A DNA stretch of 64,000 nt from Actinacidiphila cocklensis (lineage in GTDB: Bacteria > Actinomycetota > Actinomycetes > Streptomycetales > Streptomycetaceae). The notes below the pieces were generated by a model, which saw only the letters and a program-made list of their open reading frames with translations, made no database searches and was not told where the DNA came from. Below, in pieces: positions 1 to 64,000 of this stretch. Numbering within the stretch: the first letter of the stretch is position 1; every line of letters begins with the position of its first letter. The stretch spans positions 1 to 64,000 of the forward strand of contig NZ_CAJSLV010000060.1 in the NCBI RefSeq assembly GCF_907177275.1. The letters run 5' to 3'. The position numbers and the translations under genes were made by a program.

Positions 1-54
1 ACTCCGGCGAGTACTTGCTGGGTGGTGCCACGTCGTGCCTCTCGTTTCCTTACA

Positions 55-76
55 CAGGGATCCTATTGGATCCCTG
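55..76. repeat. Short perfect hairpin upstream of the IS1182-type transposase
   Basis: CAGGGATCC and GGATCCCTG form a perfect 9-bp inverted repeat around TATT. It lies about 130 bp before the transposase start, so it may be part of the subterminal region of the element or a transcription stop that insulates the transposase gene. I could not find a matching end sequence after the transposase stop, so the element limits remain undefined. Confidence 0.5.
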
Positions 77-202
77 TCCGGAGACCTCGGGGCACCTCAC
101 CCATTTGTTGGTGTACTGGTCAGGGTCTTGATCATTACGGCAGGCTTGTTGTGTGGCCGGTCCTCTCATCGTTCCCGGTCACGGTGGGAGGGGCTGGTGT
201 CG

Positions 203-1903
203 ATGGAGTCGCAGCCGTGGCCGGAGCCTGCGCCTGGCGTGGTGCGGGCGGTGCGGGCCAAGTACCGCGGCCGGCCGGTGCCGCTGCCGGTCGCGGTGCG
301 TGACGGTCTCGGTGAGGTCTTCGCGGACGCCGAGTTCGCGTCCGCGTTCGCAGCGACCGGTCCGCGGGGCTGGTCACCGGGGCGGTTGGCGCTGGTCACG
401 GTGCTGCAGATGGCGGAAAACCTGACCGACCGGCAGGCTGCCGAGGCGGTGCGTGACAAACTCTCCTGGGCCTATGCGCTCGGACTGGGGCTGGAAGATC
501 CAGGGTTCGACTTCAGCGTTCTGTCGCAGTTCCGCACCCGGGTGGCCGCACACCACCTGGAGGAGAAGGTCCTGGACCTGCTGCTGGCCGCCTTGCTCGA
601 GCGGGGCCTGCTGGCCGCGGGCGGCAAGCAGCGCACCGACTCCACCCACGTGGTCGCCGCGGTGCGGGATCTCAACCGACTGGAGTTGGCCGGCGAGGCA
701 GTGCGGGCCGCTGTGGAGGCTTTGACCTGCGCGGCGCCGGACTGGGTGGCCCAGGTCGTGGACGTGGCCTCGTGGAGCAAGAGATACGGGGCACGAGTGG
801 ACGGCTGGCGACTGCCGACGTCGCAGGTCAAGCAGGAACAGCTGGCGGTGGATTTCGCCCGTGACGGCTTCGCCCTGCTCGGCGCGGTCTACCACCCAAA
901 CTCGCCGGTCTGGCTGCGGGAACTTCCCGCGGTGCAGGTCCTGCGAATCGTGCTGCTGCAGAACTACACCCGCACCATCAAAGGCGGGCGGGAGGTGGTC
1001 AAGCGGCGGCAGAAGGCCGAGGACGGTGGCGACGGGCGCCCGCCCGGCCACCTACGGCTGTCCTCGCCCTATGACACCGACTCCCGCTGGAGCGTCAAAC
1101 GCGACACCCTGTGGAACGGCTACAAGCTCCACATCAGCGAGACCTGCACCTCCGCACCGGAATCCGGGCGCAAGCACCCGAACCTGATCACGAACGTGGC
1201 CACCACCAGCTCCACGCTGCCCGACAGTAAAGCCCTCGACGCCGTCCACCACACCCTTCAGCAGCGCCGGCTCCTCCCCGAAGAGCACTACCTCGACTCC
1301 GGCTACGCCACCGCCGAACTGATCCAAGGCTCCTTAAAAACCTACGGCGTCGCCCTGGTCACACCAGTTCTGCTGGACACCTCCCGGCAGGCCAAAGACC
1401 GCAACGGTTTCGCCGCCCACGATTTCACCATCGACTGGCACGCCGAGCAGGCCACCTGCCCCGCAGGCAAGACCAGCGTCACTTGGAACCCCGTCGTCCA
1501 AGCAGGCCTGCCCAAGACGGTGGCCACCTTCGCCGCCCTGGACTGCATCCCCTGCCCGCACCGGAGCCAGTGCACCAGCGCCAAGAGCAACCGACGCCAA
1601 ATCACCCTGCACCCACGCGAGATGACCGAAGCACTACGCAACGCCCGCGCCCAACAGCAGACCAAGGACTGGAACAAGAACTACGCCCTACGGGCCGGCA
1701 TCGAGGGAACCATCCGACAGGCCACTGCCGTCACCGGCGTCCGCCGAGCGCGCTACCGAGGCCTGGAAAAGACCCACCTCGAACACGTCTACTCCGCCGT
1801 CGCACTCAACCTGATCAGACTCCACGCCTGGTGGCACAACCAACCCCTCGACCGCACCCGCACCAGCCACCTCACCCGACTCGAACTCACCCTCACCGCA
1901 TAA
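203..1903 (+). CDS. IS1182-family transposase
   Basis: A 566-residue DDE transposase that would catalyse cut-and-paste movement of its own insertion sequence. Seen: an N-terminal DUF772-like helical region (LALVTVLQMAENLTDRQAA), a catalytic core with RTDSTHVVAAVRDLNRLE and LDSGYATAEL, a cysteine cluster (CPAGK, CIPCPHRSQC), and the C-terminal RAGIEGTIRQA region with the presumed last acidic residue. The length matches full IS1182-type transposases and I see no frameshift. I chose the ATG at 203 because GGGAGGGG lies about 10 bases upstream; the frame stays open further upstream but that part looks non-coding. It converges on galU with only about 70 bases between the stops. Target-site repeats were not found, so current mobility is uncertain. 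Confidence 0.9.
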   Translation: MESQPWPEPAPGVVRAVRAKYRGRPVPLPVAVRDGLGEVFADAEFASAFAATGPRGWSPGRLALVTVLQMAENLTDRQAAEAVRDKLSWAYALGLGLEDPGFDFSVLSQFRTRVAAHHLEEKVLDLLLAALLERGLLAAGGKQRTDSTHVVAAVRDLNRLELAGEAVRAAVEALTCAAPDWVAQVVDVASWSKRYGARVDGWRLPTSQVKQEQLAVDFARDGFALLGAVYHPNSPVWLRELPAVQVLRIVLLQNYTRTIKGGREVVKRRQKAEDGGDGRPPGHLRLSSPYDTDSRWSVKRDTLWNGYKLHISETCTSAPESGRKHPNLITNVATTSSTLPDSKALDAVHHTLQQRRLLPEEHYLDSGYATAELIQGSLKTYGVALVTPVLLDTSRQAKDRNGFAAHDFTIDWHAEQATCPAGKTSVTWNPVVQAGLPKTVATFAALDCIPCPHRSQCTSAKSNRRQITLHPREMTEALRNARAQQQTKDWNKNYALRAGIEGTIRQATAVTGVRRARYRGLEKTHLEHVYSAVALNLIRLHAWWHNQPLDRTRTSHLTRLELTLTA

Positions 1904-1972
1904 ACCAATGGGCAACAGGATCGGGCGACCCCACAGGCCCAGCGGCTGCGAGCGCCGCCGGCGTACCCGGAT

Positions 1973-2899
1973 TCAGCCCAGCTCGGTGGCGGTGAACTCC
2001 CTCAGCCACGCCCGGAACTCCGGGCCGAGGTCCTCGCGCTCGCAGGCCAGCCGGACGGTCGCGCGCAGGTAGGCGCCGCGGTCGCCGGTGTCGTAGCGGC
2101 GCCCGGAGAAGACCACGCCGTGGACTGGGCCGCCGTCGTTCCGCCGCTGGGCGAGTTCGCCGAGGGCGTCGGTGAGCTGGATCTCGCCCCGCTGGTCCGG
2201 CCGCGTCTTGGTGAGCACGGGAAAGATCTCCGGGCTGAGCACGTAGCGCCCGATCACCGCGTACGAGGAGGGTGCCCGTCCCGGCTCCGGCTTCTCGACC
2301 AGGCCGGTGACCCGGACGATGTCGCCGTCCTCGCCGGCCACCGGGGCGACGGCGGCGCATCCGTACAGGTGGATCAGGGCCGAGTCGACCTCCATCAGGG
2401 CCACGACGCTGCCGCCGTACCGCTGCTGGATCTCCGCCATCCTGGGCAGCAGCGGGTCGCGCGGGTCGATGAGGTCGTCGCCCAGGAGCACGGCGAACGG
2501 CTGATCGCCGACGTGCGGCTCCGCGCAGAGCACCGCGTGCCCGAGGCCCTTGGGGTCGCCCTGCCGGACGTAGTGCATCATCGCCAGCCGGCTGGAGGCG
2601 CGCACCTTCTCCAAGCGCTCGGTGTCGCCGCGCCGGCCGAGCAGTTCCTCGAGTTCGTGGTTGCGGTCGAAGTGGTCCTCAAGTGCCCGCTTGTTGCGTC
2701 CGGTCACCATCAGGACGTCCGTGAGCCCTGCGGCCACGGCTTCTTCGACGACGTATTCGATCGCCGGCTTGTCGACGACCGGCAGCATCTCCTTGGGGGT
2801 CGCCTTCGACGCCGGAAGAAATCGGGTCCCCAGGCCCGCGGCGGGTATGACGGCCCTGGAGATGCGCGGAATGTGCGGTGATCTTCGGTTGGTTGACAT
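1973..2899 (-). CDS. galU: UTP-glucose-1-phosphate uridylyltransferase
   Basis: It makes UDP-glucose from glucose-1-phosphate and UTP in the cytoplasm. The N-terminus carries the nucleotide-binding signature AAGLGTRFLPASKATPKEM followed by LPVVDKPAIEYVVEEA, both typical of bacterial GalU. The 308-residue length is normal. The ATG at 2899 (MSTNRRS) is preferred; the open frame upstream encodes a low-quality arginine-rich stretch. It is the last gene of the minus arm of the polysaccharide locus. Its product is the direct substrate of the Ugd encoded upstream, so the two would feed UDP-glucuronate to the divergent synthase. A second, housekeeping galU elsewhere is likely but cannot be seen here. 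A 159-bp gap with nested inverted repeats separates it from the preceding gene, so it may have its own promoter. Confidence 0.93.
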   Translation of the reverse strand: MSTNRRSPHIPRISRAVIPAAGLGTRFLPASKATPKEMLPVVDKPAIEYVVEEAVAAGLTDVLMVTGRNKRALEDHFDRNHELEELLGRRGDTERLEKVRASSRLAMMHYVRQGDPKGLGHAVLCAEPHVGDQPFAVLLGDDLIDPRDPLLPRMAEIQQRYGGSVVALMEVDSALIHLYGCAAVAPVAGEDGDIVRVTGLVEKPEPGRAPSSYAVIGRYVLSPEIFPVLTKTRPDQRGEIQLTDALGELAQRRNDGGPVHGVVFSGRRYDTGDRGAYLRATVRLACEREDLGPEFRAWLREFTATELG

Positions 2900-2932
2900 G
2901 CGCGATAAGCCGCCGAAATCCGGCGACAACTC

Positions 2933-2983
2933 CCCCCTGGGCGTGAGCGGTAAGCTCACATCATAAGCACATGTCCCAGGGGG
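2933..2983. promoter_or_regulatory. Nested inverted repeats before galU
   Basis: An outer pair CCCCCTGGG (2933-2941) and CCCAGGGGG (2975-2983) encloses an inner pair GTGAGC (2943-2948) and GCTCAC (2954-2959). Both arms are perfect. It sits in the 159-bp gap between the stop of the membrane-anchored protein gene and the galU start. It could be a terminator or attenuator for the upstream minus-strand genes, or an operator for an internal galU promoter. There is no T-run, so the choice is open. Confidence 0.5.
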
Positions 2984-3058
2984 TCTCGGGCGGAAGCGCA
3001 CCTCAACGCGATAGCGGAAGGATGGCTCCCGCATTCAGCGGTCGAACGCCCTTTGGCG

Positions 3059-4033
3059 TCAGTGCATTTCGAGCAGCCTGGAGAGCGCGTAGCCCGCAAT
3101 TCCCCGGCCGGCCGCAATGGCTTGTGCATCCGTGTCGCCGGCGGCTCCGGAGTTGGGCCCGGAGACCGTGGTGTACAGGTAGCGCCCGTGCACCGCGTGG
3201 GTCACTGCGCAGGCCACCTTGTCACTGCAGAAATCGGGGATGCCGTGCCCGGTCACGGGCATCAGGTTGCCCTTGAAGTCCGTGTTCACCGCCTCGGCGT
3301 CGGCAGCCGTCGGGAAGACCATCACGCCGACGGTCACCGCGTCCTTGCCGGAGACGTAGGTGGCCAGCACGATCTGGGAGCAGTGGTGCGGGTCCAGTTG
3401 CGGGCCGAGGCCCCCGCGGGTGCCCTGCCAACAGGGGGTCTTGTGCGAGGTGGCCTTGCGGGCGAACGACTGGCCGTCGACGGAGAGTTTCGTGGCGGTG
3501 AACAGGTCGCTGCCACGAAGCGTGGGCGTCGGCTGACCGGTGGACCCGGTGGCGGAGCCGCTCGGCGAGGGACTGGCGGACGTCTTCGTGGACGAGGACG
3601 AGGACGGGTGGTCCTTGGGGCCGTCGGCGACCTTGTCGTCGTTCTTGCCCATGGTCAGGGCGACGAGCGTGCCGGCCGCGGCCAGCACCAGGACGACGCC
3701 GGTGGCGATGCCGATCGTCATCCGGCGCCTGCCCTTGCGGTCCGCCTGCTGGCGGTCCGCCATCGCCGACCAGTCCGGTTGGTTGGGGTTGGGCACGTAC
3801 GGTTGCGGGTAGCCGGGCCGTACCTCGTACGGGTAGCCGGTCTGCGCCGGGGGCTGGGCCTGCCACTGCGGCGGCCCCTGGGCGAACGGGACGTACGGGC
3901 CCTGCGGCTGGCCGTAACCGGACGGCTGCTGCTGCTGCGGGGGCACCGACTGCGGCTGCTGCGGCTCGGCCGGGGCTGTGGCGCCGTCCTGATGCGGGGT
4001 ACGGGGGTCCTGTGGCCCCTGCGGTGTGCTCAT
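3059..4033 (-). CDS. Proline/glutamine-rich membrane-anchored protein of unknown function
   Basis: A 324-residue protein. Residues 1-90 are rich in Pro, Gln and Gly and carry no charge pattern of a signal peptide. A basic patch (RKGRRRM) precedes a single hydrophobic helix (IGIATGVVLVLAAAGTLVAL), which suggests a cytoplasmic N-tail and an extracellular C-domain. After a Ser/Thr linker comes a globular domain of about 190 residues containing four cysteines, probably two disulfides (HKTPCWQG, HHCSQIV, DFCSDKVACAV). This layout is common in actinomycete hypothetical proteins. It lies 24 bases after the GH26-like gene and shares its direction, so it is probably co-transcribed with ugd. Its role in polymer export or anchoring is a guess from context only. 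Confidence 0.8.
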   Translation of the reverse strand: MSTPQGPQDPRTPHQDGATAPAEPQQPQSVPPQQQQPSGYGQPQGPYVPFAQGPPQWQAQPPAQTGYPYEVRPGYPQPYVPNPNQPDWSAMADRQQADRKGRRRMTIGIATGVVLVLAAAGTLVALTMGKNDDKVADGPKDHPSSSSSTKTSASPSPSGSATGSTGQPTPTLRGSDLFTATKLSVDGQSFARKATSHKTPCWQGTRGGLGPQLDPHHCSQIVLATYVSGKDAVTVGVMVFPTAADAEAVNTDFKGNLMPVTGHGIPDFCSDKVACAVTHAVHGRYLYTTVSGPNSGAAGDTDAQAIAAGRGIAGYALSRLLEMH

Positions 4034-4057
4034 AGCCTCGGGACTTCACCTTTCCGG

Positions 4058-5161
4058 TCACCCATTCGGGTGGATCTTAGCGTCAGTGGCGGGCCAGGGA
4101 ACGAGGGACAGCGCATTGAGGCCCTGGCGGTAGGCCGCCTTGTTCTGCGGGTCTATGTCGAACCGGTAGTCGTAGCGGCCGCCCTCGTCCTGGCTGTGCT
4201 GGAACCACACGAAGCCGATGACGTTCGGCGTGCTCTTGAGCCAGCGGAAGAGGTCGGCGGTCCACTCGGCCTGCTGCGGCCCGGTCGAACTGCCGGTCTC
4301 GGCCAGTAGGATCGGCTTGCCGGAGAAGCTCTCGACGGCGTCGACCGTGGGTTGCAGCACGTCCCGGGCGGACTTCTCCCCGGTGCCGTAGCCGTCGATG
4401 CCAATCCAGTCCACGTACTGGTCGCCCGGATACAGCGGCTGCAGCTGCACCCCGTTGGTGCCGCGGAGGATGTTCGGGCTCCAGACCCAGATCACCTGGG
4501 TCGAGCCGACGGCGTCGAAGAGGTCGTGGACATGCCGCCACGCCTTGACGTAGTCACCGGGGGCGTTGCCGCTGTTCTGCTCCGACCAGGGATACCAGTC
4601 CCCGTTCATCTCGTGCGCGAAACGCAGCAGGATCGGCCGGCCGGCGGCCTTGACCTGCCGGGCGAAGGTGATGATGTACCGGTCGAAGGAACCCGACGCG
4701 ATCTTCTTCAGCGCGTATTGCGGCTGGTCCGCGGCCCGCGACGTCCCGTACGGCTCCCAGGTGAGGAGCGGCAGCGCGCCCTGCTGGTAGCTGAGGTCGA
4801 AGTCGCCGAGGGAGAAGGGCTTGTTCCAGCTCTGGTAGTACTCGAGGATCCGCGGGTGCACGCCGGCGGCGACGGTCGCCGAGTCGGTGGTCGCCCGGGC
4901 CGGGGCATGGAAGGTGGCCACGCCGTAGTACTGGCCCTTCGGGTGCAGGTAGTCCGCCTTGGTCAGCCCCTTGGGGGCGGGGACCGGCGTCTCCCGCGAC
5001 GAGGGGGTGCCGGTGGCGGCCGACTCGTGGAAGGGGTCGCCGCCGGAGGACGAGCAGGCGGCCAGCGTGACCGTCAGCAGGCTCACCAGCAGACCGACGA
5101 GGACGCGCCAGGGCCGCGCCGGCGGGTGGGAGCACGACACTCTGCGTGGAAAAGTGGGCAT
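4058..5161 (-). CDS. GH26-like lipoprotein glycoside hydrolase (copy 1)
   Basis: A 367-residue exported enzyme. A basic N-terminus, hydrophobic core and lipobox (LAAC) predict a lipid-anchored surface protein. The catalytic domain matches the clan GH-A family 26 pattern: acid/base candidate E184 in AHEMNGDWYPW and nucleophile candidate E288 in LLAETGSS. Known GH26 enzymes mostly cut beta-mannans or mixed-linkage glucans; the substrate here is not evident. It starts 15 bases after the ugd stop. Two paralogues lie in the divergent arm (8120 and 10937) with the same 104-residue spacing of the two glutamates. The context suggests trimming or releasing the polymer made by the neighbouring synthase, or acting as a transglycosylase on it. 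Confidence 0.85.
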   Translation of the reverse strand: MPTFPRRVSCSHPPARPWRVLVGLLVSLLTVTLAACSSSGGDPFHESAATGTPSSRETPVPAPKGLTKADYLHPKGQYYGVATFHAPARATTDSATVAAGVHPRILEYYQSWNKPFSLGDFDLSYQQGALPLLTWEPYGTSRAADQPQYALKKIASGSFDRYIITFARQVKAAGRPILLRFAHEMNGDWYPWSEQNSGNAPGDYVKAWRHVHDLFDAVGSTQVIWVWSPNILRGTNGVQLQPLYPGDQYVDWIGIDGYGTGEKSARDVLQPTVDAVESFSGKPILLAETGSSTGPQQAEWTADLFRWLKSTPNVIGFVWFQHSQDEGGRYDYRFDIDPQNKAAYRQGLNALSLVPWPATDAKIHPNG

Positions 5162-5176
5162 CGGACGGCGGCGGTC

Positions 5177-6496
5177 CTACTGTCGGCCCAGTGACCGGAA
5201 GGTCCAGCCGGCGGCGCGCCAGCCGTCGCGGTCCAGGACGTTGCGGCCGTCGACGATCTGGGGCCGGGCCACGACCTCGGCCACCGCCCGCGGGTCGAGC
5301 TCGCGGAAGTCCCGCCACTCGGTGAGGTGCAGGATCAGCTCCGCGCCCTGCGCCGACTCCAACGGGCCGGTGCCGTAGTCCAGTTCGGGCCGCAGCTTGC
5401 GAGCGTTGTCCATGGCGTGGGGGTCGTAGACGCTGACCGAGGCGCCAGCCTGGTGCAGCCGGCCCGCCAGGTCCAGCGCCGGCGAGTCGCGGATGTCGTC
5501 GGAGTCGGGCTTGAAAGCGCAGCCCCACACCGCGACCCGGCGCCCCGACAGCCCGCCCGGCAGCAGTTCCGCGGCCAGTTCCATGACCCGGTCCCGGCGG
5601 CGCAGGTTGATCGCGTCGACCTCGTCCAGGAAGGCGAGCGCCCGCCCGACGCCGAGTTCCTCCGCACGGGTGCGGAACGCGCGGATGTCCTTGGGTAGGC
5701 AGCCACCGCCGAAGCCGACGCCGGCGTGCAGGAACCGCCCGCCGATCCGTGTGTCGTACGACAGTGCGGCGCTGAGCTGCGCCACGTCCGCCCCGGCCGC
5801 CTCGCAGACCTCGGCCATGGCGTTGATGAAGGAGATCTTGGTGGCCAGGAAGGCGTTCGCGGACGTCTTGGCCAGTTCCGCCGTCGGGAAGTCGGTGACG
5901 ACCAGCGGCACCCCGGCGTCCAGCAGCGGACGGTACACCTCGCGCAGCAGCGGCTCGGACGCGCTGTCGCCGTCGTCGAACCCGATGACCAGGCGGTCGG
6001 GCCGCAGGGTGTCCTCGATGGCGAAGCCCTCGCGCAGGAACTCCGGGTTCCATGCCAGGCGCACCCGCGCCCCGGCCGGGGCGAGTTCGGCGAGCCGGCC
6101 GGAGAGGCGCGCCGCGGTGCCCACCGGCACCGTGGACTTGCCGACCACCAGGGCGGGCCGGTCCAGATACGGGGCCAGCGACTCGATCACCGCGTCGACG
6201 TACCGGAGGTCCGCGCCCTGCCCGTCGGGCAGCTGCGGGGTGCCCACGCACGAGAAGTGCACCTCGGCGAACGCGGCGGCCTGGCGGTAGGAGGTCGTGA
6301 ACCGCAGCCGGCCCGAGGCGACGTGCTCGGCGATGAGTTCGGCCAGCCCCGGCTCGTAGAACGGGACGCTGCCGGACTGCAGTGCGGCGATCTTGTCCGG
6401 GTCGACGTCGACGCCCAGCACCTCGTGGCCGAGTTCGGCCATGCACGCGGCATGGGTGGCGCCGAGGTAGCCGGTGCCGATGACAGTGAGCCGCAT
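5177..6496 (-). CDS. ugd: UDP-glucose 6-dehydrogenase
   Basis: It oxidises UDP-glucose to UDP-glucuronate with two NAD+. Seen: a Rossmann motif at the start (VIGTGYLGATHA), VGTPQLPDG, the middle-domain stretch SFINAMAEVCEAAGADV, and the catalytic cysteine C266 within GGGCLPKD. Its 439 residues match the family. The ATG at 6496 is chosen because the Rossmann fold begins immediately; upstream codons are non-coding in character. It leads the minus arm of the polysaccharide locus and is transcribed divergently from the GT2 synthase gene across a 311-bp shared region. This pairing is the classical arrangement for hyaluronan-like or other glucuronate-containing polymers, but the other sugar cannot be read from the sequence. 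Confidence 0.93.
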   Translation of the reverse strand: MRLTVIGTGYLGATHAACMAELGHEVLGVDVDPDKIAALQSGSVPFYEPGLAELIAEHVASGRLRFTTSYRQAAAFAEVHFSCVGTPQLPDGQGADLRYVDAVIESLAPYLDRPALVVGKSTVPVGTAARLSGRLAELAPAGARVRLAWNPEFLREGFAIEDTLRPDRLVIGFDDGDSASEPLLREVYRPLLDAGVPLVVTDFPTAELAKTSANAFLATKISFINAMAEVCEAAGADVAQLSAALSYDTRIGGRFLHAGVGFGGGCLPKDIRAFRTRAEELGVGRALAFLDEVDAINLRRRDRVMELAAELLPGGLSGRRVAVWGCAFKPDSDDIRDSPALDLAGRLHQAGASVSVYDPHAMDNARKLRPELDYGTGPLESAQGAELILHLTEWRDFRELDPRAVAEVVARPQIVDGRNVLDRDGWRAAGWTFRSLGRQ

Positions 6497-6807
6497 GTTT
6501 CGGCTGCCCTTCCGGTACGTGGGGACCAAGCGCGAATGAGGCAAGGCGAGCACCACGGCGCAGAGGCCGCTCCGCCGCTCCCCGAGCCGGATCCGATGTC
6601 GTTGCACACAGCAATGGCACAGGCCGAGCGGCCTTCCGAACCCCCTTCCGGAGACAGGGGCACGGGACGCGCGGTGATCGTACGGCAATCACCGGGCTGC
6701 GTGAGGATGCTGTGCAGATCATATGGTAAACATTCCCGACGAGACAGCTTCTCTGCGGCATACCGCGTCGTCAGGGGCCTGGGGGAAATCGGCGCGTTGG
6801 GGAAGGC
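6497..6807. promoter_or_regulatory. Divergent control region between ugd and the GT2 gene
   Basis: 311 bp with no credible gene. It contains the only AT-rich patch of the locus (around 6716-6735, with ATATGGTAAAC), a plausible promoter for the plus arm, and a GTGAT/ATCAC inverted repeat spaced by 9 bases at 6674-6692 that could be an operator. Since both arms start here, joint control of precursor supply and polymerisation is likely. Confidence 0.5.
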
Positions 6808-8127
6808 ATGCTGGCGTTCTTGCTGGAGATCCGCGAGCTGCGGATCAGCGGCGTGGTGTACCCGTTTGCGGCATTCATGGCGCTCATCTGGTTGCTGTGG
6901 GTGATCAAAATCGTGCTCGCGCGGCGCTACAAGCCATGGAAGCGGCCATTCCACGCGACCACTTCCGTGATCATTCCGGTGGTCGACGAACCCGAGGAGC
7001 TGTTCCGGGAGGTCGTCGGCCGCATCATCGCCCAGCAGCCGACCGAGATCATCGTGGTGATCAACGGCCGCCGCAACGTGGCCCTCGAAGCGATATGCGA
7101 CGACCTCGGCGTGCTCTGGTACTGGACGGAGATCCCCGGCAAGCGCAACGCCCTGAAGGTCGGCCTTGAGGCGTCCACCGGCGAGATCGCCGTGCTGGTC
7201 GACTCCGACACCATCTGGACCACCAACACCCTCAGCGAGCTGATAAAGCCCTTCCGCGACCCCAAGATCGGCGGTGTGACGACCCGCCAGCGGATCCTGC
7301 AGCCGAGCCGCACCGTGCTCACCCGCTGGGCGGACTGGCTGGAGAGCGTGCGCTGCCAGTACTCCATGCCGGCCATGAGCGTGCTCGGCACCGTCGGCTG
7401 CCTGCCCGGCCGCACCATCGCCTTCCGCAGCTCGATCCTCTTCGACTGCATGGACGACTTCCTGGGCGAGAAGTTCCTCGGCGTCTTCCTGGAGGTCAGC
7501 GACGATCGCACGCTGACCAACTACACGCTGAAGGCCGGGTACCGCACGGTCTACCAGTCGACGTCGCTGGTCTACACCGACGCCCCGCTGCAGCTGAAGA
7601 AGCTCGCCAAGCAGCAGTACCGCTGGGCCCGCGGCTCGCAGTACAACACGCTGCGGATGATGCCGTGGATGCTCAAGCACGCGAAGATGCTGGCGCTGTT
7701 CTACTTCGCCGACGTCGCCGTGCCGTTCGTGCTCCTCGGCACCTTCGCGTCCTGGGTCGTCGCCGCGTTCCACAAGGGCCGCCCCGGCATCTACACCGAC
7801 CTTCCACTGCCGTCCGACCCCACCAAGTCCCTGGTGCTGCTGGTGAGCCTGGCTGCGGTGATGTCGCTGTTCTCGCTCATGGTCCGGTTCGGCCGGCACT
7901 TCGCCTACCGGCCGCAGGACCTGCTGTTCCTGCCCACGTTCATGGTCATCAACACGCTGCTGCTCCTTCCGGTGCGGCTGCTCGGCTTCTTCCGGTGTGC
8001 GCACAACGCGAGCTGGGGGACCCGCGCGGACAGCTTCGCCGGCGAGAAGACCCACAGCCCGCTGGTGCTCGTGCCGTACCTCATCGGCGGGCTGATGCTG
8101 GGGGGATCGGTGATGATGAGTGTCTGA
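6808..8127 (+). CDS. Processive family 2 glycosyltransferase (hyaluronan/cellulose-synthase type)
   Basis: A 439-residue inner-membrane synthase. One N-terminal helix (VYPFAAFMALIWLLWVIKIV) precedes a GT-A domain with SVIIPVVDE, the metal-binding DSD at residues 132-134, GCLPGRTIAF, DDRTLTN (general base) and the processivity motif QxxRW (Q269 to W273). At least three C-terminal helices follow. This is the topology of hyaluronan, chitin and cellulose synthases, which polymerise and export in one step. UDP-glucuronate or UDP-glucose are the likely donors given ugd and galU next door. It is first in a four-gene overlapping plus-strand unit. A PilZ domain is absent, so c-di-GMP control through that route is not indicated. 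Confidence 0.9.
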   Translation: MLAFLLEIRELRISGVVYPFAAFMALIWLLWVIKIVLARRYKPWKRPFHATTSVIIPVVDEPEELFREVVGRIIAQQPTEIIVVINGRRNVALEAICDDLGVLWYWTEIPGKRNALKVGLEASTGEIAVLVDSDTIWTTNTLSELIKPFRDPKIGGVTTRQRILQPSRTVLTRWADWLESVRCQYSMPAMSVLGTVGCLPGRTIAFRSSILFDCMDDFLGEKFLGVFLEVSDDRTLTNYTLKAGYRTVYQSTSLVYTDAPLQLKKLAKQQYRWARGSQYNTLRMMPWMLKHAKMLALFYFADVAVPFVLLGTFASWVVAAFHKGRPGIYTDLPLPSDPTKSLVLLVSLAAVMSLFSLMVRFGRHFAYRPQDLLFLPTFMVINTLLLLPVRLLGFFRCAHNASWGTRADSFAGEKTHSPLVLVPYLIGGLMLGGSVMMSV

Positions 8128-9358
8128 GTCGCGAAGCAGCCGCCGCCGCAGGCCGGTCCACTGGTGGAGCCGCGGTTCCGGCATCCGCCTGCGGGTGTGG
8201 ATGGCCGTCAACGCGGTACTGCTGTCAGCGCTGTCCTACGCGGTCTACGCGGCGGTGACCTCCAACGCCCAGGGCGCCGGCTACTCCGGCCTGGGGAACG
8301 CCCCGAGCAGCCCCGGCGTGCTCGACCGGCTCAAGGGCAAGAACGAGCCGACCGTCCCGAGCAAGGAGCAGTTCCTGCGCCCGGACGGCATCTACTACGG
8401 TGCGGCCACCGTCAAGGCGCCCTACGACACGCAGGAACTCGACCAGCTCACCACCGACGCCGGCGGCGTCCGGACCACCATGACCTCGTTCTTCCTGTCG
8501 TGGAACCAGAAGTTCAAGCCGTACTCGATCACCGCGGCCTACGCACACGGCACCCTGCCGGTGCTGACCTGGGAGCCGTGGCAGGGCGGCACGCAGAACC
8601 CCAAGCCGGACGAGATCCTCACGTCCAACACCGACCAGCCCGACTACCAGCTCGCCGACATCATCGGCGGCCGCTACGACGCCTACATCACCGAGACCGC
8701 CAAGGCGATCGCCGATGCCAAGTGGCCGCTGGTGCTGCGCTTCGCGCACGAGATGAACGGCGTCTGGTACCCGTGGTCGGAGAACGTGAACGGCAACCAC
8801 GCGGGCGAGTACGTCCAAATGTGGCGGCATGTGCACGACCTGTTCACCCGAGCCGGCGCCACCAACGTCATCTGGACCTGGTCGCCGAACATCGTCCGCC
8901 CGGTGCCCCGCACCAAGCTCAAGCCGCTCTACCCGGGTGACGCCTACGTCGACTGGGTGGGCATGACCGGCTACGGCGTGCACGAGAAGTCGCCAGCGAT
9001 CACCTTCGGACCGACGATCGAGCAGATCCAGGCCATCACCGACAAGCCGATCATCATCATGGAGACCGGCGCGCAGATCGACACCAGCCAGTTGCAGTGG
9101 GTCAACAACTTCTTCCCGTGGCTGAAACGCCACCCCGAGATCATCGGCTTCGTCTGGATGGAGAAGGACCGCGACACCGGCGCCCGCGCCAACTGGCTGT
9201 TCACCTCCAGCCCGGCCGAGAAGGAGGCGTTCCAGGCCGGCCTGGCCACCCTGCACCTGACCACCGGCCAGCCGGCCACCACGACGAGCCCCACGCGGAC
9301 GTCCGGCGGGAGCCCACCGGCGAGCCCGTCCGCCTCCAGTACAGGGAGCACGCCGTGA
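8120..9358 (+). CDS. GH26-like membrane-anchored glycoside hydrolase (copy 2)
   Basis: 412 residues. The GTG start overlaps the end of the synthase gene by 8 bases, which points to translational coupling. An arginine-rich N-terminus and one hydrophobic helix (VNAVLLSALSYAVYAAV) make it a probable signal-anchored extracellular protein. Catalytic candidates are E211 in AHEMNGVWYPW and E315 in IMETGAQ. The C-terminus is a Thr/Ser/Pro-rich tail of about 35 residues, possibly a linker or cell-wall spacer. Its close coupling to the synthase suggests it meets the polymer as it emerges. Hydrolase, lyase-like or transferase activity cannot be distinguished here. Confidence 0.87.
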   Translation: MSESRSSRRRRPVHWWSRGSGIRLRVWMAVNAVLLSALSYAVYAAVTSNAQGAGYSGLGNAPSSPGVLDRLKGKNEPTVPSKEQFLRPDGIYYGAATVKAPYDTQELDQLTTDAGGVRTTMTSFFLSWNQKFKPYSITAAYAHGTLPVLTWEPWQGGTQNPKPDEILTSNTDQPDYQLADIIGGRYDAYITETAKAIADAKWPLVLRFAHEMNGVWYPWSENVNGNHAGEYVQMWRHVHDLFTRAGATNVIWTWSPNIVRPVPRTKLKPLYPGDAYVDWVGMTGYGVHEKSPAITFGPTIEQIQAITDKPIIIMETGAQIDTSQLQWVNNFFPWLKRHPEIIGFVWMEKDRDTGARANWLFTSSPAEKEAFQAGLATLHLTTGQPATTTSPTRTSGGSPPASPSASSTGSTP

Positions 9359-10944
9359 GCGACAGGGAAGTCCTCGACTCCCCGGAGACCATTCCGATCG
9401 CGATCATCCCGCAGCCCAGGACCGAGCGTGCGGAGGAACGGCCCACCCGACGGGAAGAGCGCGAGCATCGGGAGCGCGAGCGCAGGCGCGGCCTGAGCCG
9501 CACCAACACCATGCTGCCCCCGGCGCTGGTCACCCTCGCGCTCGGCGCCTACCAGATCGGCACCCCGCAGGTCCGCGAGGACGAGTCGGCCACCTGGTGG
9601 GCCGCCCACCTGTCGTGGAGCGACCTGGGGCGCCTGCTGGACAACACCGACGTGGTGCTGGCCCCCTACTACGTGCTGATGCACCTGTGGGTGGCGGTGG
9701 CCGGCTCCTCGCCGGTCGTGCTGCGGCTGCCCTCGCTGCTGGCAATGTCCGCGACCGCCGCCGCCCTCGCGCTGCTGGGCCGCCGGATGTTCGACGGCCC
9801 GACCGGCCTGATCGGCGGGCTGGTCTTCGCCGTGCTGCCGGCCACCGCCCGCTACGCCCAGGACGCCCGCCCCTACGCGATGTCGGCGCTCGCCGTGGTC
9901 GTCGGGGCGCTGCTGCTGTACCGGGCGCTGGACCACGACGGCGCCGACCGGTGGGGCGGCTACGCCCTCGGCATGCTGGGCACCGGGCTGTTCCATCCGG
10001 TGGCCGCCAGCGTCGTGGTCGCGTACCTGCTGATCGTGTTCGCCACCGACCGACAGCGCGCCGGCGCCTGGTTCTCGGTGACGGTGGTCCCGGTGGCCCC
10101 GCTGGTCGCGGTGCTCATGCTGGCCCGCGGCCAGAACCACCAGCACCCCAACGGGGGCACCGGCCTCGACGCGCTGCGGCACCTGCCGCAGGACCTGCTC
10201 GGCTCCACCCACGTGGTGCTGACGGTCGGCGTCCTGGCAGTGCTCGGAGTGCTGCTCGGCCGCAGGAACGGCATCACATTGCTGGTCTGGGCCGTACTGC
10301 CGCCGGTCGTGGTCTTCCTGCTGCGCTCCTACGGCAACCTGTTCACGCCGTCGTACTTCGTCTTCACCCTGCCCGCGATCGCCCTGCTCACCGGGGCGGG
10401 CGTGTGCGGGCTCGGCCGCGCGCTGCCGGGCGCGGCATCGTCGGTCGTGCCGCGCCAGCTGGGGGCCGGACTGGTCGCCCTCGCAGCGGTCGCCGCGGTC
10501 TCCGTGCCGGCCCTGTCCGCCTTGCGCGACGACCCGCGGTCCGGTGCGTACGACTTCCACGCGGCCGCCCGCTACATCGCTCTGCAGCAGAAGCCCGGCG
10601 ACGGCATCGTCTACAGCGGCCAGCTCGACGTCGCCACCCGCGCCATGTCCTACCAGCTGCGCGACGCCCCGCGGCCGCTCGACGACGTGTACGTGATGGT
10701 CTCGCCGCAGCGCGACGGCACCTACACCGGCGAGCCCTGCTCGGCTCCGGTGGTGTGCACCAAGGGCATCGACCGGATCTGGCTGGTGTCGACCGCGCCG
10801 GCCGCCACCCCCTACGCGGGGATGACCACGGACGAGGGCACGTTCCTCCGGACCGAGTACAAGGCCTCCGCCGGGCGGAAGTTCAGCGGAGGGCTGCGCG
10901 TGACCCTGTTCCAGCGAGCCGCGAAGGCGGGCGGCCGTGGCTGA
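9355..10944 (+). CDS. GT-C fold polytopic glycosyltransferase (GT39/GT83-like)
   Basis: 529 residues, starting with a GTG that overlaps the previous stop (GTGA). A charged cytoplasmic N-tail of about 55 residues is followed by the first helix and the loop motif QVREDESATWW, which matches the catalytic Asp/Glu loop of polyprenyl-phosphate-sugar dependent transferases. About ten further hydrophobic helices and a C-terminal extracytoplasmic domain follow. Family members move mannose or another sugar from a lipid carrier to a protein or glycan on the outer face of the membrane. In this operon it could decorate the polymer or glycosylate the neighbouring extracellular proteins. The exact GT family assignment needs a profile search. 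Confidence 0.82.
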   Translation: MSDREVLDSPETIPIAIIPQPRTERAEERPTRREEREHRERERRRGLSRTNTMLPPALVTLALGAYQIGTPQVREDESATWWAAHLSWSDLGRLLDNTDVVLAPYYVLMHLWVAVAGSSPVVLRLPSLLAMSATAAALALLGRRMFDGPTGLIGGLVFAVLPATARYAQDARPYAMSALAVVVGALLLYRALDHDGADRWGGYALGMLGTGLFHPVAASVVVAYLLIVFATDRQRAGAWFSVTVVPVAPLVAVLMLARGQNHQHPNGGTGLDALRHLPQDLLGSTHVVLTVGVLAVLGVLLGRRNGITLLVWAVLPPVVVFLLRSYGNLFTPSYFVFTLPAIALLTGAGVCGLGRALPGAASSVVPRQLGAGLVALAAVAAVSVPALSALRDDPRSGAYDFHAAARYIALQQKPGDGIVYSGQLDVATRAMSYQLRDAPRPLDDVYVMVSPQRDGTYTGEPCSAPVVCTKGIDRIWLVSTAPAATPYAGMTTDEGTFLRTEYKASAGRKFSGGLRVTLFQRAAKAGGRG

Positions 10945-12034
10945 CGGCGGAGACATGCCCGAGCCGCGGCGTGGGGCGCGCCGGCTGGTGCAGGCGGCGC
11001 TCGCGGTCACCGCCGCGGTGGCCGTCGGCCTGGGCGCGTTCGCGCTGGGCGGCGGCTCGTCCGGCGGCTCCGGAAAGGACCACGCCGGGCGCAGCGTCGC
11101 CCTGCCTTCGACGCGGACGACCGAGACCGTCCCCGACAAGTCGCGCTTCCTCCGTCCCCCCGGCGGCACCACCTACGTCGGCGTCGCCGCACCCGACGCC
11201 CCCTGGAAGTCCGCGGTGCTCTCCGGTATCGCCGAGGACGCCGGCGGCGTCCGGCCGGACATGGTCGAGTACTTCGTCAACTGGACCAAGGGCTTCGACG
11301 AGGGCGCCGTCCGGTCCGCCTACTCCCAGCACGCCCTCCCGGTGATCACCTGGGAGCCGTGGGCCGGCGCCGGCAAGGGCACGAAGCAGCCGTCGTACGC
11401 GCTGTCCACTATCATCGACGGCCGTCACGACGCCTACATCACCGCGTTCGCCGAGGCCGTCAAAGCGGGCCGCTGGCCCGTCGCGATCCGCTTCGGCCAC
11501 GAGATGAACGGCCACTGGTACCCATGGGCCGAGCACAACGGCGTCAACAAGCCAGGGCAGTTCGCGGCCGCCTGGAAGCACGTGCACGCGATCTTCGACA
11601 AGGTCGGCGCGGACAACGTGATCTGGGTGTGGGCGCCGAACACGCTGCGCGGTGCGGACCCGGTCCGCCTCGCGTCCCTCTATCCCGGGGACGCCTACGT
11701 CGACTGGATCGGCATGTCCGCCTACGGCGTCTCCGAAGCGGCGGCGGGCGACACGCTGGACCCGACCCTGCGGGCCGTCCGGAAGTTCACCCAGCGTCCC
11801 CTGCTGATCACCGAGACCGGATCCCAGCCGGGTGCCCGGAAGGCCGGCTGGATCGCCTCGTTCTTCCCGTGGCTGCGCAAGCACCCCGACGTGATCGGCT
11901 TCGTCTGGTTCCAGTACACGCGCGAGCAAGGCGCCGGCGCCGACTGGACGTTCACCTCCAGCACGGCGGCGCGGAATGCTTTCCGCACGGGGGTCCGCAC
12001 GCTGAAGCCCGCAGCGGTCCCGGCTCCCTCCTGA
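10937..12034 (+). CDS. GH26-like secreted glycoside hydrolase (copy 3)
   Basis: 365 residues, with a GTG start overlapping the previous gene by 8 bases. A basic N-terminus and a hydrophobic segment (AALAVTAAVAVGLGAFALGG) form a signal anchor or signal peptide. Catalytic candidates are E189 in GHEMNGHWYPW and E293 in ITETGSQ, spaced exactly as in the two paralogues. It is the last gene of the plus arm; only transposon debris follows. Three diverged copies in one locus argue for distinct roles (for example release, length control, transfer) rather than simple redundancy. That is inference. Confidence 0.86.
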   Translation: MADGGDMPEPRRGARRLVQAALAVTAAVAVGLGAFALGGGSSGGSGKDHAGRSVALPSTRTTETVPDKSRFLRPPGGTTYVGVAAPDAPWKSAVLSGIAEDAGGVRPDMVEYFVNWTKGFDEGAVRSAYSQHALPVITWEPWAGAGKGTKQPSYALSTIIDGRHDAYITAFAEAVKAGRWPVAIRFGHEMNGHWYPWAEHNGVNKPGQFAAAWKHVHAIFDKVGADNVIWVWAPNTLRGADPVRLASLYPGDAYVDWIGMSAYGVSEAAAGDTLDPTLRAVRKFTQRPLLITETGSQPGARKAGWIASFFPWLRKHPDVIGFVWFQYTREQGAGADWTFTSSTAARNAFRTGVRTLKPAAVPAPS

Positions 12035-12157
12035 CCTGCCGCGCGCGGGGCCGGTGGCGGCGGACCCGAGGGCAGGGCCGGCCGCACGGGCGGTCAGGTG
12101 CGTGTCACGGTCCAGTAGTCGAGGTTGAAGTCGCCGGTCGGGAACTCGACGCGGACG

Positions 12158-12363
12158 GTGCCCCTGCCGAAAGCCTCATCCGTGCAGCTCAGCACCACTA
12201 TCACCTTATCCAGGGTGACGACCGAGCGCGGATCCGCTTGAACGCGTTCAATGGAGCGTCAGGCACGGTATGAGCGCGTTCAAAACAACCCTGTCCTCTG
12301 CAACCGGCACAGGCCGCTGAAACGCCTGCTGAACTGCGCGGATGGAATTCTCGGCACCCACAA
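12158..12363. repeat. MITE-like element, degenerate (copy 1)
   Basis: About 206 bp with inverted ends. The left end contains TGCCGA then CATCCGTGCAGCTCAGCA. The right end, read on the minus strand, begins TGTGGGTGCCGAGAATTC and continues CATCCGCGCAGTTCAGCAG. The interior carries two copies of a GCGCGTTCAA-like palindrome half. It has no coding capacity. Its ends resemble those of the element at 19506-19703 and, more loosely, the full IS copies at 48463 and 60231. The left end is weakly conserved, so the exact boundary is uncertain. Confidence 0.5.
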
Positions 12364-12479
12364 GGCTCCTGCGGACCTCGTCGAGGAGTGCGAAATGCCG
12401 CGGGTCCATCCGGCCCTGCCGAGCCGCAACCGCAACGGGGCCGCCGCTGCGGTGACAGCTGAACGGGCAACGAGTCCGC

Positions 12480-12618
12480 TTCGCGAGCATCCTCGCAGCC
12501 CGCCGAAGCGGCTCACGGGCTGCCTTCCCTGCATCGGACGCCCAACTGCCACCGCGCACCGCCCACCCCGGACCCAGCGCTGCGACCAGCACGGATGCAA
12601 TACCCGGCACCTCCAGGG
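12480..12618 (-). mobile_element. Degenerate left end of the 1.25-kb IS family
   Basis: Read on the minus strand, this stretch follows the first ~140 bases of the IS at 48463: the end GGTGCCGGGTATTGCATCC, then TCCGATGCAGGGAAGGC and GCTGCGAGGATGCTCG, with scattered substitutions. The transposase frame is lost just after its start codon. The remnant lies directly downstream of the third GH26-like gene and marks the boundary of the intact locus. Confidence 0.75.
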
Positions 12619-12737
12619 CCCCTGCCATCGTTCGGTACGGTCGCAGACGGCCTGGACAACGCGATGACGGAGTCGTGCGCGGGTTCGGCCGGGCGACGGC
12701 TTCTTCGCTGCGCCCGGCGCCTTGGCGGCGAGCGTGC

Positions 12738-14027
12738 TCAGGAGGCGTCGGTGCGGGGGAAGACGTACTCGTCGAGCACGATGCCGAGGGCCACGGCGGC
12801 CGGGATGGCCACCAGGCCGCCGATGATGCCGAGCAGCGAGCCGCCGGCCAGGACCGCGACGACGGTCACCACCGGATGCACGTCCACGGCGAATTTCATG
12901 GCCCGCGGCATGATCAGGTAGTCCTCGGCGACCCGGAATCCGATGTAGAATGCCGCGGTGGCCAGGGCCACCGGAAACGAGACGGTCAGTGCCACCAGGC
13001 TGACCACGATGCCGCCGACCGTCGAGCCCACCACGGGGACCATGTCCATCAGCGCCACGAAAAAGCCCAGCGCGGCGCCGTAGGGTACGCCGACGACCTC
13101 GCACCACACGAAGGTGGCGAGACCCGCGATCGCGGAGGTCGCGATGTTGCCGAGCATGTACCGGCCGACGCGGCTGAGGATCTCTTCGGTGACGGCCTCC
13201 ACCCGGGGGCGCCGGGTGCCGGGGACGAAGCGGTAGCAGAACTGCTTGATCGTGGGCAGCGCCGCCATCACGTAGAGGGTGACGGTGATCACGATGACGG
13301 CGGACGTGATGAGGCTGATCACCAGCTGGCCGGCCCCCAGCACCCCGCCGGCCACCTGGGACGCGCCCCCGGCGCTCAATCGCGACTGCGCCTTCTCGAT
13401 GATGTGGTAACGGTCCTCCAGCCGCCCCAGGGTGGAGTGGTGGTCGTGCAACTGCTGGCGCCAGCGGGGTATCCCGTCGCTCAGCGCGTTCACCGCGTCG
13501 GTGACAGGCGGGATGACCAGCGCCAGGAATCCCGCCAGCACACCGGCGAACCCGGCGAGCACCGCGGCCACCGACCAGCTGCGGCGCAGGCCGAGCCGTC
13601 CCAGCAAGGCGACCACCGGCTCCAGGCTGACCGCGATGAAGACGGCCAGCAGCAGGAGGGTCAGCAGTTCGCTGAGCCTGAGCACGGTCTGCACCAGGAG
13701 CCATGCCAGACTCCCGCCGAGGGCCAGCCCGAAGCCGATCTGGAACCAGGAACGCCGCGCGGCGGGCACCCCGCCGAGCCTGCGCCGCCACGCTTCGGCA
13801 ACCGGACTTGCGTCCTGTCCGCCGCCCGCCGGTGGCCGCCGGTCGGCCGCGGCGGCCGCGCTCTCGGGCGGGTCGCCCTTCCGCCGGGCCGTCTCGGGGC
13901 TTGCGTCTGCGGGACCGGCCGCCTCGGTGCCGCTCTGCTCCCTGGGAGCCTCGGCGCCGTCCCGCCGGTGCGGGTCGGAGACGGCGGATCCGGGCCGCGA
14001 TGACGCCTGGGCAGGCATGTCTGGCAC
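12738..14027 (-). CDS. AI-2E family transporter (PerM-type membrane protein)
   Basis: A 429-residue integral membrane protein. A Pro/Ser/Ala-rich cytoplasmic N-terminus of about 90 residues precedes eight hydrophobic helices in the family's typical two-block pattern, including VAVLAGGSLLGIIGGLVAIP near the C-terminus. Family members have been linked to autoinducer-2 export or Na+/H+ antiport, so the substrate is open. The GTG at 14027 is chosen because GAGGGG lies 8 bases upstream; an ATG three codons later (14018) is an alternative. It is divergent from the spermidine-synthase-like gene. It looks intact although both sides are rich in relics. Confidence 0.85.
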   Translation of the reverse strand: MPDMPAQASSRPGSAVSDPHRRDGAEAPREQSGTEAAGPADASPETARRKGDPPESAAAAADRRPPAGGGQDASPVAEAWRRRLGGVPAARRSWFQIGFGLALGGSLAWLLVQTVLRLSELLTLLLLAVFIAVSLEPVVALLGRLGLRRSWSVAAVLAGFAGVLAGFLALVIPPVTDAVNALSDGIPRWRQQLHDHHSTLGRLEDRYHIIEKAQSRLSAGGASQVAGGVLGAGQLVISLITSAVIVITVTLYVMAALPTIKQFCYRFVPGTRRPRVEAVTEEILSRVGRYMLGNIATSAIAGLATFVWCEVVGVPYGAALGFFVALMDMVPVVGSTVGGIVVSLVALTVSFPVALATAAFYIGFRVAEDYLIMPRAMKFAVDVHPVVTVVAVLAGGSLLGIIGGLVAIPAAVALGIVLDEYVFPRTDAS

Positions 14028-14414
14028 TGCGTCATCCCCTCTCGTGAGGACGGTCCTGGAGTCGGTTCCGCGATGCCGCAGCCCGGGACCCTCCACCGAC
14101 AGCACAACCTGGCGTCCGTCTGCCCCCGCGCGAGCGGAAGATTCACGCCGGCCGGGGCCTCCTCCTTCCGACGTGACAGCAGTCGGAGCCACGGACCCAG
14201 CCGATTTCCGTTCCGTGGCAGCGCCGGCCGGCTGACGAGTGCTCCAGGGAGAACGCAGAGGACGCGGGAATGCCGGGTGTGGGGGTCACGGTGATCCGGA
14301 GGCCGTGTACTGACCGTCGGCGGAGACGGGGGCGGCAAGCCTGTCATCATCGAGGCCTCACGGCGGCGCACCCCGAGCCGGCACTGCTCAGCGGCCGCCC
14401 GGAAGGAAGAGCGG
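14028..14414. other. Divergent intergenic region
   Basis: 387 bp between the AI-2E-type gene and the spermidine-synthase-like gene. No credible gene, repeat or RNA is visible. It presumably holds both promoters; the only clear signal is AGGAAGAG just before the ATG at 14415. Confidence 0.5.
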
Positions 14415-15143
14415 ATGAGCTTGCGTTTCGAGGAACTCGACTGGGCCACCACCCCGATGGGCGACATCAGCCTGCGCAGGCGGCGCGACCCCTCCTCGGG
14501 CGACGACGTGTACGAGGTGAAGCTCGGGGACGAGTTCCTCATGTCCAGCCTCTTCATCGCGGGCGAGATCGCACTCGCCGAACTCGCCCTGGCCGCGCTG
14601 CCGAACGAGCAGGTGGATGTCGCCGTTGGGGGCCTCGGCTTGGGCTGTACGGCCGCGGCGGCACTCGACGACCCGCGTGTGGCGTCACTGATCGTCGTCG
14701 ACGCGATCAGCAAGGTCATCGAGTGGCACCACGAGCACCTCGTACCGCTGGGCGCGCGGCTGACCACCGACGACCGGTGCCGCCTCGTCCACGGCGACTT
14801 CTTCGCCCTGGCAGCCGGAACCGACGGCTTCGACCCGGCTGTGCCCGGGCGCCGATTCCACGCCGTTCTGCTGGATGTCGACCACTCACCCGAGCACGTC
14901 CTCCATCCGCGGCATGCCGCGCTCTACCGGCCCGACGGACTGCGCGCTCTGGCAGAACACCTCCACCCCGGCGGTGTCTTCGCGCTGTGGTCCAACGACC
15001 CGCCCAGCGATGCCTTCACCTCCCTGCTCGGCACCACTTTCGCCCACGCCGAAGCCCGCACGGTCGCCTTCGCCAACCCCCTGCAGGACAGCACCGCCGC
15101 CAACACCGTCTACCTCGCGGTCAAAGCCGCAGGCGACCGGTAG
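14415..15143 (+). CDS. Spermidine-synthase-like class I methyltransferase-fold protein
   Basis: 242 residues. A start-proximal beta region is followed by a Rossmann-like nucleotide-binding motif (VGGLGLGCTAAAAL), an acidic strand end (IVVDAISKVIEWH), VHGDFFAL and LLDVDHSPEHVL. This order is that of polyamine aminopropyltransferases and related SAM-dependent enzymes. Actinomycete members of this group are often annotated only as spermidine synthase-like and their substrate is unknown. The AGGAAGAG box and ATG at 14415 give a clear start. It is a single gene followed by relics, so no pathway can be inferred. Confidence 0.8.
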   Translation: MSLRFEELDWATTPMGDISLRRRRDPSSGDDVYEVKLGDEFLMSSLFIAGEIALAELALAALPNEQVDVAVGGLGLGCTAAAALDDPRVASLIVVDAISKVIEWHHEHLVPLGARLTTDDRCRLVHGDFFALAAGTDGFDPAVPGRRFHAVLLDVDHSPEHVLHPRHAALYRPDGLRALAEHLHPGGVFALWSNDPPSDAFTSLLGTTFAHAEARTVAFANPLQDSTAANTVYLAVKAAGDR

Positions 15144-15156
15144 CAACACCCGTTTC

Positions 15157-15444
15157 CTATCGGCGTCGACCAGGCCGGGGCCGACCTCGTCCTCGGCGTG
15201 GGACGGCCCGACGCCCAGGAGGGCGCAGGCCCTTGGCCGGGCAGGATGCCGTCCACGAGGTCGCGGCCCTCATCCGTGAGGTGGACATGAGGTCGAACTG
15301 GGCGCGGCTGAGCCCGGCCGACCGCAGCGGCGCGTCCTGCGCCTGCTGGGGGAGCGCGGCAGACCGGTTGAGCCGTCCGATGAGCTCCATCGGCGCGGTC
15401 CCGAGAGCGGGGTGCACGGCGTGCCACTGCCGGACCACCGTCAT
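15157..15444 (-). pseudogene. MarR-family regulator remnant with internal deletion
   Basis: On the minus strand the first part reads like the N-terminal dimerisation helix of a MarR protein (MELIGRLNRSAAL, then LRSAGLSRAQFDLMS). The winged-helix centre is missing. The end of the protein (HLTDEGRDLVDGILPG) follows almost at once in a different frame. This is an internal deletion plus frame loss, so no functional repressor can be made. Degraded IS sequence starts about 130 bases further on. Confidence 0.6.
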
Positions 15445-15571
15445 GACCCTGTCGTCGCCGACCGCGCGGCGCCCCTCCCCGGACCCGGCCTCCCGCCCCG
15501 GCCTCGACGACTCCGCCGACCTGCTCGCCGAACTCGTCCGGGAGACCGGACTCGACTGGCACCAGGAGCAG

Positions 15572-15650
15572 TGTGGGTGCCGATAAATCATCCGGCCTGG
15601 TCATGCGACATGTTGGTACTCGTGGAGTGTCCCGCCGAGTCGGTCTCGCC
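15572..15650 (-). mobile_element. Diverged right end of the 1.25-kb IS family
   Basis: Reading on the plus strand, TGTGGGTGCCGATAAATCAT is followed by GGTCATGCGACATGTTGG and TACTCGTGGAGTGTCC. It corresponds to the first ~70 bases of the IS copy at 60231, with about a dozen differences. No transposase sequence is attached. Confidence 0.7.
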
Positions 15651-15676
15651 GACGGACCATAAGCCACCCGGCGCAC

Positions 15677-16164
15677 GTGGGGCCGCTGATGCTCGTCGGT
15701 ATGACCCGGGACCTGCCGGAGGACTACACGGACTGCGTACCGCACTGGATGCGGATGCTCGCCGAGGGCCGCGGCGACGAGATCGCCCGCGAGCTGGTGG
15801 ACCGCTTCATGTCGCCGCCCGGCACCGGCACCGTACGGCGCCATGCGCCCGTGTCCCGGCTGCTGTACCGGCAGTTCGCGGAGCGCTCCACGGAAGAGGT
15901 CAGGAGGGACGTGGAGCACAACCGCCAGCTGCTGACCCACGACTGGTGCGTGCCCGAGCCGGTGCCGGCGGTCCCGGCACTCGTCTGACGGGGGTGCACG
16001 CCACGTCGACCCGACCCGAGATGGGCCTGGCCGCCGCGCGCTGCCTGAAAGGCGCCTGGTTCACCACGGTCAGGGAGGCCGACCACCTCCTGCCGGTGGA
16101 GCGCAGCGAGGAACGCGGCGACCTGGTCGCCCGGTCCCGCGACGAGGCCCACGCGTCGAACTGA
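15677..16164 (+). pseudogene. Alpha/beta hydrolase, truncated and frameshifted
   Basis: The first part (to 15988) ends in VPAVPALV and is followed in another frame by TGVHATSTRPEMG and TTVREADHLLPVERSEE. Together these look like the C-terminal half of an alpha/beta hydrolase, including the catalytic His in ADHLLP. Around 15985 the sequence CTCGTCTGACGG lacks one C relative to the expected CTCGTCCTGACGG. The N-terminal half with the nucleophile elbow is absent; its place is taken by the IS-end remnant at 15572-15650. Confidence 0.65.
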
Positions 16165-16219
16165 CGGGCACTCACGTTCAAGAGTTGGTAAACGCGCAGC
16201 TCGGCCGGGTCCGAAACGG

Positions 16220-16282
16220 TGTAGGTGCCGAGAACCACGTCCGCGCTGGTCCTGCGGCATGTTGGTACTCGTGGAGTATGCC
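16220..16282 (-). mobile_element. 63-bp right end of the 1.25-kb IS family
   Basis: These 63 bases match positions 60231-60293 with a single visible difference, so the remnant is recent. The match stops exactly where the next IS begins at 16283. The rest of the older element is not found beyond 17465, so a deletion accompanied or followed the second insertion. Confidence 0.85.
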
Positions 16283-17465
16283 TGTGGGGCTCGGAAAGTC
16301 GTCGCTGCAGGTCAGGCTGTGTAGCGGTATTCGTTGATGGCGCCGGCGAGGATGCGCGTGCGGAGGAGTCGGCTTCCTCCGAGGTTGTGCACGGTGGCGG
16401 GCTGTTGGTCGGTAGCGGGTGGTAGTTGGCTGCGGGCTCGGTGGGGGCGGTGCTCGTTGTAATGGCGCTCGTAGGTGGCCAGGACTTGTCGGGCGTGGGC
16501 TTCGTTCAGGATGAGGACGTGATCGAGTACCTCGCGCCGGATGGTGCCGATCACTCGTTCGCAGTGGGCGTTCATCCGAGGTGCCTGCGGTGCGCTCTTG
16601 AGGATCCCCATCTCCTCGGCCTCGAAGACGGCGTCGAAGGACTGCCCGTATTTGCCGTCGCGGTCGCGGAGGAGGATGCGCAGGGGCTCCGTTCGCGTGC
16701 CGAGGTCAGCGGTGAGGTTTCGTGCCTGTTGTACCGCCCACTCTCGTGTGGGATTGGTGGTGACGCCGGTGATGTGCAGGCGCCGGGTGCCGTGTTCGAG
16801 GAACGCCAGTGCGTACAGCCTGCGGCCGAGAGCGGTGTCGAGTGGAAGAAGTCGGCGGCGATGATGCCCTGGGCCTGGTTGGTGAGGAACTCCTTCCAGG
16901 ATGGGCCGGTGCGTCGCGGTGCCGGGTCGATGCCCGCCGTGTGCAGGATCTCCCAGACCGTGGACGCGGCGATCGGATGGCCGAGGCGGGCCAGCTCGCC
17001 CTGGATCCGTCGGTGGCCCCACTGTGCGTTCTCGCGGGCGAGTTGCAGGATGAGCTTCTTGAGCGCTGCCTTGGTCGGCGGCCGTCCTGTGCGGGTGCGC
17101 TGGGCGCTGTAGTCCCATTTGATCGCGATGAACCTGCGATGCCAGGCCAGGAGCGTGCCGGGCGTGACCGGGAAGATCTCGGGCCAGCGGCCGACGGGGT
17201 ATCAGGCTGGAGAGGGTGGCCAGCCAGAACCGGTCCGCGGGCTCGTAGCGGACCGGGCCGGCGATCTGACGGCGTAGTACCGCGTTCTCATGCCGGAGGA
17301 CAAGCAGCTCCGCGTCCTTGGCGATGTCTCGGCGCAGCAGCACCCCAGGGATGGTCAACAGCTTGCGAGTTGCCCTGTACAGCAGTGAGACGATCACGCG
17401 GACATGGTCCCAGCCCAGGCCACTCCAGAGCTGCCACCTGCAGCGATGACTTTACGAGCCCCACA
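16283..17465 (-). mobile_element. Insertion sequence of about 1183 bp, rve-type transposase
   Basis: The left end TGTGGGGCTCGGAAAGTC and the right end (minus strand TGTGGGGCTCGTAAAGTC) are inverted repeats that continue for about 30 bases with few mismatches (16283-16312 and 17436-17465). They enclose one transposase gene. No direct target repeat is visible (GCC on the left, GGT on the right). A related element with TGTGCCGTTCGGAAACTC ends sits at 21377-22579. Confidence 0.85.
16312..17397 (-). pseudogene. rve-core transposase with two compensating frameshifts
   Basis: The N-terminal part (AELLVLRHENAVLRRQIAG) and the C-terminal part (PRMNAHCERVIGTIRRE, YNEHRPHRA) are in one frame; the middle is shifted. 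Near 17198 an extra C follows CGTCGG, and near 16855 one C is missing in CCACTCGAC. In the middle frame the expected core appears (RENAQWGHRRIQGELARLG, then QGIIAADFFH). The protein frame remains open from end to end but the central ~115 residues are nonsense, so the transposase is inactive unless these are sequencing errors. Confidence 0.8.
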
Positions 17466-17804
17466 GGTGGCGGTGGGGAGGTGGACGGTGAACTCGTCCT
17501 CCACCGGCGGGTCCAGCTCTTGGGCGACGGAGCCGACTGACCGCGCGACGACAGGTTCCACCGGGGTACGGCCGGCGCGCAGGCGGTAGCCGGACGGGGC
17601 CCAGTACGCGTCCGGTCGGCGGCGTTCGGCGGGCGGGTTGCGGGGCCGGCGCCGTGCGTCTCCGTCTCGCCGTGGGAGAAGTCCGCAGCGCCGGGTTCGT
17701 CGCCGGCGTCCGCGGTCACCGGGGATGGCGGGCGCGTGGCCGGTCCGCCTACGATGTGCGCTTGCTGGAAGTGACGGTTGATCACACTGTATGGAGGCGG
17801 TCAC
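17466..17804. other. IS-adjacent stretch with a possible gene fragment and the GH43 promoter
   Basis: 339 bp. On the minus strand between about 17630 and 17466 one frame looks protein-like (PDAYWAPSGYRLRAGRTPVE, then VAQELDPPVEDEFTVHL) and runs into the IS end, as if a gene had been cut there. I do not recognise it. The plus strand just before 17805 holds GGAGGCGG, the ribosome site of the next gene. Confidence 0.3.
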
Positions 17805-18857
17805 ATGCGAGGGAACCTGCGGCGGGCCCTGGTCGCGACGGTGGCTGGTGCCGTCACCATCGGGTCGATGATGGTGGCTGCCGCACCGGCGCCGGCTGCC
17901 GGTTATCGTGCGCCGGTGGCCTCATACAAGATCGCTGACCCGGGCGTCATCTATGCCGGCGGTCAGTGGGTGACACTGGCGACCGGGGCGTGGGACACGG
18001 CCCGCACGATCTCGACCGCGCCAGAGGCTGATGGGCCGTGGAGTCTGTCCAGCCACACGCTGCTGACGCGGCGTCCGGGCTGGGCGTCAAGCACCGACCA
18101 CAGCGTGTGGGCGCCGTCGGAGGTCAAGATCGACGGCACCGACGGGACGAAGTACGTGGTGTTCTATGCGGCGGTGATCGCCGGCGAGACATCCAAGCGC
18201 TGTATCGGTTCGGGCGTCTCGACCAGCCCGACCGGTCCGTTCGTGCCGCGGGACACGCCGATCTCCTGCATCGCGGGGCACGGCGCCGCCGATCCCGAGC
18301 CCGGCACCATCAACGCTGACAGCACGATCGACCCGACCGCCAGCTACGTCACCATCGACGGGGAGAACAGGCTCTACCTGCTGTACAAGACCCAGCACAC
18401 CGCGTACGTCGACTCCAGCGGCAACAAGCACTACTACTCGACGATCCGGATGGCGCGGGTCAACATCGACAGCTACGCGACTGAGGTGCTCGGCGACAGT
18501 CACCAACTCACCGAGCGCACCGACAACCCGATCGAGGAAAATCCGGTACTGGTGCAGCGCGGCGGCACATTCACGCTGTTCACGTCGGTCGGTGGTTACA
18601 CCCTGTGCAGCTACCATACCGAATGGCGCCAGTCGACGAGTATTTGGAGCTGGCCCGCTACCGGCACCCCGCTGTCGTTCCCGTCCGGCACGAACACCTG
18701 TGGGACCGGCGACGCCCAGGTCGTTCCCGGCCTGCCGACCGACTCGTGGCGCATCTTCTTCTCCGGCCGCTACCCGGACTCCTCGTCCGACTTCATGCTG
18801 TATGTCGGCACCGTCACGTGGTCCAACGGTACTCCGGCGGTGTACTCGATCCTTTGA
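17805..18857 (+). CDS. Secreted GH43-like five-bladed propeller protein
   Basis: 350 residues with a Sec signal peptide (MRGNLRRALVATVAGAV, ending APAPAAG). The mature part resembles family 43 arabinan- and xylan-active enzymes: YKIADPGVIYAGGQWV near the start (candidate catalytic base Asp), STDHSVWAPSEVKID, and later NPIEENPVLVQRGG with an acidic residue in the position expected for the proton donor. The length matches a single catalytic domain with no binding module. The ATG at 17805 follows GGAGGCGG by 4 bases. It is flanked on both sides by IS material, so it is an isolated survivor or a passenger of transposition. Substrate is not determined. Confidence 0.75.
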   Translation: MRGNLRRALVATVAGAVTIGSMMVAAAPAPAAGYRAPVASYKIADPGVIYAGGQWVTLATGAWDTARTISTAPEADGPWSLSSHTLLTRRPGWASSTDHSVWAPSEVKIDGTDGTKYVVFYAAVIAGETSKRCIGSGVSTSPTGPFVPRDTPISCIAGHGAADPEPGTINADSTIDPTASYVTIDGENRLYLLYKTQHTAYVDSSGNKHYYSTIRMARVNIDSYATEVLGDSHQLTERTDNPIEENPVLVQRGGTFTLFTSVGGYTLCSYHTEWRQSTSIWSWPATGTPLSFPSGTNTCGTGDAQVVPGLPTDSWRIFFSGRYPDSSSDFMLYVGTVTWSNGTPAVYSIL

Positions 18858-18887
18858 CGGTGCCGTTTGAAAGACCCTTGCGCATCC

Positions 18888-19505
18888 TGCGCATGCCGAT
18901 AACCTCATCCACCCTGGTCAGAGCCTACTTGCCGTGGCCTCCGTGCTGTCGGATGCCGAGGCTGACGCAGCGCTCTGGCGGGGATGACGATCACCCCGGC
19001 ATGATGATTACTTGTGCTCTTGAAACTCGCCTACCTGGGCGTGTCGAACATGTTCGCGATGCTGCGCCTGCTGCCGATGAGTGACCGGGACAAGGACGTC
19101 GAAATCCTGGCGCTACGCCATCAGATCTCTGTGCTGGAGCGGCAGCTGACCGGGCAGCGGGCGCGGTTCACAGCAATTGATCGGGCGTGCCTGGCCGCGC
19201 TGCTGCACCACCTCCCGAAGGACGCGTTGCGCCGTATGCGGCTGCTGGTGCGGCCGGACACGGTCCTGCGCTGGCACCGGGACCTGGTCGCCCGCCAGCA
19301 CGCCGCGCGATCCCGGCCCCACCGCGGAGGCCGACCACGCACCGTCTGCTCCATCCGAGGCCTGGTACTGCGCCTGGCCCGTGAGAACCCCAACTGGGGC
19401 TACCGGCGCGTGCACGGCGAACTGCTGGTACTCGGAGTGAAGGTAGCCGCCTCCACGGTCTGGGAAATCCTGAAGGACGCCGGTATCCCACCGGCACCGG
19501 AACGG
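18888..19505 (+). mobile_element. Truncated IS, left end plus 5' half of transposase
   Basis: The left end around 18888 (GCATGCCGATAACCTCATCC) resembles the ends of the 1.25-kb IS family. It is followed by the transposase start at 19014. The element is cut at 19505 by the inverted-end element at 19506-19703, and its right half is not present beyond that. Confidence 0.65.
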
Positions 19506-19520
19506 TGTGGGTGCCGATAA
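19014..19520 (+). pseudogene. rve-core transposase, C-terminal half missing
   Basis: 168 residues remain: RDKDVEILALRHQISVLERQ, RPDTVLRWHRDLVARQ, ENPNWGYRRVHGELLVLG and VKAVASTVWE-like helix-turn-helix sequence, ending EILKDAGIPPAPER. The match to the transposase at 48588 stops there and the reading frame terminates five codons later inside the MITE-like end. The whole DDE catalytic core is gone. Confidence 0.85.
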
Positions 19521-19703
19521 TTCGTCCGCGCAGGTCAGCAGCCTGCGGGCTGGTGACCTGGGTGCTGAGCGGATGGCATTGTTGAACGTGTTCAGCTATC
19601 AAGTTATGGATTGCTGAACGCGTTCCATTCTTGCCCTCTTTGTGCACCCATGCAGGTCGTTCGTAGGCTGCTGATCTGCGCGGATGAGTTATTGGCACTC
19701 GCA
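19506..19703. repeat. MITE-like element (copy 2)
   Basis: 198 bp with 38-base inverted ends: TGTGGGTGCCGATAATTCG followed by TCCGCGCAGGTCAGCAGCC on the left, and on the minus strand TGCGAGTGCCAATAACTCA then TCCGCGCAGATCAGCAGCC on the right. The interior has a second inverted repeat, GAACGTGTTCAGC against GCTGAACGCGTTC. It encodes nothing. It separates two broken transposases of unrelated families. Its ends are related to those of the 1.25-kb IS, which could mobilise it in trans. Confidence 0.7.
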
Positions 19704-20013
19704 GGGCCAAAGTCCAGGTCTGATCCCGCCATCCGTGCGCCACCGGGCCCTTGTCCAGCTCCTTCTCCAGCACAGCGAACAGCGCGTCGCTCAGCTTGGG
19801 CAGCGACACCGACCCTGTCGAACGCAGCCCAGGCCGGCCCGCCTCCTGGCAGGCCCGCGGCCACCGTTGAAGCGAGCGCACGCTGCCCCGTAACTCCCTG
19901 GCGACTTCTGCAGTGGAGGCTCCCGCGGCGAACCGCTCGGCGGCCTCCAACCGAATCCGCTCACGAAACGCCTGCCGCTCGGGCGTCAGCCCGCCACCTT
20001 GCGGATACCTCAT
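19704..20013 (-). pseudogene. IS630-type transposase, N-terminal fragment
   Basis: Starting at the ATG at 20013 the minus strand encodes GLTPERQAFRERIRLEAAER, ASTAEVARELRGSVRSLQRW and LEKELDKGPVAHGWRDQTW. This is the double helix-turn-helix DNA-binding region of IS630-type transposases common in streptomycetes. The sequence ends at the MITE-like element, about 100 residues in, before the DDE core. Confidence 0.75.
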
Positions 20014-20165
20014 ACAGACGGCATACCGCGACAATCACACACTGTCAGCCTGCCCCCAACGACATCCCAGCTACAAGCTCAGTAGAGGGGGACGGCGCCG
20101 GGCTCTTCGGCGGCGGACTGTCACAGGCCGTTTTGCCTCGCTCCCTCGGCTATGACAGATATGAC

Positions 20166-20759
20166 ATGTATGGTGGGAGTGTGACGACACGCGAAGAGGT
20201 CTACCGGCAACTGCGCGAGTATGCAGCGCACCTCACGCCTCCGCCGCCGTTCTCCGACCGGTTCGAGATCAGCGGCAACGCCATCGTCATGATGATGAGC
20301 CCCGCGGGCCGGCATGAACGCGCCGCCTGGATGCTGGCTCACCAGCTCCAGCCGCAGCTCCCCGACGGCGTCATCGCCCACACCGGCGGAGATGTGGAGG
20401 ACGCCGCCCTGGGTATCCTGCGGCGCCCGGATCTGGTCGTGCTGCCCTTTGCCGCGACGGACACCGACGACGCTTTCCCGGCCGAGGCGGTCGAGATCGC
20501 GGTGGAGATCGTCTCCCCGTCGAATCCTGAGAACGACTACGAGGGCAAGATCCGCGACTACCCTGCGATGGGCATCCCTCATTACCTGATCATCGACCCC
20601 CGCAACGGGACCGCGCACCACCACTGGAGTGTGGTCACCAAGCACGGGAACCCCGCCTACGACAATCACGTCGCTTACGTCTTCGGGGACACGATCCCCG
20701 TGGGGGGCTTGATCATCGAGACAGCCGAGCTTCCCCGTTACGGCGGCGCAGGCGCGTGA
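20166..20759 (+). CDS. Uma2-family PD-(D/E)XK nuclease-like protein
   Basis: About 197 residues. The family core is visible: an N-terminal FEISGNAIVMMMSPAGRHE, RRPDLVVLP, then AVEIAVEIVSPSNPENDY and GKIRDYPAMGIPHYLIID, which supply the PD, ExK-type acidic and lysine residues. Uma2 proteins are widespread and multi-copy in actinomycetes; their biological role is unknown and nuclease activity is inferred from the fold. The start is either the ATG at 20166 or the GTG at 20181. The stop overlaps the next start (GTGA), so both genes form a pair. Confidence 0.8.
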   Translation: MYGGSVTTREEVYRQLREYAAHLTPPPPFSDRFEISGNAIVMMMSPAGRHERAAWMLAHQLQPQLPDGVIAHTGGDVEDAALGILRRPDLVVLPFAATDTDDAFPAEAVEIAVEIVSPSNPENDYEGKIRDYPAMGIPHYLIIDPRNGTAHHHWSVVTKHGNPAYDNHVAYVFGDTIPVGGLIIETAELPRYGGAGA

Positions 20760-20953
20760 CCCCGGGCGAACTGGTCCGCCGCCGTCGTGAAGAGCTGGGC
20801 TGGTCGCAGTCCCGACTCGCCCAGGCCGCGGGCACCGGGCAGGCATTGATCTCCCGCATCGAGCAGGGCCGGGTCAGCCCGACCGTCCAGATGCTGACCC
20901 GACTGGCCGATGCGATGCACGCGCAACTCAGCCTTTCCTTCTCTCCCCGCTGA
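20756..20953 (+). CDS. Small XRE-family helix-turn-helix protein
   Basis: 65 residues, almost entirely one Cro/CI-type domain: ELVRRRREELGWSQSRLAQA, then GTGQALISRIEQGRVSPTVQ and LTRLADAMHAQL. There is no effector domain. Its GTG start overlaps the stop of the Uma2 gene by 4 bases, so translation is coupled. It may be an autoregulator of the pair, or the pair may be toxin-antitoxin-like; only the linkage is seen. Confidence 0.8.
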   Translation: MTPGELVRRRREELGWSQSRLAQAAGTGQALISRIEQGRVSPTVQMLTRLADAMHAQLSLSFSPR

Positions 20954-21376
20954 ACACCGCACATGCTGTCGTGTCGGTCGCGTTTCTGTACCGTGAGGCG
21001 GGCGATCTTCGCTGGGTCGGCGAAAGGCGGCGGCAACCGGTGCAGAGGCCTCGCGTCGGCGATGCTCGGGGGCGGGCGATGCCCGTCGCGGAACTGTTCA
21101 GACTCGCGCGGGACATTGAGCGGGGTGGCGGTAATTCCAGATGTGGTTCCGGTCTGGTGGCTGGTCGTTCCCCGTGCCTACTCGGTGCCGTCGAACGGAT
21201 GTCGGGGTTGTGTATTCCTGCCAACGGCGCGATGCCGGAATAGCGGAGCTGAAAGAGGAGGATCCCGTGACCTGTCGGGGACCGTCTGGGGACCACGCGG
21301 CGTACGCGTTTGTGAGCGCTTTTCGCGTAAGTGGTAGTAGTGCCCGGAGAGTTCGTCCCGTTTGACGGGGAAATCC
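20954..21376. other. Region without a recognisable gene
   Basis: 423 bp. Short open frames exist on both strands but none has a family match or convincing codon pattern together with a start. A good ribosome site (GAGGAGG, near 21257) precedes a GTG whose frame runs only about 30 codons and looks random. I see no repeat structure of note. Confidence 0.4.
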
Positions 21377-22579
21377 TGTGCCGTTCGGAAACTCATCGCT
21401 GCTGGTGGTAGGCGTCTGGCGCGGGCGTCTGGCGCGGCATCACGGTTTGCTGGAACCTTGTCCGGGTGATCGTCTCGCTGGTGTACCGGGTGGTACGCAA
21501 GCTCCTCGCGGTCCCGGCGGTGCTGATGCGCCGGGACATGGCCAAGGAGGCGGAATTGCTGGTGTTGCGCCACGAGAACTCGGTGCTGCGCAGGCAGCTC
21601 ACCGGTCCTGTGCGGTACAAGCCGGCGGATCGGCTATGGCTCGCGGCACTGTCCTCGCTGATCCCGCGGCGTCGATGGGCGCAGGTGTTCCCGGTGACGC
21701 CCGCGACGCTGTTGGCGTGGCACCGCAGACTGATCACCCGGAAGTGGGACTACAGCAAGCGCCGGACCAGGTCCGGCAGACCCTCGACGGCGGGAGCGGT
21801 AAAGGCTCTGGTGGTGCGGCTGGCCAAGGAGAATCCGAGGTGGGGCTGCCGTCGGATCCAGGGCGAACTGGCTCGGCTCGGGCATCCGGTCGGCTCGACG
21901 ACGGTCTGGGAGATCCTGACGGCCGCCGGCATCGATCCGGCCCCCAGACGCAGCGGGCCGACGTGGCGTGAGTTCCTGACCGCGCAGGCCGAAGGCATCG
22001 TCGCCTGCGACTTCCTACACATCGACCTGGTCGACCTGCGCCGGGTGTACGCGCTGGTGTTCCTCGAGCACGGGACACGCAGGCTGCACATCGCCGGCGT
22101 AACCGCTCACCCCACGGGGGCGTGGACGACACAGCAGGCGAGAAATCCTGCCGTCGAATCGGGTGTGCGGGTCGAGTCGCTGCGCTTCCTGCTCCGCGAC
22201 CGGGACGCGAAATACACCAAGCCCTTTGACCGGTCTTCGCAGCCGACAGCATCGAGGTCATGCAGACCGCGCCTCGGGCTCCCCGGATGAACGCGCACTG
22301 CGAACGGGTCATCGGCACCCTGCGCCGCGAGGCCCTCGACCACCTGCTGATAGGGAACGAGGCCCACGCCCGGCAAGTCCTCAATACCTACGCCCGGCAC
22401 TACAACGGTCATCGCCCACACCAGGCCAGGGGCCAGCTCCCTCCGCTCGCCCGAGAACACACAGCGCCCATGACCGCTCCAACCCCTCACCGGCTCCTAC
22501 GCACCCGAGTGCTCGGCGGCGTGATCAACGAGTACAGATACGCGGCCTGACCAGCAGCGACGAGTTTCCGAACGGCACA
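21377..22579 (+). mobile_element. Insertion sequence of about 1203 bp, rve-type transposase
   Basis: Ends are TGTGCCGTTCGGAAACTC at 21377 and its inverted copy finishing at 22579; the match continues inward (ATCGCTGCTGGT against GTCGCTGCTGGT) to about 30 bases with one mismatch. One transposase gene fills the element. No direct target duplication is visible. It belongs to the same group as the element at 16283-17465 by transposase sequence and end pattern. Confidence 0.88.
21466..22550 (+). pseudogene. rve-core transposase with one frameshift
   Basis: The first 250 residues are good: AELLVLRHENSVLRRQLTG, KENPRWGCRRIQGELARLG, EGIVACDFLHIDLVDL (first Asp), then LLRDRDAKYTKPFD. Near 22235 one base is missing; the next frame resumes with VFAADSIEVMQTAPRAPRM and ends VINEYRYAA. 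A single-base repair would give a normal ~360-residue DDE enzyme, so this copy died recently or carries a sequencing error. Confidence 0.85.
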
Positions 22580-22709
22580 GGTCCCGCCAACGGTTGACAG
22601 GTGGCGTCAGGTTCCGAGGTCGCGCCGACGCGTGCTTCACGCGTGCGTTGAGCCGGACCGAAATCCGACTCGTCGTGCCCCGTCGGACTCCTCCCGCATT
22701 GCTCGGGTG

Positions 22710-23501
22710 TCATCTCCCTCGTGAGGGCGGCCCGAGGTGGGGGAGTCGTGGAGGCGGTGGGTCGCCGGTGGGTGGAGCGGGGTTCGAGGTGGGCCCGGCG
22801 GGGGTGCTGGGGGAGTGGAGGTTGGCGGTGCTCGTGTGGGTGTCGGTCGCCTCGTTCCCCGGGGAAGGGGGCTGGGCCAGTTCGTGCTGCCAGGTGGCGA
22901 AAGTCTGGCGGATGGCGCCGGCTTCGGCGGGGGTGAGGCGGTATGCGGCGAATTGCTTGTCGGTGTAGCGCTGGACGCGGGCGAGGGAGTCGGCGAACAT
23001 GCGCTGGTCGAAGCCTGCGTCATTCTCGGCGGCGAGTTCCATGAGGCGGGCCCGGGTGTAGCCGGCTTTGATCAGGCCGTCGACGTCGATGGCGTCGCGG
23101 ACTTCCGTGCGGCTGAACAGTGCGCTGGTCTTGCCGGCGGCCAGGTCGTCGGGATGCAGGACCGGTCCGAGGTCGGAGTCGTGGAGGAACTCAGCGACCA
23201 GTTCGACTTTCGTCCGCGTGCCGGTGGCCGGGTCGGTGACGGTCAGGCGCGTATAGGTCTCGACCTGCTGCGCCACGTCGACGCTGTAACTGGCGGCCTC
23301 GTACGCGGTGGCGACGCGTGTGGTGGCTTCGGGCATCTCCTGGCGGGCGCGTGCGAAGGGGGCGAAAAGGTCCACGTCCTCGCTGACGCGCTGCACGATG
23401 TGGTGGGCCTGGATGGCATAGCCGCCGGCGAGGGCGTATCCGTAGTCGTCCGCGAGTGCGTCCAGGGCGATGCGGATGAGGCGGTGGTGCTGTTCGTCCA
23501 T
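22710..23501 (-). CDS. AbiEii/AbiGii-type nucleotidyltransferase (type IV toxin-like)
   Basis: 263 residues. The DNA polymerase beta-like nucleotidyltransferase motif is present at the start: GGYAIQAHH followed by SEDVDLF, with two metal-binding aspartates. Later KVELVAEFL may give the third acidic residue. Family members such as AbiEii modify tRNA or other targets and abort phage infection when not neutralised. The last ~45 residues are a Pro/Thr-rich tail not needed for the fold. The ATG at 23501 overlaps the stop of the upstream gene (TAATG), so the two are coupled. The true AbiEi antitoxin is not present; the partner is a shorter unrelated protein. Confidence 0.82.
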   Translation of the reverse strand: MDEQHHRLIRIALDALADDYGYALAGGYAIQAHHIVQRVSEDVDLFAPFARARQEMPEATTRVATAYEAASYSVDVAQQVETYTRLTVTDPATGTRTKVELVAEFLHDSDLGPVLHPDDLAAGKTSALFSRTEVRDAIDVDGLIKAGYTRARLMELAAENDAGFDQRMFADSLARVQRYTDKQFAAYRLTPAEAGAIRQTFATWQHELAQPPSPGNEATDTHTSTANLHSPSTPAGPTSNPAPPTGDPPPPRLPHLGPPSRGR

Positions 23502-23821
23502 TACGCGGCTGCCGCCGCTGAGCCGAGTGCGGGGAAGCGGGCAAGCCAGGCGGTCCGCGCCTCTACGGGGAGGAACAGGTGGGGCCACAGGCGCCACAGT
23601 GTCGGGCCGTGGAGGTAGGCGCGGAGGTCTTCAGGTGTCGGGGCTTCCCGGATGACGCGCTCGTACATCAGTACGAGATCGGCGTGGTCGCCCAGGTCGT
23701 AGGTGTAGTGCGGTCCCCAGTCGATGGAGCGGGGCAGCGTGAGCGTGCCGGTGGTCGGCCCGTCCAGTTCTGCGAGCGACTCCGGCAGGGTGTACGGCTT
23801 GGCCATCGCGTACCTGCTCAT
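23501..23821 (-). CDS. Small partner protein upstream of the AbiEii-type gene
   Basis: 106 residues (ATG at 23821; an internal ATG at 23806 is also possible). It begins MAKPYTLPESLAELDGPTTG after the internal start and includes TLPRSIDWGPHYTYDLGD and LVLMYERVIREAPT. No helix-turn-helix or wHTH motif typical of AbiEi is visible. I do not recognise a family. Its stop codon overlaps the start of the nucleotidyltransferase gene by one base, the arrangement expected of an antitoxin or immunity partner. Function is inferred only from that linkage. Confidence 0.7.
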   Translation of the reverse strand: MSRYAMAKPYTLPESLAELDGPTTGTLTLPRSIDWGPHYTYDLGDHADLVLMYERVIREAPTPEDLRAYLHGPTLWRLWPHLFLPVEARTAWLARFPALGSAAAAA

Positions 23822-23889
23822 ACTCACCAGCATGCCCGACGCAGATCGGCTGCGGTACCCGACCGGCTGTGAGGACCAGGGGGCGGGAC

Positions 23890-24225
23890 GGTCTGCAGGA
23901 GACTGCGGATAACGGGCCGCCAGCCGCGCGGAGGAGGTGGCGTTGCGGTACGCCACCACTGCGGCCAGCGCCAGCCAGAACAGCAGCCCGGACCCCGCCG
24001 CGCCGGCGCCGGCGCAGCGAAGACCTCCGCGCCGATCATCGACCCCAGACCGATCACCACAGCGTCGAACACGCCCCACGGTGCTTCCGAAACCGGTCCG
24101 CCGCGTTCCCGCTGTGGGACCGGAGGTGGCCGGCGCAGGGCGCGGGCGACTGCGACTCCCTTTGCTTCGATCGCCAGGAGGTGGGGGTGACGCACGTGTG
24201 CCCGGTCCGACGGCTGTGTCGACAT
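23890..24225 (-). pseudogene. Amino-acid permease (APC) N-terminal fragment, frameshifted
   Basis: On the minus strand GVFDAVVIGLGSMIGAEVFA is the first helix of an APC-family permease with its GxG bend. After a frame change near 24020 the second helix follows as GSGLLFWLALAAVVAYRNAT and SSARLAARYPQS. The protein then stops matching. Ten further helices are absent. Confidence 0.7.
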
Positions 24226-24490
24226 CCGGCTGCGGCGGAGATGGTGGGTGAGAGAGCTGATCGGCGTAGGGGGGTCATCCGTTGGGCTCTGTTGTCCCGC
24301 GGTGCACCCGGGCGGGGCCGGGTTCCGGCGAACTCTGATGCCATCGTGGTGGTACTTCGGTGGGTTGGCGTGCCCATGGGGTAGGTGCATCGGCCGGGAG
24401 GGGTCTGTCGCCGGGGCCGTTGGTGCTGATGGCGGTAGCGCGGGGGCGGAGGGGCCGGCCCGGCTGCTTCGAGTCGAGGGAGTTGGACCC

Positions 24491-25051
24491 GTGGGACTGA
24501 TCAATGGCGTTCCGGCACACGTCCTGCTGGTGCATGCGATGGTGGTTCTGGTGCCGCTCACGGCGTTGGCGTTGGTGGTCTGTGCCGTGTGGCCGCAGAT
24601 CATGCGTCGGTTCGGCGTGTTCCTGCCGGTGCTGGCGCTGGTCACGTTGATCGCGGTGCCCCTGACAACAGACTCCGGCGAGTGGCTGCAGGAGCGTGTC
24701 CCGGAGACCTCCCTGGTGGAACGGCATACGGGAATCGGGGACGAGCTCCTGCCCTGGACCGTGGGGCAGCTCGTCCTGGCGGCCGCCGTGTGGTTCGTCT
24801 ACCGCGGAGCGGAGGCGACCGCCGCCTCGGTGCGGCGGTTCACCCACCGCAGGGCGGAGGCGACCGCCTCACCCGTGACCAGCTCTGTGCGGGGGTCGGC
24901 GCCGGCGGTGGGGACAAGGGTGCGGGTCGTGGCGGTGGTGCTGTCCGTGGCTGTGGCGGCCGGAGCGATCGTGCAGGTGTACCGCGTCGGCGATTCCGGT
25001 GCCAAGGCCACCTGGCAGGGCAGGATCTCCTCCACGTCGGGGCAGGGCTGA
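24491..25051 (+). CDS. DUF2231-like small membrane protein
   Basis: 186 residues with four hydrophobic helices: HVLLVHAMVVLVPLTALALV, FGVFLPVLALVTLIAVPLT, LLPWTVGQLVLAAAVWFVY and VVAVVLSVAVAAGAIVQVYR. The opening GLINGVPAHVLLVHAMVV and the sequence HTGIGDELLPW fit the DUF2231 group. A loop with two similar segments (EATAASVRRFTHRRAEATAS) sits before the last helix. The GTG at 24491 follows GAGGGAG. It precedes the ATPase relic in the same direction, so the two may once have formed a metal-handling operon. Confidence 0.7.
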   Translation: MGLINGVPAHVLLVHAMVVLVPLTALALVVCAVWPQIMRRFGVFLPVLALVTLIAVPLTTDSGEWLQERVPETSLVERHTGIGDELLPWTVGQLVLAAAVWFVYRGAEATAASVRRFTHRRAEATASPVTSSVRGSAPAVGTRVRVVAVVLSVAVAAGAIVQVYRVGDSGAKATWQGRISSTSGQG

Positions 25052-25119
25052 GCTTGCCGGTTCCTCCCGGTCGACAGCACGGAGGACAGTCCGGTGCTGC
25101 CCGGACCTGCTTGGGACCG

Positions 25120-27038
25120 GCGCACGAGTTCAAGCAGCAGCTGCGGTCCAGGTCCATCCCGTTCGTGATCATCGATCCGGCCGGCGACCCCGAGCCGGAC
25201 GCGGTCGACGGCCGGATCACTGCCGGTTCTGCGGTGCTGGACGAGTCCGTGCTGACCGGTGAGTCCGCCCAGGCGGAGCGCGGCATGGACGACGCTGTGC
25301 GCAGTGGCGTCTTCAATGCTGGCGGCGCCTTCGAGCTCCGGGCGACCTCGACCGCCCGTGACAGCACCTACGCGGAGATCGTCAGGCTGGCGCAGAACGC
25401 CGGGGCGCAGCGCGCGCCAACGGTGCGGCTCGCGGAACGCTACGCGGCCTGGTTTCTCCCCCTGTCGGTAGGGATGGCCGGTCTGGCCTGGCTGCTGAGC
25501 GGATCGGCGGTCCGGGCCGTGGCCGTCCTCGTGGTGGCGACGCCCTGTCCTTTGCTGCTCGCCGCCCCGGTTGCCATCGTCTCCGGGCTATCCAGGGCGG
25601 CCCGCTAGGGTGTCATCGTCCGGGACGGCGGCGCCCTGGAGAGCTTGGGCAGGGCGCGCACGCTGGTGATGGACAAGACCGGCACACTCACCGCCGGACG
25701 GCCGCGGGTCACCGAGGTCGCCGCCGCTCCCGGCTGGTCCTCCTCCGAGGTGCTGAGGCTGGCCGCCTCGCTCGACCAGGTCTCGGCACATGTGCTGGCC
25801 GAAGCGATCGTTCGCGAAGCGCGCGTCCGGAACCTGGACCTTTCGATGCCGGCGGACGCCACGGAGGAGCCCGGCAGCGGAGCCTTCGGCACGGTGGACG
25901 GCCACCGGCTCGGCGTCGGAAAGCGGGGACCGGTCTCAGGGACACTTCCCGCCTGGGCGCGCGCGGTGGACAACCGCGCACTGCTCGACGGAGCAGCGGT
26001 TGCCTGGCTCACCAGTGACGGCTTGCTCGCCGGTGCCGTCCTGCTGCAGGACCCGCTGCGCCGCGACGCTCCGCGCACCGTGCGGCGCCTTCGCGCAGCA
26101 GGGCTGACCCGCCTCATGATGCTCACCGGCGACCGCGCCGAAGCGGCCCTCGAAGTCGGAGCGGTCCTGGGACTGGACGAGGTGAGGGCCGGACAGCTCC
26201 CCGCCGACAAGGTCGCAGCCGTACGGGAGGAGAGCGCCCGCGCGGTCACCGTGATGGTGGGCGACGGGGTGAACGACGCCCCCGCCTTGGCCGCCGCGGA
26301 CATCGGTGTGGCCGTGGGCGCCCGCGGCTCCACCGCGACATCGGAGGCCGCCGACATCGTCCTCACCACCGACCGGGTGGACCGTCTCGCCGATGCCATG
26401 GAGATCGCGGTACGGGCGCGCCGCATCGCCGTGCAGAGCGCCGGCGGAGGGATGGCGATGTCCCTAGTCGCGATGATCGCCGCACTGCTCGGATGGCTGC
26501 CGCCGGCGGCAGGCGCGCTCCTGCAGGAGGGGATCGACGTCGCCGTCATCCTCAACGCACTGCGCGTTCTGCTGCCCGCGCCTGGGACCGGCCACTCCCT
26601 CGAGCCGGGGCCCAGGCCCTCATCGACCGCTTCGCCGTCGAGCACAACGACCTCAGGGACACCCTCGACGCGATGCGTGAAGCCGCCGCGACGCTGTCCG
26701 CCGACCACGGCCCGCAGGACCTGGCGGCCGTACGCCGGGTGGACCGCATGCTCACCGAGCGGCTGCTTCCGCACGAGTTCGCGGAGGAGCACCAGCTCTA
26801 CCCTGCGCTGGAGAAGCGGTTGGGCAGCCCCGAGGTCACGGAGACCATGAGCCGCGCCCACACCGAGATCGAGCGCCTCGCGCGCCGCATCACCACCCAC
26901 CTTCGCCTGGCGGACGGCACGGGGGCGCTGCAGCCGGAGCAGCTCGACGACCTGCGCGCAACCCTGTACGGGCTCCACACTCTCCTGCGCCTGCACTTCG
27001 CACAGGAGGAGGAGAGCTACTTCTCCCTCACACCGTGA
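25120..27038 (+). pseudogene. P1B-type metal ATPase fused to a hemerythrin domain, disrupted
   Basis: The 5' end is missing: the actuator domain begins part-way (VDGRITAGSAVLDESVLTGE), so TM1-4 are lost. TM and metal site follow as VVATPCPLLLAAPVAIV, a TPC variant of the usual CPC. A TAG at 25606-25608 interrupts the conserved stretch between SGLSRAAR and GVIVRDGG. The phosphorylation motif DKTGTLT and the hinge GDGVNDAPAL are intact. Near 26612 one base is off; the next frame continues into a hemerythrin HHE domain (FAVEHNDLRDTLDAMRE, LLPHEFAEEHQLYPALE, LRLHFAQEEESYF) that ends at 27038. The ATPase-hemerythrin fusion appears ancestral because both parts join smoothly once the shift is corrected. 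The fragment before the actuator (FKQQLRSRSIPFVIIDP) resembles a TrkA-N domain, so it may be a deletion chimera. Confidence 0.8.
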
Positions 27039-27060
27039 AAGTCGCGCGCATACGGCGCGC

Positions 27061-27300
27061 TCAGCGCCGGGGCGCGGACCGTCGCGCCCCGCGGGCGGCG
27101 GAGGTCAGGCGCAGGGCCAGCACCGGGCAGGCCGCAGCCGCGCGGCGGGCGTGGTCGACCAGTACGGAAGGAATAGCGACGTCCCGTAGTACGGGGTAGC
27201 CCCATTCGTCCAGACCGATGCGCTCGGGCAGCAGTTCGGCGCACAGACCGTGGCCGTCGCAGGCGGCGAAATCGATGCTCAGTTCTTGTTCTCGGTTCAT
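27061..27300 (-). CDS. Single-cluster ferredoxin
   Basis: 79 residues. The cysteine pattern CDGHGLC followed by AAACPVLAL is that of actinomycete 3Fe-4S or atypical ferredoxins, which carry electrons to cytochromes P450 and other oxidoreductases. The ATG at 27300 overlaps the stop of the upstream NuoF-like gene (ATGA), so it was translationally coupled to it. The ferredoxin itself looks intact but its upstream partner is broken, so expression may depend on read-through. Confidence 0.8.
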   Translation of the reverse strand: MNREQELSIDFAACDGHGLCAELLPERIGLDEWGYPVLRDVAIPSVLVDHARRAAAACPVLALRLTSAARGARRSAPRR

Positions 27301-27985
27301 CGCCACTCCTTCTCCGTGGGCGGGCGGGCATCCGGCACGGAAAGCACCAGGGGGTCGTGGGCGTGGGCGCACGGTCCGTACCGGACGTGCTGGTGGACGT
27401 CGTCGGCGAAGACCTGGAAGGCGGAGGTAGCCAGGCGGGCGGCGCCGTCGGGGTGGCGGCAGGCGCCGCGGCCGGGGAGGAGCCCGAGCCGCCGGTTGAG
27501 CCGCTCCAGCAGGGCCGTCCCCAGGCGAGTTCGGCGAAGTCCTCGGCCACCGAGGGCACACCGAACATGCACGGGCCGCACTGCCGGGCGCTCTGCGATC
27601 CCAGGTACGCCAGCGCCGCAGCAGTCTCGGCCAGACCGCAGGTGTCTTCGGGCAGTGCCACCAGCACTCCCGCGCCCCGGGCCGGTGCCGCCGGGTCCAG
27701 CGGCACCGGAAGCCAGCTTCCGAAGAAGCCACCAGCCAGCACCGCACCGAGCCGGCGGGTGGGCCCGCCGCCCGCTGCCAGCGCCTGGCCGACAGGGCTG
27801 CCCATGGGCACCTCGTACACGCCAGGCGACCGAATGGCGCCGGACAGCGTCACGAGAGTCGTTCCCGGTGCTTGACGGCTGCCGAGCTCCCGGAACCAGT
27901 CCGGCCTGTAGCGGGCGATCAGCGGGACATGGGCCAGGGTCTCCACGTTGGCGATGAAGGTGGGACGCTTGCCGACCCTGCTCGG
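27297..27985 (-). pseudogene. NuoF-like SLBB/4Fe-4S oxidoreductase subunit, truncated and frameshifted
   Basis: The remaining part starts KRPTFIANVETLAHVPLIAR and includes an SLBB-type segment (GAIRSPGVYEVPMGSPVG) and a 4Fe-4S motif (SARQCGPCMFGVPS). These are hallmarks of NADH dehydrogenase subunit F-like proteins. Near 27525 one base is missing after GCCTGGGG, and the end (ALLERLNRRLGLLPGRG, then HAHDPLVLS) lies in another frame. The flavin- and NADH-binding N-terminal half is absent; its place is taken by a transporter fragment. In other genomes such genes pair with a small ferredoxin, as here. Confidence 0.75.
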
Positions 27986-28050
27986 GCAAGGCCGAGGTAG
28001 ATGGTGAAACCGGCAATGGCACCGAGCAAGGCGATCTGGGACGACGACAT
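27986..28050 (-). pseudogene. Start of a membrane transporter gene (possibly ZIP family)
   Basis: About 21 residues from an ATG at 28050: MSSSQIALLGAIAGFTIYLG, a single hydrophobic helix that resembles the start of actinomycete ZIP-type metal transporters. It then runs straight into the NuoF-like sequence in a different frame. A deletion joined the two genes. The family call rests on one helix and is tentative. Confidence 0.4.
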
Positions 28051-28304
28051 GGAGGTGCTCCGAGCGAAGGACGACGAGGGAACGGCAAAGCGGACCAGAC
28101 CCTAAATCAGTGCAGCCTTACCTAACAAGCCCGGGTGGCCTCTGCGTCGGGCGACGTCCCCCTGCGAACCGCACCAGCCCGGACCTGTTGTTCCGCCACG
28201 CCTACGGACACGGCCGCAGCGCCGGTCAGTTCGTCCCGGGCCGGCCCTACTCCTTCAGGTCGGTGACGTCCGCCTGTGCCCCTCCCCGGGCGAGCGCCGA
28301 CCGC

Positions 28305-29069
28305 TCACAGCCGGCCCGTCAGCCGGGATGCCCCGTCGAGGGCGAAACGCAGGAGGCCGCCGTCGTCGGGGGTGATGCGGCGGGCGGCGCCGTGCAGATA
28401 GAGGCCGCCGACCACGTGCGCCGTCTCGTCGCGGATGGGTACGGCGAGGGCGGCGCGGCCGACAAGGGCCTCCTGGTCCTCGTAGGCGTAGCCGGTCTGC
28501 AGTACGTGGTCCAGTTCGCGGTCGAGGACGCCGTGGTCGCGGATGGTGTGCTCGGTGACGGCCGGCAGGGCCGATGCGGGCCGCAGCCTCGGATGGTGGG
28601 CGAGCAGGAGCTTGCCGAGCGCATTGGCGTGCAGGAAGTGCCGGAGCAGGGCGATGCCGACGGCGTCGTGGTCGGGGTCCTGGTCGACGAAACGGAGCCG
28701 GCCGTCCGCGAACGAGGCGATGTGCAGGCCGAAGCGGGTGTGGCGCCGCAGGTCCTCGGCGACCTTGTGGACGGAGGACGACGGAGCCGATCCGTTGGCG
28801 GCGTACGCCAGTTCGGCGGTGCGACGGCCGAGCGCGAAGCCGGACAGGTCGGGCATCCGCACGAGGTAGCCGTCGGCCACCAGCAGGTTGAGCATCCGGT
28901 ACGCGGTCGCGCTGGGTACCCCCGCGAAGGCGGCGATGTCCCGGGCCGAGGTGCCGGGACCGAGGTGGGCCACGGCCTCCAGCATGCTCAGCGCCTTCTG
29001 CACCGCCCCGGGCTGCTGGCCGCTGAAGCTCGCGTCGTCGTTGCCGGCCCGCCGCCGTATCGGTGTCAC
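28305..29069 (-). CDS. IclR-family transcriptional regulator
   Basis: 254 residues. The winged helix-turn-helix reads AVQKALSMLEAVAHLGPG then ARDIAAFAGVPSATAYRMLN; the effector domain includes FVDQDPDHDAVGIALL, HANALGKLLLAHHP and AALAVPIRDE. IclR proteins sense small aromatic or aliphatic metabolites and usually control adjacent catabolic genes. The GTG at 29069 overlaps the permease stop (GTGA), so the two are translationally coupled. Divergent from them lies the amine-dehydrogenase row. A perfect inverted repeat at 30614-30636 is a candidate target. The natural ligand could be an amine or the aldehyde made from it; this is inference. Confidence 0.88.
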   Translation of the reverse strand: MTPIRRRAGNDDASFSGQQPGAVQKALSMLEAVAHLGPGTSARDIAAFAGVPSATAYRMLNLLVADGYLVRMPDLSGFALGRRTAELAYAANGSAPSSSVHKVAEDLRRHTRFGLHIASFADGRLRFVDQDPDHDAVGIALLRHFLHANALGKLLLAHHPRLRPASALPAVTEHTIRDHGVLDRELDHVLQTGYAYEDQEALVGRAALAVPIRDETAHVVGGLYLHGAARRITPDDGGLLRFALDGASRLTGRL

Positions 29070-30598
29070 CCGGCTCTCTCCTCGCGGCAGTCGCCGGCGG
29101 GGCCGGCGACGATCCGGCGGCGCCCCTGGGCGTCGAGGACGAGCACGCCGGCGCCAGGGAGGATGTCCGCCGTCTCCACCGAGTCGAACGCGCCGATCTG
29201 GGTGAGGCTCGCCGGGCGCACCCGTCGCAGTACCGCATGCCAGAGGGCCCCGGACGAGGCGAGGAGCACCAGCGCGACGGGTGCGGCCCACTCACCGTGC
29301 AGTGCGCCCTCGGCGGCGATGACCGCGAGCAGACCCGCGCCCAGAGCACTGACGACCCCGCCGGCGACCAGCGTGGGGACCGTGTGCTCGCCGATCCTGC
29401 GCAGGAACCGGAGCGAGGCGTACGCCACCAACGTGTAAGCGACCACCAGAGCGGTCTCCACCACGCTGTTGAACATCCCGACGTCGTGCCTGCCGGCCGG
29501 ACCGTACACGCCGGCCCCCACGAGACCGGTGGCCATGAAGACCGCGACGGCGGCATACGGGGTGCGCAGCCGGGCGTGGACCCGGGAGAGGAGGCCGGGC
29601 ACCACGTGCTCCACACCCATCGAGTACAGCAGCCGCGAACCCGCCTGGGCGCAGCCCAGCGTGCAGGCGAGCCACGAACAGGCCATGCCGACGTCGAGGG
29701 CGGGAACCATCCACGGCGGCCCCCCGGACCGGGTTCCGCCGTAGTAGGCGTCTACCACGACCGTGCCGTGCCCGGTCAGGGCGGCGCACGCGGCGAACAC
29801 GAACAGCACCCCGACCACGACCGGCGACACCAGGACGGCTCTGGTCACCGTGGAGAGCGGGCGCTTGGCCTCCGGCCCGAAGAACGCCGCGCTCTCGAAG
29901 CCCGCCATGGACAGCACGGTGAGCATGGCGAGCACGGGCAGCGGGCCAAGCGAGGTCGGGGACACCGGGGCGGCGCCGCCCGGGGAGCCGGCCGGCGTCA
30001 CGATCATCAGGCCGCTGATCAGCACGAGGGAGCAGGTCTCGGTCACCAGGATGGCGCGCGCGGCATAGCGCGCTCCCCGCAGCGAGATCACGGCGACCAC
30101 GAGGGCGAGCACCGCGCAGGTGGCCGTCCGGGCAGGCAGGCCTCCGGTGTGCGGCAACCGCAGGAGCGCGGCGATGCGCAGGACGGTCTCGGCTCCCTCG
30201 GCGAGCCCCGAGAGGAAGATGCCGAGGTATCCGGTGAGCAGCGCCGCACCGGTGGCCAGCGCGGCGCGGGCGCCCAGGCCCTGGCACACGAAGCTGTAGA
30301 GTGATCCGGCCGCCGCCAGCCGCTTGGTGAACTGGCTGATGCAGAAGGCCAGGACCACCACGACCGAGGTGGTGGTGGCGATGGTGGCCACCCCGCCGCC
30401 CCCGGGATGGTGGGTCGCCATCCACAGGGCGATGTACATCATCCCGGTGACCGGGGCGATGGTCGACAGGGACTGGGCCAGCAGGTCGATCGCGGGCAGC
30501 TGACGCCGGCCCAGCGCGCGCAGTGGACTGTAGACAGTGGTGTTGGGCTGGCCGGCGCCGCGTGCGCGGTCGATGGCGGCCCGGAGAGCTGCTGTCAC
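29066..30598 (-). CDS. APC-superfamily amino-acid/amine permease
   Basis: 510 residues with about 12 hydrophobic helices, starting AIDLLAQSLSTIAPVTGMMY and including FCISQFTKRLAAAGSLYSFV (helix 2-3 with a GSLY motif) and SMAGFESAAFFGPEA in helix 6. These are APC features; polyamine, amino-acid and amine uptake systems all belong here. GTG start at 30598. It is coupled to the IclR gene and diverges from the mau-like row. Uptake of an amine or amino acid linked to that pathway is plausible. However, the dehydrogenase is predicted outside the membrane, so the permease might import its product or a co-substrate instead. Confidence 0.87.
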   Translation of the reverse strand: MTAALRAAIDRARGAGQPNTTVYSPLRALGRRQLPAIDLLAQSLSTIAPVTGMMYIALWMATHHPGGGGVATIATTTSVVVVLAFCISQFTKRLAAAGSLYSFVCQGLGARAALATGAALLTGYLGIFLSGLAEGAETVLRIAALLRLPHTGGLPARTATCAVLALVVAVISLRGARYAARAILVTETCSLVLISGLMIVTPAGSPGGAAPVSPTSLGPLPVLAMLTVLSMAGFESAAFFGPEAKRPLSTVTRAVLVSPVVVGVLFVFAACAALTGHGTVVVDAYYGGTRSGGPPWMVPALDVGMACSWLACTLGCAQAGSRLLYSMGVEHVVPGLLSRVHARLRTPYAAVAVFMATGLVGAGVYGPAGRHDVGMFNSVVETALVVAYTLVAYASLRFLRRIGEHTVPTLVAGGVVSALGAGLLAVIAAEGALHGEWAAPVALVLLASSGALWHAVLRRVRPASLTQIGAFDSVETADILPGAGVLVLDAQGRRRIVAGPAGDCREERAG

Positions 30599-30613
30599 CT
30601 CGGTCTTTCCCTT

Positions 30614-30636
30614 CTTCCCGATGCTGTATCGGGAAG
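30614..30636. promoter_or_regulatory. Perfect inverted repeat, candidate IclR operator
   Basis: CTTCCCGAT, five spacer bases, ATCGGGAAG. It lies 16 bases upstream of the permease GTG and within the 345-bp region between the permease and mauE. No T-run follows, so a terminator is less likely than a protein site. The rest of the region (30637-30943) contains no convincing gene. Confidence 0.6.
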
Positions 30637-30943
30637 GGAGCTTAGAACCGCCCGATTACGCGGCCATGACGGCAGGAAACTCAAGGCCGATCCTCAAGTG
30701 GGACCGCATCCGCGCCCGCCGGGCGTCTCGTCGGCGGTAATCGGCCACCATGTCCGACATGCGCCCGCGGCGCGGCCCCCGCGCCCCTCCCGCTTGCCGG
30801 GCCGCCGATTGTTTCGCCGTTGTCTCCGGCCCGTCACGCCGGCTCACCACGATGAACTCGGCGCCGACGGACACGGCGCCGCGTGACGCCGCCCCGCACC
30901 GGGCGCGGCGGCCACGTCAACGCAGCTCAGCAGGACAGGACGG

Positions 30944-31546
30944 GTGGACCGCGTGTTCTCCATGGCATGTTCCCTACTCGCATCCGTCGTGGGCGGCACG
31001 CTGCTCGTCGCCGGGGTGCCCAAACTGCGGGACCGCGAGGGGTTGTTGCGCGTCGTACGCGCTTACCAGGTGCTGCCGGCCGGCGCCGAACGGGTCGTCG
31101 CCCTGCTCCTTCCGTACGCGGAGATCGCGGTCGGCGCCCTGCTCGTCCTGGGCGTCGCCGTCCGGCCGGCCGCCGCGCTCGGCGGCCTGCTGTTCCTCGG
31201 CTTCTGCGCCGGGCTGACGGTCAACCTCCTGCGCGGCCGCCGCGAACTCGACTGCGGCTGCTTCGCGTTCGGCGTCAAGGACGCGGTGCCGCACATCGGC
31301 TGGTTCCACGCGCTGCGCGCGCTCGCCCTCGCCCTGGTAGCGGGGCTGACGGTGGCGACGTACCGGGGACCCGGTCTCGCGGGGCACGCGGTGGCCGTGG
31401 CGCTGGCCGCCCTGCTGCTCGCCATGGTGACCGCCGCTGCCCAGGTACGGCAGGTCGTCCATCCGGGGCGCCGTCCGGTCGACACACATCTGTCCCGCGC
31501 GGCCGGGGCGCTCCGCCAGGCGCCGGCCGGCCCCTCGCGCCGCTGA
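30944..31546 (+). CDS. mauE: MauE-family membrane protein
   Basis: 200 residues with about four to five hydrophobic helices. MauE/DoxX-like features: SVVGGTLLVAGVPKLRD at the start, VRAYQVLPAGAERVVALLLP, and a cysteine pair in RRELDCGCFAFG facing one side of the membrane. In Paracoccus and Methylobacterium MauE acts with MauD in folding and disulfide formation of the amine dehydrogenase small subunit. The GTG at 30944 is preceded by AGGA. It is the first gene of a seven-gene row and stands immediately before mauD, the order E-D-A known from Gram-negative clusters. Confidence 0.85.
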   Translation: MDRVFSMACSLLASVVGGTLLVAGVPKLRDREGLLRVVRAYQVLPAGAERVVALLLPYAEIAVGALLVLGVAVRPAAALGGLLFLGFCAGLTVNLLRGRRELDCGCFAFGVKDAVPHIGWFHALRALALALVAGLTVATYRGPGLAGHAVAVALAALLLAMVTAAAQVRQVVHPGRRPVDTHLSRAAGALRQAPAGPSRR

Positions 31547-31645
31547 GATCCCGCCCCACCTGTACGCCGAGCCCCGCCGAGCCCCGGCGGGCCGTGGCCC
31601 GCGCGTCGCCCGCGTGCGTCCGCCTCCTCCGACGACAAGGACACC

Positions 31646-32260
31646 ATGAACACGCTCCTGCTCACCGCGGTCGCCGTACTCGGGGCGGCCACCGCACTGC
31701 TGTTCCTCATGCTGCTGGCGCTCGCCCGGGAGATCGGGCGGGTGCAGGTCCGCCTCGGCCCGCTCGGCGCCCGGATGATGGACACCGGGCCCAGAGTCGA
31801 CCAGGCCGGTCCCTCCTTCCGCGGCCTCACCGACCAGCTCGACCGCACGGTGGACATCGGCGGCCACCGTGCCAGGCCGCAGCTCCTCGTGTTCACCGCA
31901 CCGTCCTGCTCCACCTGCAAAAGCCTGCTGCCGGGCATCCGCAGCATGGCCAGGGCGGAGAAGGAACTCGACGTCGTGCTGGTGTCCGACGGCACACCCG
32001 AGGAGCACCGGGAGTTCCTCGCGGGCAGCGGCATCGGCGCGGAGCTCGCCTACGTCGACGCCCGGGACGTGGGCATCGCCTACCAGGTGGGCACCACGCC
32101 GTACGCGGTGGTGCTCGACGAACACGGCAAGATCCGCGGCAAGGGCCTGTGCAACCACATGGCGCAGGTCGAGAGCCTGCTCAACGCCCTGGAGACCGGC
32201 ACTCCGTCGCTCCAGCACCTGCACGCACAGGCCAAGGCCCAGGCGGACGCCGCCGCCTGA
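31646..32260 (+). CDS. mauD: MauD-family thioredoxin-like protein
   Basis: 204 residues. An N-terminal membrane anchor (LLLTAVAVLGAATALLFLML) is followed by a thioredoxin fold with the redox motif C88-S-T-C91 in FTAPSCSTCKSLLPG and the cis-proline loop VGTTPYAVVLDE. MauD proteins reduce or isomerise disulfides of the cysteine-rich light chain outside the membrane. It starts about 100 bases after mauE and precedes the light-chain gene. With 14 cysteines in the neighbouring light chain, a dedicated disulfide enzyme makes sense. Confidence 0.88.
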   Translation: MNTLLLTAVAVLGAATALLFLMLLALAREIGRVQVRLGPLGARMMDTGPRVDQAGPSFRGLTDQLDRTVDIGGHRARPQLLVFTAPSCSTCKSLLPGIRSMARAEKELDVVLVSDGTPEEHREFLAGSGIGAELAYVDARDVGIAYQVGTTPYAVVLDEHGKIRGKGLCNHMAQVESLLNALETGTPSLQHLHAQAKAQADAAA

Positions 32261-32368
32261 CGGTCCCGCGGACACCGCCGGGACGACCTCGCCGGACATC
32301 GCCGGCACCCGCGGGGCGACATACCCGGACCCCATCCCCACCCCCTTCCCTCAGATTGGAGCGCTTCG

Positions 32369-33055
32369 GTGGAGCACCAGCAGGAGAGTCATGAGAACCG
32401 GTATCCGGTCGACCAACACACCGTGCAGGAACAGGCCGAGTGGCTGGCAGGCCGCGGCGGCAGCCTCGTCGGGCGCGCGGGCCGCCGCATGTCCGAACGT
32501 GTCTCGCGCCGCTCGGTCATCGGGCGGCTCGGCCGCTGGACGGTCGGCGCCACCGGCGTCGCCGTGATCGGCGCGCTACCGGTCACCCGTAGCACCGAGG
32601 CCGTCGCCGCCACGCCGAAGGCCGGCGGGGACCACGAGCCGGCGGCCCTCACCTACAAGGGCAAGGACCCCGCCGAGTGCGAGTACTGGCGCTGGTGCAA
32701 CATGGACGGCGCCGCCTGCGCCGCCTGCGACGGCGGAGGTGTGACGACCTGCGCCCCGGGCAGCAAGCCGGGCGCCGAGTTCTGGGTCGGCTGCTGCACC
32801 AACCCGAAGGACGGCAAGACCTACCTGATCGCGTACTACGACTGCTGCGGCGCCCCCGGCTGCACCAACGCCTTCTGCGGTGACCCCGACGTCCAGGCCC
32901 GGATGTACAACCCTGCGGCCGGCAGCTACGACCAGGAGATCATCTGGTGCGTCTCCGACGAGTCGCAGTCCTACACCTGCACGCTGGCGCCGATCATCGG
33001 CGAGGACTGCCAGGTACGTCCCGCGGACCGTCCGAAGGTGGGTGCCGGCTCGTGA
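32369..33055 (+). CDS. mauA: TTQ amine dehydrogenase light chain (methylamine/aralkylamine type)
   Basis: 228 residues. A twin-arginine signal (SRRSVIGRL, residues 46-54, then a hydrophobic run) predicts Tat export of a folded protein. The mature domain aligns with methylamine dehydrogenase beta subunit: W107 in CEYWRWCNMDG and W193 in EIIWCVS correspond to the two tryptophans that form tryptophan tryptophylquinone; NPKDGKTYLIAYYDCC and YTCTLAPIIG also match. There are 14 cysteines in the mature part (six disulfides are usual). The enzyme oxidises a primary amine to aldehyde and ammonia. The substrate may be methylamine, an aralkylamine or another amine. ATG at 32369. Confidence 0.93.
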   Translation: MEHQQESHENRYPVDQHTVQEQAEWLAGRGGSLVGRAGRRMSERVSRRSVIGRLGRWTVGATGVAVIGALPVTRSTEAVAATPKAGGDHEPAALTYKGKDPAECEYWRWCNMDGAACAACDGGGVTTCAPGSKPGAEFWVGCCTNPKDGKTYLIAYYDCCGAPGCTNAFCGDPDVQARMYNPAAGSYDQEIIWCVSDESQSYTCTLAPIIGEDCQVRPADRPKVGAGS

Positions 33056-34389
33056 ACCCGACCTCACGCACCCGACTGCGCGCTCTCCGCGTCGCTGCCC
33101 CGCCGCTCGCGCTGGCCCTCGCGCTGACCGCCTGCACCTCCTCCTCCCACGACGGCGACGCGACGAAGAAGACCGCGCCGCCCGAAGGCGTCGTCAGCTA
33201 CCAGCCCCAGGCCTGGTCGCCCGCCGACTCCACCACCGCTCTCGGCAGCAAGGACGAGACGATCCCGTCGGTCATCCCCGAGAAGCTCCACGTCGGCGCG
33301 ATCACCCCGATCACCAAGAACGACCTGGTCACCCTGCCGGGCGGCTTCGGCAGCCTGGAGGACGGACTCCAGGTCCTCGACCCGACCACCGGCGCGACGC
33401 ATTCCCGGATCGTTGTCGGCCCGGGCATCTGGGAACCGGTCGTGCACGCTTTCATCGGCGCCAAGCCCTCCGACCCCGCGGTGCTCGCCGGCGAGGTGTG
33501 GCGGCCCCGCGGCTCCCGCGGCAAGGCCGACTTCACGGTGAGCACCTACGCGGGCGACCTCCTCAAGCCGGACGAGATCAAGCTCCCCGACTACGCCCGC
33601 CTGCACTCCCGTACGGGCTCCCACGCCGTCACCTCCGACGGCCGGTACTTCGTCTCCTGGGACGACGGCCTCTACGGCCTGCGCGTGATCGACCTGAAGG
33701 AGCACAAGGAGAGCGGCGCCCTCGCCCTGCGCGGCTGCGGTCCCTTCACCTGGACCGTCGGACACGACGTGTACAGCGTGTGCCAGGACACCCGGGAACT
33801 CGTCAGGATCAGCATCGACGCGCAGGGCAGGCCCAAGGTGGCGGGCCGCGCGAAGGTGCTTCCCGCCGACTTCACCGGCGCCCGCACCGTCGGCTGGGCC
33901 GCGGACGCCAAGCAGGGCCTGCTGATCGACGCGGGCGGTGACGTCTACCTGCCGGACTTCTCGCACGGCCTGCCCTCCGCCCCGCTGAAACCGGTCGGCA
34001 ACGCGGGCCGCGCCGAGGGACGCTTCGCCGACAGCGTGATCAACTCCACGGCCGGCAGCGTCGCCGTCGCCTACACCGACTCCGCCGCCAATCCCGACTC
34101 GGCGCAGGCCGGCGACAAGTCCGAGGTCGTCCTGTACGCTGCCGCCGCCTTCCGCTCCATCACCGTCCTGCCGCTGAAGAAGCTCGGTGTGACCGGCATC
34201 GCGGCGATCGCCTACGGCTATGACGGCAAGACGCTGTACGTCGTCGGCGCGGGCGCCGAGAAGGAGGGCCGGCCCACCCAGAAGGTCGTCGGGGTCGACG
34301 CCGCGACCGGCCGTGTCGTGTCGTCGAAGACGATCCAGGGGGCTCTCGGCGACATCGGCGGCCTGATCACCCCGGAGGCGATCGGATGA
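33052..34389 (+). CDS. mauB: Amine dehydrogenase heavy chain, lipoprotein
   Basis: 445 residues, GTG start overlapping the mauA stop (GTGA). A signal peptide with lipobox (ALTAC, about residue 28) predicts lipid attachment outside the membrane, unlike the soluble periplasmic Gram-negative heavy chain. The body has repeated beta-propeller motifs (GGFGSLEDGLQVLDP, HAVTSDGRYFVSWDDG, VIDLKEHKESGALAL, IAYGYDGKTLYVVG), matching the seven-bladed propeller of MauB/AauB. It lies directly after the light-chain gene and overlaps the multicopper oxidase gene, so subunits should be made together. Confidence 0.85.
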   Translation: MNPTSRTRLRALRVAAPPLALALALTACTSSSHDGDATKKTAPPEGVVSYQPQAWSPADSTTALGSKDETIPSVIPEKLHVGAITPITKNDLVTLPGGFGSLEDGLQVLDPTTGATHSRIVVGPGIWEPVVHAFIGAKPSDPAVLAGEVWRPRGSRGKADFTVSTYAGDLLKPDEIKLPDYARLHSRTGSHAVTSDGRYFVSWDDGLYGLRVIDLKEHKESGALALRGCGPFTWTVGHDVYSVCQDTRELVRISIDAQGRPKVAGRAKVLPADFTGARTVGWAADAKQGLLIDAGGDVYLPDFSHGLPSAPLKPVGNAGRAEGRFADSVINSTAGSVAVAYTDSAANPDSAQAGDKSEVVLYAAAAFRSITVLPLKKLGVTGIAAIAYGYDGKTLYVVGAGAEKEGRPTQKVVGVDAATGRVVSSKTIQGALGDIGGLITPEAIG

Positions 34390-36005
34390 GCGGCCCGCTG
34401 CCCGGCGAACAGCCCTTCGGCCGCCGCGAGGTGCTGCGGCTGGGCGCTCTCGCGGCGGGCACGGCCGGGCTCGGCGGCCTGGGGCTGCTCGCCGCGTGCA
34501 GCGGCGGTACGCACCAGGCGGCCCGGCGGTTCATCCTGCCCACCGACCCCGAGGTGCGCCGGGCCGAGGCCGCCCGCCACCGCAGCGGCCGCACAGCGTC
34601 CTTCGCCCTCACCGCCGGCGCCGCCACCGTCGACCTGGGCGGCCGGCGCGCCCACACCTGGACGTACGGGGGCGAGGCGGTCGCCCCCGAACTCCGGGTC
34701 GGCAAGGGCGACCGGGTCCGCGCCGCCGTCACCAACCGTCTGACGGAGCAGACCACCCTGCACTGGCACGGCATCCGCATCCGCAACGACATGGACGGCA
34801 ACGCCCCCGTCACTCAGGCGGCGATCGCGGCGGGGGACGGCCGGTTCACGTACGACTTCACCGTGCCGGACCCGGGCACCTACTGGTACCACTCGCACAG
34901 CGGACTCCAGGCCGACCGGGGCCTGTTCGGCGCCCTCGTCGTGGAGGACCCCGACGACCGCAGTGGCGCCGACGCCGACGCGGTCCTCGTCCTCGACGAC
35001 TGGCTGGACGGGCTGGGCACCACTCCGGACGCGGTCCTCGCCGCCCTCAACCCGGCGCTCGGGGGAGGCGGCACGGCGGGGATGGGGGGCATGGCGGGCA
35101 TGGACCACTCCGGTTCCCCGTCCGCCTCGACCACCGGCGCGGGCACGGGCGGCGGCACCCCGGAGCAGCGGACCGCCGCCCGCCTGGTCGGCCAGGGGGA
35201 AGGCCGTTCGAAGGTGCTGGGCGGCATGACCCAGCACATCGCCTACCCGCTGCACCTGATCAACGGCCGCCCGCCGAACGACCCCAGGCCCATCCGGTGC
35301 AAGCCGGGCACCCGGTTGCGGCTGCGGATTGTCAACGCCGGCGCCGAGACCCCGTACCGTTTCGCCGTCGCCGGCCACGAGCTGACCGTCGTCGCCGTCG
35401 ACGGGTACGACACGCAGCCGCAGAAGGCCGACGCCGTCCTGCTCGGCATGGCACAGCGCGTGGACGTCCTCGTCACCGTCCGCTCCGGAGCGTGGCCCGT
35501 CGTCGCCCGCGCCGAGGGCCGCCCGGGACACGCCGCCACCGTCCTGCGCACCACCGACGCCGCCCCGCAGCGGAAGCTGCCGGCCGACGTCCCGGAGCTC
35601 GACGGCCGCCTCGTGCTGGAGAGCGCGCTGCGCCCCGCCGCCTCCGTACGCCTGGACAAGCGGGCCCCGGACCGCTCCTACGAGGTCGAACTCCTCCGGG
35701 CCGAGGGCCGCTACCAGTGGGGCATCGCCGGCCGGGACGCGGGCGGCCTCGTCATGAAGACCGGCGAGCGCGTCCGCATCACCATGCGCAACACCTCCGG
35801 CATGTGGCACCCCATGCACACCCACGGCCACACCTTCGCGGTGCCCGCCTACGGCGGACTGCGTCGCGACACCGTCAACGTCCTGCCCGGTACCTCGCTC
35901 GCCGTCGAGTTCGACGCCGACAACCCCGGCGAGTGGATGTTCCACTGCCACAACGCCTACCACTTCGAAGCCGGCATGGCCGCGGACCTGCACTACATCC
36001 GCTGA
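34386..36005 (+). CDS. Multicopper oxidase, exported
   Basis: 539 residues, ATG overlapping the previous stop (ATGA). The N-terminus has FGRREVLRLG followed by a hydrophobic run and LLAAC, so it is a Tat-type lipoprotein. All four copper motifs are present: HWHG (126-129), WYHSHSG (167-173), HPMHTHGH (475-482) and HCHNAYHFEAGM (520-531). The axial Met in the last motif suits a type 1 copper site. A His/Met-rich loop (GMGGMAGMDHSG) recalls CueO and may bind copper. It could take electrons from the cupredoxin and reduce oxygen, or help cofactor formation in place of MauG. Neither role is proven. Confidence 0.9.
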   Translation: MSGPLPGEQPFGRREVLRLGALAAGTAGLGGLGLLAACSGGTHQAARRFILPTDPEVRRAEAARHRSGRTASFALTAGAATVDLGGRRAHTWTYGGEAVAPELRVGKGDRVRAAVTNRLTEQTTLHWHGIRIRNDMDGNAPVTQAAIAAGDGRFTYDFTVPDPGTYWYHSHSGLQADRGLFGALVVEDPDDRSGADADAVLVLDDWLDGLGTTPDAVLAALNPALGGGGTAGMGGMAGMDHSGSPSASTTGAGTGGGTPEQRTAARLVGQGEGRSKVLGGMTQHIAYPLHLINGRPPNDPRPIRCKPGTRLRLRIVNAGAETPYRFAVAGHELTVVAVDGYDTQPQKADAVLLGMAQRVDVLVTVRSGAWPVVARAEGRPGHAATVLRTTDAAPQRKLPADVPELDGRLVLESALRPAASVRLDKRAPDRSYEVELLRAEGRYQWGIAGRDAGGLVMKTGERVRITMRNTSGMWHPMHTHGHTFAVPAYGGLRRDTVNVLPGTSLAVEFDADNPGEWMFHCHNAYHFEAGMAADLHYIR

Positions 36006-36016
36006 AAGGAAACACC

Positions 36017-36370
36017 GTGAAAAAGCTGGTCCCCCTCGTGCTCGCCGTCGCCCTGGCACCCGTCCTCACCGCGTGCGGCAGCGACGCCAAGGCCCAGCCG
36101 GTGAACAAGGCACCGGTGATCGTGACGATCAAGAACATGGCCTTCAACCCGTCCCGCATCACCGTCGCCAAGGGCCAGACGGTCGAGTGGCGCTGGGACG
36201 ACGGCGGCATGCCGCACGACGTGTCCGGTGACGGCGCCAACGCGAGCGTGCTGAAGAGCGAACTGCGCACCGCCGGCACCTACCGCCACACCTTCGACAA
36301 GACCGGCACCTTCACCTACCACTGCACCCCGCACCCGGCCATGACCGGCAGCGTCGTCGTCGAGAACTGA
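36017..36370 (+). CDS. Lipoprotein cupredoxin (amicyanin/plastocyanin-like)
   Basis: 117 residues. GTG start, signal peptide and lipobox (VLTAC, Cys20). The blue-copper ligands are H67 (in GMPHDVSG), C103, H106 and M109 (in YHCTPHPAM). The short loop between Cys and Met matches amicyanin, the natural electron acceptor of methylamine dehydrogenase. It begins 11 bases after the multicopper oxidase. The likely path is light chain TTQ to this cupredoxin to an oxidase, all tethered to the outer membrane face. Confidence 0.9.
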   Translation: MKKLVPLVLAVALAPVLTACGSDAKAQPVNKAPVIVTIKNMAFNPSRITVAKGQTVEWRWDDGGMPHDVSGDGANASVLKSELRTAGTYRHTFDKTGTFTYHCTPHPAMTGSVVVEN

Positions 36371-36440
36371 GCCGGCCGCCCCCGGCCGCGGCGCCGCCGC
36401 CCGCCTCGTCCCACCACCACCGCCCGACCCCGGAGGAACC

Positions 36441-37319
36441 ATGACACAGACACTCACCCGGCCCGCCCCGGCTGCCGGGACCCGCGTCCGCGACGCGCTC
36501 GCCCACCCGCCGCTCACCGCGGACGTCCCCGACATCCGCCCGACGCTGCGGCGGGCCGTATCCGGCCGGACCCGCGCCGCCCTGCTGGCCGGCGCCGTCG
36601 CCGCCGGCGCGGCCACCGCTGCGTCGGACCCGGCCGGCGGCACCGCCCTCACCGCCGCCGCGACGGGCGCCGCCGCCCTGACGGCGCTGGCGGCGAACTG
36701 GTCCACCTGCGGCATGTCGGTGGCCGGCGTGGTCGCCGCGCCCAAGCAGCCGGGCCGCAAGGGCGCTTCCACCCCGTGGCGGCGGCTGGGCTGGCACGCT
36801 GTGGGCTCGGTCGCCACCGCCGTCCCCACCGGAGCGCTGCTCGGCCTCCTCGGCGCCCCGGTCACCGCGGCCGTTCCCGTCACCGTCCTGCTCCTCGTCT
36901 GGGCCGCGGCGGCCATCGCCTACGGGCTGCACGAGCTGGGGATGGTGCGGATGCCGACCCCCATGCGGCGCCGCCAACTGCCGCGCCACCTGCGCAAGAC
37001 CACCGAACCCTGGAAGGTCTCCCTGCTCTTCGGAACGATGATCGGCCCCGGCTTCCTGATCTTCATCCGGTCCAGCGCCTACTACCTGCTCGTCCTCGGT
37101 GTCCTGGCATCCGGCTCGCCCGACCTCGGCGCCGCGCTGTTCACGCTGGTGGCGTTGGGCCGCTGCCTGCCCAGCCTGCTGGCCATCCTGCACAGCCGGC
37201 GCGGCGGCTCGATGCCCGGCTTCCTCTCGATGATGTGCGTGATGGACCGCCGGGTCCAGACTGTCACGGGCGCGGGGCTGGCCGCCCTGGCCGCCTTCGC
37301 GAGCCTCGCAACACTCTGA
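36441..37319 (+). CDS. Polytopic membrane protein closing the mau-like row
   Basis: 292 residues with about six hydrophobic segments (for example AALLAGAVAAGAATAA, VTAAVPVTVLLLVWAAAAIA, GTMIGPGFLIFI, AYYLLVLGVLASG) and one notable cysteine motif NWSTCGMSVAG after the second helix. GGAGGAACC precedes the ATG. I do not recognise the family. Position and topology recall MauF, a CcdA/DsbD-like membrane partner of MauE and MauD, but the CcdA proline/cysteine signature is not evident. An assembly or electron-transfer role is a context guess. Confidence 0.75.
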   Translation: MTQTLTRPAPAAGTRVRDALAHPPLTADVPDIRPTLRRAVSGRTRAALLAGAVAAGAATAASDPAGGTALTAAATGAAALTALAANWSTCGMSVAGVVAAPKQPGRKGASTPWRRLGWHAVGSVATAVPTGALLGLLGAPVTAAVPVTVLLLVWAAAAIAYGLHELGMVRMPTPMRRRQLPRHLRKTTEPWKVSLLFGTMIGPGFLIFIRSSAYYLLVLGVLASGSPDLGAALFTLVALGRCLPSLLAILHSRRGGSMPGFLSMMCVMDRRVQTVTGAGLAALAAFASLATL

Positions 37320-37961
37320 TCCCGCAGGCGCTCCGGTCCGGGACGGCTGCCGCACCCACGGCAGCCGTCCCATCCGGCGACGAACCCGCGCGCCCGCGGC
37401 ACCTCCTCATCCACAGACCGGGTGCCCCGCCCGGCCCACTCCGCCCGGGCCGGACGGCCTCCCGCCCGCTCGGCTCCACGATGAACCGAAACGTTCAACG
37501 CACCTGCTCTGACCTGGGCCAACCCCCCTCCGAGATGGCCTCCGGCATGCAGAAACCACCCTCAGCGATTCTCGCGGGGACGCGGTGATTCTCGCCCCCA
37601 TGCGCCCTGGACGCGCCCCCGGTGGCGCCTCGGCGACCTCTCCTGTGCCCACCCGTCATCGCGAGCGATCGGTCCAGCCATGGACAGACCGTCGCGTACG
37701 GACATCGTCGAGGAGGGTTGCTGCAGCAGTCGCACGGGGGACGTGTCTCGCCTCGCCACCCGGCGCGCTTCCGAGTGTCGACGAACTCCCGGTAGGAAGC
37801 GCCGGAAGGGTTGCGCACCGGTGAAAGCGAACCGCTTGCCGAGCACCGACGATGTCCTGGACATCGAACTGCAGGCCCTGGAAGGCGCCGCGCCCGCCCG
37901 GCGCGACGTTCCCCTACGTGGCGCTGCCCAGTACCGCCGCGGTCGACCAGGCCGCCTCCCT
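37320..37961. other. Relic region without an intact gene
   Basis: 642 bp between the mau-like row and the ISL3 element. Several frames stay open because of GC bias but none has a clear start, family motif or consistent codon pattern. The last 100 bases in one plus frame (GATFPYVALPSTAAVDQAAS) look protein-like and run into the IS end, perhaps a cut gene that I cannot name. Confidence 0.35.
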
Positions 37962-39300
37962 GGCCCTGTCTCACTTTCGGTGGTGACGGAGCGTGTTGAG
38001 GGTCGTTGACCTTCGTGTGAGGGAAGTCAACGAGCTTGTGCGGACGGTGTTTTCGGGGTTGTCCCCGCTGGTCATCGAGGGGGTGCTGGACGAGGGTGAG
38101 CGGATCGTGGTGCGGGCGCGGACTCCGCAGGATGCCGCGGTCTGTCCGGTGTGCGCGGTGTCGTCGAGGCAGGTGCACGGTTACCAGTTGCGGACGGTGG
38201 CCGATGTGCCGGTCGACGGGCGGCGTGTGGTGGTCCGTGTGCGGGTGCGGCGCCTGGTGTGTCCCACGCGCGGTTGCCGGCAGACCTTCCGCGAGCAACT
38301 GCCCGGGGTGCTGGAGCGATATCAGCGGCGCACGGCCCGTCTGACCTGGCAGGTCAAGGCCGTGGTCAGAGAGTTAGCGGGCCGGGCGGGGTCACGTTTG
38401 TTGGCGGGGCTTGCGGTGGGCCTGTCCCGTCACACGGCTCTGCGTGCCCTGCTGCGCATTCCGCTGCCCACCGGGCGGATGCCCCGTGTGATCGGCGTCG
38501 ACGACTTCGCTCTGCGCCGGCGGCACCGCTACGCCACTGTGGTGATCGACGCTGAGACCCATGAGCGGATCGAGGTGCTGCCCGACCGCACCGCCGACAC
38601 CCTCGAAGCGTGGCTGCGCGGGCATCCGAACGTCGAGGTCGTCTGCCGTGACGGATCGGCCACCTATGCGCAGGCGATCCGCCGCGCTCTGCCCGACGCG
38701 GTGCAGGTCGCTGACCGCTGGCATCTGTGGCACAACCTGCGCGAAGCAGCCCTGAGCGAGGTGAAGACACACAGCACGTGCTGGGCCACCGTCCTGGACG
38801 CACCGATCTACGATGGGCCCCGCGCACAGACCACCCTGGAACGCTGGCCCCAGGTCCACGGTCTCCTCGACCAGGGCGTGGGCCTGCTCGAATGCGCCCG
38901 CCGCCTCCAACTGGCCCTGAACACCGTCAAACGCTACGCCCGAGCCGACCGGCCCGAGCGGATGCTCCGCGTCCCCAAATACCGCGCCGGCCTCGTCAAC
39001 CCCTACCGCGACCACCTGCGCAAACGCCGGGCCGAGGACCCCGCCGTCCCCGTCAGGCACCTCTTCGACGAGATCAAAGCCCTCGGCTTCACCGGCTGCC
39101 TCAACCTCCTGCACAAGTACATCAACCAGGGCCGCGCGGACGCCGAACGCAGCCACATCTCCCCGCGCCGTCTCGCCCGGATGCTCCTCACCAGGCCGGA
39201 CAACCTCAAGGCCGAGCAACACGAATTCCTGGCCAAGCTCACCGCGGCCTGCTCCTCGGATAGCGGCACGCTCCGTCACCACCGAAAGTGAGGCAGGGCC
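37962..39300 (+). mobile_element. ISL3-family element with an internal deletion
   Basis: The ends are near-perfect inverted repeats: GGCCCTGTCTCACTTTCGGT on the left and, on the minus strand, GGCCCTGCCTCACTTTCGGT on the right, extending through GGTGACGGAGCGTG (34 bases, one mismatch). The 1339-bp length and the shortened transposase show loss of a few hundred bases near the right end. The 8-bp direct repeat typical of ISL3 is not found, and what flanks it on the left is not the 5' part of SulP, so rearrangement followed insertion. Confidence 0.88.
37993..39291 (+). pseudogene. ISL3-family transposase lacking its C-terminus
   Basis: 432 residues. Present: the zinc-finger-like N-terminus (CPVCAVSSRQVHGYQ, CPTRGCRQTF), the first Asp (IGVDDFALRRRHRYATVV) and the second Asp (VCRDGSATYAQAIRRALPDA followed by VADRWHLWHNL). 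The frame ends LTAACSSDSG inside the right inverted repeat. Full ISL3 enzymes continue for about 100 more residues with the catalytic Glu (usual pattern SNGRTEG), absent here. The element could be moved only in trans. Confidence 0.85.
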
Positions 39301-39826
39301 AGTCACCGTACAGACCCGCCCTGGTCGCGGTGATGGTGCTGGTGTCGGTCGGCACCTTCGACTGGCACTCCGTCAAGCCCCCCACGTTGAAGCGGATGCC
39401 GATCGGCGAGACCGTGGTGATGGCCGTCACCACGGTCTCGCCGTTGCGACCAGCAACCTGTCCATCGGGGCCGTCGCCGGCACGATCACCGCCATGGTGA
39501 TCTTCGCCCGCCGCGTCGCCCACCTGACCCACGTCACCGCCGTCACCGACCCCGACGGCAACAGCGTCGTCTACGCCGTCACCGGCGAGCTGTTCTTCGC
39601 CTCCTCCAACGACCTGGTCACCCGGTTCGACTACGCAGGCGACCCCGACAAGGTCGGCATCGACCTCACCGGCGCCCACGTCTGGGACGCCTCCTCCGTC
39701 GCCGCCCTGGACGCCATCACCACCAAATACGCCGTCCGCGGCAAGGCCGTCACCGTCATCGGCCTCAACGAGGAAAGCGCCAAGATGCACGGCAACCTCA
39801 GCGGAGAACTCACCGGCGCCCACTGA
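39301..39826 (+). pseudogene. SulP-family anion transporter, C-terminal remnant with STAS domain
   Basis: The remnant starts right at the IS end with the last membrane helices (ALVAVMVLVSVGTFDWHS, MPIGETVVMAVTTV). A base is missing near 39445, after which ATSNLSIGAVAGTITAMVIF and a complete STAS domain follow (GELFFASSNDLVTRFDYAG, IDLTGAHVWDASSVAALDAI). SulP proteins carry sulfate, bicarbonate or other anions. About two thirds of the gene is lost. Confidence 0.85.
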
Positions 39827-39884
39827 CCCGCCCCCACCTTCGACAAGCGCCGTCCACTCACGGGCGGGGCGCGGCTACGGAGCG

Positions 39885-40357
39885 GTGACGAGTTCGGGGG
39901 CGTTTGCCGGACTGCTGGTGGGAGTCGACGGTTCTCCGGCCGGGCAGACGGCGGTCGCGTTCGCTTCGACGAGGCCGCTGTGCGCGGAACCGGCCTGGTG
40001 GCGCTGCACGCGTGGACGACCTGGACAGTCCCCGTGCCCCCACCGCCACAAGATCCCACGATGCCGTACGCCTACGAGCCCGGTCTGCTCGGGGAGGATG
40101 AGGGACGTCTTCTCGCTGAGACGCTCGTCGGCTGTGCGGAGCGGTATCCGCAGGTCCCGGTCGAGTTGCGGTCGGTCCGTGCGGCCACGCGGGAGACGCT
40201 TGTCGCCGAGAGCAGCAACGCCCAGCTCCTGGTCGTCGGAGCCCGCGGACGTGGCGGGTTCACGGGGCTGCTGCTCGGATCGGTGAGCCAGGCGGTGCTG
40301 CACCACGCGCGCTGCCCCGTGGCTGTCGTCGGCAGCCAAGCCCGCGTCGCCCACTGA
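39885..40357 (+). pseudogene. Universal stress protein with one frameshift
   Basis: The GTG at 39885 opens LLVGVDGSPAGQTAVAFA, the start of a UspA domain. Near 39970 one base is missing; the next frame gives DEAAVRGTGLVALHAWTTW and the ATP-binding end VVGARGRGGFTGLLLGSVSQ then HHARCPVAVV. Repairing one base gives a normal single-domain protein of about 156 residues. Confidence 0.8.
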
Positions 40358-40588
40358 CCCGCGTGATCTGCGGCTTGGGCCAATGCGGCAGCATCGTCGC
40401 CGGTGGGCATCGAGAGGGTCTTCCGCCATGGCACGAAGAGCAGGCCCGTCGCTCCCCTTGAGTAGAAGGGGCAATGAGTCCAGGCTCCGCCCGGCAAGCA
40501 GTCGATGAGGTCGCGGGGACGTCACCTCTTCGGCGGTGTCTTCTCCCGCGCCGTTGGTTGCCGTGCCCGGCTCGGCGGTGGTGCTGGA

Positions 40589-43176
<2,588 letters not shown>

Positions 43177-43216
43177 GGAACAAGCCTTCCTTGTCGTGCT
43201 CTACCAGAACGATGGA

Positions 43217-43232
43217 ATACCCTATGGGGTAT
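43217..43232. promoter_or_regulatory. CsoR-type operator upstream of the MMPL gene
   Basis: ATACCCTATGGGGTAT, an imperfect version of the palindrome at 40900. Both lie upstream of minus-strand genes, so one repressor probably controls both. Confidence 0.75.
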
Positions 43233-43269
43233 ACCGACCACCGTAAAGGGGTACGCAGGGGTGACGCAA

Positions 43270-43285
43270 ATACCCGCCCGGGTAT
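43270..43285. promoter_or_regulatory. Perfect palindrome ATACCCGCCCGGGTAT
   Basis: 7-2-7 perfect symmetry between the divergent MMPL and ctaD genes. It resembles the CsoR sites in its ATACCC/GGGTAT arms but has CGCCCG in the centre, so it could be a second weak CsoR site or the target of another regulator. Confidence 0.6.
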
Positions 43286-43416
43286 CGAGGGAAGGCCGCC
43301 GTGAGGCGGCGGCCGTTGGCTGCTCCATTGGGCTGACGGATCGGCGGGGCTGGTTTGTCAAGCGGCGGTCTGACGAGAGCCTGGACCGGTGCTGATGCGA
43401 CCGGGGGCACCAGCAG

Positions 43417-44945
43417 ATGACAACGAGCGATACAGCGGAACCGGCCAGCTTGGACGATACTTACGAGGACGAAGTGTCGGCCAGGCTCAGGCGCCCGGGT
43501 GGCGTGGTGGTCTCGTGGCTGACCACGACCGACCACAAGATGATCGGCACGCTGTATTTGTGTACGTCGTTCGGCTTCTTCCTGGTCGGAGGGGTCATGG
43601 CGTTGCTGATGCGGGCAGAGCTGGCCAGGCCGGGGACCCAGTTCCTGTCGAACGAGCAGTTCAACCAGGCGTAGACGATGCACGGCACCGTGATGCTGCT
43701 GATGTTCGCGACGCCGCTGTTCGCGGGCTTCACGAACTGGATCATGCCGCTGCAGATCGGTGCGCCCGACGTGGCGTTCCCGCGGCTGAACATGCTCGCC
43801 TACTGGTTCTATCTGTTCGGGTCGCTGATCGCGATCGGCGGCTTCGTCACCCCGCAGGGCGCGGCGGACTTCGGCTGGTTCGCGTACTCGCCGCTGTCCA
43901 GCGCGGTCAACTCGCCGGGCGTGGGCGGGGACATGTGGGTGATGGGTCTGGCGCTGTCCGGCTTCGGCACCATCCTCGGTGCGGTCAACTTCATCACCAC
44001 GATCATCTGCATGCGCGCACCCGGAATGACGATGTTCCGCATGCCGATCTTCGTCTGGAACGTGCTGCTCACCTCGCTTCTGGTTCTCTTCGCCTTTCCG
44101 GTGCTGGCCGGTGCGCTGCTGGCCTTGGAAGCCGACCGGAAGTTCGGGGCGCACGTCTTCGACGCGGCAAACGGTGGCGCGCTGCTGTGGCAGCACCTCT
44201 TCTGGTTCTTCGGGCATCCGGAGGTGTACATCATCGCGCTGCCGTTCTTCGGCATGATCTCCGAGGGTATTCCGGTCTTCGCACGGAAGCCGATGTTCGG
44301 TTACATCGGCCTGGTCGCGGCGACCATCTCCATCGCCGGGCTTTCCATCACGGTGTGGGCGCACCACATGTGCGTCACCGGCGGTGTGCTGCTGCCGTTC
44401 TTCTCGTTCATGACCTTCCTGATCGCGGTGCCGACGGGTGTGAAGTTCTTCAACTGGATCGGCACCATGTGGAAGGGGTCGCTGAGTTTCGAGACCCCGA
44501 TGCTCTGGTCGGTCGGCTTCCTGGTCACCTTCCTGTTCGGTGGCCTGACCGGTGTCATCCTGGCCGCGCCGCCACTGGACTTCCACGTGTCCGACTCGTA
44601 CTTCGTGGTGGCGCGCTTCCACTACACGGTCTTCGGCACCGTGGTGTTCTCGATGTTCGCCGGCTTCCACTTCTGGTGGCCGAAGATGACCGGCAAGATG
44701 CTCGACGAACGGCTCGGGAAGATCACCTTCTGGACGCTCTTCTTCGGCTTCCACGGCACCTTCCTCGTCCAGCACTGGCTGGGCGCCGAGGGCATGCCCC
44801 GCCGGTACGCCGACTACCTGGCCTCCGACGGCTTCACCACGCTGCCACCATCTCCACGATCAGCTCGTTCCTGCTCGGCCTTTCGATCCTTCCCTTCCTC
44901 TACAACGTGTGGAAGACGGGGTCTGAGGAACATCGGCGTCAGATC
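43417..44945 (+). pseudogene. ctaD: Cytochrome c oxidase subunit I, amber codon and 3' truncation
   Basis: The sequence is a recognisable heme-copper oxidase subunit [46 protein letters not shown] (the cross-linked His-Tyr region), [12 protein letters not shown] and [19 protein letters not shown] at 43672-43674 stands where the family has a residue between FNQA and TMHGT. Near 44850 one base is missing; the next frame continues [20 protein letters not shown]. The last ~60 residues are missing and unrelated transposon sequence follows. It probably is a dead extra copy; the essential ctaD must be elsewhere. Confidence 0.88.
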
Positions 44946-45066
44946 GTGCGCTTAGTCCCTGTTGTCGTTCCGAGCTTGAGGGCGGCGTTTTGCCTGGTCG
45001 GGCATAGGGACGGTGACTCGGTGGGAGTTGTGGTCTGTCGGGTTGTCGCTCGCCTGGGAGGCTTGG

Positions 45067-45599
45067 ATGCCGTCAGTTGTCGGACTGCTGGAACAGCACG
45101 AGCTCGCTGCTCGCCGTCGTGTCGACGGGTTGCGGGAGGAAGCCGATCGGATCCAGGCCGAGCTGGCTGCGGCTGAGCTGGAATGGCAGGAATGGACGGT
45201 GCCCGCAGGCGGGTCGACGCTGTCCTGGCCCCCGGCGCCGGCACCACCGGGACGGAGGTCACCTCGATCCCGATGGACGCGGATGCGCCGTCGCCGCCCG
45301 GGGATGGGGTCAAGCCGAGGTCGCAGGTGCCGGTGTGGCGTGAAGGGCTTGCCTGGTCGGTGCTGTCGGTGGACTACCAACGGATCGTGCAGATCCTCGC
45401 GGACCGGTCCCGGCTGCATCAAGGGCACCTGATCTGCCAGGAGATGGCCGCAGTGTTCGGGATGGACGTGGTGCCGGCGCGAGTGGAGGGTTTGCGGTCG
45501 AAGGCGAAACGCCTGGTCGCGCGGGGCTGGCTGACCGAACTCTCGCCGGGCCAGTTCATGCTCGGGAAGGGTGTGGCCGGGCCAGGCGGCGGGTCATGA
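45067..45599 (+). pseudogene. Transposon-associated protein of unknown function, frameshifted
   Basis: From the ATG at 45067: VVGLLEQHELAARRRVDGLR and a helical ADRIQAELAAAELEWQEW, then a base is missing near 45200 and the next frame gives VWREGLAWSVLSVDYQRIVQ, MAAVFGMDVVPARVEGLRSK and RLVARGWLTELSPGQF, a wHTH-like end. I recall similar proteins lying beside transposases in streptomycetes, but their function is unknown. Its end overlaps the convergent IS5-type transposase gene by 44 bases. Confidence 0.6.
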
Positions 45600-46448
45600 G
45601 CAGGCTCATCGACCAGTAGACGATCGCCTCGGCGCTTGTGGTGCGGCGTTCGTAGTCGCGTGCCAGGCGTCGGGTGCGCATCAGCCAGGCGTTGGTGCGC
45701 TCCACGATCCACCGCTTGGGCAGCACCACGAAGCCCTTCCGGTCGTCACTGCGTTTGACGATGGCCAGGACCAGCGCGAGTACGGCCAGGCAGTGCTCGA
45801 CGAGGCTGCCGGTGTAGCCGCCGCCCAGACCAGTGCCAGCCGATGATGCGCGCCGGCCACCTGCTGGAGCAGGACCTTCGCGGCGGTGCGGTCCCCGACA
45901 TCCGCAGCGGTGACCATCACGCCCAGCAGCAGGCCGAGCGTGTCGACCACCAGGTGCCGCTTGCGTCCGTTGATCAGCTTCCCGCCGTCGAAGCCGCGAC
46001 TGTCCGCGCCCACCACGGCGTCGGCCTTGACCGACTGGGAGTCGATCACGGCGGCCGTCGGCTCGCTGTCCCGGCCCGCACGAGTGCGAACTGCCGCGCG
46101 CAGCCGGTCGTGGAACTCCCGGGCCAGGCCGTGGTCGCGCCAGCGGCGGAAGAACGCGTAGACGCGGTCCCAGGACGGGAAGTCGGCGGGCATGGCCCGC
46201 CACTTGATTCCGTTGTCGACCAGGTAGCGGATGGCGTCCAGTATGGCCCGGTGGCAGTATGCCTCCGGCTGCCCGCCCCGGCCCCGCATCCAGCCCGGCA
46301 CCGGCAGCAGCGGCCGGACCACGACCCACTCCGCGTCCGTCATGTCCGACGGGTACCGGGGCCGGCGCGTGCCGTTGTCGGCGGCGTTTCCGAACTGGTG
46401 CGCCAGGCAGTCACACCCCGGGGTGACGGAACTGGACTGCCCTGCCAT
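45556..46448 (-). pseudogene. IS5-family transposase with one frameshift
   Basis: Good sequence from MAGQSSSVTPGCDCLAHQFG through SDMTDAEWVVVRPLLPVPG, GIKWRAMPADFPSWDRVYAF, VIDSQSVKA (first Asp) and RKRHLVVDTLGLLLGVMV (second Asp). Near 45826 about four bases are missing and the end, with ERTNAWLMRTRRLARDYERR carrying the catalytic Glu, is in another frame. The ends of the element were not identified. Confidence 0.85.
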
Positions 46449-46771
46449 CGACACGGAACACTCCAACACCGGGGCCTCCTGACGTTGTTCGTTGATTCGA
46501 CACCATCGAACTGTTCAGAAGGCCCCACCTTCATGCGCCGACCCCGCAACCACCACCTGAACGGGAACCCCGGTTCGAACCGCATCCCGCACGGTCGGAA
46601 CGACAACAGCGACTTAAACAACAAGCTGAGCCGCCCACGGGCGCCCGGAGGTGGGGCGCCCACCCCAGCAAGGAGCACCGCCGCGACAAGGCGATGGGTA
46701 AGAATCTACTGCTCGGCAGCCGCAGACATGAGAAAGTGCGGCGCACCGCACCAAAGCACCATGGGGGGACC
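46449..46771. other. IS5-proximal and promoter region
   Basis: 323 bp. The first ~100 bases probably belong to the upstream end of the IS5-type element (CTGTTCAGAAGGCCCC near 46510). The rest holds the promoter region of the gene at 46772. No further gene is apparent. Confidence 0.4.
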
Positions 46772-47278
46772 ATGCACAGACGCACCGTCATCGCGACCAC
46801 GGGCATCACCGGGCTCATCATCGGAGCCGTCGTCTGGGCCACCCTTGAGCCGACCGGAACCCAGACCGTGACGCCCTCAGCCGCACAAGGCGCCGCCAGA
46901 ACGCCCGCGGCGAACGACGCCACCGGCCACTACACCACTGCGCGGGCCATTGCCGACACGCTCGAAGCCGCCGGATTCGCCGTAGCGAACCTCTACTGGA
47001 ACGACCTCACCGATACCAACAAGGACATAACCAGTTCCTGGGACGTCCTCATCACCGAGACACCCGGGCCGGCGCCCGGCGACTCCGGGATCAACCTGTT
47101 CCGCAACCACGAAGCAGTGACCAAGTGGGCCGACCTCTCCAAGAGCGCAGAAAGGGTGGCCGTCATCGGCGACACCTGGGCCGTCAGCCTCGCCAGCGTC
47201 GGGGACGACGCCCTCGCCCTCAGCAGGAAAATGGCACCCCGCATTGCGCAGGTGCTGGGGGGGACCGTCGTCGAGTAG
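46772..47278 (+). CDS. Exported protein of unknown function
   Basis: 168 residues, ATG preceded by GGGGGG with 4-base spacing. One N-terminal hydrophobic helix (VIATTGITGLIIGAVVWATL) after HRR suggests a signal anchor or signal peptide. The mature part is a compact mixed domain (IADTLEAAGFAVANLYWNDL, WDVLITETPGP, VAVIGDTWAVSLASVGDDA) with no cysteine. I do not recognise the family. A strong hairpin 62 bases after the stop closes the unit. It appears to be a single-gene transcript. Confidence 0.75.
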   Translation: MHRRTVIATTGITGLIIGAVVWATLEPTGTQTVTPSAAQGAARTPAANDATGHYTTARAIADTLEAAGFAVANLYWNDLTDTNKDITSSWDVLITETPGPAPGDSGINLFRNHEAVTKWADLSKSAERVAVIGDTWAVSLASVGDDALALSRKMAPRIAQVLGGTVVE

Positions 47279-47340
47279 GTCAGCGACGGGTGGAGGCGTC
47301 CACATGATGTTGCACAAGAGGGTGGCCATTGCACCCGTCT

Positions 47341-47366
47341 CGTCCTGCTCTTGAATGAGCAGGACG
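47341..47366 (+). terminator. Strong hairpin after the exported-protein gene
   Basis: CGTCCTGCTC, six-base loop TTGAAT, GAGCAGGACG: a perfect 10-bp stem. No T-run follows, as is common for actinomycete terminators. The remaining 47367-47852 holds no gene I can support. Confidence 0.75.
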
Positions 47367-47852
47367 GACCTCCCCGCCTGCCCAGGGAGAACGAGGAGCA
47401 CGCCCCGAACTCGCGGAATCACCTTCCGCAACTCTGAGACGACGAAGGGCGCCCCTTGGCCTGGCAGCACACCGGGGCCGCGCCCGTATCGCGAGCAGCA
47501 CGATCACCCGATGCCCCAGCCAGATAGCCTGACCTGCGACGAAGAATCCGCTGTCGGGGGTGTGAGCAGACACCTTGGTGACAGCGGGTGGGCGTCAGCG
47601 GTAGGAAGCGCTGTTCCGCCTGGCGGCGTGCAGTTGTGTGAGCCCGGTCTGCTGTCACGAGGCTGTCGTCGTCCGGCCACGGCCGGTTCTGCCGGTTGAC
47701 ACAGAGATGCCTGCTCACAGGCGGCACATCGCACCCAGAAGAGGTGCCGAGGCTAGAACGACCCGGAATCTCGGCCACCGTCCGGCCGAACCGCCGCCTG
47801 TCACACCCCTCATCTAGGGTGACGCCGATCTCGCTCAAGGAAAGGCGGCGCA

Positions 47853-48317
47853 ATGGGAGCCAGCACGTGGGAGTACATCACCCCCTACGCAGGGAGCGTC
47901 GAGGCCTCCCTGGAGGCCCTGCACGCACAGATCTTCCACCAGAAGTACGGCGACGCCCGCACCTACCGAAGCCTCGCAGACCTGCATGCTGACGAGGACT
48001 TCATGGGCGAAGAAGGCACCCACTCGATCCTCGACATCCAACGCGTCGTCCACACGACCGACGTCCCGGACCCTGACAAGGACGAGGACTACAACAGCCT
48101 GCGTCCGCTGGCCCCGGGCCGCCTCGCTCACTACTTCGGGACCGACCGTCCCACGGTCCAGCAATATGAGGAGCAAATCGCCGCAGCCCACCGGGCCCAC
48201 CGCTTCGAGGAGTCCCTGCTCGAAGAGTGCCGCATGCGATGGACCGGCATCTACGTCATCCTGCACACCGACGACCAGCCCACCCACGTGGGCATTTTCG
48301 GCTATTCAGGCGACTGA
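47853..48317 (+). CDS. Hypothetical protein
   Basis: 154 residues. GGAAAGG lies 7 bases before the ATG. The sequence is acidic and rich in aromatic residues (ASTWEYITPYAGSVEASLEA, QIFHQKYGDARTYRSLADL, GRLAHYFGTDRPTVQQYEEQ, MRWTGIYVILHTDDQPTHVG), with no signal peptide or membrane helix. Codon use is typical of the host, so it is likely real. No family is recognised. It lies 145 bases before the IS copy at 48463, but the coding region is complete. Confidence 0.7.
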   Translation: MGASTWEYITPYAGSVEASLEALHAQIFHQKYGDARTYRSLADLHADEDFMGEEGTHSILDIQRVVHTTDVPDPDKDEDYNSLRPLAPGRLAHYFGTDRPTVQQYEEQIAAAHRAHRFEESLLEECRMRWTGIYVILHTDDQPTHVGIFGYSGD

Positions 48318-48462
48318 CCCTGATCATCGCGGTCGTGGCCGGAGCCCTTTGGACTTCGGCCACGATTTCGTTTCCGCCCGGCCGAACGGTCGGAGTGGCG
48401 CCACACACCTGTCGGGGGTGCGCTCACGGCGACAACCTCTTCAAAATTACAGCCCCACACCC

Positions 48463-49718
48463 TGTAGGTGCCGGATATTGCATCCGCGCCGGTCACAGCC
48501 CTGGTTCGGGGTCAGCGGTGCGCGCTGGCAGTTGAGCGTCCGATGCAGGGAAGGCTGCTCGTGGAGCCGCCTCGGCCGGCTGCGAGGATGCTCGACTGTG
48601 CTGTTGCGACTTCCGTATCCCTCACCCTGTCGACCGCCGTCAGCTTCATACGACTGCTGCCGATGAGCAGCCACGAGAAAGACCTGGAGATCCTGGCCCT
48701 ACGCCACCAACTGGTCGTCCTGCAGCGGCAGACAGGCAAACCGCAACTCACCTGGCCCGACCGGGCACTCCTCGCGGCGCTGCTCCACCACCTTCCCCAC
48801 AAGCGGCTGCGTCAGCTCCACCTGATCGTCTCCCCCGACACCGTGCTGCGCTGGCATCGCAAGTTGCTCCGACGCCGCCACGCGAAAGCCTCCCGTCCCA
48901 AGCGCCCGGGCCGGCCCCGCACCGTCCGGTCCATCCGCGTCCTGGTCCTGCGCCTCGTACACGAGAACCCCAGCTGGGGGTACAGACGCGTACACGGCGA
49001 ACTCGCCGCACTCGGAATCAAGGTCGCCGCCTCCACCGTGTGGACCATCCTCAAGGAACACGGCATCCCGCCCGCGCCCGACCGGCAACACACCACCTGG
49101 GCGACCTTCCTCCGCTCCCAGGCCGAAGCCATCCTCGCCGCCGACTTCTTCGAGACCAAGACCCTCACCGGCGCGACCCTGACCGTCCTGACGGTGATCG
49201 AGCACGCGACCCGACGCGTCCGCATCCTCGGCGCCACTACGCAACCCACCGCTGCCTGGGTCACCCAACTCGCCCGCAACCTGGCCATGGACATCCAAGA
49301 CTCCGGAGCAAGGATCAAATACCTGATCCGCGACCGCGACGTACGCTACCCCAGCAGCTTCGACTCCGTACTCGCCGATCAGGGCGTCGAGGCCGTCAAG
49401 ACCGGGGTGAAGATGCCCCGCATGAACGCGATCATGGAACGCTGGATCCGCTCCTGCCGAGCCGAACTACTCGACCGCACCCTCATCTGGGACCAAGCCC
49501 ACCTCATGCACGCCCTACGCGAATACGAACAGTTCCACAACGAACACAGACCCCACCGAGCACTCACCGGCGCCGCACCCCTACGCCCTCTCCCGGAAAC
49601 CCTCGAATCCAACCAACTCGCCCACCTCGACGTCCGCAGACACGATCGCCTCGGCGGCATACTCCACGAGTACCAACATGCCGCATGACCAGCGCGGACG
49701 TGGTTCTCGGCACCTACA
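48463..49718 (+). mobile_element. Intact 1.26-kb IS, rve-type transposase (copy A)
   Basis: Ends: TGTAGGTGCCGGATATTGCA on the left and, on the minus strand, TGTAGGTGCCGAGAACCACG on the right; matches continue with CCGCG and GGTC. Copy B lies inverted at 60231-61483. The bases just outside are shared between copies (CCC before the left end, ACG after the right end), so the true ends may be three bases longer. No direct target repeat is seen. Confidence 0.9.
48588..49688 (+). CDS. rve-core (IS3/IS481-like) transposase, copy A
   Basis: 366 residues from the ATG at 48588; the frame is open upstream to the IS end but the extra part is non-conserved. Seen: KDLEILALRHQLVVLQRQ, SPDTVLRWHRKLL, NPSWGYRRVHGELAALG (helix-turn-helix), then the DDE core with AILAADFFETKTL, KYLIRDRDVRY and the last Glu in MNAIMERWIRSCRAELLDR, ending HRPHRALTG and HEYQHAA. 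No frameshift. This is the probable active source for the several end fragments scattered in the window. Confidence 0.9.
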   Translation: MLDCAVATSVSLTLSTAVSFIRLLPMSSHEKDLEILALRHQLVVLQRQTGKPQLTWPDRALLAALLHHLPHKRLRQLHLIVSPDTVLRWHRKLLRRRHAKASRPKRPGRPRTVRSIRVLVLRLVHENPSWGYRRVHGELAALGIKVAASTVWTILKEHGIPPAPDRQHTTWATFLRSQAEAILAADFFETKTLTGATLTVLTVIEHATRRVRILGATTQPTAAWVTQLARNLAMDIQDSGARIKYLIRDRDVRYPSSFDSVLADQGVEAVKTGVKMPRMNAIMERWIRSCRAELLDRTLIWDQAHLMHALREYEQFHNEHRPHRALTGAAPLRPLPETLESNQLAHLDVRRHDRLGGILHEYQHAA

Positions 49719-49858
49719 ACGTCCTATCCTGCATGAAGTGGTCCTGTTCTCGGGAACGCTGTGGTGAGGAGTCCGTTCGGCCGGGGCCGGCAAACCGTGG
49801 TCGGACAGGACTCCTTGCTGTTTTCTGCCGGAAGGGCTGGCGGGGTCTGCTGTGGGGT

Positions 49859-50575
49859 TCAGCGGCCCTTGGCGAAGTCCGCCAGCCGGTCGGCGAGTTG
49901 GCGGTCGGGGCGGCTGACGATGCCGCTGGGATGGCGGGAGGCCAGCCGGTCGACTTCGACCTCCAGACCATTGGCGAGCGGAGCGCCGGTGGCCGGGCTG
50001 TGGCGGCCGCGGTAGCCGGCGACCGTGCCCAGTCCGTCAATGAAGGCGGTATCAGCGAGGTCGACGCAGTCTTCGATGGTCCGAATGACCTGGTGGTACC
50101 AGTGCTGTGCTTCGCGGGTCTCGCCGAGGACGAGGTGGTGCAGGTGCAGGCAGTACGCGGCGACCCGGTTGCCGGCGCCCGCGGCCAGTTGCCACCAGAA
50201 CTGCGCGCTCTCGGGCTGGTCGGTCAGGCTGAGCAGGCACGCGAAGACCGCTGCGCCCTGGATGTCGAGCTTGTCTTCGAAGGCGTGGCGCTCGGCGGTG
50301 GGCAGGTTCGCAGCGTCGGTGTCGGCGGCGCGGCGGTCTTCTGCCGGGTCCTGGACGAGCCGGCCGACGTGGGTGGCTGCGTCGGGGGCGTTCAGCGCCC
50401 ACCGGCACATGATGCTCAGTCGCCGTGCGGCCTGGGAGGCGCGGACGACCTCAAGGGTGGGTGCGCCGGTCACGGCGTCCGCGGCCAGGCGCCGCAGGCC
50501 GGCCGCGACGTCGAAGGCGTGCGAGGATGTGGGGATCCGGGCGTCTGCAAGGAGGGTGTCGAGGCTGGGGGTCAC
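49859..50575 (-). CDS. Sigma-factor-coupled protein of unknown function
   Basis: 238 residues. Helical, no membrane segment, with TPR/Sel1-like character (AAVFACLLSLTDQPESAQFW, LAAGAGNRVAAYCLHLHHLV, ETREAQHWYHQVI). Its GTG start overlaps the stop of the sigma-factor gene by 4 bases (GTGA). Such partners often act as anti-sigma factors or adaptors, but no zinc-binding HxxxCxxC motif is present. The stop is 140 bases from IS copy A. Confidence 0.75.
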   Translation of the reverse strand: MTPSLDTLLADARIPTSSHAFDVAAGLRRLAADAVTGAPTLEVVRASQAARRLSIMCRWALNAPDAATHVGRLVQDPAEDRRAADTDAANLPTAERHAFEDKLDIQGAAVFACLLSLTDQPESAQFWWQLAAGAGNRVAAYCLHLHHLVLGETREAQHWYHQVIRTIEDCVDLADTAFIDGLGTVAGYRGRHSPATGAPLANGLEVEVDRLASRHPSGIVSRPDRQLADRLADFAKGR

Positions 50576-51183
50576 GGGCGTGCTCCTCTCCGGGGTGCGG
50601 TCTCGGCGGGCAGGCCGAGTTGGACGCGGAGCCGTTCCCTGGCCCTGCGCAGCTGGTAGTCGACGGTGCGCTCGTTCTTCAGGCCCAGCAGCCAGGCGAT
50701 CCGGGCGCTGTCGTAACCGATCACGTAGCGCAGGACGATGACGTCGCTCTGGCGGGCGGGCAGGTCGGCTATCGCGGCATACAGGCCGCGGCTGCTGTCC
50801 ATCAACTGCAGTTGGTCGCGGGCCGCATCGAGGATCTGGGTGGTGCTCAGCGCCCGGTGTATGGGGCCGTTGATCACCAGGGCCGGTGGGCGGCCGTCGG
50901 CCTCCAGCTGTGTGGTGACCAGGCGCCGCATGATGGCCCAGGCTTGCTGTTCGAGGTTGCCGGCGCTCAGCAGGGTCTCCCAGCTGCCGAGGATCTCCAG
51001 GAAGCCGCGGTGCACGGTCTCCACTGCGTTCTCGTGGTGGCCGAGGTTGACCTCGGCGTAGTCGTGGAAGGCCGCCTGGTGGCCCAGGTAGAAGGCTTCG
51101 TACTCCAGCGGCAGGTGCGGCAGGGCACCGACGGTTTGGCTGTCGGGGGCCGCGGCGGCCTGGTTCGGCGCGTCGTTGTTCAT
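50572..51183 (-). CDS. Sigma-70-like (ECF) sigma factor
   Basis: 203 residues. A region-2-like helix set (YEAFYLGHQAAFHDYAEVNL, NAVETVHRGFLEILGSWETL) and a region-4 helix-turn-helix (AIADLPARQSDVIVLRYVIG, DSARIAWLLGLKNERTVDYQ, RRARERLRVQL) fit a divergent ECF sigma factor or sigma-like regulator. The ATG at 51183 is chosen at MNNDAPNQ. It is coupled to the following gene. Its targets and signal are unknown; no second gene with a matching promoter can be picked out by eye. Confidence 0.8.
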   Translation of the reverse strand: MNNDAPNQAAAAPDSQTVGALPHLPLEYEAFYLGHQAAFHDYAEVNLGHHENAVETVHRGFLEILGSWETLLSAGNLEQQAWAIMRRLVTTQLEADGRPPALVINGPIHRALSTTQILDAARDQLQLMDSSRGLYAAIADLPARQSDVIVLRYVIGYDSARIAWLLGLKNERTVDYQLRRARERLRVQLGLPAETAPRRGARP

Positions 51184-51486
51184 GCCGGCCTCCGGCGGTG
51201 CATGGGCGTCATCGCTGTCCCGTTCCTTGAGGGTTGCCGCGCCCCGCCCCGCGTCGTTGCCGGGGGAGTGCGGCCTTGGCACCACCTAAGCGATTACGCG
51301 CAGGCGTCACGCATGGGACGCCCAGGAAAATCACGCAGAGATGATCACTGGATACAACGAGTTGAACGATCATCGAGGTTCGTGCTCCTGACCTGGCGCT
51401 ACGTCAGATGCAATTGCACAATTGATCAGAACCGGGTCGTAGTGTGCTCTAGATCACGCGCGGGTCGATTCGCCTCAGAAAGGATC
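51184..51486. other. Intergenic region with palindromes
   Basis: 303 bp between the sigma-factor gene and the small frame at 51487. A locally AT-rich patch includes the perfect palindrome TGCAATTGCA (about 51409-51418) and an overlapping CAATTG. These may belong to promoters of the sigma-factor gene or of the small frame. Nothing else is evident. Confidence 0.4.
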
Positions 51487-51789
51487 ATGTACTCAGAGGG
51501 TCCACAAGAATCAAAAGGAGCGAACGCAATCATTGGTGGCTCATCGGCGGGCACCTGCACACCCGAGCCCTGGCAGGAGAGGCCACGGCGCCCGCTGGGA
51601 CGTGCGAGCCCCAATGGACTCCTGCACCAGCAACTCCCGGCCCCGGTCGCCGAGATGCACAAGGCCGCTGTCCGCGCGGCAGCGACACAGGCCGGCAGCC
51701 GTAGGGGTGAACGCCAGGTGGCAGCTCGCATCTCACGGGCTGCCGGACAGGTCGGGACCGCCACCGGGCTCGCCGGGCGCTCGAGGTGA
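51487..51789 (+). CDS. Possible small protein
   Basis: 100 residues from an ATG preceded by AAAGGA (6 bases). It begins MYSEGPQESKGANAIIGGSS and continues LPAPVAEMHKAAVRAAAT and ISRAAGQVGTATGLAGRS. No signal peptide, family or strong codon bias supports it, though the local AT-rich upstream region could be a promoter. The following 51790-52147 shows nothing but the ribosome site of the next gene. Confidence 0.35.
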   Translation: MYSEGPQESKGANAIIGGSSAGTCTPEPWQERPRRPLGRASPNGLLHQQLPAPVAEMHKAAVRAAATQAGSRRGERQVAARISRAAGQVGTATGLAGRSR

Positions 51790-52147
51790 GCACAGACCCG
51801 GCATCGCCCACCGCGTCGTCATGGACGTGCCGCACACCGCGACAAGTACCCAACGAGGTGGGACCTGGCGGCGGCCTGACACCCCCTGAGGGCGGGGCAG
51901 GTATCTGCCGAGCCTCCCCGGCACTGCGACCGCGCTCTGTGCGGCATGGGCGTCCGAAGGGCGGACGCAGACGCGGAGTCGTGGTCGTTGCCGCCGGCCG
52001 GGCCTCCGCGCTTCTGACCCGAGCACGACGGCCTGGTATCCCGGCACGCGGAGCCCTCCGGGCGGGCGATCGGGCTTCTCCTGCCTGCTCCTATCATTCC
52101 AGTTGGGTACTGCATGTTCCCGCCCGACAATCCTGGAGATTGCGCAC

Positions 52148-53896
52148 GTGAAGCACGTTTCCTCTTCTCGCGTTGCGGCTGCGGCCGCCGTGGTTCTGGC
52201 CGCGGGTACGGCTGTGAGCGCATCGTCATCGGCTGCGGCGGACACCCCGCCCCCTGCGGCGGGCATCTCCGTCGGTGACACCCACATCGACCTCTACGGC
52301 GACCCGGGAAATCTCGATCTCACCGTGGCAGAGCCGACGGCGACTGACGCGTACATACGCCTGGAGTTCTCGGGCGGCGGCAACCGCCTGCGGATCACCG
52401 ACGACGCGGGCACGGTCCTGCCCATCGCCGTCAGTGCCGGCGAGAACCCGACCCTCACCCTCGGGAAGGAAGACAGCGACCACAACGGCATCCCCGGCGC
52501 ACCGCTGCCGGCAGGAACGACGCACCTGCACGTCTCAGCCCAGGCCCCGATCCCGGGCCCCATCTACGTCAGTGCACGGGTGCTGAACGGGGCCGACGAC
52601 ACGATGATCGCGCACAGCGGCCCCTACGCCGGCGGCGAGATCCTCGTCAGCGAGCCGAAAGTGTCGACGACCTGGTACACCCCGGACGGGGCGCCCATGC
52701 CGGCCGCATCACCTCCTGCGATCGCGACGGGCAATACCCAGGCGGTGACGGTCATGGTGGCGACACAGGACGGCCTGTCGGTAGCGGGCGGAACAGCAAC
52801 CCGCCTGACGCTCCACGCCAGCATGCTCGCCGCCGCCGGCTACACCGTGGAGGAACTGGCCACCGGCCTCCACGTCGGGTACTCACCCGACGGGACCTCC
52901 TACGCCTCCGAGCCCTGGACCTTGGACCCCGACGGGTCCTTGAGCGTGCAGGTCCCTCTCAGGCCGTGGACCGGTAACGGCATGAGCACAGAGTCCTTCC
53001 ATCTCACAGCGGACTGGGGCCTGCCCGCGGGCAGACTGTGGATCCACTTCCAGACCATCGGCGGTGACGGCAGACCCTACGCCGAGTCCACGAGAGGAGT
53101 AGACCTGACCGCTGACTCGATCCCCGCCGGCGAACGCGCCACCCTCTATGGCCGCGACAGTGCGGGCGTCCTGTGGCAGCACCAGGCCACCCCGATCGCT
53201 TCCCGTCCCGGCACCTTCGCTCCGCGGACCCGCGTCGGCACCGGCTGGAACATCTACAACATGATCACTGCCCTCGGTCCGCTCAAGGCCGACGGCACCG
53301 GCGACCTCGTCGCCCGGGACAGCTCCGGCGCGCTCTGGTACTACCGCGGCACTGGCAACAGCCAGGCCCCGCTCGCCCGCCGCATCCGTGTCGGCACCGG
53401 CTGGACCATCTACGACCGGATCGTCGGCGCCGGAGACATCACGGGCGACGGCCACCCCGACCTGCTGGCCCGGGACGCCACCGGCGTCCTCTGGTACTAC
53501 CGCGGCACTGGCAACAGCCAGGCCCCGTTCGCCAACCGCATCCGCGTGGGCACCGGTTGGACCATCTACGACCGGATCGTCGGCGCCGGAGACATCACGG
53601 GCGACGGCCACCCCGACCTGCTGGCCCGCGACAGCTCCGGCGTCCTCTGGTACTACCCCGGCACCGGCAACCCCGCCGCCCCCTACGCGGGCCGCGTCCG
53701 CATCAGCGGCGGCTGGCACGGCTACACCAGCATCGTCGGCATCGGCGACATGACCGGCAACGGCCACCCCGACCTCGTCGCCCGCGACTCCGCCGGCACG
53801 TTCTGGTACTACCGCGGCACCGGCAACCCCGCCGCCCCCTACGCCGGCCGCACCCTCGCCGGCGGCGGCATGAACATCTACAACACGCTCCTCTGA
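52148..53896 (+). CDS. Secreted FG-GAP/VCBS repeat protein
   Basis: 582 residues. GTG start after GGAG (9 bases). A Sec signal peptide (SSRVAAAAAVVLAAGTAVSA) precedes a beta-rich N-terminal half (about residues 35-320) of unknown function. The C-terminal half has five repeats with period 52 residues, each with a calcium-loop-like motif such as DITGDGHPDLLARD or DMTGNGHPDLVARD and LWYYRGTGN. These would form a beta-propeller of the integrin-alpha or VCBS type. Two neighbouring repeats are almost identical at DNA level. Likely an extracellular binding or adhesion protein. Confidence 0.88.
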   Translation: MKHVSSSRVAAAAAVVLAAGTAVSASSSAAADTPPPAAGISVGDTHIDLYGDPGNLDLTVAEPTATDAYIRLEFSGGGNRLRITDDAGTVLPIAVSAGENPTLTLGKEDSDHNGIPGAPLPAGTTHLHVSAQAPIPGPIYVSARVLNGADDTMIAHSGPYAGGEILVSEPKVSTTWYTPDGAPMPAASPPAIATGNTQAVTVMVATQDGLSVAGGTATRLTLHASMLAAAGYTVEELATGLHVGYSPDGTSYASEPWTLDPDGSLSVQVPLRPWTGNGMSTESFHLTADWGLPAGRLWIHFQTIGGDGRPYAESTRGVDLTADSIPAGERATLYGRDSAGVLWQHQATPIASRPGTFAPRTRVGTGWNIYNMITALGPLKADGTGDLVARDSSGALWYYRGTGNSQAPLARRIRVGTGWTIYDRIVGAGDITGDGHPDLLARDATGVLWYYRGTGNSQAPFANRIRVGTGWTIYDRIVGAGDITGDGHPDLLARDSSGVLWYYPGTGNPAAPYAGRVRISGGWHGYTSIVGIGDMTGNGHPDLVARDSAGTFWYYRGTGNPAAPYAGRTLAGGGMNIYNTLL

Positions 53897-54418
53897 CCAA
53901 TCCGGCACCGCTGTGACGAAGGCGCTGAGCATGCGGCACGGTCTCAGCGCCCTCGTTCGCGCAGGTCGCTTGCGCGCCGTGACGAACGACAGCGGTCGAC
54001 TGCCCCCCCGTCACACGCCCCTTCGGACGCCGGGTCCGCTGCCGTCTTCGGAGGATCAGGTTGTAGCCCCGCCGTCCGCCGCCGATCCAGGTGCGGTTCG
54101 CGAGGCGCGGCTTGGCCGGTTCCTGCGCAGAGCCACAGGTCGGCGATGCCGTCGCGGGTGAGGTCGCCGCCGCCGGTGAGGGTGGGATAGCCCCAGAACG
54201 CGCAGGACAGACCATCTCGGCCCTCTCACGACAGGCGTTCCTGCGCGAGCGGCCCCTGACCAGTCCCGGTGCCCGTGTGACTCGGCACGCTCCGAGGTAT
54301 CGCCGCCGGAGGCCCGTGCGCCTGGCACGAACCTGCCCCGGGGCGCCATCCGATGCGGCTGTTGGCCCTCGTAGAATCGATAGCTCGCCCTGCCTGGGCG
54401 ACACGGGGAGGAAACGAC
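53897..54418. other. Intergenic region with a repeat-protein relic
   Basis: 522 bp. Apart from the FG-GAP relic (54050-54205, minus) there is no gene. The last 60 bases before 54419 carry a possible promoter (TAGAAT near 54373) and the strong ribosome site GGGGAGG. Confidence 0.4.
54050..54205 (-). pseudogene. FG-GAP repeat protein C-terminal relic
   Basis: On the minus strand TLTGGGDLTRDGIADLWLCA is one FG-GAP calcium loop; after a frame change the end KPRLANRTWIGGGRRGYNLI with a stop follows, comparable to the end of the intact protein at 52148. It is in opposite orientation to that gene, so it stems from another copy. Confidence 0.6.
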
Positions 54419-54589
54419 ATGTCGGACAGCAAGCACGACTCACCGATCTACGACGAGCTCGTAGAGGAGCGAGGCGACGCCGTAGCCGATTCCCGCACCG
54501 CCGAGCACGAAGCGCGATTCCAAGTCGAGGAGGCCCTGCGCGACCTGCGCACGGTCGGCAAGCCAGGCAACAGCGGGTGGTTCACCTGA
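54419..54589 (+). CDS. Small acidic protein
   Basis: 56 residues, hydrophilic: MSDSKHDSPIYDELVEERG, DAVADSRTAEHEARFQVEEA, ending GNSGWFT. The ribosome site GGGGAGG with 7-base spacing is near-ideal, and the frame has host-like codon use, so it is probably expressed. It resembles small uncharacterised actinomycete proteins but no function is known. No partner gene is adjacent. Confidence 0.6.
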   Translation: MSDSKHDSPIYDELVEERGDAVADSRTAEHEARFQVEEALRDLRTVGKPGNSGWFT

Positions 54590-55086
54590 CGCTGAGTCGT
54601 GGCCTGTGCCGGGGACTCCACCCGATCGAGTGATCTGATGCCCCGGCTGCGAGGGGAAGAACGCCCGACACCGGCCGGCGCCGAACGGACGTCGACCGGT
54701 CACCACGAGAGCCCAGCCGCACGCCCTGCGAAAAGACGAAGGGCGTGTCCTTCCGTATCGAGCGGGCCGCCCACGTGCTGGCTGTACCCGTCGACCAGTT
54801 GGTGCCAGCGTTGTGCCACTTCACCGGACACCCGCAGCCGCGGACCCCGGTCGCGCATGGCCGAGGATGTCCTAGCGCCGCTCGATGCGCCGCTGGGCAC
54901 CCTGTTCGTGGGGACCTGCGACACACCGCGGACGACTGGCCGGCGCTGCCCGTGACCGCCCCGGTGAGCCCCTGGCAGGCCCTATCGCTCGCGCTGTGCC
55001 GTGGGCGCCCGTGGTCGGCAGATGGCACGGACCTGCGGGCCTCAACCCCAACTGCAGCCCTGGAGTGCGGAACTCGGGCAGCACAC
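54590..55086. other. Mostly non-coding stretch
   Basis: 497 bp. Apart from a weak candidate on the minus strand (54700-54858) no frame has supporting features. The GC-rich composition keeps several frames open by chance. Confidence 0.35.
54700..54858 (-). CDS. Doubtful small open frame
   Basis: 52 residues from an ATG at 54858, reading MRDRGPRLRVSGEVAQRWHQ, with LVDGYSQHVGGPLDTEG and LFAGRAAGLSW. Codon third positions are moderately GC-rich and the amino-acid mix is plausible, but there is no good ribosome site and no family. It may be the end of a degraded gene. Confidence 0.25.
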   Translation of the reverse strand: MRDRGPRLRVSGEVAQRWHQLVDGYSQHVGGPLDTEGHALRLFAGRAAGLSW

Positions 55087-55680
55087 TTATGCCGTGACAG
55101 GCTCGGGCGCATCGGCCGGCTTGTCCTTCGCGGGGGTGTAGAAGACGGAGGAACCCTGCCGGGTGCGGCCCGCCTGCCCCTTAGCAACAAGCCCCTCCAC
55201 AGCGTTGCGGACCGCCGTGGCCTTGATGTCCCGGTCAGGATGGCCCTGGGCGAGAGCGGCGGTGATCTCGGCGGCCGAGTGTGGCCCCGAGTTCTGACCG
55301 AGGAAACCGCCGACCAAGGAGACGAGCGTCGGCCCGCCGCTCCTACCTCGCACCTTCGGGCTTGTCCCTGCGGCACTGCCCTTGCCGGGCCTGGAGGCAA
55401 CTGCCTTCCTACGCGGGGATCGAGCGGACCGGGAGGTGCCAGACCGCTGCTCAGGAACCTGCGCAACCTCACCTTCAGCCGTGGTGTCGGCCGCCTCATC
55501 ATCCAGGGCACGCTGCACACTCAGCAGGAGAACCTGATCCTGCCGAAGCACCTGCAACTGCGCATCGAGCGAGGCAACTTCGGCAGCTACCCGTTCCTGT
55601 GCCTCGGCGTTGCGCTGAAGGTCTGCAGCCACTTGGGCGGCGTACTGCGCCTTGACACTGGGTGCTTGGTCTTCAGACAT
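55087..55680 (-). CDS. Coiled-coil protein with C-terminal winged-helix-like domain
   Basis: 197 residues. GAAGGAA lies 6 bases before the ATG. Residues 8-65 form a long helix with heptad character (QYAAQVAADLQRNAEAQERV, AAEVASLDAQLQVLRQ). A basic Ser/Arg/Lys-rich linker follows. The C-terminal ~75 residues (LVSLVGGFLGQNSGPHSAAE, ITAALAQGHPDRDIKATAVR, NAVEGLVAKGQAGRTRQGSS) look like a winged helix, including VFYTP in the wing. A DNA-binding role is likely; partners are unknown. Confidence 0.75.
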   Translation of the reverse strand: MSEDQAPSVKAQYAAQVAADLQRNAEAQERVAAEVASLDAQLQVLRQDQVLLLSVQRALDDEAADTTAEGEVAQVPEQRSGTSRSARSPRRKAVASRPGKGSAAGTSPKVRGRSGGPTLVSLVGGFLGQNSGPHSAAEITAALAQGHPDRDIKATAVRNAVEGLVAKGQAGRTRQGSSVFYTPAKDKPADAPEPVTA

Positions 55681-56024
55681 GAGTCGTTCCTTCACGGTGG
55701 TGGATCGCGGGGCTGGAAGCGGATCGTACCCGCATACTGCCGCCACCAGCCGATATACGGCGCGCAGGAACTCGCTTATGCTACAAGCCGTACCAGCATG
55801 AGAACTCACGGGGGCACACAGGTGAGGACGGGGTACGGGACCATGCCGTCTTCCCCGTGAATTCCGCCAGCTGCCAGCCGCGTGGCTCTGTTCACGAGAA
55901 CAGGTTCTGGCTCAACTTCTGGGGTCTGCTGCAGCCGGTGCCGGTGGTGGATAACGGCTCGCCGTACGCAGGACGATCCTCTACCGTGAGCCGGAGCGGG
56001 ATGGCGCGCATTCTCGCAGGCTGC
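55681..56024. other. Intergenic region upstream of the tRNA-like sequence
   Basis: 344 bp. The AT-richer patch at 55770-55800 may contain the promoter of the minus-strand gene at 55680. No gene is supported here. Confidence 0.4.
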
Positions 56025-56143
56025 GGTGCCGTGGCAGAGCGGCCCATTGCGATCGCCGTGAGCGAGGTCCCTCTCACGGCGACTGATGGAGGCGGGGCGG
56101 GCCTGCCCCTATCCGTCCGCGGGTTCAAATCCCGTCGGCACCG
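56025..56143 (+). tRNA. tRNA-like sequence with abnormal anticodon/variable region (possible class II tRNA or pseudo-tRNA)
   Basis: The 5' acceptor strand GGTGCCG pairs perfectly with CGGCACC at the 3' end; adding flanking bases gives TGCGGTGCCG against CGGCACCGCA, 10 bp. TGGCAGAGCGGCC resembles the D-arm of class II tRNAs and GCGGGTTCAAATCCCGT is a good T-arm. Between them the sequence is far too long (about 70 bases). It holds a perfect 10-bp hairpin TCGCCGTGAG / CTCACGGCGA and a second GGGGC / GCCCC hairpin. A TGA (Ser) anticodon can be placed, but with G at position 33 and a mismatch in the stem. It may be a pseudo-tRNA or a non-canonical tRNA. Confidence 0.5.
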
Positions 56144-56471
56144 CAGCCGACCTGGAACTTAGTCCAGTGCAAGCATGGCGACGTCGGTTGCCGGTCCACA
56201 GTAGTTGAGCCAGACACGGAACTCGTGAACAGAAACCCGCCGCGGCTCGCGCCTCAACCGCCCCGGTCTGCGGGTGGCGGCGCATCAGATCCTGCCGCAG
56301 CGCCGGTGGACGTCGACGTTGCAGATCAGCACCGGCAGCCGGTGAGCGTGGGCCGCTGCCGAGGTCTGCTTCCTCCACAACGCCCCCGACCGCAGCGACC
56401 GATGACGAGTGCTGTGACCGGGAGCCTTTGCCGGGTTGAGTAGGCTGAATTGCTGTGGTGAAGGAGGCGGG

Positions 56472-56939
56472 ATGGCGCGGAGGCCGCCGATAGATGACGC
56501 TGTGGCGCTGCTTGAAGGCGAGCTTGGAGCGGGGCATCAGGAGCTTGCTGGTCTCGGCTCTGAGGGCGTCTGGCGGGCCTTCCTCCGTTTCAGCCGACTG
56601 CGGTTCGACGTCTCGGACGCTCCTGATACTGATGGCCTCCTTTTCCAGTACGGGACCTACTCTTTCGACGGTCCGGCGAGGTTCATGGTGGACCTCACAC
56701 GGCAGTTCGAGGTCGTCGACGACGATGGTGATCACGACCACTACGTGCAGGTCCACTGCGAGATCCGATACGGATCCGAACGTGCCCTGGAAGCCCTGGG
56801 AAGCTTCGACTCCTGGTTCTTCCACGGTGATGGAGCTGATCTCGAAGAATGGGCCCGAGAGCTGACCGAGCGCTCGGCTTGGACGACGGTCAGAGCATTC
56901 ACGCCGGCCGAGATCAGGGTGTTTCAGGAGCAGGTGTAG
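56472..56939 (+). CDS. Hypothetical protein
   Basis: 155 residues. AAGGAGG lies 4 bases before the ATG, an almost ideal site. Content: a helical start (RPPIDDAVALLEGELGAGHQ), then a beta-rich domain (VWRAFLRFSRLRFDVSDAPD, LLFQYGTYSFDGPARFMVDL, HYVQVHCEIRYGS) and an acidic helix (DLEEWARELTERSAW). No membrane segment or signal. I do not recognise a family. Its stop lies 4 bases before the end of a convergent IS630 relic, so the transposon inserted just after it or was trimmed there. Confidence 0.75.
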   Translation: MARRPPIDDAVALLEGELGAGHQELAGLGSEGVWRAFLRFSRLRFDVSDAPDTDGLLFQYGTYSFDGPARFMVDLTRQFEVVDDDGDHDHYVQVHCEIRYGSERALEALGSFDSWFFHGDGADLEEWARELTERSAWTTVRAFTPAEIRVFQEQV

Positions 56940-56943
56940 TTGC

Positions 56944-57360
56944 TCAGGCAGTCATCGTGGCGGGCCGGCCGCCCCAGCGGATGTGCCTCTCGCTTCGGAT
57001 GCGCGCGCGTTCGCGTCGCTGCGGTGCGAGGACGTCGGGGTGGCGGCGGATGTGGTCGCGCCACCGCACGCTGGTGTGCAGGGCGCGGGTCTGGACCGTG
57101 TGGTTGGGGTGGTTCGAGTTGGCCACGGTGAACTGCCGCAAGGGTCCGAAGCGGGCCTCGATCGGGTTGGCCCAGGAGGCATAGGTGGGGGTGAAGCACA
57201 GATCGACCTTGTTCTGGGCAGCCCACGTGCGGATTGTCCATTTCAGGTGGGAGAGGTTGTCGAGGATCACGTAGATCGGGGCGCCGTCCGGATGGGCGGC
57301 GCGGATCGATCGAATGGCGGCCCAGGTGTGGTCGATCTTCGACCGTCTCACGCGGTTGGG
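56944..57360 (-). pseudogene. IS630-type transposase, C-terminal fragment
   Basis: The minus strand encodes the end of a DDE_3 transposase: DGAPIYVILDNLS (second Asp), NKVDLCFTPTYASWANPIEA (catalytic Glu) and FGPLRQFTVANSNHPNH. The N-terminal two thirds are missing beyond about 57360. It is not the missing part of the relic at 19704-20013, since the two belong to different subgroups. Confidence 0.8.
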
Positions 57361-57465
57361 GCTGGAGATCGACGTCGGCTCTTGATCGCGGACGGCCCTC
57401 GCGGAGAGACTGCCTGGCATGGGAACAGTGGCTGTGGATACGAGGGTGTGGAGGGGCAGGCTGCG

Positions 57466-57999
57466 GTGAAGGTCGACCTGCCGTTTTTCCGCTATCACCC
57501 GGATCCCGTCGCCAGTGGGTCGATCCGCGCTGCCGCCGAGGCATGTGCGTGCTGCGAGCGCGACAGGGGCTGGATCTACACGGCGACCTTCTACACCGCC
57601 CGCGAGGTCGACGGGCACTTCTGCCCGTGGTGTATCGCCGACGGAAGCGCGGCCGAGAGATTCGCGGGCGAGTTCGTCGACTCCATTGGGCTCGACGGTG
57701 TCAGCGACGAGGTCCTTCATGAGGTCACCCGCCGCACCCCTGGGTTCCACGCCTGGCAGGATCCCCACTGGCTCGTCCACTGCCAGGCCGCGGCCGCCTA
57801 CGTAGGCGAAGTCGGGTACGCCGTACTGGCGGCGCGACCTGATGCTCTCGCCCAGTTGCGGGCCGACATGCGCCTCGACGGCTGGCGGGACGAAGCCCAG
57901 CTTGAGCAGTTCCTGAACCACCTGGGTGAATCGGCGACTGCCATGCTCTTCCGCTGCACGGTCTGCACGGCCCATCTCGCCTACGTCGACGCATCGTAG
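57466..57999 (+). CDS. CbrC-family (UPF0167) protein
   Basis: 177 residues, GTG start after GGAGGGGC. Family marks: LPFFRYHPDPVASGSI at the start, a CxxC pair in ACACCERDRGW, FCPWCIADGSAAERFAGEFV and a late FRCTVCTAHLAYVD. The cysteine pairs suggest zinc binding. Escherichia coli CbrC is linked to tolerance of colicin E2; the molecular function is unknown. It is convergent with the TPR gene downstream and divergent from the IS630 relic upstream. It looks intact. Confidence 0.85.
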   Translation: MKVDLPFFRYHPDPVASGSIRAAAEACACCERDRGWIYTATFYTAREVDGHFCPWCIADGSAAERFAGEFVDSIGLDGVSDEVLHEVTRRTPGFHAWQDPHWLVHCQAAAAYVGEVGYAVLAARPDALAQLRADMRLDGWRDEAQLEQFLNHLGESATAMLFRCTVCTAHLAYVDAS

Positions 58000-58131
58000 G
58001 GCCGTTACGGTCTGCGGTACCTCCAGATCCCAGGGGGGCGGGCCTTCGCCCTGATGGGTGGACACGGCCGTCGGTGTGCCGACGAGATCGGCCACCGGCG
58101 AGGGTGACGCCGATCGGCGCCATCTTCCCCG

Positions 58132-59001
58132 TCAGTCCAGCGGTGCGGCTCCCAGCGGGTCCGCCGCAGTTCGGTCGCCGTCTATGCGGTCGAGCAGCGC
58201 CCGGGCTTCAGCGGTGTAGTAATGGTCCGGGCCGAAGCAGACCAGGCAAGCCTCGTGGGCGGCTGCAGCCCAGGTACGAGCCTCGTTCCTGCGGCCCAGG
58301 CCCAGGACTGCAGTAGCCATGGCCAGTTCGACGGCGCCGGTCTCTGAGCGGCGCTCCTCCTCGGACAGGCTGCGGAACAGATCATCGGCGCGCTCCGCCT
58401 CGGCGAGAGCAGCCTCGTGGCGGGCCTGTCCGTTGAGGCTGCGAGCCAGACCGAGCCGCAGGAGCAAGGTGAACCGGTCCGCTTCGTGACGGGCGCCGAG
58501 CGCCTCGCGGGCCAACTCCTCGGCCTGGACGTGTCGCCCCTGCGCGTTGAGGGCGAAGATCAGCCCAATGCGAGCGGCAACCGCCACGAGCAGCATTTCC
58601 GGACCTGCGCCGGTCGCCGCCCCCCGGCCGACGGCCGCGCACTCCGCCTCGGATTCCGCGTGACGGCCCAGCATCGCTATCACCCGGGCGCGGTCCGAGC
58701 GCAGTTTCAGGGTCTGCGGGTCTTCGGCGCCGAAGACCCTGCCGAAGTCCGGCAGCAGAACGTCGTACGCGGCGGCGGCCTCGGCCTGGCGGCCTTGGGC
58801 GCTCATCGCGAGCGCGGCGATGCTCGACGCCACCAGCGCGTACTGATCGTCAGGCCGCCAGGACCGGGCCGCGGCTACGGCGCGGGCCTCGGCCTCCGCC
58901 GCGACATAGCGCCCAGCCATATACAGGGCTGTCGCCTGGGACACGGGGGATCTCGTCACCTGGCTGGCGTCGGCTCGACCCCGCGATCGAAAGAGCCTCA
59001 T
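58132..59001 (-). CDS. Tetratricopeptide-repeat protein
   Basis: 289 residues, ATG at 59001. At least five TPR-like helix pairs with the usual G/A/P spacing: ALYMAGRYVAAEAEARAVAA, AQGRQAEAAAAYDVLLPDFG, LGRHAESEAECAAVGRGAA, NAQGRHVQAEELAREALGA and NGQARHEAALAEAERADDLF. No signal peptide or other domain. Such standalone TPR proteins are frequent in streptomycetes and probably act as scaffolds. The reading frame upstream is continuous with that of the enoyl-CoA hydratase gene, but the sequence in between looks non-coding. Confidence 0.85.
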   Translation of the reverse strand: MRLFRSRGRADASQVTRSPVSQATALYMAGRYVAAEAEARAVAAARSWRPDDQYALVASSIAALAMSAQGRQAEAAAAYDVLLPDFGRVFGAEDPQTLKLRSDRARVIAMLGRHAESEAECAAVGRGAATGAGPEMLLVAVAARIGLIFALNAQGRHVQAEELAREALGARHEADRFTLLLRLGLARSLNGQARHEAALAEAERADDLFRSLSEEERRSETGAVELAMATAVLGLGRRNEARTWAAAAHEACLVCFGPDHYYTAEARALLDRIDGDRTAADPLGAAPLD

Positions 59002-59155
59002 GCGGGGAGCATACGGATGCCGCGTACGCCCGCTCGGCAAAGTACAAGAAGGGGTCCGCCCCATGCCACGATGGCGCACACGCAGGCGGGCGTGCGTCCG
59101 TACAGCACTGAGCCACGGCCCGCGGCCCGGCCAACGGGGTGGGCCTGGCAAACGC

Positions 59156-59919
59156 CTACGGCCCGGCTGTGGCCAACGCTGCCAGGACGAATGCGTCGAA
59201 GGTGCGCCGTCAACGAGACGGTCCCTGCCAGCGTGGGCGCGGAGCATGAGCTTGGTGGTGGCGACCGCCTGCTGCGGCCACCGAGACAGCGGCCTGGCCC
59301 AGGCCTCCACCTCGGCGTCCAGATCCTCCTCGCCGCAGACCTTGTGCACCAGCGACATCCGCCCGGCCGCCGCGGCGTCCACCGGTGCACCGGTCAGCAG
59401 GAGCTCCCGAATGCGCGCCGCCCCGGCCTCGGAGATGAGCCGGCCCAGTGCCCCGCCCCACGCCGGCGCCATCCCCAGTCCGATCTCCGGCAGCCGCAGT
59501 TGGCAGGTGGTGGCGGCGATGCGCAGGTCGGTGAAGGCGGCAAGCGCGAGGCCGGCGCCGACGACCCTGCCGTGGAGCCGGGCGATCGTCACCGCGGGCA
59601 AGGCTTCCAGCACCTCGCATAGTTCTCGCGCACCCTGGGTTGATGCTCGCAGTGCCGCGCCGCTGGGGTCCGCTTGCAGGGACGCCGTGATCCCCCGGCG
59701 GTCGCCGCCGAGGCAGAAGTCGTCGCCCGCGCCTGCCAGGATGACTACCCGGACCTCGGACTCGTCACGCACCGCACTGAGCAGGGTGGTCAGTTCCCGG
59801 ATGCACTCCGCAGTGAGGACGTTCCCCGGGCCGCTGCACAACTGCACATGCAAAACCGCGCCGTCGCGGCGGACGTCCAGCGCGGTGAACGCCGGGGCGT
59901 CGGGGGCGGTCAGCGTCAT
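59156..59919 (-). CDS. Enoyl-CoA hydratase/isomerase family protein (possible frameshift at its end)
   Basis: About 254 residues in the crotonase fold: VRVVILAGAGDDFCLGGDRR (oxyanion loop 1), LPAVTIARLHGRVVGAGLAL (loop 2), LRLPEIGLGMAPAWGGALG and AGAARIRELLLTGAPVDAAA. The ATG at 59919 overlaps the P450 stop (ATGA), so the two were an operon. The catalytic Glu positions of true hydratases are not both obvious, so an isomerase or secondary-metabolism role is possible. In the starting frame there is no stop before the TPR gene; shifting one base near 59210 gives TFDAFVLAALATAGP and a stop at 59156, which I take as the likely original end. Confidence 0.75.
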
Positions 59920-60230
59920 CGGCTTGCTCCGCCCAGGCTCAGGGGCAGGTCGATGATCCGGCGAAACACCAGGCCCGGCGCCCACCGCGGCTCCCCGGCC
60001 GAGATGAGTGCGGGGCGGCGGAGCAGGCCGGCCAGGAGCGTCTGCGCTTCCAGCCGCGCCAGCGGCGCCCCGAAGCAGTAATGGACGCCGGCGCTGAACG
60101 CCAAGTGCCCCTGGTCGGTGCGGCGGACGTCGAAGTCGTCGGCGTCGCGATGCCGCCGGGGGTCGCGGTGCGCGGCCCCGACGATCGCGTGGACGAGCTG
60201 CCCCTCTGCGATGTCACAGCCGGCCGGCGT
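59916..60230 (-). pseudogene. Cytochrome P450 C-terminal fragment cut by IS copy B
   Basis: 104 residues remain: DIAEGQLVHAIVGAAHRDPR, DADDFDVRRTDQGHLAFSAG and the heme-ligand loop FSAGVHYCFGAPLARLEAQ with the axial Cys. It ends normally and overlaps the enoyl-CoA hydratase start. The upstream 75 percent, including the I-helix, is absent; the IS copy B begins exactly at 60231 and no P450 sequence appears beyond 61483, so a deletion accompanied the event. Confidence 0.9.
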
Positions 60231-61483
60231 TGTAGGTGCCGAGAACCACGTCCGCGCTGGTCATGCGGCATGTTGGTACTCGTGGAGTATGCCGCCGAGG
60301 CGATCGTGTCTGCGGACGTCGAGGTGGGCGAGTTGGTTGGATTCGAGGGTTTCCGGGAGAGGGCGTAGGGGTGCGGCGCCGGTGAGTGCTCGGTGGGGTC
60401 TGTGTTCGTTGTGGAACTGTTCGTATTCGCGTAGGGCGTGCAGGTGGGCTTGGTCCCAGATGAGGGTGCGGTCGAGTAGTTCGGCTCGGCAGGAGCGGAT
60501 CCAGCGTTCCATGATCGCGTTCATGCGGGGCATCTTCACCCCGGTCTTGACGGCCTCGACGCCCTGATCGGCGAGTACGGAGTCGAAGCTGCTGGGGTAG
60601 CGTACGTCGCGGTCGCGGATCAGGTATTTGATCCTTGCTCCGGAGTCTTGGATGTCCATGGCCAGGTTGCGGGCGAGTTGGGTGACCCAGGCAGCGGTGG
60701 GTTGCGTAGTGACGCCGAGGATGCGGACGCGTCGGGTCGCGTGCTCGATCACCGTCAGGACGGTCAGGGACGCGCCGGTGAGGGTCTTGGTCTCGAAGAA
60801 GTCGGCGGCGAGGATGGCTTCGGCCTGGGAGCGAAGGAAGGTCGCCCAGGTGGTGTGTTGCCGGTCGGGCGCGGGCGGGATGCCGTGTTCCTTGAGGATG
60901 CTCCACACGGTGGAGGCGGCGACCTTGATTCCGAGTGCGGCGAGTTCGCCGTGTACGCGTCTGTACCCCCAGCTGGGGTTCTCGTGCACGAGGCGCAGGA
61001 CCAGGACGCGGATGGACCGGACGGTGCGGGGCCGGCCCGGGCGCTTGGGACGGGAGGCTTTCGCGTGGCGGCGTCGGAGCAACTTGCGATGCCAGCGCAG
61101 CACGGTGTCGGGGGAGACGATCAGGTGGAGCTGACGCAGCCGCTCCCGGGGAAGGTGGTGGAGCAGCGCCGCGAGGAGTGCCCGGTCGGGCCAGGTGAGT
61201 TGCGGCTTGCCTGTCTGCCGCTGCAGGACGACCAGTTGGTGGCGTAGGGCCAGGATCTCCAGGTCTTTCTCGTGGCTGCTCATCGGCAGCAGTCGTATGA
61301 AGCTGACGGCGGTCGACAGGGTGAGGGATACGGAAGTCGCAACAGCACAGTCGAGCATCCTCGCAGCCGGCCGAGGCGGCTCCACGAGCAGCCTTCCCTG
61401 CATCGGACGCTCAACTGCCACCGCGCACCGCGGACCCCGAACCAGGGCTGTGACCGGCGCGGATGCAATATCCGGCACCTACA
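60231..61483 (-). mobile_element. Intact 1.25-kb IS, rve-type transposase (copy B)
   Basis: Same ends as copy A, in inverted orientation, and almost identical sequence throughout; the three-base length difference comes from one missing codon (LMHALREY in A, LHALREY in B). It interrupts a P450 gene on one side and lies 17 bases from a terminator on the other. No direct repeats flank it. Confidence 0.92.
60261..61358 (-). CDS. rve-core (IS3/IS481-like) transposase, copy B
   Basis: 365 residues, differing from copy A at a handful of positions and lacking one Met in the C-terminal region. All motifs are kept: SPDTVLRWHRKLL, NPSWGYRRVHGELAALG, AILAADFFETKTL, LIRDRDVRYPSSF and MNAIMERWIRSCRAELLDR. 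Probably functional. Confidence 0.9.
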   Translation of the reverse strand: MLDCAVATSVSLTLSTAVSFIRLLPMSSHEKDLEILALRHQLVVLQRQTGKPQLTWPDRALLAALLHHLPRERLRQLHLIVSPDTVLRWHRKLLRRRHAKASRPKRPGRPRTVRSIRVLVLRLVHENPSWGYRRVHGELAALGIKVAASTVWSILKEHGIPPAPDRQHTTWATFLRSQAEAILAADFFETKTLTGASLTVLTVIEHATRRVRILGVTTQPTAAWVTQLARNLAMDIQDSGARIKYLIRDRDVRYPSSFDSVLADQGVEAVKTGVKMPRMNAIMERWIRSCRAELLDRTLIWDQAHLHALREYEQFHNEHRPHRALTGAAPLRPLPETLESNQLAHLDVRRHDRLGGILHEYQHAA

Positions 61484-61500
61484 GGGTCAATGGGGACCGG

Positions 61501-61532
61501 CCTGGCGCAGGTACCTCGGTACCTGCGCCAGG
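61501..61532 (-). terminator. Perfect 15-bp stem terminator
   Basis: CCTGGCGCAGGTACC, TC, GGTACCTGCGCCAGG. It begins 25 bases after the stop of the beta-galactosidase gene. It is symmetrical, so it can work in both directions and would also shield that gene from the IS. Confidence 0.85.
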
Positions 61533-61556
61533 TTGGTCCGCACCCGGACTACCGGC

Positions 61557-64000
<2,444 letters not shown>

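Follow-up and report, generated by a model that had tools for sequence, protein, structure and literature searches.

The window analysed here is a stretch of 64,000 nucleotides from Actinacidiphila cocklensis (contig NZ_CAJSLV010000060.1). It carries a set of genes on the forward strand in the order mauE, mauD, light chain, divergent heavy chain, laccase-like multicopper oxidase (MCO), amicyanin-like cupredoxin and mauF. Judged by its sequence, this set is a TTQ-type amine dehydrogenase cluster of an actinobacterial type. The sequence matches to mauE, mauD, the light chain, the MCO and the cupredoxin are far from chance and bear out the preliminary description, which had recognised the TTQ amine dehydrogenase genes of an actinomycete. 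That description had also named the MCO and the cupredoxin lipoprotein correctly, but it left the heavy chain and mauF unnamed. As it stated, mauE- and mauD-like genes precede the light chain. The first encodes a membrane protein (30944..31546, PF07291, E 1.1e-21) whose position in the gene order is conserved, and the second a thiol-disulfide protein (31646..32260, TIGR02661, E 1.9e-48) that scores 164.4 bits, under the equivalog cut-off of 188.6.

Light-chain loci were collected from other genomes and the best 80 of 428 were kept, 37 of them actinobacterial sister loci; the sister genomes come without completeness values, and distant actinobacterial members may be missed because only these 80 were retained. 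The last gene of the cluster encodes a membrane protein homologous to MauF (36441..37319, 29% along 179 aa against mauF from a Paracoccus mau cluster, E 1e-13), and the Paracoccus mauF query (tblastn) matches 34 of the 37 sister loci among the best 80 as well as the window. Divergent from the cluster, on the reverse strand, lie an IclR-family regulator (28305..29291, PF01614/PF09339) and an APC-family permease (29066..30598, PF00324). Both are present together in 30 of the 37 sister loci kept among the best 80 of 428, and four of the remaining seven are short contigs.

The light chain (32369..33055, forward strand) matches PF02975 with an E value of 1.2e-32, also aligns with PDB chains and has a twin-arginine leader (R47 R48), confirming the Tat signal that had been noticed earlier. 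W107 and W193 had been proposed as the quinone-forming pair. The second assignment is right, and the first is wrong: in an alignment with Paracoccus MADH and Alcaligenes AADH, W107 falls on the Trp of a C-[DE]-Y-W-R motif and the partner of W193 is W139. We take W139 and W193 to be Trp57 and Trp108 in the numbering of the mature Paracoccus chain, and D113 and D158 presumably correspond to Asp32 and Asp76, the active-site aspartates. Among the best 80 of 428 loci, both aspartates are identical in all 80 relatives, Trp occupies the W139 position in 80/80 and the W193 position in 79/80, the exception (L038) having a tail that is out of frame. A PF02975 light chain with equivalents of Trp57 and Trp108, together with those of Asp32 and Asp76, is among the marks of a TTQ amine dehydrogenase, and all of these are found here. 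TTQ light chains are held by a framework of six disulfides; of the 12 Cys positions in the Paracoccus chain, 11 align with Cys in the window, and Cys86 aligns with A168, with C165 close by. The chain scores 128.2 bits against the NCBIfam MADH equivalog TIGR02659, under its cut-off of 196.85. A chance or degraded homologue is ruled out by the PF02975 match and by the conservation in the 80 relatives. On this evidence, W139 and W193 would be the pair that is converted to TTQ.

The next gene (33052..34389, forward strand) overlaps the light-chain stop (GTGA) and encodes a predicted lipoprotein, its LTAC lipobox having been read and its start codon picked by eye. The protein has no Pfam match and its sequence gives a weak profile match at best (E 0.094). 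It was identified from the fold of the predicted model (pLDDT 85.1): the top 28 PDB matches in Foldseek are all AADH or MADH heavy chains, with E values down to 7.1e-15 and identities of 14-18% in the structure alignments. The predicted fold is the beta-propeller expected of the heavy chain of a TTQ dehydrogenase, and we assign the protein as a divergent member. The Paracoccus mauB query (tblastn) matched none of the actinobacterial loci among the best 80 of 428.

The MCO gene (34386..36005, forward strand) in turn overlaps the heavy-chain stop (ATGA). It encodes a laccase-like protein with three domains (PF07732/PF00394/PF07731) and a leader in which RR and a lipobox can be read by eye. The four His-rich copper motifs, T1 Cys and axial Met of a laccase-like MCO are all found, and the copper ligands H126, H128, H169, H171, H475, H478, H480, H520, C521, H522, H526 and M531 are invariant in the 23 aligned sequences. 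The predicted fold is closest to laccases, which oxidise phenols, although the model is modest (pLDDT 72.0). A survey of MCO genes beside actinomycete light chains had been suggested, and within the best 80 of 428 loci a cognate MCO occurs in 34 of the 35 sister loci whose contig spans the MCO position (35/36 with the window). In 32 of these 34 an in-frame start codon shares 4 bases with the end of the heavy-chain gene, stop codon included, and in the other two it shares 1 base. A second MCO copy lies near the cluster in R. erythropolis.

The cluster MCOs form a single clade with a support of 0.938 in a single FastTree run with midpoint rooting. For the MCO, tblastn was run on the own genome, on 19 of the 37 sisters and on three MAGs of alphaproteobacteria. 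Among the candidates scored in 395 other Actinomycetota genomes (E <= 1e-60, at most three per genome), the closest relatives are free-standing MCOs of the CopA/MmcO kind, which have the same copper motifs and up to 51% identity. Several of these have Met-rich loops, whereas the cluster MCOs are mostly without one. Position 233 is His in 33 of 35 cluster members and Met in 12 of 16 free-standing relatives, the Asp residues at 281 and 284 are lost in most cluster members relative to the 16, and W370 is present in 34/35 cluster MCOs against 2/16. The window's own MCO retains Met at 233. We read these changes as suggesting an altered substrate. A plain copper-resistance MCO that merely lies nearby is ruled out by the separate clade and the residue differences, and the pattern fits an MCO that is a dedicated redox partner of the cluster.

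Directly 3' of the MCO lies an amicyanin-like cupredoxin lipoprotein (36017..36370, forward strand, PF00127), which matches TIGR02657 with an E value of 1.5e-15 and 57.4 bits, under the cut-off of 110.2, and is also found by the Paracoccus mauC query (tblastn). One or two cupredoxins occupy this place in the cluster loci of the 80 best; the window has no second one and retains its MCO. A search of bases 6000-15000 for ORFs of 90-260 aa with CXXCH found none in 30 of the 37 actinobacterial loci among these 80, although this stretch covers the short contigs L025 and L036-L038 poorly.

The cluster can be compared with two known kinds of TTQ locus. The Paracoccus mauFBEDACJGMN clusters (L041 and L062) share with the window MauE, MauD, MauF, the amicyanin-like cupredoxin, the heavy-chain fold and a light chain that bears the two TTQ tryptophans and the active-site aspartates. 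The window differs in that its light chain is 38% and 42% identical to those of Paracoccus MADH and falls in a separate clade (single FastTree run, midpoint root, L038 dropped), and its heavy chain, with the low identity given above, lies downstream of the light chain. In Paracoccus, mauF, mauE, mauD and mauG are essential and mauJ, mauM and mauN are dispensable. The window has mauE, mauD and mauF, which a mau (MADH) cluster requires, and lacks the mauG that it also requires. Paracoccus mauG, mauJ, mauM and mauN queries (tblastn) found no match in the window, as the preliminary description had it for MauG, or in the 37 actinobacterial loci among the best 80 of 428; the MCO is an addition in the window and in all but one of the sister loci that could be assessed for it. 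The proteobacterial AADH-like clusters (B-E-D-A plus cytochrome c), which we take to be those named aau, share the TTQ light chain, E and D with the window. As in the window, linked mauG is absent from 40 of the 43 non-actinobacterial loci of the best 80 (the exceptions are L041, L062 and L081). These loci differ from it in having no mauF match beyond the two Paracoccus loci, an MCO match in L066, L067 and L082 only and, in most AADH-like loci, a small cytochrome c where the window has a cupredoxin; relatives of the small cytochrome c 3' of the L047 light chain occur in 39 of the 42 other non-actinobacterial loci in this set. On these comparisons, the window and its sisters appear to be a third, actinobacterial lineage of TTQ amine dehydrogenases, with a heavy chain that Pfam does not recognise here. 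An earlier description of the cluster was not found in a literature search by title and abstract opening, most subscription journals lying outside it.

The biogenesis of TTQ via MauG is understood in detail. MauG acts on a mono-hydroxylated Trp by remote electron transfer (PMC7876137, PMC6405878), and the MADH precursor requires MauG for maturation (PMC7876137). Dependence on MauG holds for MADH and appears too broad when extended to TTQ enzymes in general: among the best 80 of 428 loci, 16 of the 42 non-actinobacterial genomes that encode such a light chain have no match to PF03150, the MauG family. A profile search of the whole own genome with PF03150 gave no match and control genomes did; the family is likewise absent from all 37 actinobacterial cluster genomes of the 80 best loci, and both Paracoccus clusters were matched in the same search. 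Only 6 of 316 Actinomycetota genomes contain PF03150, and lack of MauG is by this count the norm of the lineage. This base rate and the MauG-less proteobacterial loci weaken the case for the MCO from the absence of MauG alone.

The absence of MauG together with a laccase-like MCO in the same gene set suggests that the copper enzyme may do MauG's job. Tentatively, and with somewhat less than even confidence, we propose that in actinobacteria the MCO acts as a separate maturase that builds TTQ by a copper-and-oxygen route in place of the di-heme MauG. We infer that the light chain would be exported via Tat, that MauE, MauD and MauF would serve in its folding and disulfide formation, that it would pair with the lipoprotein-anchored beta-propeller heavy chain, and that electrons from the TTQ dehydrogenase would pass to the amicyanin-like cupredoxin. 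The MCO, whose gene overlaps that of the heavy chain, would be the system's own oxidase. It would perform the step of MauG in Paracoccus, the one-electron oxidations of a W139 already hydroxylated in the light-chain precursor, and O2 reduction at its copper cluster would drive these to the W139-W193 bond and the quinone. The T1 copper of a laccase might, like MauG, use remote electron transfer, although the laccase potential may be insufficient for Trp oxidation. In favour of the proposal are the retention of mauE, mauD and mauF without mauG, the conserved, overlapping MCO with its own clade, the retained TTQ Trps and active-site aspartates, and the heavy-chain fold. Of the 37 loci with mauF (34 actinobacterial, the window and two Paracoccus, within the best 80 of 428), 36 also bear mauG or an MCO, a co-occurrence that rests on two lineages only. 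The exception, Planctomonas (L034), counts against the proposal: it retains mauE, mauD, light chain, heavy chain, cupredoxin, mauF and intact TTQ residues, and its genome has no cognate MCO at E <= 1e-8, its one PF07731 match being an MCO of a different kind (CotA-like by eye). The Met at 233 in the window MCO also counts against it. A linked maturase is not obligatory, because nearly all of the non-actinobacterial loci compared above do without mauG and all but three without an MCO. Maturation without MauG is known for other tryptophylquinone enzymes, and the maturases there are flavoproteins rather than copper proteins: LodB and GoxB for the CTQ enzymes LodA and GoxA, and QhpG for QHNDH (PMC7876137). 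If true, the proposal would mean that a separate maturase can make a protein-derived quinone with copper and oxygen.

An explanation that is nearly as good, and that we regard as a real though still doubtful possibility, is that the whole system is an extracellular amine oxidase with the MCO as its terminal electron sink, electrons passing from amine to TTQ, cupredoxin, MCO and O2, and with TTQ built by an unlinked or autocatalytic route. The cupredoxins adjoining the MCO suit this role equally well, and the loci without a CXXCH ORF differ in this from the non-actinobacterial ones, most of which have the small cytochrome c. The loss in Planctomonas covers the MCO and the second cupredoxin together, and what remains could still feed the respiratory chain. 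However, the window keeps its MCO without a second cupredoxin, the overlap of the MCO gene is with that of the heavy chain and not with a cupredoxin gene, and passing electrons to O2 would forgo energy.

Formation of TTQ without a dedicated oxidase, by autocatalysis or a general extracytoplasmic oxidant, is unlikely. The 16 non-actinobacterial genomes without PF03150 and the Planctomonas cluster point to it, but the MADH precursor is established to require MauG, and some of the 16 are MAGs or drafts that may be incomplete. A cuprous oxidase that handles copper, protecting the cell or supplying the cupredoxin with copper and not acting directly on TTQ, appears about as unlikely. The best NCBIfam match of the MCO is to copper resistance proteins (TIGR01480, 255.5 bits, under the cut-off of 478.95) and, among the candidates scored, its closest relatives include those with Met-rich loops, but the replacement of Met by His at 233 in nearly all cluster MCOs, though not in the window, argues against it. 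The earlier alternative that MauG is encoded elsewhere is very unlikely, almost negligibly so, because PF03150 is absent both from the own genome, which is a draft of 134 contigs rated 100% complete, and from the 37 cluster genomes.

With a conserved MauG-free cluster, found in tractable Rhodococcus species too, and a natural member without the MCO, a copper route to TTQ becomes testable. At sites that are otherwise invariant, counted with L037 and L038 left out and with Corynebacterium and Dietzia as controls, Planctomonas departs at 8 of 105 in the light chain and 1 of 88 in MauD. As a sign that the Planctomonas light chain decays where the MCO is missing, the light-chain departures are a hint at most, because Corynebacterium, in which the MCO is present, departs similarly (7 of 106 in the light chain, and 10 of 97 in MauD).

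The window carries a real and conserved gene cluster for a tryptophan tryptophylquinone (TTQ) amine dehydrogenase; the cluster lacks MauG and includes a dedicated partner enzyme that is laccase-like. It forms a divergently arranged gene unit (28305-37319) in which the minus strand encodes a regulator of the IclR type and a permease of the APC type, and the plus strand mauE, mauD, the TTQ light chain, the heavy chain, a multicopper oxidase (MCO), a cupredoxin and mauF. GTGA is common to the light-chain stop and the heavy-chain start, and ATGA to the heavy-chain stop and the MCO start. The light chain matches the TTQ light-chain family PF02975 (E 1.2e-32) and, with E values as low as 8.6e-34, the PDB light chains of methylamine dehydrogenase (MADH) and aromatic amine dehydrogenase (AADH). 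The preliminary description of a TTQ dehydrogenase cluster in an actinomycete is supported.

That description named W107 and W193 as the TTQ tryptophans. On alignment, Trp57 and Trp108, which we take to be the Paracoccus numbering, fall on W139 and W193, so W193 stands but W107 is rejected as a TTQ residue; it is another conserved tryptophan and W139 takes its role. All of 80 light-chain relatives share W139, D113, D158 and both twin arginines with the window, and 79 keep W193 (the exception, L038, has its tail out of frame). These relatives, the best 80 of 428 loci in a scan of genome contigs, comprise 37 actinobacterial sister loci (63-76% light-chain identity to the window) and 43 proteobacterial and other loci (37-43%). 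The actinobacterial light chains form their own group, apart from MADH, AADH and other chains, in a midpoint-rooted tree whose deepest split has no usable support value.

Pfam and NCBIfam searches of the heavy chain gave zero matches, and AADH heavy chains gave a weak profile match (E 0.094). Compared with the PDB, an AlphaFold2 model built from 29 homologues (pLDDT 85.1) had heavy chains of AADH and MADH as its first 28 matches, at 14-18% identity and with E values from 7.1e-15. From this model the protein is predicted to be the highly divergent heavy chain of a TTQ dehydrogenase; a lipobox identified by eye makes it a putative lipoprotein.

The sister loci belong to Rhodococcus, Prescottella, Nocardia, Microbacterium, Kineococcus, Planctomonas, Corynebacterium and Dietzia. 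Most keep the order E-D-light-heavy-MCO-cupredoxin-mauF (in Kineococcus mauF follows the light chain), and 30/37 have the IclR regulator and permease. PF02975 was over the cut-off in one of 396 Actinomycetota genomes drawn, that of A. cocklensis itself (one more had a sub-threshold fragment), in the same single genome among 35 of its genus, and in Planctomonas alone among 329 genomes of its family. This patchy occurrence suggests that the cluster was gained horizontally by the window's lineage. Transposase genes lie near the cluster; transposase-like genes in the window include those at 16312-17397, 21466-22290 and 37993-39291 (ISL3 family).

The last gene of the cluster as originally delimited encodes MauF (292 aa). 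Its product aligns over 179 aa, at 29% identity, with that of the gene occupying the mauF position in a Paracoccus mau cluster, which is also 292 aa long. In tblastn searches, Paracoccus mauF found the window and 34/37 sister loci (the remaining contigs, L036-L038, stop short of the mauF place), and mauC (amicyanin) found the window and 35/37; mauG, mauJ, mauM and mauN found none of the 38. Two cupredoxins in a row are present in 31 sister loci, L029 and L031 have one merged match of double length, and the window and Planctomonas (L034) have a single cupredoxin each.

The absence of MauG holds beyond the window, as the MauG family PF03150 was found in none of the 37 actinobacterial cluster genomes; the suggestion that MauG is encoded elsewhere is very unlikely to hold, as a genome-wide search of the A. 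cocklensis genome gave no PF03150 match. This absence is not peculiar to the window and is unsurprising for Actinomycetota, since 6/316 genomes have PF03150. Outside the actinobacteria, PF03150 occurs in 9/13 and 17/29 light-chain genomes (two sets; L073 left out). In the Microbacterium locus (L032 18776-19594), from a genome that has no PF03150 match, the minus strand holds a 273-aa reading frame containing two CXXCH motifs.

The suspected pairing of light chain and MCO recurs in 34/35 assessable sister loci (35/36 with the window; L037 and L038 end before the MCO place); in Planctomonas the cluster MCO is absent though its place is covered. An in-frame start codon for the MCO lies across the heavy-chain stop, with a four-base overlap in 32/34 loci and a one-base overlap in two. 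Copper ligands are invariant across 23 aligned sequences and the predicted fold is laccase-like (pLDDT 72.0). Most cluster members share 63-73% identity with the window MCO, and those of Corynebacterium and Dietzia 48-56%; the closest MCO among the candidates scored in 395 other Actinomycetota genomes has 51%. In a midpoint-rooted tree a single clade (support 0.938) unites the 34 cluster MCOs, the window MCO and a second R. erythropolis copy (L120), which lies ~6 kb from the cluster MCO and has 61% identity to that of the window. Compared with 16 free-standing relatives, cluster MCOs no longer carry Asp at positions 281 and 284, Met at 233 is replaced by His in 33/35 (the window MCO retains Met in the 233 loop), and W370 is present in 34/35 versus 2/16. 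From the sequences, these changes are read as a probable substrate switch away from Cu(I) in most cluster MCOs. Two more MCO genes in the A. cocklensis genome (L130, L131) are apparently of another kind.

By analogy with MADH, the light chain would be exported and then assembled by MauE/D/F, and amine oxidation at TTQ would pass electrons to the cupredoxin. Passages of two papers (PMC7876137, PMC6405878) describe MauG as oxidizing a hydroxylated precursor at a distance. The MCO may act likewise, drawing electrons from the hydroxylated precursor light chain. We tentatively propose this maturase role, somewhat short of calling it probable, because the MCO gene overlaps the heavy-chain gene, because mauE, mauD and mauF are present without mauG, and because the fold is laccase-type. 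Of 37 loci with mauF (34 sister loci, the window and two Paracoccus mau clusters), 36 have either mauG or the cluster MCO and Planctomonas has neither; the pattern comes from two lineages only and is therefore not many-fold independent evidence. Two observations count against the maturase role. Planctomonas has intact TTQ residues without the cluster MCO, the sole match to the MCO domain PF07731 in its genome being an MCO of another kind; and the 43 non-actinobacterial light chains keep their TTQ residues although, in the fetched stretches, 40/43 loci gave no mauG relative (found in L041, L062 and L081) and 40/43 no MCO match. Departures at otherwise invariant sites in Planctomonas (light chain 8/105, MauD 1/88, MauF 2/57, heavy chain 7/84), set beside MCO-bearing Corynebacterium (7/106, 10/97, 6/61 and 15/93), amount to no more than a slight indication that constraint has changed. 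The MCO could instead be an electron sink fed by the cupredoxin, a role nearly as likely as that of maturase, for which speak the neighbouring cupredoxin genes, the lack of a cytochrome in the cluster, and Planctomonas, which lacks both the MCO and a second cupredoxin with the rest of the cluster present. A copper route to TTQ is a directly testable proposal.

A different MCO lies on the other strand within ~2 kb downstream of the light chain in three alphaproteobacterial MAGs (L067 about 5261-5737, L082 2820-4217, L066 about 2044-2463), two of whose genomes have no PF03150 match; this is possibly a second, independent MCO association. In two sphingomonad loci, a quinohemoprotein amine dehydrogenase alpha subunit (a CTQ enzyme; L040 11174-13054, L051 11147-12949) identified with Pfam adjoins the TTQ light-chain cluster; L042, L044, L052 and L079 have ORFs of similar size with two CXXCH, the Pfam assignment applying to L040 and L051 only. 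In the window, two transposase genes (48468-49688 and 60261-61478) appear alike by eye and are oppositely oriented, and a cytochrome oxidase subunit I gene (43417-45182) has an in-frame stop, apparently loses its frame again near the end and looks like a pseudogene.
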